A DNA stretch of 64,000 bases from the NCBI GenBank assembly GCA_003194525.1, contig NBIV01000202.1, positions 62,001 through 126,000 on the forward strand, in the 5' to 3' direction. The translations under genes were made by a program, and so were the position numbers. The notes beneath the pieces were generated by a model. It saw only the letters and a program-made list of their open reading frames with translations, was not told the origin of the DNA and made no database searches. This DNA comes from Gracilariopsis chorda. Lineage: Eukaryota; Rhodophyta; Florideophyceae; Gracilariales; Gracilariaceae. This document shows positions 1 through 64,000 of this stretch, piece by piece. Numbering within the stretch: the stretch's first letter is position 1; each line of letters starts with the position of its first letter.

Positions 1-330
1 AGGGCGGAGCAGCTGAGCTGGACGACGACGGGGAGGGCGGAGCAGCTGAGCTGGACGACGACGGGGAGGGCGGAGCAGCTGAGCTGGACGACGACGGGGA
101 GGGCGGAGCAGCTGAGCTGGACGACGACGGGGAGGGCGGAGCAGCTGAGCTGGACGACGACGGGGAGGGCGGAGCAGCTGAGCTGGACGACGACGGGGAG
201 GGCGGAGCAGCTGAGCTGGACGACGACGGGGAGGGCGGAGCAGCTGAGCTGGACGACGATGGGGAGGGCGGAGCAGCTGAGCTGGACGATGACGGGGAGG
301 GCGGAGCAGCTGAGCTGGACGACGACGCTG
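1..330. repeat. 33-bp coding minisatellite, about 10 units
   Basis: A 33-bp unit repeats head to tail with almost no variation from the left edge to about position 330; the next units to the right are diverged. On the minus strand each unit encodes the 11-residue repeat SSSSAAPPSPS, so the period keeps the reading frame of the malectin-type gene that contains it. The array runs off the window, so its full copy number is unknown. Such arrays are commonly length-polymorphic. Confidence 0.93.
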
Positions 331-1702
331 ACGGAAGAGGGGATGATGATGAAGAGGGAGACGGTGGTGCCGCAGAGCTTGATGACGACGGAGAGGGCGG
401 CGCTGCCGAGTTAGAAGAGGATGGAGATGGCACGGGGGAGGTAGATGAAGAAGGAGAGGGTGGTGCCGCGGAGGAGGAGGAAGATGGGGACGGGATCATA
501 GAACTCGACGAAGAGGGAGAAGGCGGTGCGGCAGAGCTTGTGGATGAGGGCGAGGGAATGGCTGAGGTGGACGACGAGGGAGAGGGCGGTGCTGCAGAGG
601 TCGATGGCGATGGAGAAGGTGGTGCCGCAGATGATGAGGAGGACGGTGATGGGATGGCCGACGTCGAGGATGAGGGGGAAGGCGGAGCCACAGAGCTCGA
701 GGATGACGGGGACGGGATGGGAGAGCTCGATGAGGAAGCTGACGGTATGGGTGAGGTCGACGATGATGGAGAGGGTGGTGCCGCTGATGAAGAGGAAGAC
801 GGCGATGGGATTGCAGACGTCGACGGGGAGGAAGAAGGCGGAGCAGCCGAACTAGAAGAGGACGGCGAGGGAATTAGAGAAGTCGATGACGATGGCGAAG
901 GTGGCACAGCCGAACTGGACGACGATGGAGACGGTACGGTAGAAGTCGAAGCCGAAGGGGAGGGTGGAGCAGCGGAGCTGGAGGACGACGGCGACGGAAT
1001 AGGAGATGTCGACGACGAAGGAGAGGGAGGTGCCGGCGAGGCAGAAGACGAAGGAGAGGCTGGGGCCGCTGAGCTGGAAGATGAGGGAGACGGGAGAGGA
1101 GAAGTGGACGACGATGGAGAGGGTGGTGCAGCCGACGACGATGGTGAGCTAGTGGACGATGCAGATGGAAGTGGCGCCGGTGCATCATCAGGCACCACAT
1201 CGAGAGTAGAAATCATAGGCGGACCTTCAATGCTCTTCAACGACACAACAAGCTGGCCATCCTGTCCGACTTCAGCTGTAGTTGCAATGCGGTAGGGCTT
1301 GAAACAGCCTTCTGCGGCGGCATAAACGTTAAGCTCATCACTGACGATGACATCGTTAACAAGCACTTGAAAGAGTCGAGTACGGCGTCGAAACAGGGCG
1401 CAATACTGTCCGACAATCTCTGCAAACCCGAGCGTGATCTTGTACTTTCCTGGAAGCACCGAGTCGGTGTATGAGAAATCGCCATTGCGAAACGCGTAAG
1501 AATTGAACGGTGGGTCTACCTGGGAGGCGGAAATGGAGCGAACTCGGGCTCCTAGGCTGAGCTTCCTAATGTCGGCGGCGACATACGGGGCTGGGGCGCC
1601 GGAAAACGAGCGTGAAAAGGCAATGTACTTTGACTCTTGTTGGGCGACAACAAGCGGGACAAAAAGCGCCACAACCGCGCTGAGAACGGTGAAGAAGCGC
1701 AT
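1..1702 (-). CDS. Secreted malectin-domain protein with long Ser/Pro/Ala-rich repeat tail (3' end outside window)
   Basis: An open frame starts at the ATG ending at 1702 and stays open for 567 codons to the window edge. Residues 1-20 (MRFFTVLSAVVALFVPLVVA) form a signal peptide. Residues about 22-175 fit a malectin-like carbohydrate-binding fold: the core reads YTDSVLPGKYKITLGFAEI, followed by FQVLVNDVIV and a terminal MISTLDVVP strand. From about residue 178 the chain becomes SPSSSSAAPPSPS-type repeats, which grow more regular towards the left edge. The architecture suggests a heavily O-glycosylated wall or matrix protein that binds glycans; this is inferred from domain type. A TATA-like box lies about 75 bp upstream. 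The acidic frame on the opposite strand (about 540-1295) is an antisense shadow of the repeat. Domain call by eye, moderately sure. Confidence 0.8.
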   Translation of the reverse strand, partial: MRFFTVLSAVVALFVPLVVAQQESKYIAFSRSFSGAPAPYVAADIRKLSLGARVRSISASQVDPPFNSYAFRNGDFSYTDSVLPGKYKITLGFAEIVGQYCALFRRRTRLFQVLVNDVIVSDELNVYAAAEGCFKPYRIATTAEVGQDGQLVVSLKSIEGPPMISTLDVVPDDAPAPLPSASSTSSPSSSAAPPSPSSSTSPLPSPSSSSSAAPASPSSSASPAPPSPSSSTSPIPSPSSSSSAAPPSPSASTSTVPSPSSSSSAVPPSPSSSTSLIPSPSSSSSAAPPSSSPSTSAIPSPSSSSSAAPPSPSSSTSPIPSASSSSSPIPSPSSSSSVAPPSPSSSTSAIPSPSSSSSAAPPSPSPSTSAAPPSPSSSTSAIPSPSSTSSAAPPSPSSSSSMIPSPSSSSSAAPPSPSSSTSPVPSPSSSNSAAPPSPSSSSSAAPPSPSSSSSPLPSASSSSSAAPPSPSSSSSAAPPSPSSSSSAAPPSPSSSSSAAPPSPSSSSSAAPPSPSSSSSAAPPSPSSSSSAAPPSPSSSSSAAPPSPSSSSSAAPPSPSSSSSAAPP

Positions 1703-1775
1703 TGTGGGCAGGCGCGGAGCGGGGCGTGTCGTTGGAGAGATAGATCCATGAGTGCGAGGCTGCGATGGATGCGGC

Positions 1776-1783
1776 TTATATGG
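1776..1783 (-). promoter_or_regulatory. TATA-like box of the malectin-type gene
   Basis: The minus strand reads CATATAAG here, about 75 bp upstream of the ATG at 1702, a suitable distance for a core promoter with a short 5' UTR. No other strong TATA-like string lies in this intergenic segment. Confidence 0.5.
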
Positions 1784-2187
1784 GGCATTTCGGAGCTAGG
1801 GGGAGTGGTGACGTGGACGAGATTACAGGGTGAGAAGGGCCGGGGGAGCGCGGGCGCCAATGGGCGCTGTGGTAGCGGGACGAGAATATGGCACGTGCAA
1901 ATTCAGCAGGGGTGCACACGGATGTTATCGAGCAGCGCGTTGACAGCGGCGAATTCAATGCCAGTGAGCATAGAGGTACGGGGGGCAATGTCAGGCGGCG
2001 GATGAGGTGGTCGTTACCGGATGTTGTAACTATTCTAGCCCTCACAAAGTACATACATACGTACTCACGTAATACACTGTCGCGAGACGCTACCAAAGCG
2101 TAGAGAAACTGCTCTCTCAAGAGCATTGATGAAGTGGTACGATCGCAAGATGTTATTTTTTACAGTGCTTATGCTCTTCTCCACACG
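1784..2187. other. Intergenic, no gene seen
   Basis: This segment lies between two minus-strand genes. Short open frames on both strands here have no recognisable content. It must contain the upstream promoter region of the malectin-type gene and the 3' UTR of the Cys-rich secreted protein. Confidence 0.5.
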
Positions 2188-2826
2188 TTATCTAGGGCAC
2201 ACGATGAGTATCTGCCAGTGCGAGGATGCGGATATCCACAAGCGCATTACGCTCGACGCACCGCTGTAGCGTATGTGTAGGGTGCCACTGTGCTGCGTAG
2301 GCATTTCGTAACTTATGTCGCCTGCGTACAGCACTGCGAAGCGAGAAAACTTTTCATCAGTGGTGTAGCGTAGCACGAGGGCACCGGATTGGCGACGTAG
2401 ATCTGTTGAGAATATTGATACACCGGGCCCGCCTTCACGGAGCGTACCACAGCGCCGCGGAGCATTCACCTCGCGAGGGTAGGGGGAAGGCAATGGGGTT
2501 GGCGTGTGGGAAGCTTCATGATCATCATGATGATGTTCATCTTCCAAGAAACCTTCTTCTCCCATGCGAGGGGATGATACATTTCGGCGATGACAGTTGC
2601 ATCGGTAGCACACTCGGTTTGAATCGACGCATCGAACCAGTTCTCGATCGCCGGCGCAGTGATGTCGCGCTTGCTGGAAGGCGCGGTGGCCACAGAAACA
2701 ATGTTGACATCGAATCACGTGATTATGATTCCACACATGTCTGGACACGGTTTGCGGAGTGGTGGATGATATCACTTGCGAGCACAACATCAGAAGCGCA
2801 AACACAACAGGAATCAACTTCATCAT
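2188..2826 (-). CDS. Small secreted Cys/His-rich protein, unknown function
   Basis: The frame encodes 212 residues from the first of two adjacent ATGs. Residues 1 to about 20 (MMKLIPVVFALLMLCSQVIS) are a clear signal peptide; the frame extends upstream but without another ATG, so this start is preferred. Residues about 30-80 hold a cluster of Cys and His (CQHCFCGH, then CYRCNCHRR). A short linker follows with the acidic/His run EDEHHHDDHE and a proline-rich TPTPLPSPYP. The C-terminal 90 residues look like a compact beta-rich domain with the pattern SGALVLRYTT, RFAVLYAGD, SGTLHIRYSGAS and a final ILIVCPR. Spaced strands ending in a Cys resemble small adhesin or matrix domains, but I do not recognise the family with confidence. 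The signal peptide indicates extracellular or wall location, like its neighbour. Confidence 0.68.
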   Translation of the reverse strand: MMKLIPVVFALLMLCSQVISSTTPQTVSRHVWNHNHVIRCQHCFCGHRAFQQARHHCAGDRELVRCVDSNRVCYRCNCHRRNVSSPRMGEEGFLEDEHHHDDHEASHTPTPLPSPYPREVNAPRRCGTLREGGPGVSIFSTDLRRQSGALVLRYTTDEKFSRFAVLYAGDISYEMPTQHSGTLHIRYSGASSVMRLWISASSHWQILIVCPR

Positions 2827-3433
2827 GACGGGCTGGCGCGCGCAAAGATTCCTTGTTGCCGCTGTATGGGATGAGGGGGTAGAGACGGGCAAGCCGTCAT
2901 TGCTGCTTCGCCTGGCGTCTACATTTGTGTCTGCACGAGGCCGATAACGTTCGACTTTCGCGGATCCCTCCGCGGCTAATTAACGTTGGAACTTGCACCT
3001 TGGAAGGTTGAGGCGGTTCTTTTCTCTGCCCGAGGTGGTTGACTTGTTTCAACATTGCTGCGCACAGGCAGCATTGTGCAGCCGCGCTCAACGCCTGCCG
3101 CGCTGTAAACCGTAACTAGCCATATAAATCGCCAAATTCGTTAACGACACAGTCGGATCTACACATACAGTACGTACCTTGCGTCAGCTGCATTTGCGAG
3201 CCCATCAGCCACTCTACCAACGTATCTTTTCGAAGGCTACACGTAGTGTCCCGTTGCAATCGCAACCGTCTCCTACCCCGTATCTAACTTCTCCGTCTCA
3301 TCTGACGACTACGCAACTTGAATCAACATCTTGCGCACAGCCTCATGTCGCTCACTAACATCCACTTCTTGCCCCGTCCATCTTGCTGACATTGCCAACT
3401 CGGTCCGCACCGTACAACATTGCAACCAAGCAG
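2827..3433. other. Intergenic, no gene seen
   Basis: About 600 bp between the start of the secreted Cys-rich gene and the 3' end of the bestrophin-array gene. It must hold the promoter of the former and the 3' UTR of the latter. An AT-rich string near 3,120 (ATATAAAT) is the only TATA-like sequence I see. Confidence 0.45.
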
Positions 3434-6400
3434 CTACTCGTCTATCGAGACATTCAACAGCTCGTCCTCCGGAAACGCGCCTCGTTCCTCTCGCAAGAAC
3501 GGCTTCATCCCGTGTTCAAACATCTTCAAGTTGCTCTTCACCGCATTCCCAATATCGTGCACAAAGCGTTCAACAGGCACGTCCGATACGTCCACTCCAA
3601 ACGGATTGGCCAATTCCTCCGACCATTTCTCAATTCCCACAATCCCGAACGCAATGAACGGCGTCCACAGAACCGTCAACCACCCGCTCGACTCCACCAA
3701 TCCCAGCGGCAATAACAGCAGCCAGATCACCAGGAAGATCCTCAAATGTTGAACGTATCCGTAAGGCATGGGAATGCTTACAATTTCCCTCAGATCCACA
3801 CATACTTTCCGCACTTCCAGCATGTACCAGAATATAAACCAGTGTTCGTGATTCCCAGCGTGTGGCTTCTCCTTCATATGCGCGCTCCATCGATCGCCTT
3901 CCATTAGGTAGAAGTGGAGCACGTCCATGCAGTACTCACTACGATCATGAGCCTTTAGCATTTTCTCGCAATCCTCCTTGCTGAGAACATGTCTCAAATG
4001 CTCTCCACAATCTTCATTCCGCATTTGCCCCATCAGCGCAATAGGAAGTGCTGCTAAGTGCGCCGCAATCCGCTGTAGATCGTTCCTATGCCAATCTCCC
4101 TGCTGATAACTCTCAAAGATCCGGTTTGAAATCAAATGCAATCTCCCACTCAACTGCGTCAACAGTCGAATCCCATCGGTATACCGTCCATGACTCTCAT
4201 ACAGCCGAAAGCCTAGTAGCAGGAACAACGCGAATCCAATGTACTCTTTCACAGAGTCGTTCACCGCGATTCGCGAACAGAACCAATTTGTGCATTCCAC
4301 CTCCACTTCGTCATCAAATGGAAACTCTTTCGACACCGCCCACGCTGCCAGAACGCACAGTGCTGACCATCCAGCTACCCCGATCGTTTCTACCAACGAA
4401 AACACATTCATGGCCAGTTTTGTGTTGTCCAACAACTTGCGACAGAATGTTTTTCTTATCCTCTTCTTCTTGATACCACACTTACGGCTTTCGTTCCAGA
4501 ACGGTACGATCGGCGATTCATGTACAAGTAGTTCTGGGTGCGGTTTGATGTGTTTCTGAACAAACAATAAGTCAGAAACTATCGAATCAGCCATTGCATC
4601 AAGATCTAAGTCGTTCAGATCCGTTCCAAAGGGAAACTGCAGTTCCCTTGCAATCGCGTGCATGCTGCCAGTCACAGCGAAGGCAGAGAAAGTTGTTAGA
4701 TTTCGTTTGTCCTCTTTTTCCTCGCTTCGGAGCTAAAGCGACTTACCCTAGTACCCCGTATGCAATAACCGGAACCCATAATATCGTAAACCATCCTGTT
4801 GAGTGTACAAGTAGAATACTCATGTATTGTTAGCATAATCATCATCAAGTAACGTGAATTGACAAGGTGTACAGTCCTGCGTCTACTCTTACCTGAATGC
4901 TCAGCCAAGGCGAATGGCAAAATCAGAAACCATAGACCAAGGAAAGTGTTTAGCAGTGTCTGGAAACCGGGTGCAATTTCAAACGTCCGCAAGAACATGG
5001 ATTCTCGAATCATTTTCTCCATATGATGAAGGAGAAACTTAACCATTGACACTCGTCTACCGTAGTAGAACGGCTTGTGCAACCTGTTTGAATAATTCGT
5101 CACGCTGTACAAATACGAGCGCAGCACATCAACACAATGAGTCACCATACTATCTGCACATTGCAGCCGGCCTAAGTCTTTGTACGATAATAAACCTTTC
5201 ACTTCACGGATATCACGAGAGTTGCGCAGTTCACTCTTTAGAACCAGTGGAATGGCAGCCAAGTGAGCAATAATTCGGCGGTGATCGCCTTCGTGGAAGG
5301 TCCCTTCAGGAAAAAGCGTTTGAAACTGCACTGCCAGTCCATGGCAATAGGAACGAAGCCGGGAGCCCCACACTCCTCCAGCGGCGAGGTATCTCACAAA
5401 CGCTGCCCGCACGAAAAACCCGAGAAGCATGAACGCTTCGTTAAGAGAAAGAGGCCATGGCACCGACCACGCAAGGTTATACACGATCTAACAATGTCAG
5501 TGGAAAAGCCTCAACATCTCAGGCAAATAATGTCACGTACCTGCGAACGATAAGTATGTTGCAACCGTAGTATTCACACTAAAGTTGGACTGCCACCATC
5601 GCGCCACTTGAGACTTATCTCTGGCGAGATACGAGATAAGCGTTGCAACAGTTGTCCATGCAGTGATATACACTAACACCCACCATGGAACAGAGCGAAT
5701 AAGATGGGCGAGCAGAGATGGTTTCATTTTCGGAGCCTTCGGACCAGCAAAGCACAAGGGATCACCATCACCAAAGGATACAGATCTTTCAAGCTTGTCA
5801 AAATGAGCGAGGGTATACTCATGACTCGGAGTTTTCTTCTTGAGAATGGTACCAAGCTGTGGGACATTCTCACAGCCTGCAAACTGGGTATGCACATCAA
5901 GACCCCAATTAATGCTTGTCACACCTTGAATTATAGAGCTGGACGCATCCAAGCACATCTTGTCCAGTGGAATGTCAATTGCGTCATTTCCGTATGGGTC
6001 AACTAGCTTTTCTGCAATTTCTTCGAGCCCTAGGATGCCGTATGATATTAAAGGAGCCCAAAGAATAGTGAAGAAACCAGTATTTGGGGTCATCGCAAAC
6101 GGAAGAAGGGCAAGCCACAAAACTGTAAACAGATGCTGATGTCGAGTATAGCTGGATATCACGGGGAAAGCCTTGACACCTAATGCTCTAGAAATCGATT
6201 CGCGAACCTTTGCCATCCGAATAAGCAGGGTTTCCGTGAACGTTCCAGCAGTCCGAAACTTCGGTATATCAGGATGGCCCTCACGTGCAACGGAATCTTG
6301 CAGTGTAAAGTATGCTTCAACAGTTTGAACAAGGTGTTCGAGCGGAACGGGACTTGTCTCGAAACTTTTCCGGTCTTCTGGTGAAAGCAACCCTTCTTTA

Positions 6401-9307
6401 TCTGCGGGATCATCCCGGACGATTCCGAGCAGTCGATCACGAAAACAAAGCGGAATCTGAACTAGATGTGCCACTATTCTCTCTTTGTCGTGCTTATGAA
6501 AGAAATTGTCCGTATAGTTCTGCACTGCTTCTATGGCAACATTCCGCAGATTCATTTGGATGTTGAAGATGAGCATTGCGCCTTCTTCATATCTTCCGAT
6601 TGCATCTGAAGCGCGAAAACTGAGAATCATGAACAGAGCGAAACCAATATTGGCCAACACATGTGTTTCCACGTCCACCGGGCTGCACCAAGCATTACAG
6701 GTGTTGCGTTTGTCTTCCGACCACAAGTACGAAAACCCGTATGATATTCCGGACGCCGCAACAGACCATATGGTTACCAAGGCCATACGTCTGAAAGATA
6801 CAGATGGAAGATTGTTAACTAAATTCTTCAAAGATCCGGCAAGAGTTGGATTCACCTCTTCGTCCAGAGAACGCCTCAACATTCTTCTCCAATTAAGAAA
6901 AGACCGTTTTGGTTTTCTATGGCAGCTGTTCCCAATAAAATCTTGTTCTCCGTCCAACGGCAAAGCGTTGAAAGCTTGACGTGTGTAATCAGATGGATAC
7001 ACGAAAGCAGGCGTGCCCTGTAGAGAGCTAGAATAAATATCATGAATGGATTGCTTGACTTCGCTGCAGAACATGTCCAGCGGTATGTCTTCCTTGTCAA
7101 AGCCAAAGGGGTCTGCCAGGTTGCTACCAATGCCGATCAACCGTATCACGGAGTAGCTAATTGGAATGATATACAAGAACGAGAGAAAACCAGCGAACTG
7201 TATCAGTGACATTGGTAGAAGTGCCAGCCAGAAGAACGTAAACAATTTCAGATGAATTGTGTACGACTTTGGGATAGGATGCTTGTGGATCGATATACAC
7301 TCTCCCATGCTGTGGTCAAGACCCCGCAACACAAGTATCGTGGCATACTTAGAGCTTTTGAAAGGACAGAATGGAACTTGAACTGTGTCTGCATGAACCC
7401 GCTCAATACTGTTAATGTACCCGAATATTACGTCGATTGCATGCCCATAGAAGTCTTCTGACTCATCGAACGCTCTAACATCTTGATGTGATAGGATGGC
7501 GTGCAACTCAGTTGTATCGCGGCTCTCTCGCAATTCCAACTTTGCGGCGTAACAGAGAGCAACAAGGTGTGATAAAAGGCGTTCGCGATCCCCATCATGC
7601 CACGTACCCTGCTTGCACGCCATGGAAAAGAAGAAAGCGAGCTGTTCAACGCCTGTCTTGAACTTGCTTTGCCATAGTTGTAACGCACTCCAATACCGAT
7701 TGTATGCCACATTTAGCCAGAAGCCAAGCACTAGAAAGATCCCAAGACTGACGTAGGCGGTAATCGACGAATCAAGTGGTATGTATATGCACCACCATCT
7801 GCAGCTCTCAGCATTACTAGTGTTCCGAACTTCATAGGTGAGGCACACAAGAAAAGTTGTCCACAGTACAACTCCGACCAGGGAGAAGAAGACCTTCTTG
7901 CTCGAACATCCAAAAACGATCAAGCTGCAGCAATCCCGGAGTTTAGAGGATGGGCTTTCTTTCCCAAGTTTCTCCATCGGTTTCACAAGCCAATCCGGAG
8001 CATCATGCACTTTCTTGACAACACTCTTTAGGTCCTGTTTTTCTCTGGAGAATGCATCGAGGAGATTAAGTGCTGTATCAGCTGCCAGACTGTTTAGCTT
8101 CACATCGTGGATATCAAAGCCAAAAGGCTCACTTAACGCCTGCCCTATAGTAAACAGCATTCCGATTCCGTAAGAGATTAGAACCGCCCACAAAATAGTA
8201 AACCTGGGATGCGAAAATGAAATAACATGGGGTCAGTACTATAATTACATCAAATACTTCACGTACATAAGAAGGTTATACAAGCAATGCTTCTCTTACG
8301 TTGCACAGCCTATGAACAAGAGCATCAGGAGGACGAGTATCACGACGAGGACAGGACATTCTTGATACGTACCATCCACTGTTCCTCACAAGTGCTAGAG
8401 GGATAAAGAGCATCCAAATGTAAAGCAAGATACGAAGATGAGTGACATAGCCGATTGAAGGCAAAGAATTGGCTATCTTCACAATACTGCCAGTATGGGC
8501 GTCAGCGTAGTCCAGATAATGATGCAGGGTGAATCGTGTTCCATCTCCTGCCGGCGTCTTTTCGGCTGCAACATGTTTGAAAGAATGATTTGCATCCTCT
8601 TCTGCCGCACTAAAATATGCTCGCACGACACTCAGGCAGTAGTGATGCATAGAAGACGCCCTCAAAATGTCATGAATATCTAAGTTGTGAAGGATACCTT
8701 GCAGTTGTTCATTCTCTCGCTCGCCTCGGATACTCATCTTAAGTACGATGGGATATGCAATAACATGTGCAGCGATGCGTTCCAAGTCACCATCATGCCA
8801 TGTTCCATCAGGATAACCCTGGCGCAAATGGAGAATAACCTGGCGAAGATACCGGGCCATGTGCTCCCAATCAACCTGAACTTCCCAGTAGCGGTTGCTA
8901 GCCTCTCGAATAAAGAATCCAAGAAGAACGAATAGTGCCCATCCCACTCCATATGATATAGAAGGAGAAATGACAAGCCTAGAGTCCCAGAATTCAACAG
9001 AGAACCAGTTCACGTCGCTTCGATTAAGCTTATAGGCCAGAAAAGTGATCAAAGTACTCCAGACCAACTGAAACCCAATTATGTCATATGGTATGGTTTG
9101 CATGAGTGCCACAAGTGTGGAGTAGTCCGTCGCATCTGGCTCAGGAGGTCCAGAACCAAGCCGACCACTTGCTTTCACATTTTGCAGACGAAGAGCAACA
9201 GCACGATGTTGGAAGTCGGAATAAGGGGTAGTTTGATGTTCTGCCTCAACATTGTCCCCATGTAACGCAGGGATTTCCGTTGAACTCTCAGCTTCCTTTG
9301 ACATCAT
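3434..9307 (-). CDS. Five-domain (pentad) bestrophin-like anion channel, 5 exons, 1806 aa
   Basis: Exons: 9307-8373, 8203-5541, 5435-4893, 4795-4747 and 4664-3434. The four introns (169, 105, 97 and 82 bp) have GT donors (GTACGT twice, GTAAGA, GTAAGT) and AG acceptors; joining them keeps one frame of 1806 codons plus stop. The protein holds five bestrophin-like (RFP-TM/UPF0187) domains at about residues 65-370, 400-705, 765-1075, 1140-1440 and 1465-1790. Each shows the pore-helix pattern ending in LGF or LSF, the ER..AHL helix after a HxxD turn, the PLxLxxxSGWFTILW transmembrane segment and the signature DPFGxDxxDIPLD. Bestrophins assemble as pentamers of such domains, so one chain could form a whole channel of about 20 helices. 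A lone domain is about 300-350 residues. The N-terminal 60 residues carry no obvious signal peptide, so the membrane is unknown. Chloride or bicarbonate transport is inferred from the family. Confidence 0.9.
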
Positions 9308-9674
9308 GCGAGACGAGAACTACAAAAGCGGACGAACTGAGACATCGATAGAGTTGTGGTGTGAGAAAGCTTATGTATTCGAAAATGCTTACCCAGGGAG
9401 AGGTACCTTCGATTTATGTCTTGGGATTATAGAAGAGCTTATTGCGTACCCAAGGGCACCAAAAGCCTTTAGTATTTACTACAACTAGATTATTAGATCC
9501 GGTTCGGTGCAAATCTCACCACCTTGCGTACAAACCGGTGATCTCCTATGAAGTATCTTTATTGACTGTATGTGACGTATTATAGAGGTTTGCATTTGAG
9601 TAACATTGCCAGTACGTTTTTACACAACAGGAAATGTTTCTCCCCGGTGGGACGTGGGCTCAACATACTTAGTA
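9308..9674. other. Upstream region of the bestrophin-array gene, no gene seen
   Basis: About 370 bp directly upstream of the ATG of the five-domain gene. I see no coding potential. It should contain the promoter; no convincing TATA box stands out. Confidence 0.45.
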
Positions 9675-9900
9675 GTGTAGACCATTTCGTTCTTAGATGC
9701 CGTCGAAGAGCGGCATCCCTACGTCGAGAGCTCCCATCTCTCCGAGAAAGGCAGGGTTCTGACGACGAATCAATAGTAAGGACATGACCAGAAAAGATGG
9801 TGGTTTATCTAGAGAGAGGGGTTCTTCTCAATGTAACCCCTACCATAGTCTTGGAATTAGAGACACGAGCTCATATAAACACACACACGCACGTTGTCAG
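9675..9900. repeat. Diverged direct repeat, copy 1
   Basis: This segment and the one at about 10,052-10,270 align along their length with many substitutions and small indels. Shared landmarks are CATTTCGTTCT, CCGTCGAAGAGC, GAGAGGGGTTCTTCTC and an AACACAC-rich end. Both copies have the same orientation and start about 377 bp apart. They may be an old tandem duplication or remnants of the ends of an unrecognised element. Confidence 0.6.
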
Positions 9901-10051
9901 TAGACGCAGGAATCTTCAATAGAGGTAGATTGCGAAAGCATTAGGGTTACTGAGCTGGACTTTAGTCCTTCAGCCTTTGTAAGCACGTTTAATGATGCAA
10001 CTATATGAACTATTGAGTGCTCCTTTTCGAAGCAAACTTACACGTGATTAT

Positions 10052-10270
10052 AGTGCAGATCATTTCGTTCTCTTATGGTACTCCGTCGAAGAGCTTTCAC
10101 CTCTGCGAGAAAGACAAGGTTTCGCCGTCGATTAAATCGTAAGACCGTGGCCAGAGGTTGCTGGTTTTTCCGGAGAGAGAGAGGGGTTCTTCTCGGAATA
10201 GACCCCAACCGTCGTCTTGGCATTATTAGAGACGCCAGCCAATATGAACACACGCATACACACACCTGCA
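10052..10270. repeat. Diverged direct repeat, copy 2
   Basis: Second copy of the roughly 220-bp repeat described at 9,675. Short open frames on both strands of this copy show no domain and are treated as chance. Confidence 0.6.
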
Positions 10271-10537
10271 ATTGCAGATTTTATTGGTTCCTATCTTGAC
10301 CACTGGTCAATGCCCAGAATTACACCAAGCGCTGGGTGCAGAAACAAAGTTTTAAAAAGCTTACCGTCAGTGCATCTGCACTGCAGATACACTAACTGTG
10401 AGCTCTTTTGCAGATCAGATATGCTTCAAAGTTCGACCTCAGGAGTACAAGGGTTAGCAATCTACCCTTCAAACCGGCTAAATTTGGTATTGATTTTCCA
10501 AGTATTCGTGCCCTTATGGTCATGAAACTGTGAATAG

Positions 10538-10578
10538 AGAGTTTACGAAAGTAGATTTTTTTCACATGGCTTGCAAAT
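10538..10578 (+). repeat. Left terminal inverted repeat
   Basis: Begins AGAGTTTACGAAAGTA and ends GCTTGCAAAT; its reverse complement is found at 11,431-11,471 with about three mismatches. Confidence 0.8.
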
Positions 10579-10733
10579 TTCGTGAAACGTATTACAAGTT
10601 TCCGGTCTAAGAGAAAATTTGATTTCCGAGCCAAGTCATTTATTCTCTTACAGCCCGAGTTTGTGAAGCTCGCTTCACTTGTATTTTGTTCAATTCGCGG
10701 GAATTATTCCCGCGTATATTATATGAGGTTCGT

Positions 10734-11360
10734 ATGTCTGTCCATGAGGAGGCCAGCTCCTTACTCTCACCTCTACGCAAACTACTCTTCGCGAAGCACA
10801 TACTTGGCACTACTCGCATTCCTTTCCTCTTCGATATGGCTACCCCGCTGCCTTCCTCCCCTGAATCGGTCCCCAATCCCCCTGTGCCTGCTACCATCCA
10901 AACGCCGTCTACCGTCACAAGCACACCAACCACGACGCCTAAGACTACCAAGAAAACACGCATTCGCTTCTCTGCTGCATGGGATCTGTTCCTACTTAAG
11001 GCTATCTCTGCAGTAGATGCCCATAACGCGTCCCACGGCAAAACGCAACCAAGATTCGAAGAAGCGCTGCAAATATTTTGCGCTGCAGTCCCGGACTCCT
11101 GGCTTGCAAATGTAACGGCACCATCGTGGAAGACCCTTAACGATCGCTTCAAGAAAATTATATCCGAGCATAGGAAGGCTGTCAATTGTAATGCAGTTGC
11201 ATCAGGTATAATTGAAGTCCGAGGGGAGCGCGAACCTTTATTAGATGACTTGATTCTTGAAATAGATGAGTTCGAAGAGCGCCGCCGTACCGAACGTGAT
11301 GAGCGTACAGACACATTGTGTGAGTACGAGCTAGCAGAACCAGAACGGTTGACCTTGTGA
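10734..11360 (+). CDS. Myb/SANT-like DNA-binding domain protein
   Basis: The frame gives 208 residues from the ATG at 10,734; an in-frame ATG at 10,836 (protein start MATPLPSSPES) is an equally good start and gives 174. After a Ser/Thr/Pro-rich linker and the basic stretch KTTKKTRIR comes a three-helix SANT-like region. It runs from RFSAAWDLFLLKAI through WKTLNDRFKKIISEHRK and ends in an acidic helix LLDDLILEIDEFEERR. The pattern of an alanine-rich ASGI turn followed by an LLDD acidic helix is one I associate with SANT-like proteins abundant in oomycete and some algal genomes. The gene lies inside a 41-bp inverted-repeat pair, so it is probably carried by a mobile element. Likely role: binding DNA near element ends or recruiting a transposase; inferred. 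Confidence 0.65.
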   Translation: MSVHEEASSLLSPLRKLLFAKHILGTTRIPFLFDMATPLPSSPESVPNPPVPATIQTPSTVTSTPTTTPKTTKKTRIRFSAAWDLFLLKAISAVDAHNASHGKTQPRFEEALQIFCAAVPDSWLANVTAPSWKTLNDRFKKIISEHRKAVNCNAVASGIIEVRGEREPLLDDLILEIDEFEERRRTERDERTDTLCEYELAEPERLTL

Positions 11361-11430
11361 AGTCATATTTGATCGTAAACTTGCATGACACAAATATGAC
11401 CTCAAATTTCTGTTTAGATTTATGAGTCAT

Positions 11431-11471
11431 ATTTGCAAGTCATGTGAAAAAAAAATACTTTCGTAAACTCT
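11431..11471 (-). repeat. Right terminal inverted repeat
   Basis: Reverse complement of the 41 bp at 10,538-10,578. Just inside it the string AGTCATATTTG occurs twice within 70 bp, which could be subterminal binding sites. Confidence 0.8.
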
Positions 11472-12659
11472 GTAATGACGCAATTTGAGCCATACGTTGG
11501 CACGCGCAGTGCTGTCCACCCGTTACTCTTTACTGTGCACTGTAGAAGTGTGGATGTGTGGCTGTAAGCCGTACTTCCGTCGAATCTCCCGTTAGGGCCG
11601 AATCTTCTAGACTGTTTCGGTAGTTAGAATAATTTTATTTAGACGAGCTACTGAACCGTATCGGAATCTACTTCGCTCGAACAAGATACACGAAGTAGAA
11701 TATTAGCAGTAAAAGGAAACACGTTGTCCGTGTCCAACTGCGTGCAAAGGCTGTTGTGAGCTCTGGTCTTCTAAGTCTATCTATCCTTTAACGTTCCAGT
11801 ATCCTACTACTGCTCAGAAACTACCGATTACGGATTGTGCTTACCGCAGTGCCAACGAAAAGGAGCTTGTCATCAAAGAGTTCGTCAAAAAGCGCGGCCG
11901 GCGGTTCCGCCAGCCTCGACTCTTCGCAGAAGGCTGCCGATCTCTTCAAAAACCAATTATTCTAATCAGTCCACATTTCGGTAAGATTAACTTTCCTGCT
12001 TTGCTGGCACTGAATCAAAGTCATGAAGCTTTTCCATGCCAAATTGCGGAGCTGCGCAGCACATAAAGTATCAATTCCTAAGGGTGTGTTTCTTTTTAAC
12101 CATTAAAGCTCTTCGTTTGCCAGAATATCCACCGTAGTGGATATTTGTGTAAAAATTTACATAGAGAGATTTCATGAGGCATCAGCAATGTACTTCATTA
12201 CATCCAGCCACAGAGCCTTTTGCTTTTTGCTCTGCCTCGTAGAGCGTAACATTTATACCCTATATATTAAGTCAAGATTCGGTATTTTTCCTAACTTCTA
12301 GTTGTACACATAGTTTTGGAGAACGAAGCGTTCTCTCTTATGTTTCATTCAACACCTGTATGAACCTCTAGCTTCATTATCCAGGCAGACTTGTTTGTGA
12401 GATAAACGCGTAAAGACAATAGTGTTTCCCATCGTTCAGTAATAGCAATTTGTAGTGCAACGCCCTCAAGGAGGGATTCTTGGTACTTGGATGCTTTCCC
12501 GATATTATCGGTTGTGTAGAGTGTATATGAACTACGCCCCACAATGGTGGATATGGACACGTGGGACACGGTTTTCGGTCAATTGGCGGTTGGCCACAGT
12601 AGTGGATGTTGCCACGATATGTGGAGTATTTTAGTTGATTTTATTTATTATTTTCACAC
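11472..12659. other. AT-rich non-coding stretch
   Basis: No open frame with recognisable content on either strand and no similarity to the copia or gypsy parts of this window that I can see. The only structure is a perfect 9-bp hairpin with a 4-base loop at 12,124-12,145 (arms AATATCCAC and GTGGATATT). Confidence 0.5.
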
Positions 12660-13300
12660 CCATTTCTGGGAAGTTAGTACTTAGTGCGACGGCACACTGC
12701 CGTCGCACCAGTAAACCTTCCCCAACAAGGGACCCCAACCTGGGGAATTGGCTCTAGTTGTTGCCGCTTGCGCGCGTACTCTACTCCTCCTTGGAGGGAA
12801 ACGCCGTAAACCACGGGACATCTAACCCCCTTGCACATCTAAAGGGATACATCACTGGGAGTATAATTGTTCCAATTGCATTGGTGTTTCGCCCTGTATA
12901 GGGATATTGTTACCGGCATCGCCGTTCGCCCCCGTCGCTCTCGTGACTCACTTCGTCCTCTCTTCCTCCTCTTCGCCTTTACTTTTTCCCCTTTTTAGGG
13001 TAGCACCTCCCACTATCCGCGGCCCTCGTGTGAGCATCCGTCCAGACACCCCCACTTACGTGGAAACATACCTCTACTGAGGATCACACTCCGCTCACGC
13101 GGATACCGATTCTTCGCCTTCACCTCCCTGCGCAAGTCGCGACAGGTGTCCCTGGTCTTACAAACCGGCTTCGCCGTGCCAACCCTAGAGGGGCTCTACC
13201 CAACTGGGTTCACCTCCACGGAGGAAAGATCCCGAACGTCTTTCGGTTTTTCTCCCCTTTGGGGCGTTGCACCACACAATTGACTCCGCAGGTTTTCCAT
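12660..13300. other. GC-rich, hairpin-rich non-coding island, unidentified
   Basis: This 640-bp block is markedly more GC-rich than both flanks and has no coding frame. It contains at least eight short perfect hairpins in a row. The longest has an 11-bp stem (GTGCGACGGCA) and 3-base loop at 12,684-12,708; others have stems such as CCCC/GGGG, CCTCC/GGAGG and CCGAA/TTCGG. Serial hairpins of this kind suggest a structured RNA or an unusual mobile element. I looked for hammerhead, RNase P and group II intron hallmarks and found none that hold. Confidence 0.45.
12684..12708. other. Perfect 11-bp stem-loop
   Basis: Arms GTGCGACGGCA and TGCCGTCGCAC are separated by the loop CAC. It is the strongest single hairpin in the GC-rich island and lies near its left end. 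Confidence 0.8.
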
Positions 13301-13880
13301 TCACTTAGTAATTTAAACTCCTCCAATGAGAGAAGATTGTGTTGTAACATAACATTTTGCAAATCCTAGAATCGCCATTCCGCTGTTGAGTTGCTTGCAG
13401 GTTTTGGCGTATATTAGCGAGAATATTCCTGGAATAACATTTTTACCGAGGACTCGTGGATGATAAGCGCGTAAAACATTTATGACTCACAAATCTAGAA
13501 TTGCAATAAACCAGTACGAACCAGTTCATGTACTCTTGATACAAATTCCTGCTATTTCTGCACCAAAGCGGTGAAGTTGAGCGTCATTCGGAAAATCAAT
13601 GAGATCCCATGTGAACAAGTGAGCATCGAAGAATCCTACGTTTGCTGCAAAGAAAAATGAAAGAATGAGAGCTGAATTAGTCATCTCATTCTAACGCATT
13701 AAACCAGCCAAATCTAATAAAGTTCCTTTCGTCAACGACGCGGCTGATGTTTAGAGTTGTAGACAATTTCATCCGTTTAACGCCCTTTACAAGTATCTAT
13801 GCTGATCGAGAAGCTGTCTGTGTGTGATACAAATCATCTTCACACACGGAGAGGAATAAAAAAGCAACAGCAAGAAGTCT
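13301..13880. other. Non-coding stretch
   Basis: No open frame or known element recognised. It adjoins the copia leader fossil on its right and could be a further decayed part of it, but I cannot align it. Confidence 0.4.
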
Positions 13881-14561
13881 GACGACATTAAAAACCTTGC
13901 TTTACAAAGGAGTGTACAATTGGAGTGCAAATCTGATTCAAAACTCAAAAGAGAGGGTGGCAGCAAAAACTCTTAGACAAAGTCTACAAAGCTGGTCAGA
14001 ACGCGTCCCGTACATGTTGGAATGAGACATTTGGGTTCACAACGCCTGGAGCAATCTCATGGATAAGAAAGAACTCGAACCCAAAAAGATGAAACTTCTT
14101 AGCTTCTTGGGTCAGCGCACTCGCAGGATTTACTATGCCCCTTGTCCTAGAGGAGTGATTTTGTTATATCTGGTTACTCTCTTTTGGTCAGGTAAGAAAT
14201 TTTTCTTGACTTACTATGTTCTGCATACTTCAGAACCAGCCGCTTTTCAATTTTTACGAGACTTCTCAGGGAGGTTACCAGCTGACGAGGTAGGCTAGCA
14301 CCAGTTCAGGCCTGCTAGTCTCTTCTCAGAATTTAGCGCGTTTCAATTTGTTTGCTGAAACAAAGAAGCAGGGATCCGAACAGACGAAAGTCCTTTTACC
14401 AGAGACAAATCGTTGAAGTCTTTACGTACTTCTACAACTGCACCCAGGCCTCCACAAGATTCGAACGTTCGCAGATCAACGCGTACCTACACAAAACCCA
14501 AGTTTTCGTAGTATCAACAATAAAACTTAGTTGAGCGCGTCGTCTGCAGATATTCGACGCT

Positions 14562-14575
14562 CTTGGCCCGTATCC
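14562..14575 (-). promoter_or_regulatory. Primer-binding site, initiator tRNA-Met half type (diverged)
   Basis: The minus strand reads GGATACGGGCCAAG directly after the LTR end, a diverged form of GGTTATGGGCCCAG, which is complementary to the anticodon arm of initiator tRNA-Met. Confidence 0.55.
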
Positions 14576-15275
14576 TGACGAACGAAACGCATGCAGATTA
14601 CGAAAGAAAAGAAAAGCTGGGGAAAAAGAAGAAGATAAAAAGAATCCAAGAATGAAGGTTGTCAGCCTCAACTGAACCCATTTATTCGAGGCTGGTCAAT
14701 GATAACCTCCAAATAATTTAGCGGGAGTTCCATCTCCGTCGCAGTAAGCAACAACGGCGCTTGAGCCATGACATGCCAGATTCTTTGCGTGTCTAGTTGT
14801 ACAAGAGAAGCCCGCACAACCTACAGTATCACCATTTCAAATAAAACAATCAATCATAATTATAAATCCAGTTCAGTCCCAAGATTCAGAAACAGCTCCC
14901 AAAAACATGAATTTCGAATGCAGCACTTCAGCCCCTTTTCCCAGCCCATATTCGTAATTTGCATGCAGACGTGACATTTCAGCCCAGAATCGCACATTAT
15001 TTCTATGTGCGTAATTAAACTACTGCTGCACATCTTGTCCAATCACAGCGCGCCACTTGGGTTCATCCACAATAAAGCGCCATGCAGTCGACAACATTTT
15101 GTAAACACCACGTTGCACATGGCCAATCCTAATCTCAACTCGCGTTTGGTTCGAGCAGAAAGGCGTATACTATTTTGAGACGGGGTGCCCAAAATTGCCC
15201 ATCGTACCCTGCGAAGCTGGTTTGAAGCCCAAGTTGACGGATTGACAGGCACTGGACCATTTCCAAACATTAACA
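14576..15275 (-). repeat. Copia LTR (700 bp)
   Basis: On the minus strand it starts TGTTAATG and ends CGTTCGTCA, next to a primer-binding site. Its upstream part contains the conserved module found in the other copia LTRs here (AACGCGAGTT-like and GGATTGGC strings near 15,125-15,175). Confidence 0.65.
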
Positions 15276-15617
15276 GTCCTCTTTGATTCGCTGTCCAAGT
15301 CCAGTACTTTCTTTGATTGCAACTGCACAGATGAGACTGTAAGGCTTTGTCAGAATGCCTCCGTCATAAAGTTCACTGAGAGCATATTGAACAGGGATTA
15401 CATTTTAGTTTACCAGTTCTCTAACGAAGTGAATCTTGATGTCAATGTGCTTTGCACGTCCATACGCGCAACGCTGAGCATTTGCCCATTCTATCTTAAA
15501 CTGGTTGACGGAGTATATTAAGATGGCGATACTGACGTCCAAACCACATTCGTGGAGAACATACCCTATCGATATGTTCTCCTGCGAAGCCATATTCAGA
15601 GCAACGTATTCGGCTTG

Positions 15618-15973
15618 TGTGACGTTGCGGGGCTGAAAGGGAATCAGGTCGAACGACCAAGGGGCAGGCAAACACAGAGTTGGTGCTGCACCGGCCGCGG
15701 GGACTTGAGGTCAGTTCTGTTGTTCCCTCTCTGGCCTGACCGGGCTCACCTTTATTAGACCTACTCACTACCGCCGCCGGCCGCCCGGCGGTACCATGTC
15801 CTCCAATCACTGGACGCCATTGGTCCAAGTTGGCCGAACGGCTTACAGATGGGCGGGCTTCCACTACCGGAGAAACCTACCGCGCCATCCCGCTCTCGTC
15901 GTCCCGTGTCTGCCAAGCTCCCTCGACAGACCACAGCGACGGACGCAGGCGAGTAGAACTACTCAGCGTCACA
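15618..15973 (-). repeat. Gypsy 3' LTR
   Basis: 356 bp, terminal inverted repeat TGTGACG/CGTCACA, nearly identical to the copy at 20,868-21,223. Confidence 0.93.
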
Positions 15974-16011
15974 GGGCCCCATGCCTTGGCCGCCCCGCGC
16001 GCGTTAAGGCA

Positions 16012-19000
16012 TCATTCAGATCCCAGCGAGCACTCACGAAGAGCACGACGCTTGAGACCCCGCTGTCCAGCGGTGTGGAGGTAGTCTTCCAGCAATCCTG
16101 GCAAGTCCTCAAACACTTGACCCAACGGTTCCCAAGTAAAGTCTATCTCATCGGGCAGACCTGCCCACTCCACGAGCACTTCCAGCTGACGATCTTTCTC
16201 ACGAATGCCACGAAGCTGTTCAGCTGTCTCGTACTTCGTCTCCGAAGCTCGAGCAGCCTCCAGCAGCTTTGGGGTGAACACCCTACCATCCATATCTGCA
16301 CGATAGGAGTGGAGGCGTCTAGCGTGCACAACTTCACGCTTGTCTTTGACCAGGTCCTGTACCTCATACACCCAGTCAGATCTTACTGCTGTAACTCTGC
16401 GAGGACCCCTCCAGGTGAACTGCAACTTGTGCCCACCCTTTGTCACCGTTCGGACGAGCACGAAGTCCCCGACGCTAAAGTCGGCCTCCTTGATGTTCGT
16501 CCGGCGGTTGTGCTTCTGTACCTTCCGCGCACGCGAAGCCGACGTCAGTCCTTCCACGTCGCGATGAACATCGCACAGGGCACCTTGCAACTTTCCGATG
16601 TCCACAAGTTGCCTGGCCCGCACTTCGTCCTCCGTCCGAGCACTGCTGTATGCCGGGACCGGCAGCGCACGAAGAAGCGGGCGAACGGGGAGATGGCCCG
16701 TGAAGACCTCCAGGGGTGTTCGATAGACTTCGGAGTTCTCCGGGTCGCGTAACCCGAGCCGCTTGAGCGGAGCGTGATTGAGCACACTCTGCACGCACTC
16801 CGTTACCGCCGGCCAGTCCTGGGGCGCCAACTTCCATTCACTCAACAAGGCTTTGCACGCACGAAGCACTTCGCTGCACACCCTTTCAACGGTACCGTTG
16901 GCCCAGGGCGAGTAGGCCGTGGTAAAGTGATGGTGCACACGCACTTCGGCCGTCAACTCGGCAATCAGCTGGTTCTTGAAATGAGAACCCTGATCGCTGA
17001 CGAGCCAAGTCATACTTCCAAACGTCCCGAACCATGTACCCAGGGCGTCGGCTGCAGCCTCGCTTGTACAAGCTGTTGTAGGCCAGAGCCACACAAACGA
17101 CGAAAGGTCGTCTCGAATGAGCAGCAAGTACTTCTTGTCATCCCGTCCGGGCCCCATGAACAGATAGTCCATGTGCACAACTTCATTCGGCCTCAACCCA
17201 TGGAGAGCCGATCCGAGCGGACGGGGAATCAAATCGCCACTACGGGTGACGATGCAATGGAGGCAGCCTCGAACGAGGGTCTCGACGTCAGCACCCATCG
17301 TCGGCCACCACCATTCCTCAGCCAGCACACTCCTCGTAGCGTCGCGCCCGCGATGACCTAAGGTCCCGCAGTGGGAGACCACGAGGATCTTGAGCTGTAG
17401 CTCCTTGTCCTCCTGCGGCACCCAAACGCGACCGCGCTTCTTCCAGACTCCTTCTTGCTCATCGAGCTTCAGGCCGTCCGGCCGAGTTGCGGCTTCTTGC
17501 GATTTCTTGATCGAGTCCATGTCTGGCCAGACGAAATCATCCGGAGATGGGATGAGCTGCTCCGAGTCTTGCAACAGCATACTGCTGACGGCGGAGCGTT
17601 CGCTCCTATCTCTGCGATACCCGCGCGTCCACCGCGTGAGCATGTCTGCGCAGACGTTGTCCTTCCCATCGATATGCTCGATCACGTAAGCAAAGCGGGA
17701 CAAGAACAGTGCCCACCGTTGCACTTTCGATACCACGTGGCGACCAAGAGCTGGTTCCAGCGCCAACGGCGCAAAGACAAACAGCAAATTGCGATGGTCC
17801 GTGAACACGTGCGTACGCACATGACTCTGGAACAAATAATCCATCTTCTCTAACGTCTGGAAAATGGCAAATCCCTCCTTCTCGAAGGTTGTCCAACCTA
17901 TCTCAGCTCCCTTGAACGAGGAACCCAGAAATCCGAGGGGCTCGTGCCGTTGCTCCTCGAAGGGCAGTCGGAGCTGCACAGCATCCGTTTGCGTGACCAC
18001 GCCAGACCAGTACATTTCAGAAGCATCTGTAAAGACGCAAAGCACTTTCTCCGGGTCCGGATGTGAGAGAGTAACAGCATTGCGGAGGCTTTCTTGCATA
18101 TCTGCAAACGCTTGGTCGTGTGTAGGGCCCCAAGAAAGGCTTCGCAGAGAGATACGGCGAATAGATCTATTCGTTCGGCGACCCGATTGAGCGTACGCTC
18201 GTTCCAAAACTTCCACGAGGGGGGCTATGCGAGCGGCAAAGTTAGGGATAGCATTAGCCATCCACCGGCAACAATAAATAAACTGCGCCAATTCTTCCGC
18301 GGTTTGCGGTGCGTCCATGTCTTTGAGACCGTCGAGACGCGCCGGGTCCATTCGATATCCATCCTTTGATACGATGCGACCGCACCACTTGAGCTCACGC
18401 TCGAACAGCTTGCACTTCCGAGCGTGAAGGAAGAGGTTCCGCTCCCTGCAGATTGCCAAAAACTCCTGGAGCTTGCTCAGCAACGTTGACTCGTCTTTCG
18501 CATGAATACTGAAGTCGTCCAACCACGCCTTGACCGAATCACGCAACGAAGCGAACAGTGGCTCCACTGAACTCTGAAAGTACGACGTCGCATTGGCCAG
18601 TCCTGGCAACACCCTCTTCGACACCACGACTCCACGCGGTGTGACGATGCCACATGCCGAGTACGAATCGGGGTGCAAAGGCAACTGCCAATAGCCCGAT
18701 ACGAAGTCCAAACTTGCGAAACATGTGCTTCCAGCAAAGTCGGAGACCTCCGAGTCCAGGTGAGGCATAGGCCACGCCTCCTTGATTGTTGCGGCGTTCA
18801 CCGGCCGCAAGTCAACAGCCATGCGGTACCGCGCTTTCGACCCATGCTTGGGGACCAGCAGCGGTGCCGCTTGCCACGCAGCTGAGGGCATGTCTTCCAC
18901 GAAGCCCATCTCTCGCAGCGCGTCCACGTACTTGTCCAAGAACAGGCGCTGGTCCGGCGAGTAGCGTCGTGCCTTCACTCTAACCGACCGCTTGCCTGGT

Positions 19001-20823
19001 TCCAGGCGTACCCTCATCGGCTCGACGTCAGCTGGTGGGGATTTTCCCAGCCGGAGCCGAAAAACCGAACGGTACTCCTTCATCATCGTGGAGAGCCTCC
19101 CCACTCCTGTGGGGCTCAGGCCATTTGATTGCGCTCGTTCGAGCATCTTGTCGAGCGCTGCGTCGAGAGCCTCAGGGGGATCATCGCCGAGATCGACGTA
19201 CACGTCGCTATCTTCCAGGCGGTCGCCTCCTCCTTCTCCGCCCTCTCGATGAAAAGCACTGCCCCAATCGAACCCTCGTTCGCGGAGCATGCTCCCTATT
19301 GAGGTGGCACCACCCGCACTGGGGTCGTCGTTCTGTCCCCTGGCCTGCAACAGGCCAGGTACATCGACGCTACCACCCAGGCGGTCACGGGCAGCTGCCA
19401 GCATGACACGGTTGTCCAACCCCAAAGCAGCCAACAAATGTCGGCCGATGTAAGCATGAGCCAGCTCATCATCACTGACTAGCCAACGCACCCGACGCAG
19501 CAGGAGCTTCTCTCCATGCCTTATCCTCAACTCGATATCCGATTGTGTCGATCGACTACAGCGAATCGGGGGGACGGACGTCGCCGCGTTGCCAAACAGC
19601 ATGACTTCCTTGAGCTTCTCAACCCTTACATTCGGATCCGCCTTCATGATAGCCTTGAGCAAGGCAGATGAGATCACGTTCGTGTCCGAGCCTTGATCGG
19701 CGAGCAAGGTGCTCTCCACAGCGCCGTTGCAAAACGAAGCGCTGAACAGCGATGAATTGTCGTCCCGGTCATCGGCGCCCGAGATCGCACCGATCTTCTT
19801 ACCCGACGAACTCCCACCTTCACTCTTGCGGCGCTTGTCGAAGTACTCTGCGAGATACTTCGTCTTCTCTTCATCCGAGGCCAGGTTGCAGTTACGGATG
19901 TAGTGCCGCTTACCACAGCGCGGCAGCAGACACAACGGCAGTTCTGCCGGGCGCTTCCGGCTGCCCTGCTGGGACCCACCGGTAGCCGCTTTCTCACCGT
20001 CACTCTGTCCTGATCTCGATTTGTCCTCTTTTTCGCGCCCGGGCGTGCGATTCCGCCCCCGGCGCTTCTTGCGGTGGGTGCTGGCACTGCCAGACCCCCC
20101 ACCGTACACATCATCTCGATCGGAGTCGGACTGCTCAGCCCTGTAGCCCTTGGCCGACTCGTGTCGATCGATGACCTTGGCTTCCTCCGCGAGTTCTCGC
20201 ATGAACTTGCCGAAGTCCTTCTCCAACTCGTCCTTGCGCAGTCGGAGCGTTAGCATCATGCGGGTCCGCAGATCGGCATGAGTGATGCGTTTCATGATAT
20301 GCCGAACGGCTAACTTCGGTTGCCGCTTGACAAAATCGTCGTAGCCACAGTGACGGAGCTTCTCATTGTACTGTAAGCAAAGGCGCCACACCTGCCGCTG
20401 GAGGTTAGCGGTCTTGTCGGCGTTCGCCAGCTTCACATCTTGCAGCTCTCTCTCGATACGGGCCAGATCGTAGTCGGCGGGATCCACGCGTGCGCGCTCT
20501 TCGACGCACTGCCGCAGGTCCTCCTCGGTGATATCCTCCACTGTGTCGGCCGACACCCAGTTGGCTAACACCAGCAGCTCCAAGATTGACTTGTCGATCG
20601 AGTTGCGGTAGCTTGTGAGCGGAATCTGAACAGATTGCTCTTCGTTCTTCTCGGCGACACGACGCTCATAGATCTCCCTCGCTTCCTTGAACTGGACGAA
20701 GTTCGCGGTCGCGATGTCTTCTAGCCGAGGTGCCTCGACTGTCTCAACGATGGTCTGCTTGACGGTAGCGTTGTCATCGCGCGTTCGCGCACCAGACCCT
20801 GCTTGTCTTGTCGCAGTTGGCAT
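16012..20823 (-). CDS. Ty3/gypsy Gag-Pol polyprotein with C-terminal chromodomain
   Basis: One frame of 1603 residues. Gag occupies about residues 1-330 with a zinc-knuckle-like CLLPRCGKRHYIRNC at 298-312. The protease follows (ADQGSDTNVI, about 375). Reverse transcriptase covers about 650-830 with MAVDLRPVN and the WLDDFSI active site. RNase H lies at about 930-1050 (CVFTDASE, VFTDHRNLL). The integrase has the HCGTLGHRG and CLHC zinc motif, HMDYLF, SDQGSHFKN and NGTVERV. The last 80 residues are a chromodomain (LEVLVEWAGLPDEIDFTWEP), typical of chromoviruses, which are thought to target chromatin through it. Gag and Pol are in one frame, a known arrangement in chromoviruses. Confidence 0.95.
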   Translation of the reverse strand: MPTATRQAGSGARTRDDNATVKQTIVETVEAPRLEDIATANFVQFKEAREIYERRVAEKNEEQSVQIPLTSYRNSIDKSILELLVLANWVSADTVEDITEEDLRQCVEERARVDPADYDLARIERELQDVKLANADKTANLQRQVWRLCLQYNEKLRHCGYDDFVKRQPKLAVRHIMKRITHADLRTRMMLTLRLRKDELEKDFGKFMRELAEEAKVIDRHESAKGYRAEQSDSDRDDVYGGGSGSASTHRKKRRGRNRTPGREKEDKSRSGQSDGEKAATGGSQQGSRKRPAELPLCLLPRCGKRHYIRNCNLASDEEKTKYLAEYFDKRRKSEGGSSSGKKIGAISGADDRDDNSSLFSASFCNGAVESTLLADQGSDTNVISSALLKAIMKADPNVRVEKLKEVMLFGNAATSVPPIRCSRSTQSDIELRIRHGEKLLLRRVRWLVSDDELAHAYIGRHLLAALGLDNRVMLAAARDRLGGSVDVPGLLQARGQNDDPSAGGATSIGSMLRERGFDWGSAFHREGGEGGGDRLEDSDVYVDLGDDPPEALDAALDKMLERAQSNGLSPTGVGRLSTMMKEYRSVFRLRLGKSPPADVEPMRVRLEPGKRSVRVKARRYSPDQRLFLDKYVDALREMGFVEDMPSAAWQAAPLLVPKHGSKARYRMAVDLRPVNAATIKEAWPMPHLDSEVSDFAGSTCFASLDFVSGYWQLPLHPDSYSACGIVTPRGVVVSKRVLPGLANATSYFQSSVEPLFASLRDSVKAWLDDFSIHAKDESTLLSKLQEFLAICRERNLFLHARKCKLFERELKWCGRIVSKDGYRMDPARLDGLKDMDAPQTAEELAQFIYCCRWMANAIPNFAARIAPLVEVLERAYAQSGRRTNRSIRRISLRSLSWGPTHDQAFADMQESLRNAVTLSHPDPEKVLCVFTDASEMYWSGVVTQTDAVQLRLPFEEQRHEPLGFLGSSFKGAEIGWTTFEKEGFAIFQTLEKMDYLFQSHVRTHVFTDHRNLLFVFAPLALEPALGRHVVSKVQRWALFLSRFAYVIEHIDGKDNVCADMLTRWTRGYRRDRSERSAVSSMLLQDSEQLIPSPDDFVWPDMDSIKKSQEAATRPDGLKLDEQEGVWKKRGRVWVPQEDKELQLKILVVSHCGTLGHRGRDATRSVLAEEWWWPTMGADVETLVRGCLHCIVTRSGDLIPRPLGSALHGLRPNEVVHMDYLFMGPGRDDKKYLLLIRDDLSSFVWLWPTTACTSEAAADALGTWFGTFGSMTWLVSDQGSHFKNQLIAELTAEVRVHHHFTTAYSPWANGTVERVCSEVLRACKALLSEWKLAPQDWPAVTECVQSVLNHAPLKRLGLRDPENSEVYRTPLEVFTGHLPVRPLLRALPVPAYSSARTEDEVRARQLVDIGKLQGALCDVHRDVEGLTSASRARKVQKHNRRTNIKEADFSVGDFVLVRTVTKGGHKLQFTWRGPRRVTAVRSDWVYEVQDLVKDKREVVHARRLHSYRADMDGRVFTPKLLEAARASETKYETAEQLRGIREKDRQLEVLVEWAGLPDEIDFTWEPLGQVFEDLPGLLEDYLHTAGQRGLKRRALRECSLGSE

Positions 20824-20867
20824 GATTTCCAGTCAACTCCAATACCCTCGCGCGATGGAGTATATAC

Positions 20868-21223
20868 TGTGACGTTGCGGGGCTGAAAGGGAATCAGGTC
20901 GAACGACCAAGGGGCAGGCAAACACAGAGTTGGTGCTGCACCGGCCGCGGGGACTTGAGGTCAGTTCTGTTGTTCCCTCTCTGACCTGACCGGGCTCACC
21001 TTTATTAGACCTACTCACTACCGCCGCCGGCCGCCCGGCGGTACCATGTCCTCCAATCACTGGACGCCATTGGTCCAAGTTGGCCGAACGGCTTACAGAT
21101 GGGCGGGCTTCCACTACCGGAGAAACCTACCGCGCCATCCCGCTCTCGTCGTCCCGTGTCTGCCAAGCTCCCTCGACAGACCACAGCGACGGACGCAGGC
21201 GAGTAGAACTACTCAGCGTCACA
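20868..21223 (-). repeat. Gypsy 5' LTR
   Basis: 356 bp, nearly identical to the copy at 15,618-15,973; followed on the minus strand by a leader of about 45 bp before the gag start. Confidence 0.93.
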
Positions 21224-21750
21224 CTTGGCCCGTCAACAATGCCCACTGAAGCGTGCTTTCTAGTGCCGAACAAGCACATCGCCCATCAAACTTCCACCAA
21301 ACTCCTGCACAAAGACTTGCGATTGGTATTTTTACCCCCAAATTCAGAATCAACGTAACGGCGTAACTCAAGCTAGCCAGGGTAGTATAGTAGCGCATGG
21401 TTCCAAGTACCACGTCATAATTGCAACGCATGCTTGCCTCCCCTTTGACAATATGCGGTTAGAGACATTTGGAAACATGCCGGGATAAGCACGGGTGCTA
21501 AAATGTCCAGACTTGTGCGCAAGACCAAGTAAGAGAGACACCCGATCATCTGCTGGTACAGCTGCAAATTATGAGGAGAATTGTTCTCTTCTAAGGTTGG
21601 TGAAGTAAACGTTATCGCACTATAGGTCTGCGGGCTGGCTTGGAGTTGTATAGTTCGAAGGGCCGTAGTATACTTTCGATGTAAAGCGGTTGTCCAAGTT
21701 TGGGACCAACCAGTTATCAATTAGATTCCGTGGTCCAGGTTAACTCTGTA

Positions 21751-21905
21751 AGACATACTGCACATGAATATATTGGTGTTCTGTCACTGTCTACAAATTA
21801 ATACAGGTTGCAAAGCATACGCTCTTCGACATACTGCACATGTGTGCATTGGTGGTCTTGCCACTGTCTGCAGAGTGGTACAAGTTGTAAATTACTATAG
21901 GGTGT
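21751..21905. repeat. Two-copy tandem repeat, about 78 bp per unit
   Basis: The string GACATACTGCACATG and the following ATTGGTG and CACTGTCT landmarks occur twice, about 78 bp apart, with moderate divergence. The repeat lies between the copia fossil and the next LTR and is not part of a recognised coding region. Confidence 0.55.
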
Positions 21906-21995
21906 GTACACTTTGTGGAGTCGGAAACGCAGTTGCCTTGTTCGCAGCATGTGTATGAAACTGAATGTGTGACCCGTGCCGATTTGCATTGGCAT

Positions 21996-22246
21996 TGTTA
22001 CACTCGTAGGGTTCGTTTGAAGAAGCGTGCCAAACGGGTGCGCAAAGAGCCCGCCAGTCTCATAGTTCGACACAAAACAGGAACGAAAATGGCCGTGTCC
22101 CCCCTTGGTCCTCGTCCGCCCTCGTACCGAGAACCATGGCCCTTTTATTTGGCGGTTCCGAGCACGCTGGTGCTGCCTCCGCGAGCTCAGGCGAGCAGCG
22201 CGCACTCAAATCACAGGCGTGCGCGGCCACTTGTACCCATCTGACA
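21996..22246 (-). repeat. Candidate LTR of the divergent copia element
   Basis: On the minus strand this 251-bp block starts TGTCAGATGGG, ends GTGTAACA, contains an AAATAAAAGG TATA-like string, and is preceded by a run of G (AAGGGGGGAG) that fits a polypurine tract. No second copy is in the window, so its status as an LTR rests on these hallmarks. Confidence 0.45.
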
Positions 22247-22257
22247 CTCCCCCCCTT

Positions 22258-23197
22258 CGCGGCCGACTCGAAACCAGAACGCGAAAAACAGCGAATGAAG
22301 TAGTCATGATGTTCTGGAACACAAGGGATGCTAGATAAGCTTAACGCATAAGAGATAAAAATGCTGAGCTAAGAGAAGCATCCACAACGCAAACCACGGC
22401 GCAGGGATCTCCATTAGCAAAACCAATCAAGTAGTAACCAAACCACCAGATTCATCCCAGTGTGGCGAGATGGTACTGAGCCGCCGGTGGCCAAGAACCG
22501 GTGAACACCCGGAGTACCCGAACGTCAGACCAACATCTGTGAACGTAAACATCTAGATCTGCGTTTGCACCCAAGTTCTTCACAGTCGCACAGCCGGCAA
22601 CAAACCGCTGTTTGGGATCCAAAGAGCGCTAACACCAGACTACAATTTGCGATCCCGAGAGCGCGAAGCCGGCCGTCGTTTGCGATCCACAAAGCATTTT
22701 TGTGGCCTCCTTCAGTTCCTCCGTTTCTTTAGCGATGCCTCACGACTTAGATCGTGTTAGGCGTTGCTTGCACCCGGAAGTATCAGGGGAGGTTAAGCTG
22801 AAGATGTGATTTGTAGATTGTGACCAAAATTGATCGAAGAAGTGGACTACATGCTTCACCGTAACCAGAAAACAAGATCCCAGACGCCAGGCAGCCAAGC
22901 AGTGCGACAGAGTGAGGTGACATTCATGAATGTGGAGCCGAAAAGGAACCAGTGACCATGTGATATAGAGAGGCTGTTTTCACGCATCTGCCCACTAGTC
23001 CGACTATAGAGTCACATTTCAACGCATTGTATTGAGAGAGGGTTGACAGATACTTCCCCGGCGAGTTCTTTTCCTCCATTTCGGCCATCTACGCCTGCTC
23101 CGACGGGGCACCAGTGCTTCCAAGTGCGATGTAATTACCAGGAAGAGAAGGCGCACAAATTCGAAGTAAAATTCGGACATTCGTCGAAGGAGGGATA
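22258..23197. other. Non-coding stretch inside or beside the divergent copia fossil
   Basis: Nothing recognisable on either strand. It lies between the candidate polypurine tract and a degenerate plus-strand coding-like block. Confidence 0.4.
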
Positions 23198-24040
23198 GTG
23201 AGCATATCAAGGGCTGCAAGTGATGGCCTTAAACTGTACCGCCTTCTGAACACCAGGTGGGAGGAGAGGACCGTCAACCTTAATGTAGCGACGAAAGTTT
23301 TCAGAAGAACCTTGCTGCAGTGGTGCAAGGAGCAGCCGAACGTCAATCTCTGGCACGCGACTGCGATATCATATGGGCTGTACGACCAAAGTGACGGCGA
23401 GTCTTGGTGCATAGACGAGATCATGTTTGTTCCGTGGCGCAGCGTCCTTCCAGGCCAGTATGGAGTTCGTATGTATGCTGAGCCACATTATTACGGCCGA
23501 CATCATGATCAGCCGAAGTGGGGTTAGTAGCCAGTATAATTCAACTCCTTATCAGGTCCTGGTCTGTCGCTTCCTATGTCCAAACAGAAGATATGGTCTG
23601 GGGGGACTGATTGTGTATTGGAGCTCACTGCCATAGCGACAGCTTTACTATGAATTCCACGGGCAATGTGCACGTCATTGACGCATTTGACGCATACTGT
23701 TCCAGCCATCCAAGAGAGGCCTTTCGCTTTTCGTGCCCAGGGCATTGGGAGACCACGGATGCCACGAAGCCTTATCTTATTCTAGACTGCGGCAAGCTTG
23801 TTGCGCAGGCAGACCAAGCATTTTTGCGTACATCCAGCTCTCGCTAATGCAGTGGATCGAGTGCTGGGGCACATGTATGCTCGAAACAAGATCCTGGTAG
23901 ACAGTCTTCCGCCATTTCTCTGTTTCAGACAGGTAGCAAGGTGGTTTCAGACTAGCGCCAATGAAGTATGCCTGCGACATGTGAGGTGTCCGCCTCATAA
24001 TGTGTTGGACTGGTTGCTGGCACAGGACGAAGTGGCGTAA
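23198..24040 (+). other. Degenerate coding-like block, unidentified
   Basis: Overlapping plus-strand frames here encode protein-like sequence: one with WKEQ-type and DEIMFVPWRS strings, others with KPYLILDCGK and ANAVDRVLGHMYARNK. The shifting frames suggest one decayed gene. I recognise no family. It lies antisense to, and downstream of, the divergent copia pol, so it may be a captured or inserted gene, or chance. Confidence 0.3.
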
Positions 24041-24339
24041 TTGGTCCGCATTCGAGGGACCAATATCGACAATGTGATTGGCGTAGATGCCAATGCCAAA
24101 CAGATCTTGGAACGTGTGTAATACTGTCCAATGCGATTATCAGAGTTGGCACTCAAGTGCTGTGCGGGATCCCCCGCTTGCTTTCAGCGAATCATGTAAA
24201 TACGAAGGGTTGTAGCTGTTACAAAACTTTCTTGGCGTGCTCCAAAAAAGAGAATCAAGTGCCGCAGTGGCGCGAAGAGACGCATAAAGAAGCTCATGAC
24301 CGCAAATAATTATTTCGTTCGTTAGACGTGATATGTACG

Positions 24340-24790
24340 CTTAGCATTACGAAGCGTCTCAAGGCCTAAGACACCAGAAAGCATCATAGAGTTAAGCTTC
24401 CAGAACATGACAATGTTGCGCTTCATTAGGGCGTATGCTAAATTCTGCGAACCCGGTATCCACTTCATCGCATCAATTACGCCTGCTTTCAGCGAATCAC
24501 GAATCTTAGATACCGTCAGCCGGAGACGATAGTCTCCCCCTTCATGGAGTGTCGTGATCGTGGAATGCAGTCCACCGGAATCAACAGTGAGCACAAGAGG
24601 TAGTGAGGCCTTGATCCCATACATCTCCTTTATAAATGAAGCCAAGTGAGATCCTCTGTCTGCAGAGACCGCAGCTGCCAAAAATTCGGCGCCGATAGTA
24701 CTAAAGGAAACTTTTCCTTGCGTGGAACTAGAACAGTCAAGGACATGATATATGGCTTCTACTCTTTCCGATGCCTCCCCCACTGGCAGG
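24340..24790 (-). pseudogene. Copia RNase H domain (divergent lineage)
   Basis: Recognised by the order IGAEFLAAAVSA, LVLTVDSGGLHSTI, SKIRDSLKAGVIDAMKWIPG and a closing ALMKRN, which mirrors the usual RNase H end of copia Pol. Part of the divergent copia fossil. Confidence 0.65.
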
Positions 24791-24999
24791 TACAGTCTTG
24801 AAAGGTACCGTGTCTGAAAATACGACCCTTTTCACTGGCTAGTGTCCGAGAACGCCAAATAGCGATGTTGACGGTCCAGCGCTTCCGGGCTGAAGTGTAT
24901 GGTCTCGGGTGTTAGTACTTGAGTTTCACGGAGGGATGCATTGGCCAACAAGACCTCCGAGACCGCCAGGTTTCCGATTTTTTGATGAAGATATATGGC

Positions 25000-25950
25000 C
25001 ACAAAAGTGACTTGGGGTAGGAGTCCATCAACCAGAAAATCCAGGGCCCCTGTGAGGCTTAAAAATGCGATCTTCTCTTGTGGTGAGCAGGGGCTATCAA
25101 ACTGCTTCCGACGTTGGTGCAAGACATCCAGTGGTGAGATAGATGCCACATACTCTCTCATATTGGCACGAATGGATCCATTTGAATGACGACGATTTTG
25201 AAGCCGATTGCAGATTAGATCGGCCGCCAACTCGAATATGCCGACGTTGAACCGTTGATCAAGACGATTATGGAAATCTCGTATGTGTGCGGTGTGACCG
25301 GCTATGATCATATCACCCACAACGTTTGCAAGCACAAAGTGGATCTTCTGATCAGAGCGGAGGACCAAAAGCTGTCAAATTCCATGAGTGGCTTCAAAGC
25401 CACAATTGAACAACAACTTTTCTTTGACCTTCAACTGCCGGAGGCGTCCGGATTCTACGAGCCCATAAGTGGGAGTCAAGATTTTCCACACGACGATTCT
25501 TCTTTCCGAACTCCATGGAGAAATCATGTATATATCTCTGTTGAGAGATCCACCTTGCCGATAGGCACCTTTACTGTCAATCGTGGCTAACGGGAAAGAG
25601 AGGATGGCAGCAAGAGAGAGAACAGATCGAATGATGGGAAACTGAGCAGATGAGGAATCTTTCCGAATCAGTTCCTTGTCCTTATCTTGGTTGCTATGAG
25701 GCACAAGTCGGCATTTAAGTCGTAGCTGGGCCTTATCTCCATCGCCTTTGATATAGAAGAAGTGATGTGAAGACACAATATTGGCATCCTCTGGGAGAGA
25801 GGAACGAGCGACCTGAGAATAAAAACCCTCATACACATTTTTCTCTTTCTTAATAGCCTTGTCCACAATCCACCGAGGGAGAAACTGAAGACGGAACTCA
25901 CGCACATGCTCAACCCCAAGAACTATCTTTGCCTTGCGGAAGATTTCCTG
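25000..25950 (-). pseudogene. Copia reverse transcriptase domain (divergent lineage)
   Basis: The block contains RLKCRLVPHSNQ, TIDSKGAYRQGG, RDIYMISP, WKILTPTYGLVESGRL and, nearer 25,350, VLANVVGDMIIAG. These correspond to conserved copia RT motifs, although the KGAY-type motif and the YGL.ESGRL string separate it from the TAFLNG / YGLKQA type of the other copies. Confidence 0.65.
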
Positions 25951-27879
25951 TTCAGCGTTATTGAGCATTTGGGGAGTATCCACAGGGGATACTTTCGTGG
26001 ATCCAATATGTTTTTCCAGACGAGGTGGATCACTAGTCGACCCAATGTCCATTGATGGGTTGGTGACCACTTGTGCCTTTTTCTCGGCCAGAATGGCCGA
26101 AAGACTAGGATATTGTGACCAAAAAGCAACTTCCTCATTGAGGAGGAAGTCTATGATTCCCCGTTGGGGTTGCACATGGTCATGGGAGGAGGTCTGCCCT
26201 TGCCTGTTATCCTTCAAAAGGTGCAAACCTGATGAATTGAGCGCCTCTGAATCCTTCTAGAGTACAGAGTAAGACAACTGCGATACCAATCCCATTTGAT
26301 CCAGCTCCACAAGAAGCGCTGACTCTAGCATTGACCGGAGATCCTCATAGTCAACTCCGATATAAGGACCATGGTGACGTTCATTCGAAGATAGGAGAAG
26401 AGAATGGTCTTGCAATTTTCGGACGAAGGGAACGTGCCATGAACCGAATTTGGTACCGCGTTTGAATTAGTAAGCAGGCATGTCCTCCTTGAATTGATTT
26501 GCGGATGGGAGTCGGGGGTTCGTTGAAGCGGCTAGAGTTTTTATAGCACGTCGGGCGGTCTGTTCCTGATAGGCCTGAAAGACCTCCTCCGAAATCTGAG
26601 TCTGCGGGAGGCCCATAATCCCAGTGGTGTAAACCCTGGCAATTTCGAAGCTAATCAATTTCTTCCCGCCTTACAATACATTACTGAGGAACGTAGCTCT
26701 TGACAGGATTTCAGCGAAAGTAAACTCCGTATTACTCACGGCTGGAAAATAGTCAGCATCCTGGAGGAGTCCGGTGGAGATTACAAGCACAATGGTTTGT
26801 TTTGACTCAACCGTGCCGATCGTATTGCGTCTCCGAGCTGTTCGAGGTTCAGAACTAGTGAAATAAGACGTCAGAAAGTTCTTTAAGACCCCCTTGTCGT
26901 ATTCGGCGTCACCATAAACTGACTTTGGTGCGCCTTGAACATTGATCCAGCCTCGTTCAAATGCCAACCGGACCTTCTCAAGTTCACTCGACTCAAGCAC
27001 CGTAGTGACCGAGAAAGCCGAAAAAGATTCCCCATGTGAATGATTGTTGTATTCTCCATCTCACTGATGAACATGAAGTCGATTTGTATATATTGACTGA
27101 ACGGTACCAAAAGCCTCCGAAAGGAACCTTTTTCTGAAGAAGACAGTCATCCGGTCGAACTACAAGTCTGGCATTTAGAGAAGGAGCTCTGCCACATCTA
27201 TTTGAGAACGGGCTTCAAAACTCCAACTCGTGAGCAAATCTTCTCCATGTCCGTTGGTGGCATACGGGTGAAACCATGGAGCTTCGAAGCAAACTTCTTG
27301 CATATCTTCCCGTCCGAAAACCTTTCCTTCATTTGCTCTGACGACTGTTGTGCATAGAGACCTCGAAAGGAAACAAAGTAGGACTTAATAGTCTGGATGT
27401 TGGATGGTACAACCAGTAGTCGGGTCCTAATGGAGTCTTCTGAGTCACCCTGAAATCTAGAGTTGTATGTCTGCAAAGCAAGACCTACGTTTCCTGCAAC
27501 ACCCGCTGGGATTGTTAGCAGGGAATCTTGGCCAAGGAGATTTCCTCGGTCAACAAATCCATTTCCGAGTAGAAGCAGCCCATCACCGTCAGTGATATAG
27601 AATGGTATGGACGGTTCACTACCCAAAGTATCGACAACGGGAAGACCGCACATTGCGAACACCAAACCATCAGTAAATTCAGTACCGTATCCATGGAAGA
27701 ACGGATCACGGTCCAGCTCACGCAGCCTGAAAGGAATTCCAAGTACTGAAGCCAGCCTTGCAGCTGACTGAACCCCACCAACTTTTCTGGGACAACGGAT
27801 ATCAATTATTGGATTCGGTTCGTCCTGAATAGATGGTGGCTGTGCGGCTTCATGTCTGGAAATCAGGCCTGATGGTCGC

Positions 27880-28860
27880 TCGAGGGAGTGGAGCCTGGAT
27901 GAAAAAACTTATCACCAGTCTTCCTTTTCTGAGAGCTCTCCCGTTCAAAGTGGTTCATTATTTCCAGGAAAGATTCACCCCCACGGAAGGAACACTCTTT
28001 AGAACCTATATGGTGATTGGTTGCCCCACAGTTGAAGCAGAACCCATAAGTTTTTGCCTGGTCATTGCCGGCTTCGTTCTTCCTAGAGCTATTGCCATTA
28101 TAATTCTTGGATCCCCGCTTCTTGTTGCTTTGTTTGACATTCTGAATGCCACTGGATGCGGGGCCGGTCCGTTGCAAACTAGACTTGTTCGTTGAAGAAG
28201 TAACACCGAAGGCGAGAAGGGCCTTATGAACTTTTTCCTGAACCATTGCTTCAGTTTCATTGCGAGTCATATCTGAACTGGACTGCTTGGAGGTAGAAGA
28301 TGGAGAGTACAACACAATGACAGCGTCCTCTAGGTGAAGTACTACCCTCGGTTCGGAAGAATTTGCAATGGCCTTAATGTTCGATGGTTTGCTGTATCCT
28401 TTCTGCACGGGGAGCCGTGCAGTGTGGAGAGCAAGCTTATTTTTGATGTTCGAGACTTCCTTTCGAAAATCTTCGAATGTCTTGACCATTTCGTCCTAAG
28501 CCTCAGGAATTTGAATTGAATTCATTACTTTCACTAAGTCTTCTTGACACTCGCGAATCTTATCCATTATGGAAAAGGGTACCAAACCTCTGTCGGTTAC
28601 CACACCTTGCGAGTTCCGGGACTGAGACTGAGTCAGTAATTTGAGCACAGCGTTATGTAATATGTTCTCCGGTAGCATGTCGTTGTTGATCAATGTAATA
28701 GTCAGAACCTCACCTATGTGTATCGACGACTCAAACACTGTGTGCATAAGTTGCTTGGGTGCTAGGCCTCGAAAACTATCAACAAACGCGACAAGGTATT
28801 CATTCTTCTTTCTCCGACAGTTTGATACTTTGTTGATTGATGTAATCAAACGATTGACCA
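27880..28860 (-). pseudogene. Copia gag with zinc knuckle (divergent lineage)
   Basis: The block encodes a gag-like chain ending in CFNCGATNHHIGSKEC, a CCHC-type knuckle, followed by a basic, serine-rich tail. Homology to the gag of the other copia copies in the window is not apparent. Confidence 0.55.
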
Positions 28861-29194
28861 CTTGATGTCTGGGTTCATTTTCAATATATATGCTGCTCAT
28901 CCAAACGCTTTATCATACTTTAACGACGGCTTACCACCACCCACCAAAAGGCATAGATTTGGAGAGATCTATCGCATATATAAATATCATATTTCAATGC
29001 ATACGGCCATAGGCATTCTTGCCAGTGTGCCTGAATCAGCAAAGCTCGATCAGCTCCTTCCATTGTGCAATTGATGCTCTTTGCAATGGAATTATGGTCT
29101 TGAGTGTACGGAGGTTAGAATAACGTTCCCTGCAGACCATTTGTGGTTGGGTCTTGGAGAGCAATGTAACCTTCGGCATTTTTTGCATGCAAAC

Positions 29195-29320
29195 TCTGAA
29201 TATGCACATGCACACCTCCAACATTCTGATGAAGAACATGCGCTCCCTCAAAATTCTGATGAAGCATATGTGCTCCTTCAACATTCTGATGAAGCACATG
29301 CACTCCTCCAAGCTGTGGGA
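29195..29320 (-). repeat. 33-bp in-frame minisatellite in a copia integrase region
   Basis: An 11-codon unit reading HVLHQNVGGAH (with small variants) repeats about three times on the minus strand. A related single or double copy is present at 38,290-38,340 in another copia fossil, and the unit resembles the GGEHVLIRKVHSDN stretch in the copy at 60.9 kb, its likely origin. Confidence 0.75.
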
Positions 29321-29859
29321 TATTTTGCCCAACATCAAAAAACATTGCACTAACACCATAGCTATGTGAAACGAAGTCGTTATGCTCAATTGGGTTTTGC
29401 AGCGTGTATAAACAAGATGACATGCGTTGACAATATCCAATATCCAAGCTCTAACCAATCTTCTTGTATAACGCAAACCTCACTCGCACAGAAAAAGGAC
29501 TGAATGCCTTTATCGGCCAGACGACCTACAGACACCAAGTTGTATCCAAGATCCGAGATTTGAAGCACATCTTTCAACCTTAGATTTGCCCCCGAAAATG
29601 GGTGTATTACATCCCTTTTTGTGTAGCGGAGACCGTAGTGTTGTCAGCGACCTTAATCGTCTTTTGCTGTAGGTCAACCAATGTGTTTGAGAGGAACGCC
29701 GAAGCACAACCGAGGAAGTGGGATGTGACACCACCTTCTGCGCAGGTGTCTATGAAAGCAGACGCAGGGGGCATCACTGCAGACTTTTCAGCATATATTG
29801 CAGCGATCTCAATCTTAGATTCCTTTCGTGATGACCTTTCGGAGTGCTTGGGTTTGTCA

Positions 29860-30761
29860 TCGGAACTAGTTATGAGTTTATTCAAGATAGCTTTAGGCAG
29901 ATGATTTTCTGGATTGTAATGATTTATGTGACATCGGTCCTGCGCGTGGCCATGTTTGTCACAGAAGCTGCAATGATAAGTATTTTTGCCTGCAATAGCA
30001 TAAGCGTGCCCGTTGTAGTCATTGCATGAGTTGGGATCTGATGTACTTGCATCAATGTCGTAAACATTTGACGATGAGGTATGTTCACTTGAAAGGCTAC
30101 TGCTCTTACTTCTGCTCTTCATGCGTTTGAAACTATGAGCAAAACCGGCTGAATTGATTTGGCGAGCATTTAATTCGTTCTTGAGGGTAGTGGCCACGAA
30201 ATCACATATCAATTCCGAGATGTCCTCTGTACGAAGTGCCGCAGCTGTTAACTCCATTGAGCAGCTGGGATCAATAGAGGCTAACAGCATTGGCGCCATA
30301 TGCGATTCGGGAATGGCAGCATCCTTCCCCATTTGGTCTAGCAGCGAGAATAGGGACGCAAACTGGTCGACATAGCCCGGCATAATCTGACTATTATACG
30401 ACATTGGGAATAGCTGGGTCTGTACAGCAATACGTGACACTGTCCTGTTAGACGCATACTTCGCATCAAGAAGTTGGATGATACGCCCAGGATCGTCATC
30501 GACGTATATAACCACATGCAGAGAGGTATCTGCAAGTGCGCATATTATGACTGCGCATGGTTTTTCTCGTTTCGCAAGTACACGGGTAGTGGTCTGCGGA
30601 GCGCTTGAGCCCGACGCCTGCGTCATAGTAACACTGCATGTCCTCTCCGAGCCTGAGATTACGACATTCCAAACACTTTTGATGGGACATGCAGCCCGTA
30701 GACGAAATGGCCATAACATATAATCTTCACCACTTTTACCATGGAGGCGTGGGATTTTCAC
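29860..30761 (-). pseudogene. Copia gag with zinc knuckle
   Basis: Starts MKIPRLHGKSGEDY and ends with the CCHC-like knuckle YHCSFCDKHGHAQDRCH. The gag blocks at 37.1 kb and 42.5 kb are clear relatives. Confidence 0.75.
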
Positions 30762-31444
30762 ACCAGAGGTGGTTTTGGAGTCAAATTCGGAGACGGAAAT
30801 TGTTCCAGAAGGAGTTCAAATAGCAAAGTAAATAATACAAATGTAGCAGAGTGAGGGACTCAATGCCTTGATTCGACGATGAGATGGGACTAAAGAAAAT
30901 GATCACGGTACAGCCGCTTAATGGTAGCTGATGTCACACTAAGAAAGATATACTGGAGTGGAGATTTGTCGACACTCAACAGCTCAGATGCCAATGGAGA
31001 CCGTGTAACAAAGTCTTAACGCTCAGTGGGATAGTGGGATGAGTCCCGTATGCGAATCACAGGGCTAGTTCGGGTACCCTACCCCCGGAGTATACTCAAG
31101 AGCAGCTGTGCAGCACAATCAGAAAGGAAAATAAAATATGAAACTTCGTAAAAGCGGGTGCAATGACAGGAGAAACTACCTCCGCTACCCTGAGGCTTGA
31201 ACCCCTGGACCCTGGATGCCCTCTCCAGGTGCGAGGTGCGATTTTCGCCGACCTGCTCTACTCGGCGCACTTCACGATTAGGGTGCTCAATCTGTACAAA
31301 ACGTCCCAGAGAAGTTACTAAAAGCGTGATATGCTTTCACCAGTTAACCTCTGCTGGTCTCTTGCGGGATATCAGCTCAATCTCACGCGCGCACGTAAAA
31401 ATAGAATAAGTTGAAACGGAGCGAGGTCTGCAAGTGTTGACGCT
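30762..31444 (-). other. Copia 5' leader, copy 2
   Basis: Non-coding leader between the primer-binding site and gag. It aligns at about 90% with 31,990-32,725. Open frames inside it are shadows. Confidence 0.6.
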
Positions 31445-31458
31445 CTGAGTCCATTACC

Positions 31459-31774
31459 GGTTCATATGAAATTATGTTGATTGATGATGTTGGGCTTGGA
31501 TGGAAATGAAAATGAAAGAAAGAAAATAAAGAATGAAGGCTGCCAGTCTTGGGTGCGAGTTTACTAGGTACTGCGACTTCAGAGTCTTATATAGCACCTC
31601 TACTTCGCACTAACTTTACAAAAAAAACCTACACCACTAATTGGGGCCACCCAATACTACCGATCATAATCAAACATAACACAATAAGGGTTGCAAACAC
31701 TGATTAAAGCTAAGTAAAACCATGCATAACAACATAACAACACATTACAACAACGCAGACCAAGTGAACCAAGC
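31459..31774 (-). repeat. Partial copia LTR, duplicate copy
   Basis: Corresponds to the 3' part of the LTR at 32,740 and ends CATATGAACC next to a diverged primer-binding site. It joins a gag-start copy on its right. Confidence 0.65.
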
Positions 31775-32725
31775 AACCAGGGTCGTCATCGACGTCTATA
31801 ACCACACGCAGAGGGGCATCTGCAAGTGCGCATATTATGATTGCGCTTGCCTTTTCTCGTCGGGAAAATACACGGGGGTGGTCTGCCGAGCGCTTGAGCC
31901 CCACGCCTGCGTCTTGGTAGCACTGTATGACCCCTCCCAGCCTGAGATTACGACATTCCAGACTCCTTTAATGCGACATGCAGCGCAAAGACGATGTTGC
32001 TATAACGTATAATCATCACCACGTTTACCGTAAAAGTGTGGTATGTTCACACCAGAGGTGGTTTTGGACTCAAATTCGGGGTCAGGCATTGTTCTAGAAG
32101 GAGTTCAAATACCAAAGTAAATAATACAAATGTAGCATAGTGAGGGACTCAATGCCTTGATTCGACGATGAGCTGGGATTAAAGAGAATAATCGCGGTAT
32201 AGCTGTTGAACTGTAGCTGATGTGACATTAAGAAAGAGATACTGGAGTGGAGATTTGTCGACACTCAACAGCTTGGATACCAGCGGATACCGTGTAAAAA
32301 AGTCTCAACGCCCAATGGGATGAGTTCCGTATACAAATAACACGCAGAGCTCGGGTATTCTACGCATGGAGTATACTCACGAGCAGCTGTGCAGCAAACT
32401 CATAAAAGAAAATTAAATATGAAACTTCGTAAAAGCGGGCGCACTGACAGGATAAACTAACTCCGCTACCCTAAGGGTTGAACCCCTGGACCCTGCATGC
32501 CCTTTCCAGGTGCGAGGTGTGATTTTCTTCGACCTGCCCTACTCCGCGCACTTCACGAGTAGGATGCTCAATCCGTCAAAAGGTCCCAGGGAGGTTACTA
32601 AAAGCGCGATATGCTTTCAACAGTTAACCGCTGCTGGTCTCTTGCGGGATATATGATCAATCTTAGGCGTGCACGCAAAAAATAAAAGAAGTTGAAACGG
32701 AGGGACCTCTGCAAATATCGACGCT

Positions 32726-32739
32726 CTGGGCCCATAACC
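32726..32739 (-). promoter_or_regulatory. Primer-binding site, initiator tRNA-Met half type
   Basis: GGTTATGGGCCCAG directly follows the LTR end on the minus strand. It is the exact complement of CTGGGCCCATAACC, the anticodon arm of eukaryotic initiator tRNA-Met, as used by Drosophila copia. Confidence 0.8.
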
Positions 32740-33540
32740 TGGTGCTTGTACCGATTTTTGGGCTACGGCAGTTCTGATGGACGAAGAAAGAGAAAAAATT
32801 AAAAGTGAAGGTTGGCAGTCTTTGGGGCGAGTTTACTTGGTACTGTCACTTTGTAATCTTATATAGCAGCTCTACTTCGCACTAAAACAACAAGAAAACC
32901 CTACAAAACTAAGTGGGGACACTTAATACTACCAATCATATTCAAACATAACACAATAAGGGTTGCACACACTGATTACAGCTAAGTACAACCACATAAC
33001 ACCACATTACAACAACGCAGACCAAGTAAACCAAAAAGCCAACAATGCGCACCAAGTACACCAGTCATGCCAAAAATGTGCCAGCATGTGAAAGCACTCT
33101 GTAAACACTTACTTGCACCATCATGACTATGAAAAAACACAAATTTATATGCAACCGCATCCATGTACATACCCTACGTGTGTTGCGTGCATGGCCCGTG
33201 CTTACTTGCACAACTGCACCTATGTAACACCTGCATGTACCTGTAAACCAGATGTAGCCACACATATTTCTAAGTACTATGCCCGTTCACCTTATGCCAT
33301 GTGGCCAGGTCCATGCCTATGACCCATAGGATCCAAACACTTGTAACTATTACATTGCATATGCTTATATGCAGTAGCCAATCATATGCTCGTTCCAATT
33401 TGGATTTGAGAACATAAGCATATGCGATGTTGCAAAGCAGCTCTCAAAAACAGCCCTCCCTTACATGAAACTTTGTTTCCAACTGCTGCACCATGATATC
33501 CAAGAACTACCAGGCACTAGAACATGTGCTAACATCATCA
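32740..33540 (-). repeat. Copia LTR (about 800 bp)
   Basis: On the minus strand it begins TGATGATGTTAGCAC, carries the conserved module (two CATATG sites and ATTGGCTACTG at about 33,355-33,430) and a CTATATAAG box near 32,860, and ends GTACAAGCACCA next to the primer-binding site. Confidence 0.75.
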
Positions 33541-35905
33541 ACCTAACACTTCAGGAGGCATTGTTCTCAACTCCATCAGAAAGAGTGCAATGGGAGAGCG
33601 CTATTGATGAAGAGCTCGCATCACTAAATGACAAAGGTACTTGGGTTGCTGATGACTCACTGCAGTCACAGTCGCTACCTACATATGTCATTCTCAAGGT
33701 GAAACGTGATGCAAATGCTGCAGTTGACCGAATATGAGCTCCTATCGTAGCAGGAAGAAACCACCAGACATATGGTCAGGATTATATGGAGAGCTATGCA
33801 CCAGTTGTGTCTTTCAACTTGGTTTGAATGTTCCTGTACACTATGCTATGCATGCAAATGTATATCGCACAGGTTGACATTAAGACTGCATTCCTGAATG
33901 GTGACCTGAAGGAAGACATTTGGGTAATATCTCCACGTGGTATCCCTGGACTGAATTCACGATGCTACAAACTGCTAAAGGCCACATATAGACTCAAGCA
34001 GGCTCTTCTTGCGTGGCACAACAAGTTCAGTACTGAAATTAAAGGCTTAGGATTTGAGGAACTGCCTAGTGCCCCATGTGTGTTTCGACGGAAGTTGACC
34101 CATAGCATCTATGCGTACATCCTTATATAAGTGGACGACCTTCTCATCTTTACGCCAAGTGCTGAAGAACGGTCCCGAATATTGGAGAACCTCAAAACAT
34201 TGTATGAACTGAGAGTTGAAAATCATGTCAGACTCTAGCTCGATGTGGAGTTTACCTAGAAGCTGGACTCCAATTGGCAGCTGCTGGGTGTAAAACTCGC
34301 TCAACCCATATATACCGAAGAGATACTGCGCAGATTTGGAGGGCAAAATTTGAAACCAGCATCAAGCCCTATGGTGGATATCGTTCTTTACTTCACTTGA
34401 TGTGGAGGAGGGCAAATCACCGCGTGATGTTCAATTTTATCTGCAGATGATCGAGTTTCTGCTGTACTTGCCATTACGGACGGGTTTGGAGATTTTGGCT
34501 CCTGTTCTTATACTGGCGTGCTTCCAGAATGCTCTTACAGCATACTGCCATCGAGCAGCCAAACGTGTGTTACGCTACCTAAATGGTAGTGGTGATCATG
34601 GTTTAGTGTACCGGCATGGACGTCTATGTATAAATCATTTTGTAGACTCTGATTTCGCGGGTGATACAACAGATAGGAAGTCTTTGTCTGGGTATTTGAT
34701 TAAACTCGGCTCCAACTAATGTTTCTTTGGTGCTCGTAAGCAATGCTCAGTTGCATTGTCTACTACTGGTGAGGCCTAGTACTATGCATTGGTAATGGCG
34801 GCTCGAGAGATACTTTGGATATAAGGTGTGCTGAGGGAGTGTGGAATAGCAGTTGATAAATGCGTTCCATTCATTTCGGACAACCGATGTGCTATTGATT
34901 GGGCTGTTGGTGAACGTTGCCCTTCTAGCCGTGCGAAGCATATAGATGTCAAGGTGCACTTCATTACGCAACTGGTAAAGAACACAGTCCTATCTGTGAT
35001 GTATGTTGCCATTGAAGACAATGACGCAGACATCCGCACCAAGCCACTTAGCCCTGTGGCTGCACGAGTGATATTGGAACGAGTGGGACTTGACCAGGAA
35101 CTCCAGGAGGAGTGGTGATGTTTGCACATAGTCGGAGTGCCTGGAAGCCCTAGGAAGTCATGGTAAACCACTTGGAAACAAATTTGCATATAACGATTGG
35201 CACTTTTGAGCACCTCCGTTGCAAAAGCGCATATGCGCGTGTGCTCGAAACCAACGTGAAGCCGGCTTATGATTGGCTACTGTATTTGCCCATATGCGTT
35301 ACGTGGTTTACAAGTAGTATACCTTATATGGGTGGTAGGCACAGCATGGGCCACTTTGCATAATGTGGATGGACAACATACATGAGATTTTGTGTGGCTA
35401 CAATGGTTTACAGGGACATCACGTTGCGGCAGACCTGTGATTTTGTGTGTCAGCACGTGCACTGCACGCAATGGACTTAGGTTATCGATATGGATACAGT
35501 GTCATGTGAACTTGTGCATTGCCATGGTCATGATGACGCAAGTAAGTCCTTATACAGGGCTGTGACATGCTGGCATATTATTGTCATGGTTGTTTCACTT
35601 ACCGTGCTTCGTTGGTATGTGCTGGAATAATTTTATGCATGGTTGTAGTGAGCTGTCCCCAGTTTGTGCAACCCTTATTGTGTTATGTTTGAATACCATT
35701 GGTAGTACTGGCTGTCCGCACTTAGTATTTAGGGTTTTTCTTGTAGTTGTAGTGCAATGTAGTGGTGCTATATAAGTTGCAGATAGTGCATCTCCAAGTA
35801 AACCCCCCCAAGGCAGACAACCTTCAATCTTGTTTTTACTTCTTTCTTTCTTTCTCATTTCAGTCAAAGCCAAACTTCATCTATCACCTTCATTTGTAAT
35901 GAACA
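33541..35905 (+). mobile_element. Partial copia fossil (RT, RNase H, 3' LTR)
   Basis: Plus-strand reverse transcriptase (about 33,580-34,340; AIDEELASLNDKGTW, QVDIKTAFLNGDLKED) and RNase H (about 34,430-35,110; HFVDSDFAGDTTDRKSLSGY, RAKHIDVKVHFI), followed by an LTR at 35,113-35,905. The element is partial and broken, with several breaks. Confidence 0.8.
35113..35905 (+). repeat. Copia LTR (793 bp)
   Basis: Starts TGGTGATGTTTGCAC and ends TAATGAACA. It contains the conserved module (CATATG at 35,230 and 35,291, ATTGG at 35,272) and a CTATATAAG box near 35,769, then a pyrimidine-rich stretch. Confidence 0.75.
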
Positions 35906-36619
35906 TGTGGCAAGTGATTTTCAGGGTTATCTGGATTCATGTGAAAGCGGTATTGAGTGGTTCCATCGTGCTCACAGAAGTTGCAATGGTACCCATTTTT
36001 GCTTCCAGCAGCGTATGCACGACCAGTAACGTCACTAACTGCTGTTGAATCTGATGCATTACCATCATTTTCGTTACCATTTGATGATTTGCTGTTTCCA
36101 CCTTTACGGGCACCACCCCTGTTCCTGTTCTTCTTGCGACTGTGACCTCTACGAGAACTGACTGAACCCATTTGGCTGGCCTTGTATTCATCAATCAGGG
36201 TTGTCGCCACGTAGTCCCATATGATTTTTGAAATCTCCTTGGTCCTAAGTGCTGCTGCAGTTGACTCCAATGAGCAGCTGGGGTCAATAGATGCCAGAAG
36301 CATGGGTTCCTTGTGAGATTCTGGTATAGTGGCATCCTTACCCATGAAGTCCAGCTTCGAGAACAGAGAGGCAAACTGGTCCACATACTAGGACATTTTT
36401 TGGCCATTATACGACATTCTGAACAGCTGCGTTTGCCCTGCTATACGAGACACTGTCCTGTTTGATGCATATTACACATCAAGTAGCTGAAGCATGCGAC
36501 CGGGGTCATCATCCACATCCATAACTACAGGCAGTGGGGCATCGCCAGTGCACAAATGATGATTGCACATTCCTTTCCGCGCTTTGCCACTATACGGGTG
36601 GGGGTCTTGGTAGCACTAG
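35906..36619 (-). mobile_element. Copia gag fragment in inverted orientation between two plus-strand LTRs
   Basis: Encodes gag on the minus strand (DQFASLFSKLDFMGKDA, WDYVATTLIDEYKA, CDRDG-type knuckle region). It abuts an LTR end on the left and an LTR start on the right. Partial, with a few breaks. Confidence 0.75.
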
Positions 36620-38758
36620 TGTTGATGTTAGCACATGGTCGAGTGCCTGGTAGTCCTGGTAAATCATGCTGCAGCACTTGGAAACAAATTTTCATACAAC
36701 CGAGAGCTGTACTTGAGAGCTGCTTTGCAACAGCGCATATGCGTATGTTCTGAAATCCAACGTGAAACGAGCATAGGATTGGCTACTGCATATAAGCATA
36801 TGCAATGTAATGGTTACAAGGGTTTTGCATCCTATGGGTCATAGGCATGGAACTGACCACCTTGCATAAGGTGAACGGCCATAGTACTTAGAAATATGTG
36901 TGGCTACATCTGGTTTGCAGGTACGTGCAGGTGTTACATAGGTGCAGTTGTGCAAGTAAGCACGGGCCATGCACGCAACACACCTACGGTATGTACATGA
37001 ATGCGGTGGCATGTGAATTTTTGCTTTGTCATATTCATGATGATGCGAGTAAGCGTTTACTGAGTGCTGTCACATGCTGGCACATAGTTGGCATGACTGG
37101 TGTACTTGGTGCGCATTGTCTTCTTGATGCAAGGTATGCATATAACAGGACAGTGTCGCGTATTGCTTTATAGGCCTGGCTATTCCGAATGTCGTATAAT
37201 GGTCAGAATATGTCCGACTATGTCGACCAGTTTTCGTCCCTATTCTTGCAGCTAGAACGAATGGGGAAGGATGCTGCTATTCCTGAATACCACAAGGCGC
37301 CAATGCTGCTAGCCTCTAATGATCCAAACTGCCCACTGGAGTCAACGGCTATCGCACTTCGGACAAAGGACATCTCGGAATTGACATGGGACTACGTTGC
37401 CACTACCCTCATAGACGAATATAATGCTCGCCAAATTGATTCAACTGGTTCTGCTCTTAGTCGCAAACGCATGAAAAGCAGAAGTAAGAGCAGTAGCCTT
37501 TCAAGTGAACATACCTCATCGTCAAATGTTTACGACATTGATGCAATTACATCAGATCCCAACTCATGCAATGACTACAACGGGCACGCTTATGCTATTG
37601 CAGGCAAAAATAGTTATCATTGCAGCTTCTGTGACAAGCATGGCCACGCGCAGGACCGATGTCACATGAATCCTGAAAATCCAGACAACCACCTGCCTTA
37701 AGCTATCTTGGAGAAACTTAAATTAGTTCCAGTGAGAAACTCAAGCACTCCGGAAGGTCATCACAAAAGGAATCTAAGATTGAGATCGCTGCAATGTCTG
37801 CTGAAAAGTTTGCAGTGGTGGCACCTGCGTCTACTTTCATAGACACCTACGCAGACAGTGGTACCACATCCCACTTCTTCACTTATGCTTCTGCGTTCGT
37901 CCAGAACACATTGGTTGACATACAGCAAAGGACGATTAAGGTCGCTGAAAACACTACAGTCTCTGCTACACAAAAAGGGGATGTAATACTCCCTTTTTCG
38001 GAGGCTAACCTCAGGTTGACAGATGTACTTTTAGTCCCAGATCTTGGATACAACTTGGTCTCTGTAGGTAATATGGTCGATAAAAACATTCAATCCTTTT
38101 TCTGTGCGAATGAGGTTTGCGTTGTACATGAAGATGGGTTAGAGATTGGATGTGGGCAACGTGACATGTCCTCTCGTTTATACACGCTGCCAAATCGAAG
38201 GGAGCATAACGACTTCATTTCGCATAGCCATGGTGTTAGTGCAGTGTTTCCTGATGTTGGGCAAAATCTCCCGCAGCTTGGAGGAGCGCTCGTGTTTCAT
38301 CAGAATGTTGGAGGAGCGCATGTGCATATTCAAAATTTGCACGCAAACAATGTCGAAGAGTACGTTGGTCTCCAAGACCCAACCACGAATGGTCTGCAGG
38401 GAATGATATTCTCACCTCCCTACAACCCAGACCATGATGCCATTGCCGAGCGCATCAATCCCACAGTTGAAGAAGCTGCTCGACCTTTGCTGATTCAGGC
38501 ACACTGGCAGAATGCCTATGGCCGTATGCATTGAAGTATGATACTTTTATATGCCAAATATCTCTCCACTGTACCACATGTTTGAATCTCTACCTTTTGG
38601 TGGGTGGTGGTAAGCCATCGTTGAAATATGCTAAAGCATTTGGATTCGCAGCATATATATTGAAAATGATCCCATACACCAAGTTCGAGTCTCTTGCACT
38701 TGAGGGAGTGTACTTGCAAACTATGGAGCATGGTGCTTCCCAGGACCTCGAGGAGGAA

Positions 38759-39583
38759 TGTTGATGCTACCACATGGTCGAGTGCTTGGTAGTCCTGGGA
38801 CATCATGGTGTAGCACTTGGAAACAAAGTTTCATATAACGGAGGGCTGTTTTTGAGAGCTGCTTTGCAACAGCGCATATGCATGTGTTCTCAAACCCAAC
38901 CTGAAACGGTCATATGATTGGCTACTGCATATAATCATATGCAATGCATTGGTTACAAGTGTTGTGCATCCTATGGATCGTGGGCATGGAACTGGCCACT
39001 TGGCATAAGGTGAATGGGCATGGTACTTAGGAATATGTGTGGCTACACCTGGTTTTACAGATACATGCAGGTGTTGCATATGTGCAGTTGTGCGAGTAAG
39101 CACGTGCCATGCACGCAACAAACTTAGAGTATGTACATGGATGCGGTGGCATGTGAATTTTTGCTTTTTCATCTCATGATGATGCAAGTAAGTGTGTACA
39201 GAGTGCTGTCACATGCTGGCACATTTTTGGCATGAGTGCTGTACTTGGTGCGCATTGTTGGCTGTTTGTTTTACTTGGTCTGCGTTGTTGTAATGTAGTG
39301 TTATGTTGTTAAGCATGGTTGTACTTAGCTGTAATCAGTGCGTGCAACCTTTATTGTGTTATGTTGGATTGTGATTGGTAGTATTGGGTGTCCCCACTTA
39401 GTGGTGTAGGGTTTTCTTTTAGTGGTAGTGCGAAGCAGAGGTTCTATATAAGACTCTGAAGTCGCAGTACCAAGTAAACTCGCCCCAAAGCCTGGGAACC
39501 TTCACTCTTTATCTTCTTTCTTTCTTTCCTTTTCATTTCTGTCGAAGCCCAACATCATCTATCAACATCATTTCATATCAACA
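38759..39583 (+). repeat. Copia LTR (825 bp)
   Basis: Starts TGTTGATGCTACC and ends CATATCAACA. Conserved module at 38,871-38,943 (CATATG at 38,874 and 38,935, ATTGG at 38,916) and CTATATAAG near 39,444. Confidence 0.8.
38871..38943 (+). promoter_or_regulatory. Conserved LTR upstream module
   Basis: GCGCATATGC, then CAAACCCAAC, then GATTGGCTACTGCA and a second CATATG about 61 bp after the first. ATTGG is an inverted CCAAT box. The same arrangement occurs in the other copia LTRs here although their flanks are diverged, suggesting it is a promoter or enhancer element. Confidence 0.6.
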
Positions 39584-40438
39584 TGTGGTATGGCACTGGA
39601 AAAGTCTTCCATCGTACCTCCCGACAGTTGTGATATGGACACCTATGCCGATAGTGGTGCTACATCACACTTTTTCCATTCGGTGTCTGCGTTTATTCCC
39701 GAGTCTTTGCACAACGTAGAAACTCGAACCATCATGCTTGCCGGCAATACTGAAGTATGTACAACGCAGCGGGGTGACATAGTATTGCCATTTGAGTACG
39801 CAAACCTACGATTGACTGATGTCCTGTTCGTTCCAGAACTGGAATACAATTTGGTGTCCATAGGATGCTTGGCGGACAAGGGCATTGAATCTTTCTTTCG
39901 CTCAAGTGAAGTTCGTCTCACCTTGGGCAATGGGTTTGTAGTCGGCAGTGGCCACCGCGATCGACGCTCGGGGTTGTACACCTTACCCGATCCGATATTG
40001 CAAGGTACCAACCCAACCCCATTCTCGTCACCAACTAGTGGAGATCATTGCATGAAGACATCGGAGTCCATTATTGCTAATCTATGGCATCGGCGACTTG
40101 CCCACATCAATGCGCGCGACCTCCAGTCAGTTTACAAACATGCTGAAGGGGTGCCGAAGATGTCAGGAATGGAGGAGATATGCCGCCCGTGTATGCTTGG
40201 TAAGGCGCATAAACTTCCGTTCCCTGGCAAATACGACCGAGCATCAGCCGTAGGTGAGGTGGTACACTCCGATATACTAGGACCCCTTGTACCTTCATTC
40301 CCACAAAGGTTTCAATATGCCTCTACCTTCCTTGACGAGCATTCAAGGTATGCACTCTTAGGCTTCATGACCCATAAAAGTGAAATTGCTGTTGTATTCG
40401 ATGCAATTGAGCACAAGTTCCAGCAGCTTGGATGAGTG
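39584..40438 (+). mobile_element. Copia array: leading partial body (protease and first part of integrase)
   Basis: Starts inside the protease region (TYADSGATSHFF) and runs through the LWHRRLAHINARDLQS zinc-motif region into the integrase core start, then meets the first array LTR. It matches the same segment of the following units with only a few substitutions. Confidence 0.85.
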
Positions 40439-41695
40439 TGTTGGAAAAGTACCTGTTCTGTCACTGAAAACCAAATGTGCCGGGGAGCATGGGCTGTGTT
40501 GGAGGGTGCCGCTGCAAAAGCGCATATGCGTCGCTGTGCAAATTCAACGTGAATCTGGATTGTGATTGACTACTGCAAATACGCATATGCACTGTAGTGC
40601 GTACAAGTGGTAGTACACAAGTGGGTTAGATTGGCACACCCACGTGTCCAGCTAGTACAGTGCGCACAGTGTACAGGGCACGTACCTATGATAGATGGAC
40701 ACACCGCACATGTGGTACAGAAGTGGTACCTTGGTGAGGAGTATGGGCACTGGTATCAGGTTTACCGGTACAACAAGTGGAAAATGACGTGTCAGTTGAT
40801 GCAGTTACACGTACAAGTGATGTGGTGAATTACTGTGACGTGCATGGATGAATTTGGATGCGTTGGCATGCGTTGGCTATTGAAAGTTGGTAAGGAAGTT
40901 GAGGGGATGGAAGGGAAGTTCGCCAGCTCTAGCTTGGATTTACTTGGAGGTCCTTCAGGCATATCTTATATACCACTCTAAACTCGAATTGCGCGGGAAC
41001 ACCAACTACAAGTAAAACCTAAACCACTAAGCAGGGACACTCAATACTACCAATCATCATCTAACATGACATAGCCAGCTCAGCACAACCTCATTACATC
41101 AACGCACACCAACGCACTAACGTTCCGTAATAGTTACGTGCATACACATGACCATGACAAGGCACAAATTCACGACTCCAACACACGCCAGCACATGCCA
41201 ACACATCACGGCAAGTCAACACATCACGGTAAGTCGGCACGTAACCTGTGGTGTTAGCGCCATGTCATCAAGTGGCAATGCATCAAGTGGCAATGCACAC
41301 AACACCCACGTCATCAATATACCCGTGCATGTGTAAACCTGTTGACAGTGCATGCGCACCTTACCATTGTACCAACCACTGCTGTACCACTTGTACCAGG
41401 TGTCAACCACTTCACCAGTATCCCCTGCACACAACGTACACTGTGACTACTGTAATAGCTGGACACGTGGGTGTGTCCAACCGATCCAGTTATGCCATAC
41501 CACTTGTACGCACCACGTTGCATATGTACATGTGCAGTACCCAATCAGAAGCCAGTTTCACGTTGGGTTCGCGCACACGCGCATATGCGCTTTTGCAGAG
41601 GTACCCTCCAAAACATCCCATGCTCCCCGGAACATTTGGTTTTCAGTGACAGCATAGGTACTACTGCCAATACCTAACCCGCGTGCGTTGCAACA
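40439..41695 (+). repeat. Composite LTR with head-to-head inverted arms (1,257 bp)
   Basis: Begins TGTTGGAAAAG and ends GCGTTGCAACA beside the primer-binding site. Its first 420 bp or so are a forward LTR start. The rest, to about 41,673, is largely an LTR in the opposite orientation, with its TATA-like string near 40,970 read on the minus strand. The outer 230 bp of the two arms match as inverted repeats at roughly 80%. Identical composites begin at 44,346, 48,253 and 52,160. Confidence 0.75.
40521..40590 (+). promoter_or_regulatory. Conserved LTR upstream module (array LTR, forward arm)
   Basis: CATATG at 40,523 and 40,583 with AACGTGAA and GTGATTGACTACTGCA between them. A second, inverted copy lies in the opposite arm near 41,500-41,600. 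Confidence 0.6.
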
Positions 41696-41709
41696 GGTTA
41701 TGGGCCCAG
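41696..41709 (+). promoter_or_regulatory. Primer-binding site, initiator tRNA-Met half type
   Basis: GGTTATGGGCCCAG directly after the LTR end CAACA. Exact complement of the initiator tRNA-Met anticodon arm; repeated at 45,603, 49,510 and 53,417. Confidence 0.85.
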
Positions 41710-44345
41710 AGCGTCGACTGTTTGCAGACGTTGCGCTCTACTAATATCTTTTTGGATTTTACGAAGACTGGTTTTTCTTTCGCGCAGGTACGCGTTGCGT
41801 TGCAAGCGAGCGAATCTTGTGGAAGTCGAGTGGCAGTGGTGAAAGTAGGCAAAGCGTTCAGAGACACCTTCTCTGGTAAGCCGACCTGCGCCTGTTCCGA
41901 TCCCTGCTTCTTTGCTTCAGTGCATAAGGAAGACCGCGCTATTTTCCGGCAAGCGACTAGAAGGGGTTAACTGGTGAAAGCTTATTGCGTCAGCTACTAG
42001 CCTCCCTTGGACGTCTCGTACGGATTGTAAAGCCCCTCCCTCTGAAGTGCGCAGAGCAGTATTGGTCGCAGAAACCGCATCTCACCTGAAGAGAGTTACC
42101 AGGGACCAGAGGATTCGGACCTCTAGGGTAGCGGGGATAGTATCTACTGCCAGTGCGCCCATCTTAAGAAGTTTTATTTGTGTCCAGGCTCGTATCAGTA
42201 CGTCCTGTGAGTATATTCCGGGCGTTGAGTACCCGAAATCCGCATGAGATCGCGTACGAGACGCGTCTCGACAAGCGTAGTAGACTTGGTTACACGGTCT
42301 CCGCTGAAGTTTTCGCTGTTGAGTGTTTGAGATTCTTCTCCACTCCAGTTTTTCTGGTTCTTTGTGTAACAGAAGCCTTGAAATACCTCTTTCGGCTTCA
42401 ATACATTGCGTGGATATCACTACATTTGGCATCTACATAGTTGCTTTTGTTGCTTTTCTTTGGTTCTAGTCCCGTAGGAACCATGTCCAACTCCGAAGTT
42501 GAAACGGAATCCACCTCTGGAATGAAAATTCCTCGTTTACATGGTAAGCGTGGTGATGATTATATTCTGTGGCGTCACCGTCTCCGTGCTGCATGCCGTA
42601 TTAATGGTGTCTGGAATGTCGCAAATCTCTCTGGGGTTCAATCTACCACATATATTTTAACTCAAGACACAACTACCGCAGGTAGTGGCACTGAAATAGC
42701 AACTCCCCGTATCATTGCGAAACCATAAAAGGCTTGTGGTATCATCATCTGTGCTCTTGGTGATGCTCCATTACGCGTAGTCATGGACGTGGATGATGAT
42801 CCTGCCCGTATGTTGCAACTCTTGGATGGACTTTATGCCTCCAATAGGACTGTATCTAGAATTGCAGTGCAGACACGATTGTTCCGAATGTCGTACAGCG
42901 GTGAGAACATGTCCAGCTATGTGGATCAATACACGGCATTCTTTGCTCAGTTAGACCGTATGGGCAAGGATGCTGCTATACCGGAGTCTCACAAGGCACC
43001 TATGCTACTTGCTTCCATTGGTCCGAACATTTCGTTGGATTCCACGGCTGCTGCACTACGTACCAAGGACATATCGGAACTGACTTGGGACTATGTGGCA
43101 ACCACTTTGATCGATGAGTACAATGCTCGTCTGGTCAGTTCTTCTAGTTCTGGACGTACGCGAAGTCGAAAGAAGAACAGAAGCAAAGGTTCTGGTGGTT
43201 CACGTGTGTCCCAAAACTCCAGTCACACTCAGTTCAGGGATGGAAGTGACTCTGATGATCGGCCAAGTACAGCTGGTAGAGCATATGTGGTGTCCAGTAA
43301 CCGGACTTATCACTGTGAATTTTGTGATCGTGATGGTAACACAAAGGACAGATGCCATGTGAATCCCGATAACCCGGATAATCACTTACCCAAAAGCATC
43401 CTGGACAAGCTTAACATCAAATGGAAGAGCAAATCTGGGGCGTCCAAGTCTTGCAATAAGCCGGCTGGTAGTTCATCAAAGATTGAGGTATGTGGTATGG
43501 CACTGGAAAAGTCTTCCATCGTACCTCCCGACAGTTGTGATATGGACACCTATGCCGATAGTGGTGCTACATCACACTTTTTCCATTCGGTGTCTGCGTT
43601 TATTCCCGAGTCTTTGCACAACGTAGAAACTTGAACCATCATGTTTGCCGACAACACTGAAGTATGTACAACGCAGCGGGGTGACATAGTATTGCCATTT
43701 GAGTACGCAAACCTACGATTGACTGATGTCCTGTTCGTTCCAGAACTAGAATACAGTTTGGTGTCCATAGGATGCTTGGCGGACAAGGGCATTGAATCTT
43801 TCTTTCGCTCAACTGAAGTTCGTCTCACCTTGGACAATGGTTTTGTAGTCGGCAGTGGCCATCGCGATCGACGCTCGGTGTTGTACACCTTACCCGATCC
43901 GATATTGCAAGGTACCAACCCAACCCCATTCTCGTCACCAACTAGTGGAGATCATTGCATGAAGACATCGGAGTCCATTATTGCTAATCTATGGCATCGG
44001 CGACTTGCCCACATCAATGCGCGCGACCTCCAGTCAGTTTACAAACATGCTGAAGGGGTGCCGAAGATGTCAGGAATGGAGGAGATATGCCGCCCGTGTA
44101 TGCTTGGTAAGGCGCATAAACTTCCGTTCCCTGGCAAATACGACCGAGCATCAGCCGTAGGTGAGGTGGTACACTCCGATATACTAGGACCCCTTGTACC
44201 TTCATTCCCACAAAGGTTTCAATATGCCTCTACCTTCCTTGACGAGCATTCAAGGTATGCACTCTTAGGCTTCATGACCCATAAAAGTGAAATTGCTGTT
44301 GTATTCGATGCAATTGAGCACAAGTTCCAGCAGCTTGGATGAGTG

Positions 44346-47300
44346 TGTTGGAAAAGTACCTGTTCTGTCACTGAAAACCAAATGTGCCGGGGAGCATGGG
44401 CTGTGTTGGAGGGTGCCGCTGCAAAAGCGCATATGCGTCGCTGTGCAAATTCAACGTGAATCTGGATTGTGATTGACTACTGCAAATACGCATATGCACT
44501 GTAGTGCGTACAAGTGGTAGTACACAAGTGGGTTAGATTGGCACACCCACGTGTCCAGCTAGTACAGTGCGCACAGTGTACAGGGCACGTACCTATGATA
44601 GATGGACACACCGCACATGTGGTACAGAAGTGGTACCTTGGTGAGGAGTATGGGCACTGGTATCAGGTTTACCGGTACAACAAGTGGAAAATGACGTGTC
44701 AGTTGATGCAGTTACACGTACAAGTGATGTGGTGAATTACTGTGACGTGCATGGATGAATTTGGATGCGTTGGCATGCGTTGGCTATTGAAAGTTGGTAA
44801 GGAAGTTGAGGGGATGGAAGGGAAGTTCGCCAGCTCTAGCTTGGATTTACTTGGAGGTCCTTCAGGCATATCTTATATACCACTCTAAACTCGAATTGCG
44901 CGGGAACACCAACTACAAGTAAAACCTAAACCACTAAGCAGGGACACTCAATACTACCAATCATCATCTAACATGACATAGCCAGCTCAGCACAACCTCA
45001 TTACATCAACGCACACCAACGCACTAACGTTCCGTAATAGTTACGTGCATACACATGACCATGACAAGGCACAAATTCACGACTCCAACACACGCCAGCA
45101 CATGCCAACACATCACGGCAAGTCAACACATCACGGTAAGTCGGCACGTAACCTGTGGTGTTAGCGCCATGTCATCAAGTGGCAATGCATCAAGTGGCAA
45201 TGCACACAACACCCACGTCATCAATATACCCGTGCATGTGTAAACCTGTTGACAGTGCATGCGCACCTTACCATTGTACCAACCACTGCTGTACCACTTG
45301 TACCAGGTGTCAACCACTTCACCAGTATCCCCTGCACACAACGTACACTGTGACTACTGTAATAGCTGGACACGTGGGTGTGTCCAACCGATCCAGTTAT
45401 GCCATACCACTTGTACGCACCACGTTGCATATGTACATGTGCAGTACCCAATCAGAAGCCAGTTTCACGTTGGGTTCGCGCACACGCGCATATGCGCTTT
45501 TGCAGAGGTACCCTCCAAAACATCCCATGCTCCCCGGAACATTTGGTTTTCAGTGACAGCATAGGTACTACTGCCAATACCTAACCCGCGTGCGTTGCAA
45601 CAGGTTATGGGCCCAGAGCGTCGACTGTTTGCAGACGTTGCGCTCTACTAATATCTTTTTGGATTTTACGAAGACTGGTTTTTCTTTCGCGCAGGTACGC
45701 GTTGCGTTGCAAGCGAGCGAATCTTGTGGAAGTCGAGTGGCAGTGGTGAAAGTAGGCAAAGCGTTCAGAGACACCTTCTCTGGTAAGCCGACCTGCGCCT
45801 GTTCCGATCCCTGCTTCTTTGCTTCAGTGCATAAGGAAGACCGCGCTATTTTCCGGCAAGCGACTAGAAGGGGTTAACTGGTGAAAGCTTATTGCGTCAG
45901 CTACTAGCCTCCCTTGGACGTCTCGTACGGATTGTAAAGCCCCTCCCTCTGAAGTGCGCAGAGCAGTATTGGTCGCAGAAACCGCATCTCACCTGAAGAG
46001 AGTTACCAGGGACCAGAGGATTCGGACCTCTAGGGTAGCGGGGATAGTATCTACTGCCAGTGCGCCCATCTTAAGAAGTTTTATTTGTGTCCAGGCTCGT
46101 ATCAGTACGTCCTGTGAGTATATTCCGGGCGTTGAGTACCCGAAATCCGCATGAGATCGCGTACGAGACGCGTCTCGACAAGCGTAGTAGACTTGGTTAC
46201 ACGGTCTCCGCTGAAGTTTTCGCTGTTGAGTGTTTGAGATTCTTCTCCACTCCAGTTTTTCTGGTTCTTTGTGTAACAGAAGCCTTGAAATACCTCTTTC
46301 GGCTTCAATACATTGCGTGGATATCACTACATTTGGCATCTACATAGTTGCTTTTGTTGCTTTTCTTTGGTTCTAGTCCCGTAGGAACCATGTCCAACTC
46401 CGAAGTTGAAACGGAATCCACCTCTGGAATGAAAATTCCTCGTTTACATGGTAAGCGTGGTGATGATTATATTCTGTGGCGTCACCGTCTCCGTGCTGCA
46501 TGCCGTATTAATGGTGTCTGGAATGTCGCAAATCTCTCTGGGGTTCAATCTACCACATATATTTTAACTCAAGACACAACTACCGCAGGTAGTGGCACTG
46601 AAATAGCAACTCCCCGTATCATTGCGAAACCATAAAAGGCTTGTGGTATCATCATCTGTGCTCTTGGTGATGCTCCATTACGCGTAGTCATGGACGTGGA
46701 TGATGATCCTGCCCGTATGTTGCAACTCTTGGATGGACTTTATGCCTCCAATAGGACTGTATCTAGAATTGCAGTGCAGACACGATTGTTCCGAATGTCG
46801 TACAGCGGTGAGAACATGTCCAGCTATGTGGATCAATACACGGCATTCTTTGCTCAGTTAGACCGTATGGGCAAGGATGCTGCTATACCGGAGTCTCACA
46901 AGGCACCTATGCTACTTGCTTCCATTGGTCCGAACATTTCGTTGGATTCCACGGCTGCTGCACTACGTACCAAGGACATATCGGAACTGACTTGGGACTA
47001 TGTGGCAACCACTTTGATCGATGAGTACAATGCTCGTCTGGTCAGTTCTTCTAGTTCTGGACGTACGCGAAGTCGAAAGAAGAACAGAAGCAAAGGTTCT
47101 GGTGGTTCACGTGTGTCCCAAAACTCCAGTCACACTCAGTTCAGGGATGGAAGTGACTCTGATGATCGGCCAAGTACAGCTGGTAGAGCATATGTGGTGT
47201 CCAGTAACCGGACTTATCACTGTGAATTTTGTGATCGTGATGGTAACACAAAGGACAGATGCCATGTGAATCCCGATAACCCGGATAATCACTTACCCAA

Positions 47301-48252
47301 AAGCATCCTGGACAAGCTTAACATCAAATGGAAGAGCAAATCTGGGGCGTCCAAGTCTTGCAATAAGCCGGCTGGTAGTTCATCAAAGATTGAGGTATGT
47401 GGTATGGCACTGGAAAAGTCTTCCATCGTACCTCCCGACAGTTGTGATATGGACACCTATGCCGATAGTGGTGCTACATCACACTTTTTCCATTCGGTGT
47501 CTGCGTTTATTCCCGAGTCTTTGCACAACGTAGAAACTTGAACCATCATGTTTGCCGACAACACTGAAGTATGTACAACGCAGCGGGGTGACATAGTATT
47601 GCCATTTGAGTACGCAAACCTACGATTGACTGATGTCCTGTTCGTTCCAGAACTGGAATACAGTTTGGTGTCCATAGGATGCTTGGCGGACAAGGGCATT
47701 GAATCTTTCTTTCGCTCAACTGAAGTTCGTCTCACCTTGGACAATGGTTTTGTAGTCGGCAGTGGCCATCGCGATCGACGCTCGGTGTTGTACACCTTAC
47801 CCGATCCGATATTGCAAGGTACCAACCCAACCCCATTCTCGTCACCAACTAGTGGAGATCATTGCATGAAGACATCGGAGTCCATTATTGCTAATCTATG
47901 GCATCGGCGACTTGCCCACATCAATGCGCGCGACCTCCAGTCAGTTTAAAAACATGCTGAAGGGGTGCCGAAGATGTCAGGAATGGAGGAGATATGCCGC
48001 CCGTGTATGCTTGGTAAGGCGCATAAACTTCCGTTCCCTGGCAAATACGACCGAGCATCAGCCGTAGGTGAGGTGGTACACTCCGATATACTAGGACCCC
48101 TTGTACCTTCATTCCCACAAAGGTTTCAATATGCCTCTACCTTCCTTGACGAGCATTCAAGGTATGCACTCTTAGGCTTCATGACCCATAAAAGTGAAAT
48201 TGCTGTTGTATTCGATGCAATTGAGCACAAGTTCCAGCAGCTTGGATGAGTG
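44346..48252 (+). mobile_element. Tandem copia unit 2 (3,907 bp)
   Basis: Same order as unit 1, no length difference and only a few substitutions. Composite LTR 44,346-45,602, primer-binding site 45,603-45,616, gag from 46,390. Confidence 0.92.
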
Positions 48253-51200
48253 TGTTGGAAAAGTACCTGTTCTGTCACTGAAAACCAAATGTGCCGGGGA
48301 GCATGGGCTGTGTTGGAGGGTGCCGCTGCAAAAGCGCATATGCGTCGCTGTGCAAATTCAACGTGAATCTGGATTGTGATTGACTACTGCAAATACGCAT
48401 ATGCACTGTAGTGCGTACAAGTGGTAGTACACAAGTGGGTTAGATTGGCACACCCACGTGTCCAGCTAGTACAGTGCGCACAGTGTACAGGGCACGTACC
48501 TATGATAGATGGACACACCGCACATGTGGTACAGAAGTGGTACCTTGGTGAGGAGTATGGGCACTGGTATCAGGTTTACCGGTACAACAAGTGGAAAATG
48601 ACGTGTCAGTTGATGCAGTTACACGTACAAGTGATGTGGTGAATTACTGTGACGTGCATGGATGAATTTGGATGCGTTGGCATGCGTTGGCTATTGAAAG
48701 TTGGTAAGGAAGTTGAGGGGATGGAAGGGAAGTTCGCCAGCTCTAGCTTGGATTTACTTGGAGGTCCTTCAGGCATATCTTATATACCACTCTAAACTCG
48801 AATTGCGCGGGAACACCAACTACAAGTAAAACCTAAACCACTAAGCAGGGACACTCAATACTACCAATCATCATCTAACATGACATAGCCAGCTCAGCAC
48901 AACCTCATTACATCAACGCACACCAACGCACTAACGTTCCGTAATAGTTACGTGCATACACATGACCATGACAAGGCACAAATTCACGACTCCAACACAC
49001 GCCAGCACATGCCAACACATCACGGCAAGTCAACACATCACGGTAAGTCGGCACGTAACCTGTGGTGTTAGCGCCATGTCATCAAGTGGCAATGCATCAA
49101 GTGGCAATGCACACAACACCCACGTCATCAATATACCCGTGCATGTGTAAACCTGTTGACAGTGCATGCGCACCTTACCATTGTACCAACCACTGCTGTA
49201 CCACTTGTACCAGGTGTCAACCACTTCACCAGTATCCCCTGCACACAACGTACACTGTGACTACTGTAATAGCTGGACACGTGGGTGTGTCCAACCGATC
49301 CAGTTATGCCATACCACTTGTACGCACCACGTTGCATATGTACATGTGCAGTACCCAATCAGAAGCCAGTTTCACGTTGGGTTCGCGCACACGCGCATAT
49401 GCGCTTTTGCAGAGGTACCCTCCAAAACATCCCATGCTCCCCGGAACATTTGGTTTTCAGTGACAGCATAGGTACTACTGCCAATACCTAACCCGCGTGC
49501 GTTGCAACAGGTTATGGGCCCAGAGCGTCGACTGTTTGCAGACGTTGCGCTCTACTAATATCTTTTTGGATTTTACGAAGACTGGTTTTTCTTTCGCGCA
49601 GGTACGCGTTGCGTTGCAAGCGAGCGAATCTTGTGGAAGTCGAGTGGCAGTGGTGAAAGTAGGCAAAGCGTTCAGAGACACCTTCTCTGGTAAGCCGACC
49701 TGCGCCTGTTCCGATCCCTGCTTCTTTGCTTCAGTGCATAAGGAAGACCGCGCTATTTTCCGGCAAGCGACTAGAAGGGGTTAACTGGTGAAAGCTTATT
49801 GCGTCAGCTACTAGCCTCCCTTGGACGTCTCGTACGGATTGTAAAGCCCCTCCCTCTGAAGTGCGCAGAGCAGTATTGGTCGCAGAAACCGCATCTCACC
49901 TGAAGAGAGTTACCAGGGACCAGAGGATTCGGACCTCTAGGGTAGCGGGGATAGTATCTACTGCCAGTGCGCCCATCTTAAGAAGTTTTATTTGTGTCCA
50001 GGCTCGTATCAGTACGTCCTGTGAGTATATTCCGGGCGTTGAGTACCCGAAATCCGCATGAGATCGCGTACGAGACGCGTCTCGACAAGCGTAGTAGACT
50101 TGGTTACACGGTCTCCGCTGAAGTTTTCGCTGTTGAGTGTTTGAGATTCTTCTCCACTCCAGTTTTTCTGGTTCTTTGTGTAACAGAAGCCTTGAAATAC
50201 CTCTTTCGGCTTCAATACATTGCGTGGATATCACTACATTTGGCATCTACATAGTTGCTTTTGTTGCTTTTCTTTGGTTCTAGTCCCGTAGGAACCATGT
50301 CCAACTCCGAAGTTGAAACGGAATCCACCTCTGGAATGAAAATTCCTCGTTTACATGGTAAGCGTGGTGATGATTATATTCTGTGGCGTCACCGTCTCCG
50401 TGCTGCATGCCGTATTAATGGTGTCTGGAATGTCGCAAATCTCTCTGGGGTTCAATCTACCACATATATTTTAACTCAAGACACAACTACCGCAGGTAGT
50501 GGCACTGAAATAGCAACTCCCCGTATCATTGCGAAACCATAAAAGGCTTGTGGTATCATCATCTGTGCTCTTGGTGATGCTCCATTACGCGTAGTCATGG
50601 ACGTGGATGATGATCCTGCCCGTATGTTGCAACTCTTGGATGGACTTTATGCCTCCAATAGGACTGTATCTAGAATTGCAGTGCAGACACGATTGTTCCG
50701 AATGTCGTACAGCGGTGAGAACATGTCCAGCTATGTGGATCAATACACGGCATTCTTTGCTCAGTTAGACCGTATGGGCAAGGATGCTGCTATACCGGAG
50801 TCTCACAAGGCACCTATGCTACTTGCTTCCATTGGTCCGAACATTTCGTTGGATTCCACGGCTGCTGCACTACGTACCAAGGACATATCGGAACTGACTT
50901 GGGACTATGTGGCAACCACTTTGATCGATGAGTACAATGCTCGTCTGGTCAGTTCTTCTAGTTCTGGACGTACGCGAAGTCGAAAGAAGAACAGAAGCAA
51001 AGGTTCTGGTGGTTCACGTGTGTCCCAAAACTCCAGTCACACTCAGTTCAGGGATGGAAGTGACTCTGATGATCGGCCAAGTACAGCTGGTAGAGCATAT
51101 GTGGTGTCCAGTAACCGGACTTATCACTGTGAATTTTGTGATCGTGATGGTAACACAAAGGACAGATGCCATGTGAATCCCGATAACCCGGATAATCACT

Positions 51201-52159
51201 TACCCAAAAGCATCCTGGACAAGCTTAACATCAAATGGAAGAGCAAATCTGGGGCGTCCAAGTCTTGCAATAAGCCGGCTGGTAGTTCATCAAAGATTGA
51301 GGTATGTGGTATGGCACTGGAAAAGTCTTCCATCGTACCTCCCGACAGTTGTGATATGGACACCTATGCCGATAGTGGTGCTACATCACACTTTTTCCAT
51401 TCGGTGTCTGCGTTTATTCCCGAGTCTTTGCACAACGTAGAAACTTGAACCATCATGTTTGCCGACAACACTGAAGTATGTACAACGCAGCGGGGTGACA
51501 TAGTATTGCCATTTGAGTACGCAAACCTACGATTGACTGATGTCCTGTTCGTTCCAGAACTGGAATACAGTTTGGTGTCCATAGGATGCTTGGCGGACAA
51601 GGGCATTGAATCTTTCTTTCGCTCAACTGAAGTTCGTCTCACCTTGGACAATGGTTTTGTAGTCGGCAGTGGCCATCGCGATCGACGCTCGGTGTTGTAC
51701 ACCTTACCCGATCCGATATTGCAAGGTACCAACCCAACCCCATTCTCGTCACCAACTAGTGGAGATCATTGCATGAAGACATCGGAGTCCATTATTGCTA
51801 ATCTATGGCATCGGCGACTTGCCCACATCAATGCGCGCGACCTCCAGTCAGTTTAAAAACATGCTGAAGGGGTGCCGAAGATGTCAGGAATGGAGGAGAT
51901 ATGCCGCCCGTGTATGCTTGGTAAGGCGCATAAACTTCCGTTCCCTGGCAAATACGACCGAGCATCAGCCGTAGGTGAGGTGGTACACTCCGATATACTA
52001 GGACCCCTTGTACCTTCATTCCCACAAAGGTTTCAATATGCCTCTACCTTCCTTGACGAGCATTCAAGGTATGCACTCTTAGGCTTCATGACCCATAAAA
52101 GTGAAATTGCTGTTGTATTCGATGCAATTGAGCACAAGTTCCAGCAGCTTGGATGAGTG
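48253..52159 (+). mobile_element. Tandem copia unit 3 (3,907 bp)
   Basis: Same order as units 1 and 2. Composite LTR 48,253-49,509, primer-binding site 49,510-49,523, gag from 50,297. Units 2 and 3 share variants absent from unit 1 and from the long copy, so they are the most closely related pair. Confidence 0.92.
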
Positions 52160-53416
52160 TGTTGGAAAAGTACCTGTTCTGTCACTGAAAACCAAATGTG
52201 CCGGGGAGCATGGGCTGTGTTGGAGGGTGCCGCTGCAAAAGCGCATATGCGTCGCTGTGCAAATTCAACGTGAATCTGGATTGTGATTGACTACTGCAAA
52301 TACGCATATGCACTGTAGTGCGTACAAGTGGTAGTACACAAGTGGGTTAGATTGGCACACCCACGTGTCCAGCTAGTACAGTGCGCACAGTGTACAGGGC
52401 ACGTACCTATGATAGATGGACACACCGCACATGTGGTACAGAAGTGGTACCTTGGTGAGGAGTATGGGTACTGGTATCAGGTTTACCGGTACAACAAGTG
52501 GAAAATGACGTGTCAGTTGATGCAGTTACACGTACAAGTGATGTGGTGAATTACTGTGACGTGCATGGATGAATTTGGATGCGTTGGCATGCGTTGGCTA
52601 TTGAAAGTTGGTAAGGAAGTTGAGGGGATGGAAGGGAAGTTCGCCAGCTCTAGCTTGGATTTACTTGGAGGTCCTTCAGGCATATCTTATATACCACTCT
52701 AAACTCGAATTGCGCGGGAACACCAACTACAAGTAAAACCTAAACCACTAAGCAGGGACACTCAATACTACCAATTATCATCTAACATGACATAGCCAGC
52801 TCAGCACAACCTCATTACATCAACGCACACCAACGCACTAACGTTCCGTAATAGTTACGTGCATACACATGACCATGACAAGGCACAAATTCACGACTCC
52901 AACACACGCCAGCACATGCCAACACATCACGGCAAGTCAACACATCACGGTAAGTCGGCACGTAACCTGTGGTGTTAGCGCCATGTCATCAAGTGGCAAT
53001 GCATCAAGTGGCAATGCACACAACACCCACGTCATCAATATACCCGTGCATGTGTAAACCTGTTGACAGTGCATGCGCACCTTACCATTGTACCAACCAC
53101 TGCTGTACCACTTGTACCAGGTGTCAACCACTTCACCAGTATCCCCTGCACACAACGTACACTGTGACTACTGTAATAGCTGGACACGTGGGTGTGTCCA
53201 ACCGATCCAGTTATGCCATACCACTTGTACGCACCACGTTGCATATGTACATTTGCAGTACCCAATCAGAAGCCAGTTTCACGTTGGGTTCGCGCACACG
53301 CGCATATGCGCTTTTGCAGAGGTACCCTCCAAAACATCCCATGCTCCCCGGAACATTTGGTTTTCAGTGACAGCATAGGTACTACTGCCAATACCTAACC
53401 CGCGTGCGTTGCAACA
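52160..53416 (+). repeat. Composite LTR, fourth copy
   Basis: Same 1,257-bp composite as in the array units with a few substitutions; serves as the 5' LTR of the long copy. Confidence 0.85.
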
Positions 53417-56400
53417 GGTTATGGGCCCAGAGCGTCGACTGTTTGCAGACGTTGCGCTCTACTAATATCTTTTTGGATTTTACGAAGACTGGTTTTTCTT
53501 TCGCGCAGGTACGCGTTGCGTTGCAAGCGAGCGAATCTTGTGGAAGTCGAGTGGCAGTGGTGAAAGTAGGCAAAGCGTTCAGAGACACCTTCTCTGGTAA
53601 GCCGACCTGCGCCTGTTCCGATCCCTGCTTCTTTGCTTCAGTGCATAAGGAAGACCGCGCTATTTTCCGGCAAGCGACTAGAAGGGGTTAACTGGTGAAA
53701 GCTTATTGCGTCAGCTACTAGCCTCCCTTGGACGTCTCGTACGGATTGTAAAGCCCCTCCCTCTGAAGTGCGCAGAGCAGTATTGGTCGCAGAAACCGCA
53801 TCTCACCTGAAGAGAGTTACCAGGGACCAGAGGATTCGGACCTCTAGGGTAGCGGGGATAGTATCTACTGCCAGTGCGCCCATCTTAAGAAGTTTTATTT
53901 GTGTCCAGGCTCGTATCAGTACGTCCTGTGAGTATATTCCGGGCGTTGAGTACCCGAAATCCGCATGAGATCGCGTACGAGACGCGTCTCGACAAGCGTA
54001 GTAGACTTGGTTACACGGTCTCCGCTGAAGTTTTCGCTGTTGAGTGTTTGAGATTCTTCTCCACTCCAGTTTTTCTGGTTCTTTGTGTAACAGAAGCCTT
54101 GAAATACCTCTTTCGGCTTCAATACATTGCGTGGATATCACTACATTTGGCATCTACATAGTTGCTTTTGTTGCTTTTCTTTGGTTCTAGTCCCGTAGGA
54201 ACCATGTCCAACTCCGAAGTTGAAACGGAATCCACCTCTGGAATGAAAATTCCTCGTTTACATGGTAAGCGTGGTGATGATTATATTCTGTGGCGTCACC
54301 GTCTCCGTGCTGCATGCCGTATTAATGGTGTCTGGAATGTCGCAAATCTCTCTGGGGTTCAATCTACCACATATATTTTAACTCAAGACACAACTACCGC
54401 AGGTAGTGGCACTGAAATAGCAACTCCCCGTATCATTGCGAAACCATAAAAGGCTTGTGGTATCATCATCTGTGCTCTTGGTGATGCTCCATTACGCGTA
54501 GTCATGGACGTGGATGATGATCCTGCCCGTATGTTGCAACTCTTGGATGGACTTTATGCCTCCAATAGGACTGTATCTAGAATTGCAGTGCAGACACGAT
54601 TGTTCCGAATGTCGTACAGCGGTGAGAACATGTCCAGCTATGTGGATCAATACACGGCATTCTTTGCTCAGTTAGACCGTATGGGCAAGGATGCTGCTAT
54701 ACCGGAGTCTCACAAGGCACCTATGCTACTTGCTTCCATTGGTCCGAACAGTTCGTTGGATTCCACGGCTGCTGCACTACGTACCAAGGACATATCGGAA
54801 CTGACTTGGGACTATGTGGCAACCACTTTGATCGATGAGTACAATGCTCGTCTGGTCAGTTCTTCTAGTTCTGGACGTACGCGAAGTCGAAAGAAGAACA
54901 GAAGCAAAGGTTCTGGTGGTTCACGTGTGTCCCAAAACTCCAGTCACACTCAGTTCAGGGATGGAAGTGACTCTGATGATCGGCCAAGTACAGCTGGTAG
55001 AGCATATGTGGTGTCCAGTAACCGGACTTATCACTGTGAATTTTGTGATCGTGATGGTAACACAAAGGACAGATGCCATGTGAATCCCGATAACCCGGAT
55101 AATCACTTACCCAAAAGCATCCTGGACAAGCTTAACATCAAATGGAAGAGCAAATCTGGGGCGTCCAAGTCTTGCAATAAGCCGGCTGGTAGTTCATCAA
55201 AGATTGAGGTATGTGGTATGGCACTGGAAAAGTCTTCCATCGTACCTCCCGACAGTTGTGATATGGACACCTATGCCGATAGTGGTGCTACATCACACTT
55301 TTTCCATTCGGTGTCTGCGTTTATTCCCGAGTCTTTGCACAACGTAGAAACTTGAACCATCATGTTTGCCGACAACACTGAAGTATGTACAACGCAGCGG
55401 GGTGACATAGTATTGCCATTTGAGTACGCAAACCTACGATTGACTGATGTCCTGTTCGTTCCAGAACTGGAATACAGTTTGGTGTCCATAGGATGCTTGG
55501 CGGACAAGGGCATTGAATCTTTCTTTCGCTCAAGTGAAGTTCGTCTCACCTTGGACAATGGTTTTGTAGTCGGCAGTGGCCATCGCGATCGACGCTCGGT
55601 GTTGTACACCTTACCCGATCCGATATTGCAAGGTACCAACCCAACCCCATTCTCGTCACCAACTAGTGGAGATCATTGCATGAAGACATCGGAGTCCAGT
55701 ATTGCTAATCTATGGCATCGGCGACTTGCCCACATCAATGCGTGCGACCTCCAGTCAGTTTACAAACATGCTGAAGGGGTGCCGAAGATGTCGGGAATGG
55801 AGGAGATATGCCGCCCGTGTATGCTTGGTAAGGCGCATAAACTTCCGTTCCCTGGAAAATACGACCGAGCATCAGCCGTAGGTGTGGTGGTACACTCCGA
55901 TATACTAGGACCCCTTGTACCTTCATTCCCACAAAGGTTTCAGTATGCCTCTACCTTCCTTGACGAGCATTCAAGGTATGCACTCTTAGGTTTCATGACC
56001 CATAAAAGTGAAATTGCTGTTGTATTCGATGCAGTTGAGCACAAGTTCCAACAGCTTGGAGGAGTGGCCATTGCGAAAGTGCACTCGGATAATGCCCAGG
56101 AGTGTATTGCGTTGCAGTTGAACCCTGCCAACAGTCTTGAAGACACTTCTTTCTCTCCTCCGTATACTCCGGAACACAATGCAATAGCCGAGCGCATCAA
56201 TCGCACTATGGAGGAAGCTGCTCGAGCTTTGCTCATACAGGCAAGTCTCCCAGAGTGCTTGTGGCCATACGAATTAAAGCACGTCATACATGTTCCCAAT
56301 AGGGTTTATCACTCAGCCACTGGAAGCAGCCCTTACCTTTTGATGACTGGTTCAAAACCATCCCTGAAGCATGTCAAAGTGTTTGGGTGTGCTGCGTTCG

Positions 56401-58547
56401 TGCTTAAGATGAAACCGGATACCAAGTTCGAGTCTCGTGCACTTAAGGGAGTGTACTTGCAAACTCTTGAGCATGGTGTGTATGATGTTTTAGTCAATGA
56501 TAGTGATGAGATTCCACGCATTGTAAAGTCTCGGCATGTGACATTTGACGAGTCCAAGTTCCCTGGGGCACCATTTCTGGAACATGTTATGAGTGATGAA
56601 GGTGCATCAAATGATACTTATGAATGCACAGATCACTCTGAAATCGATACTGAGAGTGGTATTATGGTTTCTGTGGACACCCAATTCGACATTGAGAGTG
56701 ATACGGAACATATTGAATCCACTCCTATACCAACGGCACAGAGCATTGAAAGCGGTACCGATCATCCAGATGATAGCGAGCATACGTCTGGTGACGATTC
56801 GGACCCAGACAATTGTGGTGAGCATGCCCCAAGTGCTAGTCAACATACTTCGGACACTGATGTCTTACCGGAATCTGAACCAGAACCACGCTATCCTCGC
56901 CGTACACGACGTGCACCAGCTAAGTGGTGGTACATGGCCGGTAGTGCAACGTCACAAATGGATATTACTACCAGTGATGAACCTACTCTGGGCGAAGCAC
57001 TGTCTGCCACACCACTTGAGCAGAGCCTTTAGAAGAGTGCCATTGATGAAGAACTGACATCTTTGGAGGAGAAGAACACTTGGGAGGAGGATGAATCACC
57101 TGCCTCTCAGCCTCTTCCTACTCATGTCATTTTAAACGTAAAGCGCGATGCCAAAGGATCGGTTGACAGACTCAAGGCTAGGGTTGTGGCTGCTGGCAAT
57201 CACCAGACATTCGGGCAGAACTACATGGAGACATATGCGCCAGTAGTGCCATTTAGCCTGGTCCGCATGTTCCTGTACGTCGCACTTTGTCTTCAGATAT
57301 ATGTGGCCCAAGTAGATTTTAAGACTGCATTTCTCAATGGTGAGCTTAAAGAAGACGTGTGGGTGATGTCGCCGCGTGGTGTTACCGGTCTGACCACAAA
57401 GTGCTATAAGTTACTCAAGGCTATGTACGGTTTGAAACAGGCTCATCTAGCATGGCACACCAAGTTCAAAGCAGACATGAAGAGGTTGGGTTTTGAGGAA
57501 CTACCCAGCGCACCGTGCGTATTCAAGCGAAAGCTTGGAGATGGCATCTATGCCTACATACTAGTATATGTGGACGACATTCTGGTGTTCACGCCAACGC
57601 TGGAGCAACGGGCTACGGTGTTGGAGGAGCTCAAAACACTCTATGACCTCCGCATTGAGAACCGAATCACTCTGTACCTTGGCGTGGAGCTGTCATGGAA
57701 GATAGGTACAGCCGTACAACTCCTTGGTGTCAAGCAGGGACAGTCGCTGTATATTGAAAGTATACTTCGAAGATTTGGTGTTCAGAACGCTAAGCCAGTA
57801 CCTAGCCCTATGGTGGAGTGCTTCTTCACATCTCTAGCAATCGAGGAGGACAGATCACCAATGGATGTGCAGTTGTACCAGCAGATTATCGGGTCTCTGC
57901 TGTACTTGGCACTACGTACTAGGGTGGATATAGTTGCTCCAGTTCTCATCTTGGCTGGTTTTCAGAGTGCTCCTACCGCTTGATGTCACAAAGCTGTGAA
58001 GCGTGTGCTCAGGTACCTGTGTGGAATGCAACAGCATGGGCCATGCTACAGGCCTGGGTCGCTAGATCTGCATGGTTTTGTGGACTTTGACTACGCTGGA
58101 GACACTGAGAGTCGGAAGTCGATGTCTGGGAATATCGTTACACTTGGGTCAGCAACCTGCTGGTATAGTGGTAGAAAACAAGCGTCAGTTGTGCTATCAA
58201 GTGGTGAGGCGGAGTACTATGCTCTGACTTTGGCTCCACAGGAAGTGGTATGGGTTGCTCGTGTGCTACGGGAATGCGGCATCGACATGAAACCTTTGGT
58301 TCCTCTACACTCTGACAACCAGTGCGCATTGGAGTGGGCTGGTGGTGAAAGGTGTCCTTCTAGTCGTGCTACGCACATTGATGTAAACGTTCACTTTATC
58401 CGAGATCTCATAAGAGACAATGTGATTAGTGTTCAATACGTCCCAAGTGAGCTGAATGATGCCGATTTACTCACCAAGCCATTGGGACGTATGAGTGTTA
58501 AAGCAATTCTCAAACGGCTTGGTCTTGGACAGGAACTCGAGGAGGAG

Positions 58548-59280
58548 TGTTGAAGTGTTGAACTCTACAAGTAGTCGAGTGCCCTGCCAGCCCCCACAGA
58601 AGGTGTCAGCTTGGTCCAAAACCAAAACTTCAGGGGACGATGGACACTTTTGGAGCCCCTCGCTCCAAAAGGGCATATGCGCCTCTGCTCAAACCCAACG
58701 TGAAATGGCAATGTGATTGGCTACTGCAAAATGCTATATGCATTGTATACCGTACAAGTGTTATGGAGTGTATGGTACTGGATTGCGGATATGCACAAGT
58801 GGAGCAATGTGGTTGGTCCAAGTGTGCGCGCAGTAGACGGTTGTGCTGCAATGCCGAAGATGCGAATGGGAGCTGTATTGGGTGATTTGGGACAATGTGC
58901 GTTTGCGGGCTGCGCGGAGGGGTTGGAGTGCCAGGATGGTAATTGTTGTTTTTTTAGAGCTGGTTCCAGATCAAGGGACTGGCAATGGATTTGCCGCATT
59001 GATTGATTTAGTTATTTGAAATTGTGACCCTCTAGATTGTGCGCGCTTTTCGTGTACACCTGCACACACGAATAACGTGTAGTGTAATGGTGCCATAACC
59101 GCTGTCGCTTGCTGCGACGACGGTGAAGTGTGTGCGGTAGGGTATATGTAGATTGGCTTTGCCTGCTGTCGAGTAAACTGGTTGAATAAGGCTGACCACC
59201 TTCCTTGTTTTATTTTCTTGTTTCTTCTTCCTCCCGTTGTTTCTTCCCTTTTGTTTTCATAACCCGCGTGCGTTTAAACA
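58548..59280 (+). repeat. Copia 3' LTR (733 bp)
   Basis: Starts TGTTGAAGTGTTG and ends GCGTTTAAACA. An equally long, nearly identical copy in inverted orientation lies at 62,231-62,963. Confidence 0.88.
58671..58740 (+). promoter_or_regulatory. Conserved LTR upstream module
   Basis: GGGCATATGCG, CAAACCCAACGTGAAA and GTGATTGGCTACTGCA in the same order and spacing as in the other copia LTRs; the second CATATG is here CTATATG. Confidence 0.6.
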
Positions 59281-62230
59281 TAGTTTCACACCTAACAAAT
59301 GGCCATTGGAGTCCATGTTACAGCCTAATTCAACACCAAGATAGATTCTGACACGGGTCTCAACACGTAGGTCATACAGTGACTTGAGCTCCTCCACTAT
59401 GTGGGAACGTTGTTCAGCAGTTGGCGTAAATATGAGAAGGTCATCTACGTATACCAGGATGTATGCGTAAGTGTTGCCGGCTAGTTTGCGCCTGAAAACA
59501 CATGGTGCACTGGGTATTTCTTCAAAACCTACGCCTGTAATTTCCGTGCTGAACCTCGTGTGCCATGCCAGATGAGCCTGCTTAAGCCCGTATTTCGCCT
59601 TTAGCAGTTTGTAGCATTGTGACTTGAGACCAGGAATGCCACGCGGTGACATCACCCACACATCTTCTTTTAGTTCACCATTAAGGAACGCTGTCCCTAT
59701 GTCAACCTGTGCAACAAACATCTGCATACACAACATCAGGTACAGGAACATGCGAACCAAATTGAACGAAACAACTGGTGCATACGTCTCTAAGTAGTCC
59801 TGACCATATGACTGCTGGCTGCCCCCAGCCACTATTGCTCTAAATCGGTCAACGGAGTCATCTGCGTCACGTTTCACCTTCAGTATGACATGCTTTGGTA
59901 GTGGCTCGGACTTTGGTGAGTCATCAGGAATCCATGTAGCCTTGTATTCTAAAGATGCCAACTCTTCATCAATGGCATTTAGCCATTGCTCTCTTTCAGT
60001 TAGGGTGGCAGACAGTGCTTGCTTTAGTGTGGGACCATCACTAGTGGTCACCTCAACCTCAGATTTGGCAGTGCCAGCCATATGCCACCAGCGTTGTGGT
60101 GCACGCCTTGTGCGACGAGGATACCGTGACTGTGACTCAGAGTCAATATTTTCATGTTCAATGTCACCTCCATCGTCATTTGACTGCTCTTCATCACTTG
60201 AACTGTCCTCGGCAGCATCAACGTTCACTGTTGCAGGGTCAACCATAATGTCTGTTGGTGCCTCAGGGTGGTCTATTGTACCATTTTCTGAGTTTGACAT
60301 GATGTTCTCAACATCATCAACAGAGAATTCATCCGAACTGATGCTATCCATATCGTTCTCAGAATGATAAGTACTATCTGATGTGCTTTCGTCATCATAT
60401 AGTTATTGAGATATGGTGCACTAGGGAACCTAGATTCATCAAAAGTGACATGACGGGACCTTACTATTCGAGGAATATCGTCGTCATCAGTAACTAGGAC
60501 CTCATAAACACCATGCTCCAGAGTCTGCAAGTACACTCCCTCAAGTGCACGAGACTCGAACTTGGTGCCCGGGTTCATTTTTAATACATATGCGGCACAT
60601 CCAAATACTCTGACGTACTTCAAAAAAGCCCTGGTTTCAGTCATTAGCACATACGGTGTTACGCCAGTGGTGGAGTGCGGCACTCTATTGCGAACATAAA
60701 TAACATGTTCCAGTGCATATGACCACAAACATTCTGGAAGATTTGCTTGAATGACCAAAGCTCGGGCAGCTTCACCCATAGTGCGATTGATGCGCTCTGC
60801 AATAGCGTTATGTTTCGGGGTATACGGTGGAGAAAACAATACCTCCTGGAGACCATTCTTGGGATTCTCTTGCAAGGCAATGTAATATTATGCATTGTCA
60901 GAGTGCACCTTTCGAATGAGCACATGCTCTCCTCCAAGCTGTTTGAGCTTCTGCCTCACATCCAAGAACACTTGTGCAATCTCAGACCTATGCATCATGA
61001 ACCCAATTACTGCATATCGCGAGTGATCATCCACAAATCCAGATGCATACCGGAATCGATCTGGGAACGATGGCACTAATGGACCCATAATGTCTGAGTG
61101 CACAATGTCTCCAACGTTGTCAGATCTTTTAAATTTGCCCAGAAATGGCAGTTTATATGCTTTGCCAAGCCGACACGATCGACATATCTCCTCCATGCAC
61201 TTGAGTTTTGGGACTCCGTCGACATGTTCATTAACCTTTTGTACGTCATGCTCATTCATATGTGCCAGTCTGCGATGCCACAATGTACTTGTGCTGTCGT
61301 CTGTTGCAGAAAGCATCTTGGATGTATCCCAATGGTCAATGGGGTTGGGTAGCATGTATAGACGGGAACGATAATGACGAGTCCCACGTCCAATGTCATA
61401 CCCGTCCTCATGTTGTAGGGTTACCTCCTTACCACAGAACAGTGACTGGATACCCTTGTCAGCTAAGCGACCTACAGATACTAGGTTATATCCAAGATTC
61501 CGAACTAGCAGCACTTTCGACAACCTGAGGTTCACATCCGAGAAGGGTAGTATGACATCTCCTTGTTGCGCGGCATTAACCGTGGTGTTGTCAGCTAGCT
61601 CAATTGTCTTCTCTGGTATGTCAATCAGTGTGTCCTGAACGAACGCAGATACAGAACAGAAGAAATGAGACGTAGCACGACTGTCCGCATAAGTGTCGAT
61701 GTGACTAATAGCTTGCGGTACCACTGAAGACTTCTCACTAGCAACACCAACAATCTCAACTTTGGACGCTCTACTTGATGACATCCCAGAACGCTTTGGC
61801 TTCCCAACTGCGTTCACCCTCAGCTGGTCCAAGATTGCTTGTGGCAGATGGTTGTCAGGGTTGTCTGGATTCACGTGACATCGGTCTTGAGTATGTCCAT
61901 CACGGTCGCAGAAGGTGCAGTGATAGCCGTTTCTGCTTCCAGCAGCATACGCACGACCAGTGTGGTCGTTAACAGTGGTCGAATCTGACGCGTTACCATC
62001 ATTTTCATTACCAATCGATGATCTGATGTGTCCACTTATTCGGGCACCACCCTTGTACCTGTTCTTTTTGCCATTACGACCTCTACTAAAACTACCTGAA
62101 CCCATTTGACGAGCATTATATTCATCAATCAGGGTTGTCGCCACATAGTCCCATGTCAGTTCGGAGATCTCCTTGGTCCTAAGTGCTGCTGCAATTGACT
62201 TCAAAGAGCAGTTGGGGTCAATAGAGGCCA
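59281..62230 (-). mobile_element. Copia fossil in inverted orientation (gag part, PR, INT, RT part)
   Basis: On the minus strand: gag (62,230 to about 61,810; zinc knuckle CTFCDRDGHTQDRCH), protease (about 61,740-61,560), integrase (about 61,400-60,430; HRRLAHMNEHDVQ, HSDIMGPLVPSFPDR, KHNAIAERINRTMGE) and reverse transcriptase (about 60,000-59,281; QVDIGTAFLNGELKED, YVDDLLIF). It belongs to a copia subgroup related to, but distinct from, the array. It fills the spacer of the large inverted repeat. Partial, with about two or three breaks. Confidence 0.85.
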
Positions 62231-62963
62231 TGTGGAAACGCCTGCGGGTTATGAAAACAAAAGGGAAGAAACAACGGGAGGAAGAAGAAACAAGAAAATA
62301 AAACAAGGAAGGTTGTCAGCCTTATCCGACCAGTTTACTCGACAGCATGCAAAGCCAATCTACATATACCCTACCGCACACACTTCACCGTCGTCGCAGC
62401 AAGCGACAGCGGTGGTTGCACCATTACACTACACGTTATTCGTGTGTGCAGGTGTACACGAAAAGCGCGCACAATCTAGAGGGTCAAGATTTCAAATAAC
62501 TAAATCAATCAATGCGGCAAATCCATTGCCAGTCCCTTGATCTGGAACCAGCTCTAAAAAATCAACAATTACCATCCTGGCACTCCAACCCCTCCGCGCA
62601 GCCCGCAAACGCACATTGTCCCAAATCACCCAATACAGCTCCCATTCGCATCTTCGGCATTGCAGCACAACCGTCTACTTCGCGCACACTTGGACCAACC
62701 ACATTGCTCCACTTGTGCATATCCGCAATCCAGTACCATACACTCCATAACACTTGTACGGTATACAATGCATATAGCATTTTGCAGTAGCCAATCACAT
62801 TGCCATTTCACGTTGGGTTTGAGCAGAGGCGCATATGCGCTTTTGGAGCGAGGGGCTCCAAAAGTGCCCATCGTCCCCTGAATGTTTGGGTTTGGACCAA
62901 GCTGACACCTTCTGTGGGGGTTGGCCAGGCACTCGACCACTTTTAGAGTTCAGCACTTCAACA
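62231..62963 (-). repeat. Copia LTR (733 bp), inverted copy
   Basis: Reverse complement of the LTR at 58,548-59,280 with the same length and few differences. Its TG end lies next to the RNase H end of the right-hand copia copy. Confidence 0.88.
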
Positions 62964-64000
62964 CTCCTCCTCGAGTTCCTGTCCAAGACCAAGCCGTTTG
63001 AGAATTGCTTTAACACTCATACGTCCCAATGGCTTGGTGAGTAAATCGGCATCATTCAGCTCACTTGGGACGTATTGAACACTAATCACATTGTCTCTTA
63101 TGAGATCTCGGATAAAGTGAACGTTTACATCAATGTGCGTAGCACGACTAGAAGGAAACCTTTCACCACCAGCCCACTCCAATGCGCACTGGTTGTCAGA
63201 GTGTAGAGGAACCAAAGGTTTCATGTCGAAGCCGCGTTCCCGTAGCACACGAGCAACCAATACCACTTCCTGTGCAGCCAAAGTCAGAGCATAGTACTCC
63301 GCCTCGCCAGTTGAAAGCGCAACTGACGCTTGTTTTCTACCACCATACCAGCAGGTTGCTGACCCAAGTTTAACGATATACCCGGACATCGACTTCCGAC
63401 TCGTAGTATCTCCAGCGTAGTCAAAGTCCACAAAACCATGCAGATCTAGCGATCCAGGCCTGTAGCATAGCCCATGCTGTCGCGTTCCACACAGGTACCT
63501 GAGCACACGCTTCACAGCTTTGTGACACCAAGCGGTAGGAGCACTCTGAAAACGAGCCAGGATGAGAACTGGTGCAAGTATATCCAACCTAGTACGTAGT
63601 GCCAAGTACAGCAGAGACCCGATCATCTGCTGGTACAAATGCACATCCATTGGTGATTTGTCCTCCTCCATTGCTAGAGATGTGAAGAAGCACTCCACCA
63701 CAGGGCTAGGTACTGGCTTAGCGTTCTGGAGACCAAATCGTCGAAGTATACTTTCAATATACAGCGACTGTCCCTGCTTGACACCAAGGAGTTGTACGGC
63801 TGTACCAATCTTCCATGACAGCTCCACGCCAAGGTACAGAGTGATTCGGTTCTCAATGCGGAGGTCATAGAGTGTTTTGAGCTCCTCCAACACCGTAGCC
63901 CGTTGCTCCAGCGTTGGCGTGAACACCAGAATGTCGTCCACATATACTAGTATGTAGGCATAGATGCCATCTCCAAGCTTTCGCTTGAATACGCACGGTG
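62231..64000 (-). mobile_element. Copia copy in inverted orientation (LTR, RNase H, RT), continues beyond window
   Basis: LTR at 62,231-62,963, then RNase H and RT on the minus strand to the right edge (FVDFDYAGDTTSRKSMSGY, LSTGEAEYYALTLAAQE, TFWC/DDILVF region near 63,930). No break is seen in the part inside the window. It is the right arm of the large inverted repeat. Confidence 0.88.

Follow-up and report, generated by a model that had tools for sequence, protein, structure and literature searches.

A gene of the red alga Gracilariopsis chorda, a member of the Gracilariales (Florideophyceae), encodes five consecutive bestrophin domains (D1–D5) in one polypeptide of 1806 amino acids. It occupies positions 3434..9307 on the minus strand of the window, by which we mean the whole stretch of 64,000 nucleotides analysed. 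Its product is most probably a naturally occurring concatemer, a pseudo-pentameric bestrophin channel whose protomers are covalently joined so that one chain makes up one channel. Taken further, this chain would probably close a five-sector pore with an asymmetric neck, as a five-fold counterpart of the four-domain Nav/Cav channels; the five-fold design would have arisen a single time in red algae and then given rise to a gene family.

Gene structure, domains and paralogues

The first-pass annotation had joined five exons at canonical splice sites into one frame. When we rebuilt this frame from the sequence, coordinates and codon count proved exact, giving 1806 codons plus a stop and no internal stop codons. 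All features lie on the minus strand. Exon 1 (8373..9307) encodes the N-terminal tail and most of D1, exon 2 (5541..8203) the end of D1, D2, D3 and the start of D4, exon 3 (4893..5435) D4, exon 4 (4747..4795, 49 nt) the D4 segment from SGW-FTILW onward, and exon 5 (3434..4664) the D4 tail, D5 and the stop codon. The four introns, placed like exon 4 from the spliced frame together with the paralogue models, are all of the GT-AG type: intron 1 (8204..8372, 169 nt) lies at a position common to both paralogues, intron 2 (5436..5540, 105 nt) interrupts the D4 neck helix, and introns 3 (4796..4892, 97 nt) and 4 (4665..4746, 82 nt) flank exon 4.

Divided into five pieces for scoring, the protein matches the Pfam profile PF25539 (Bestrophin_2, cut-off 27 bits) with 97.9, 122.5, 109.1, 114.6 and 126.6 bits for D1–D5, in agreement with the five bestrophin-like domains first proposed. 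By our own cuts, guided by these matches, D1 spans residues 61–370 (8029..9127), D2 residues 404–715 (6994..7929), D3 residues 771–1080 (5899..6828), D4 residues 1136–1445 (4520..5733), and D5 residues 1471–1775 (3530..4444). The profile of the eukaryote-type bestrophins (PF01062) is not listed for any of the five domains at E-values up to 1, and it returned zero matches in the G. chorda genome in a search whose control was likewise silent. The window protein belongs to the bestrophin fold, but departs from the homopentamer of one-domain chains in carrying five unlike domains per chain; as judged from its sequence, it is a bestrophin relative by descent and not of the usual architecture. The five domains share only 24–29% pairwise identity, which argues for an old array and against a stutter or repeat of the assembly.

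The strings given for the motifs said to mark each domain are only approximate. The helix motif noted as ER..AHL reads ERIAAHV, ERLLSHL, ERIVAHL, RRIIAHL and QRIAAHL in D1–D5, and the DPFG.D..D signature reads EPFGFDIHD, DPFGFDKED, DPYGNDAID, FPFGTDLND and NPFGVDVSD. The segment written as PLxLxxSGW had to be corrected to PLxLxxxSGW, one position longer; this form is exact in D1 and D5 only, the counterparts being PMSLIQFAGF in D2, PFAMTPNTGF in D3 and PFALAEHSGW in D4.

We searched the G. chorda genome (91.3 Mb, 1081 contigs) with single-protein queries, D5 being one of them. The D5 search located two paralogues, A (contig C195) and B (contig C75), with the domain order of the window copy. 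Their spliced models are intact (1821 and 1827 amino acids), their GT-AG introns coincide with those of the window gene in all four positions, and the model of paralogue A corresponds letter for letter to NCBI entry BWQ96_08484 (P0001). With the five-domain, five-exon order recurring on two other contigs, this arrangement goes far beyond what chance would produce. The window protein shares 62–63% identity with A and B, which are 90% identical to each other. Comparing the window copy with A, dN is 0.17–0.30 across the five domains; dS is 2.8–2.9 in D2 and D3, and in D1, D4 and D5 it exceeds what can be estimated. We take these values to mean that all five domains are under purifying selection. 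The comparison of A with B gives a dN/dS of 0.21 overall and of 0.49 in D4 (on a dS of just 0.06), and dS drops from ∼0.4 in D1–D2 to below 0.2 in D3–D5, a pattern that may reflect recent exchange between the paralogues. Among the stretches fetched, single-domain-looking bestrophin-like places are found on C10 (one) and C125 (two), and decayed-looking pieces on C337, C72 (two), C318, C86 and C311.

The relative P0005, whose name style we take to mean that it is transcript-derived, spans the positions of junctions 1–3 and has a frame break near exon 4. With the reading shifted by one base, its tail agrees with P0002 across the exon 4–5 junction at 23 of 23 residues, and the best of 200 shuffled tails reaches 12. 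For these two reasons, it seems that all four junctions are crossed by RNA of a relative, the frame of which breaks near exon 4.

Relatives and descent of the five positions

A full-protein search, limited to proteins of 0.55–1.75 times the query length (∼990–3160 amino acids), returned 50 matches, every one of them with PF25539. Named sources are Gracilariopsis chorda (n = 1), Gracilaria domingensis (n = 1; 1859 amino acids, annotated “Bestrophin/UPF0187”) and Agarophyton chilense (n = 4); the other 44 carry the source tags lgn (42, which we take to be Logan assemblies of SRA data), ena (1) and eukprot (1). To count domains, we made an HMM of the five domains in the window protein (347 model positions). 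This HMM finds five matches in 38 of the 50 chains, four in 11, and six in one (P0004, in which D5 is split), and among these long relatives there is no case of more than five domains. All five domains are covered over at least 200 model positions each in P0001, P0002, P0003, P0006, P0007, P0009, P0044, the window protein and paralogue B.

Of the 38 five-match chains, 30 have as their first match a D1 tail of fewer than 125 of the 347 model positions that starts near the intron 1 site (in P0012 the first match covers 189 positions). The 11 four-match chains stop in D4 near the sites of intron 2 or 3, are without D1, or are frame-broken (P0005). We infer that chains with fewer domains are exon-edge or frame-broken pieces. 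This reading is helped by pairs that have the same longest contig, as if one gene had supplied both pieces: P0039 (D1 to the start of D4) with P0070 (D4 tail and D5; 8883 bases), P0046 with P0071 (6249 bases), P0088 with P0079 (8089 bases), P0090 with P0052 (10887 bases) and P0091 with P0075 (10264 bases). A search with exon 5 gave 36 matches, of which 31 (P0051–P0081) are pieces of the pentad type, as judged from their domain content or from D5 being their best match; one of them, P0073 (a 321-amino acid ORF), may be either such a piece or a single-domain gene. The other five (P0082–P0086, 291–296 amino acids, E-values of 2e-8 to 5e-6) have one domain each and are remote in sequence. The exon 5 search covered proteins of ∼225–716 amino acids, so that, with the ∼990–3160 range of the full-protein search, distant forms, and those with two or three domains, could escape both. 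A profile homology search, scoring just the 7996 candidates with most words in common, yielded 21 matches and added five further pentad-type proteins.

We calculated a tree from 101 rows, comprising 97 domain rows from 23 hand-picked chains (the window protein, 21 of the 50 full-protein matches, and P0088 from the profile homology search) and four single domains. Each row took its label from its place along the chain, and domain rows shorter than 215 positions were dropped. D1–D5 (14, 22, 23, 20 and 18 rows, respectively) each form one clade, with SH-aLRT values of 99, 100, 100, 100 and 100 from a quick method run without bootstrap. One clade per position indicates that the pentad formed once, before these chains diverged, that order and number were kept, and that domains were never swapped between positions in the chains treed. 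Among six full chains, identity averages 42–50% at the same position and 26% between different positions. The nearest row outside the pentad is the C125 gene from the same genome; the support for grouping the five positions together to its exclusion is moderate (88, again from the quick tree without bootstrap). The tree program warned of long branches meeting for C10 and two remote rows, and of an odd composition in two D1 rows.

The pore neck

Bestrophins are C5 homopentamers whose neck is formed by I62, I66 and F70 in KpBest and by I76, F80 and F84 in animal channels, the first and middle residues tuning selectivity (PMC8496536, PMC6591409). We mapped the neck positions through an alignment with KpBest, with an inferred two-residue offset in numbering. 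The resulting triads of the window protein are hydrophobic in all five domains: WVF in D1 (W123, V127, F131), LLF in D2 (L465, L469, F473), FMF in D3 (F833, M837, F841), FMF in D4 (F1198, M1202, F1206) and FLF in D5 (F1541, L1545, F1549).

Each position has its own preferences among the relatives. The third-position Phe is kept in 19/20, 50/54, 53/56, 46/48 and 35/43 rows of D1–D5, and the first residue is Trp in 16/20 rows of D1, Leu in 49/54 rows of D2, and Phe in 50/56, 45/56 and 33/43 rows of D3, D4 and D5. Like the animal channels, 3 of 222 rows have Phe in the middle position. In D4, Thr is the commonest middle residue (25 of 49 rows), making the D4 wall of many relatives less hydrophobic at this point, which speaks against a uniformly hydrophobic neck. 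The suggestion that each wall of the pore is free to evolve separately holds in so far as conserved residues are position-specific; each wall is constrained rather than released.

One chain as a probable single channel

The window gene encodes five PF25539-type protomers joined by linkers in one polypeptide. In the reading that we prefer, these domains would fold as sectors of one pseudo-C5 pore, with D5 closing the ring against D1. By analogy with known bestrophins, the linkers would be cytosolic. In the window protein, 135, 164, 158 and 141 residues separate the PFG signature of one domain from the neck Phe in the domain that follows, spans that we judge sufficient to bridge neighboring protomers. 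AlphaFold2 places two consecutive domains of the window gene (pTM 0.80) and three consecutive domains of a relative (pTM 0.85) with confidence, and the linkers contain stretches with pLDDT below 50. In such models a high pTM shows a confident relative placement of the domains and is not proof of a ring. The covalently linked pentamer envisaged in the first-pass annotation fits the conserved number and order of domains in the relatives examined, the single clade for each position, the neck in every domain, and the two- and three-domain placements; closure of the ring would follow by extrapolation. There would be one chain per channel, of fixed composition and order, and the protein would conduct ions in a membrane. 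The likely benefit is that the heteropentamer is obligate and each wall brings a neck residue of its own (Trp, Leu, Phe, Phe and Phe at the first position in the window protein), a composition that could not be ensured if separate subunits came together at random.

Three other readings can be weighed against this single-chain channel. The chain could be a polyprotein whose linkers are cut to release five different subunits for assembly into a heteropentamer. The linkers are poorly conserved indeed, with 27–47% identity between the window copy and paralogues A and B compared with 61–74% in the domains, and the D2–D3 spacing differs by more than 100 residues among 15 chains measured; loosely conserved linkers would equally fit a flexible tether, however, and we regard processing as improbable, the structure predictions being neutral on this point. 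Slightly less probable again is a higher-order assembly, in which several chains contribute domains to one pore or the chain serves as a pore-less scaffold. Such grouping has a possible precedent in Chlamydomonas BST4, whose complexes were counted, by single-molecule methods, in multiples of five and possibly represent grouped pentamers (PMC11638005). Against it, none of the 50 long relatives exceeds five domains and the neck is kept at every position, two features not easily accounted for unless each chain makes one five-fold ring. That a false splice model has joined neighboring genes is very improbable: a cDNA of the window copy was not seen, yet D2 and D3 share one unbroken exon, frame and intron positions recur in both paralogues, P0007 and P0009 are recorded as single five-domain proteins (the gene caller's splicing being unstated), and P0005 runs across the junctions as described above.

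Fusion of ring subunits into one chain, with each position diverged, is familiar from the four-domain Nav/Cav channels; these are likewise fused rings, but four-fold and of an unrelated family. We know of no natural five-fold case. The long algal bestrhodopsins (PDB ID 7pl9, also the best PDB sequence match of D5) resemble the window protein in having a bestrophin domain, and differ in that this domain is fused to rhodopsins and that the 7pl9 entry holds five chains; Rozenberg 2022 calls them pentameric in its title, according to the citation in PMC11453091. We rejected membership of the window protein in either group and retain both as analogies. KpBest (PDB IDs 4wd7, 6iv*, 6jlf) differs from the window protein in forming a C5 homopentamer of separate single-domain chains, each with an IIF neck (PMC8496536). 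The plant and green-algal bestrophins (VCCN1, PDB IDs 7ek1-3; Chlamydomonas BST4) differ as well, BST4 having one domain per chain and being counted as five molecules per complex (PMC11638005). The initial impression that no natural protein of the five-domain form has been characterized was borne out among the matches listed in open-access full text, none of which describes a bestrophin chain of several domains; subscription papers are mostly not included in this body of literature. Relatives of the pentad are already present in public databases as hypothetical, unnamed or “Bestrophin/UPF0187” entries. The bestrophin family is known, and its five-domain architecture appears undescribed.

Channel concatemers are usually built in the laboratory to fix the order of subunits, and evolution has seemingly done so here for a pentamer. 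The pentad illustrates how a homomer may become an obligate heteromer through internal duplication, and its five neck positions, which can be changed singly, would make pore symmetry, gating and selectivity testable wall by wall. The divergent chain P0044 is without the PFG signature in D3 and has Lys at the third neck position of D5, so that not every five-domain chain need work alike.

Variation among five-domain bestrophin chains

Comparison of the two intact five-domain paralogues from the same genome, L031 on contig C195 and L032 on contig C75, revealed that their synonymous divergence falls from ∼0.4 in domains D1-D2 to <0.2 in D3-D5, as if the 3′ halves had undergone recent exchange. 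The greatest divergence among full chains is seen in P0044 from Agarophyton chilense. Its D3 is without the PFG signature, and Lys replaces Phe in the neck triad of D5, changes that possibly represent a natural shift of pore character.

In the window protein, a cysteine pair precedes the neck helix in D2 (CRWWC), D3 (CNAWC), and D5 (CTNWFC) and is absent from D1 and D4. The pair is also present in the frames on contigs C10 and C125, where the bestrophin-like places look single-domain in the stretches examined.

Probable decayed copies in the genome

Locus L033 (contig C337, 41000-50000) looks like a remnant of a pentad-type gene; the stretch examined holds only the D4 tail and D5, and in-frame stops are present. 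Apparently decayed D1-like pieces are found at L039 (C72) and L040 (C318), and the segment holding them is 99.96% identical between the two loci over 5274 nt.

Repeats in the window

An LTR retrotransposon occupies 15618-21167, as defined by a 300-nt stretch repeated 5250 nt away with 100% identity and flanking a single gag-pol-like ORF of 1606 amino acids (16012-20832, minus strand). By eye, the element is Ty3/gypsy-like. A tandem array with a spacing of 3907 nt spans 39583-55510 and continues past it. The array contains five copies of a 300-nt stretch; with one taken as the reference, the other four are 98% identical to it. The array's ORFs look copia-like on visual inspection. The window further contains an inverted repeat of 1771 nt (57511-59281 and 62230-64000), whose arms are 97% complementary, and a tandem repeat with a 33-nt unit (1-492), which degrades along its length.
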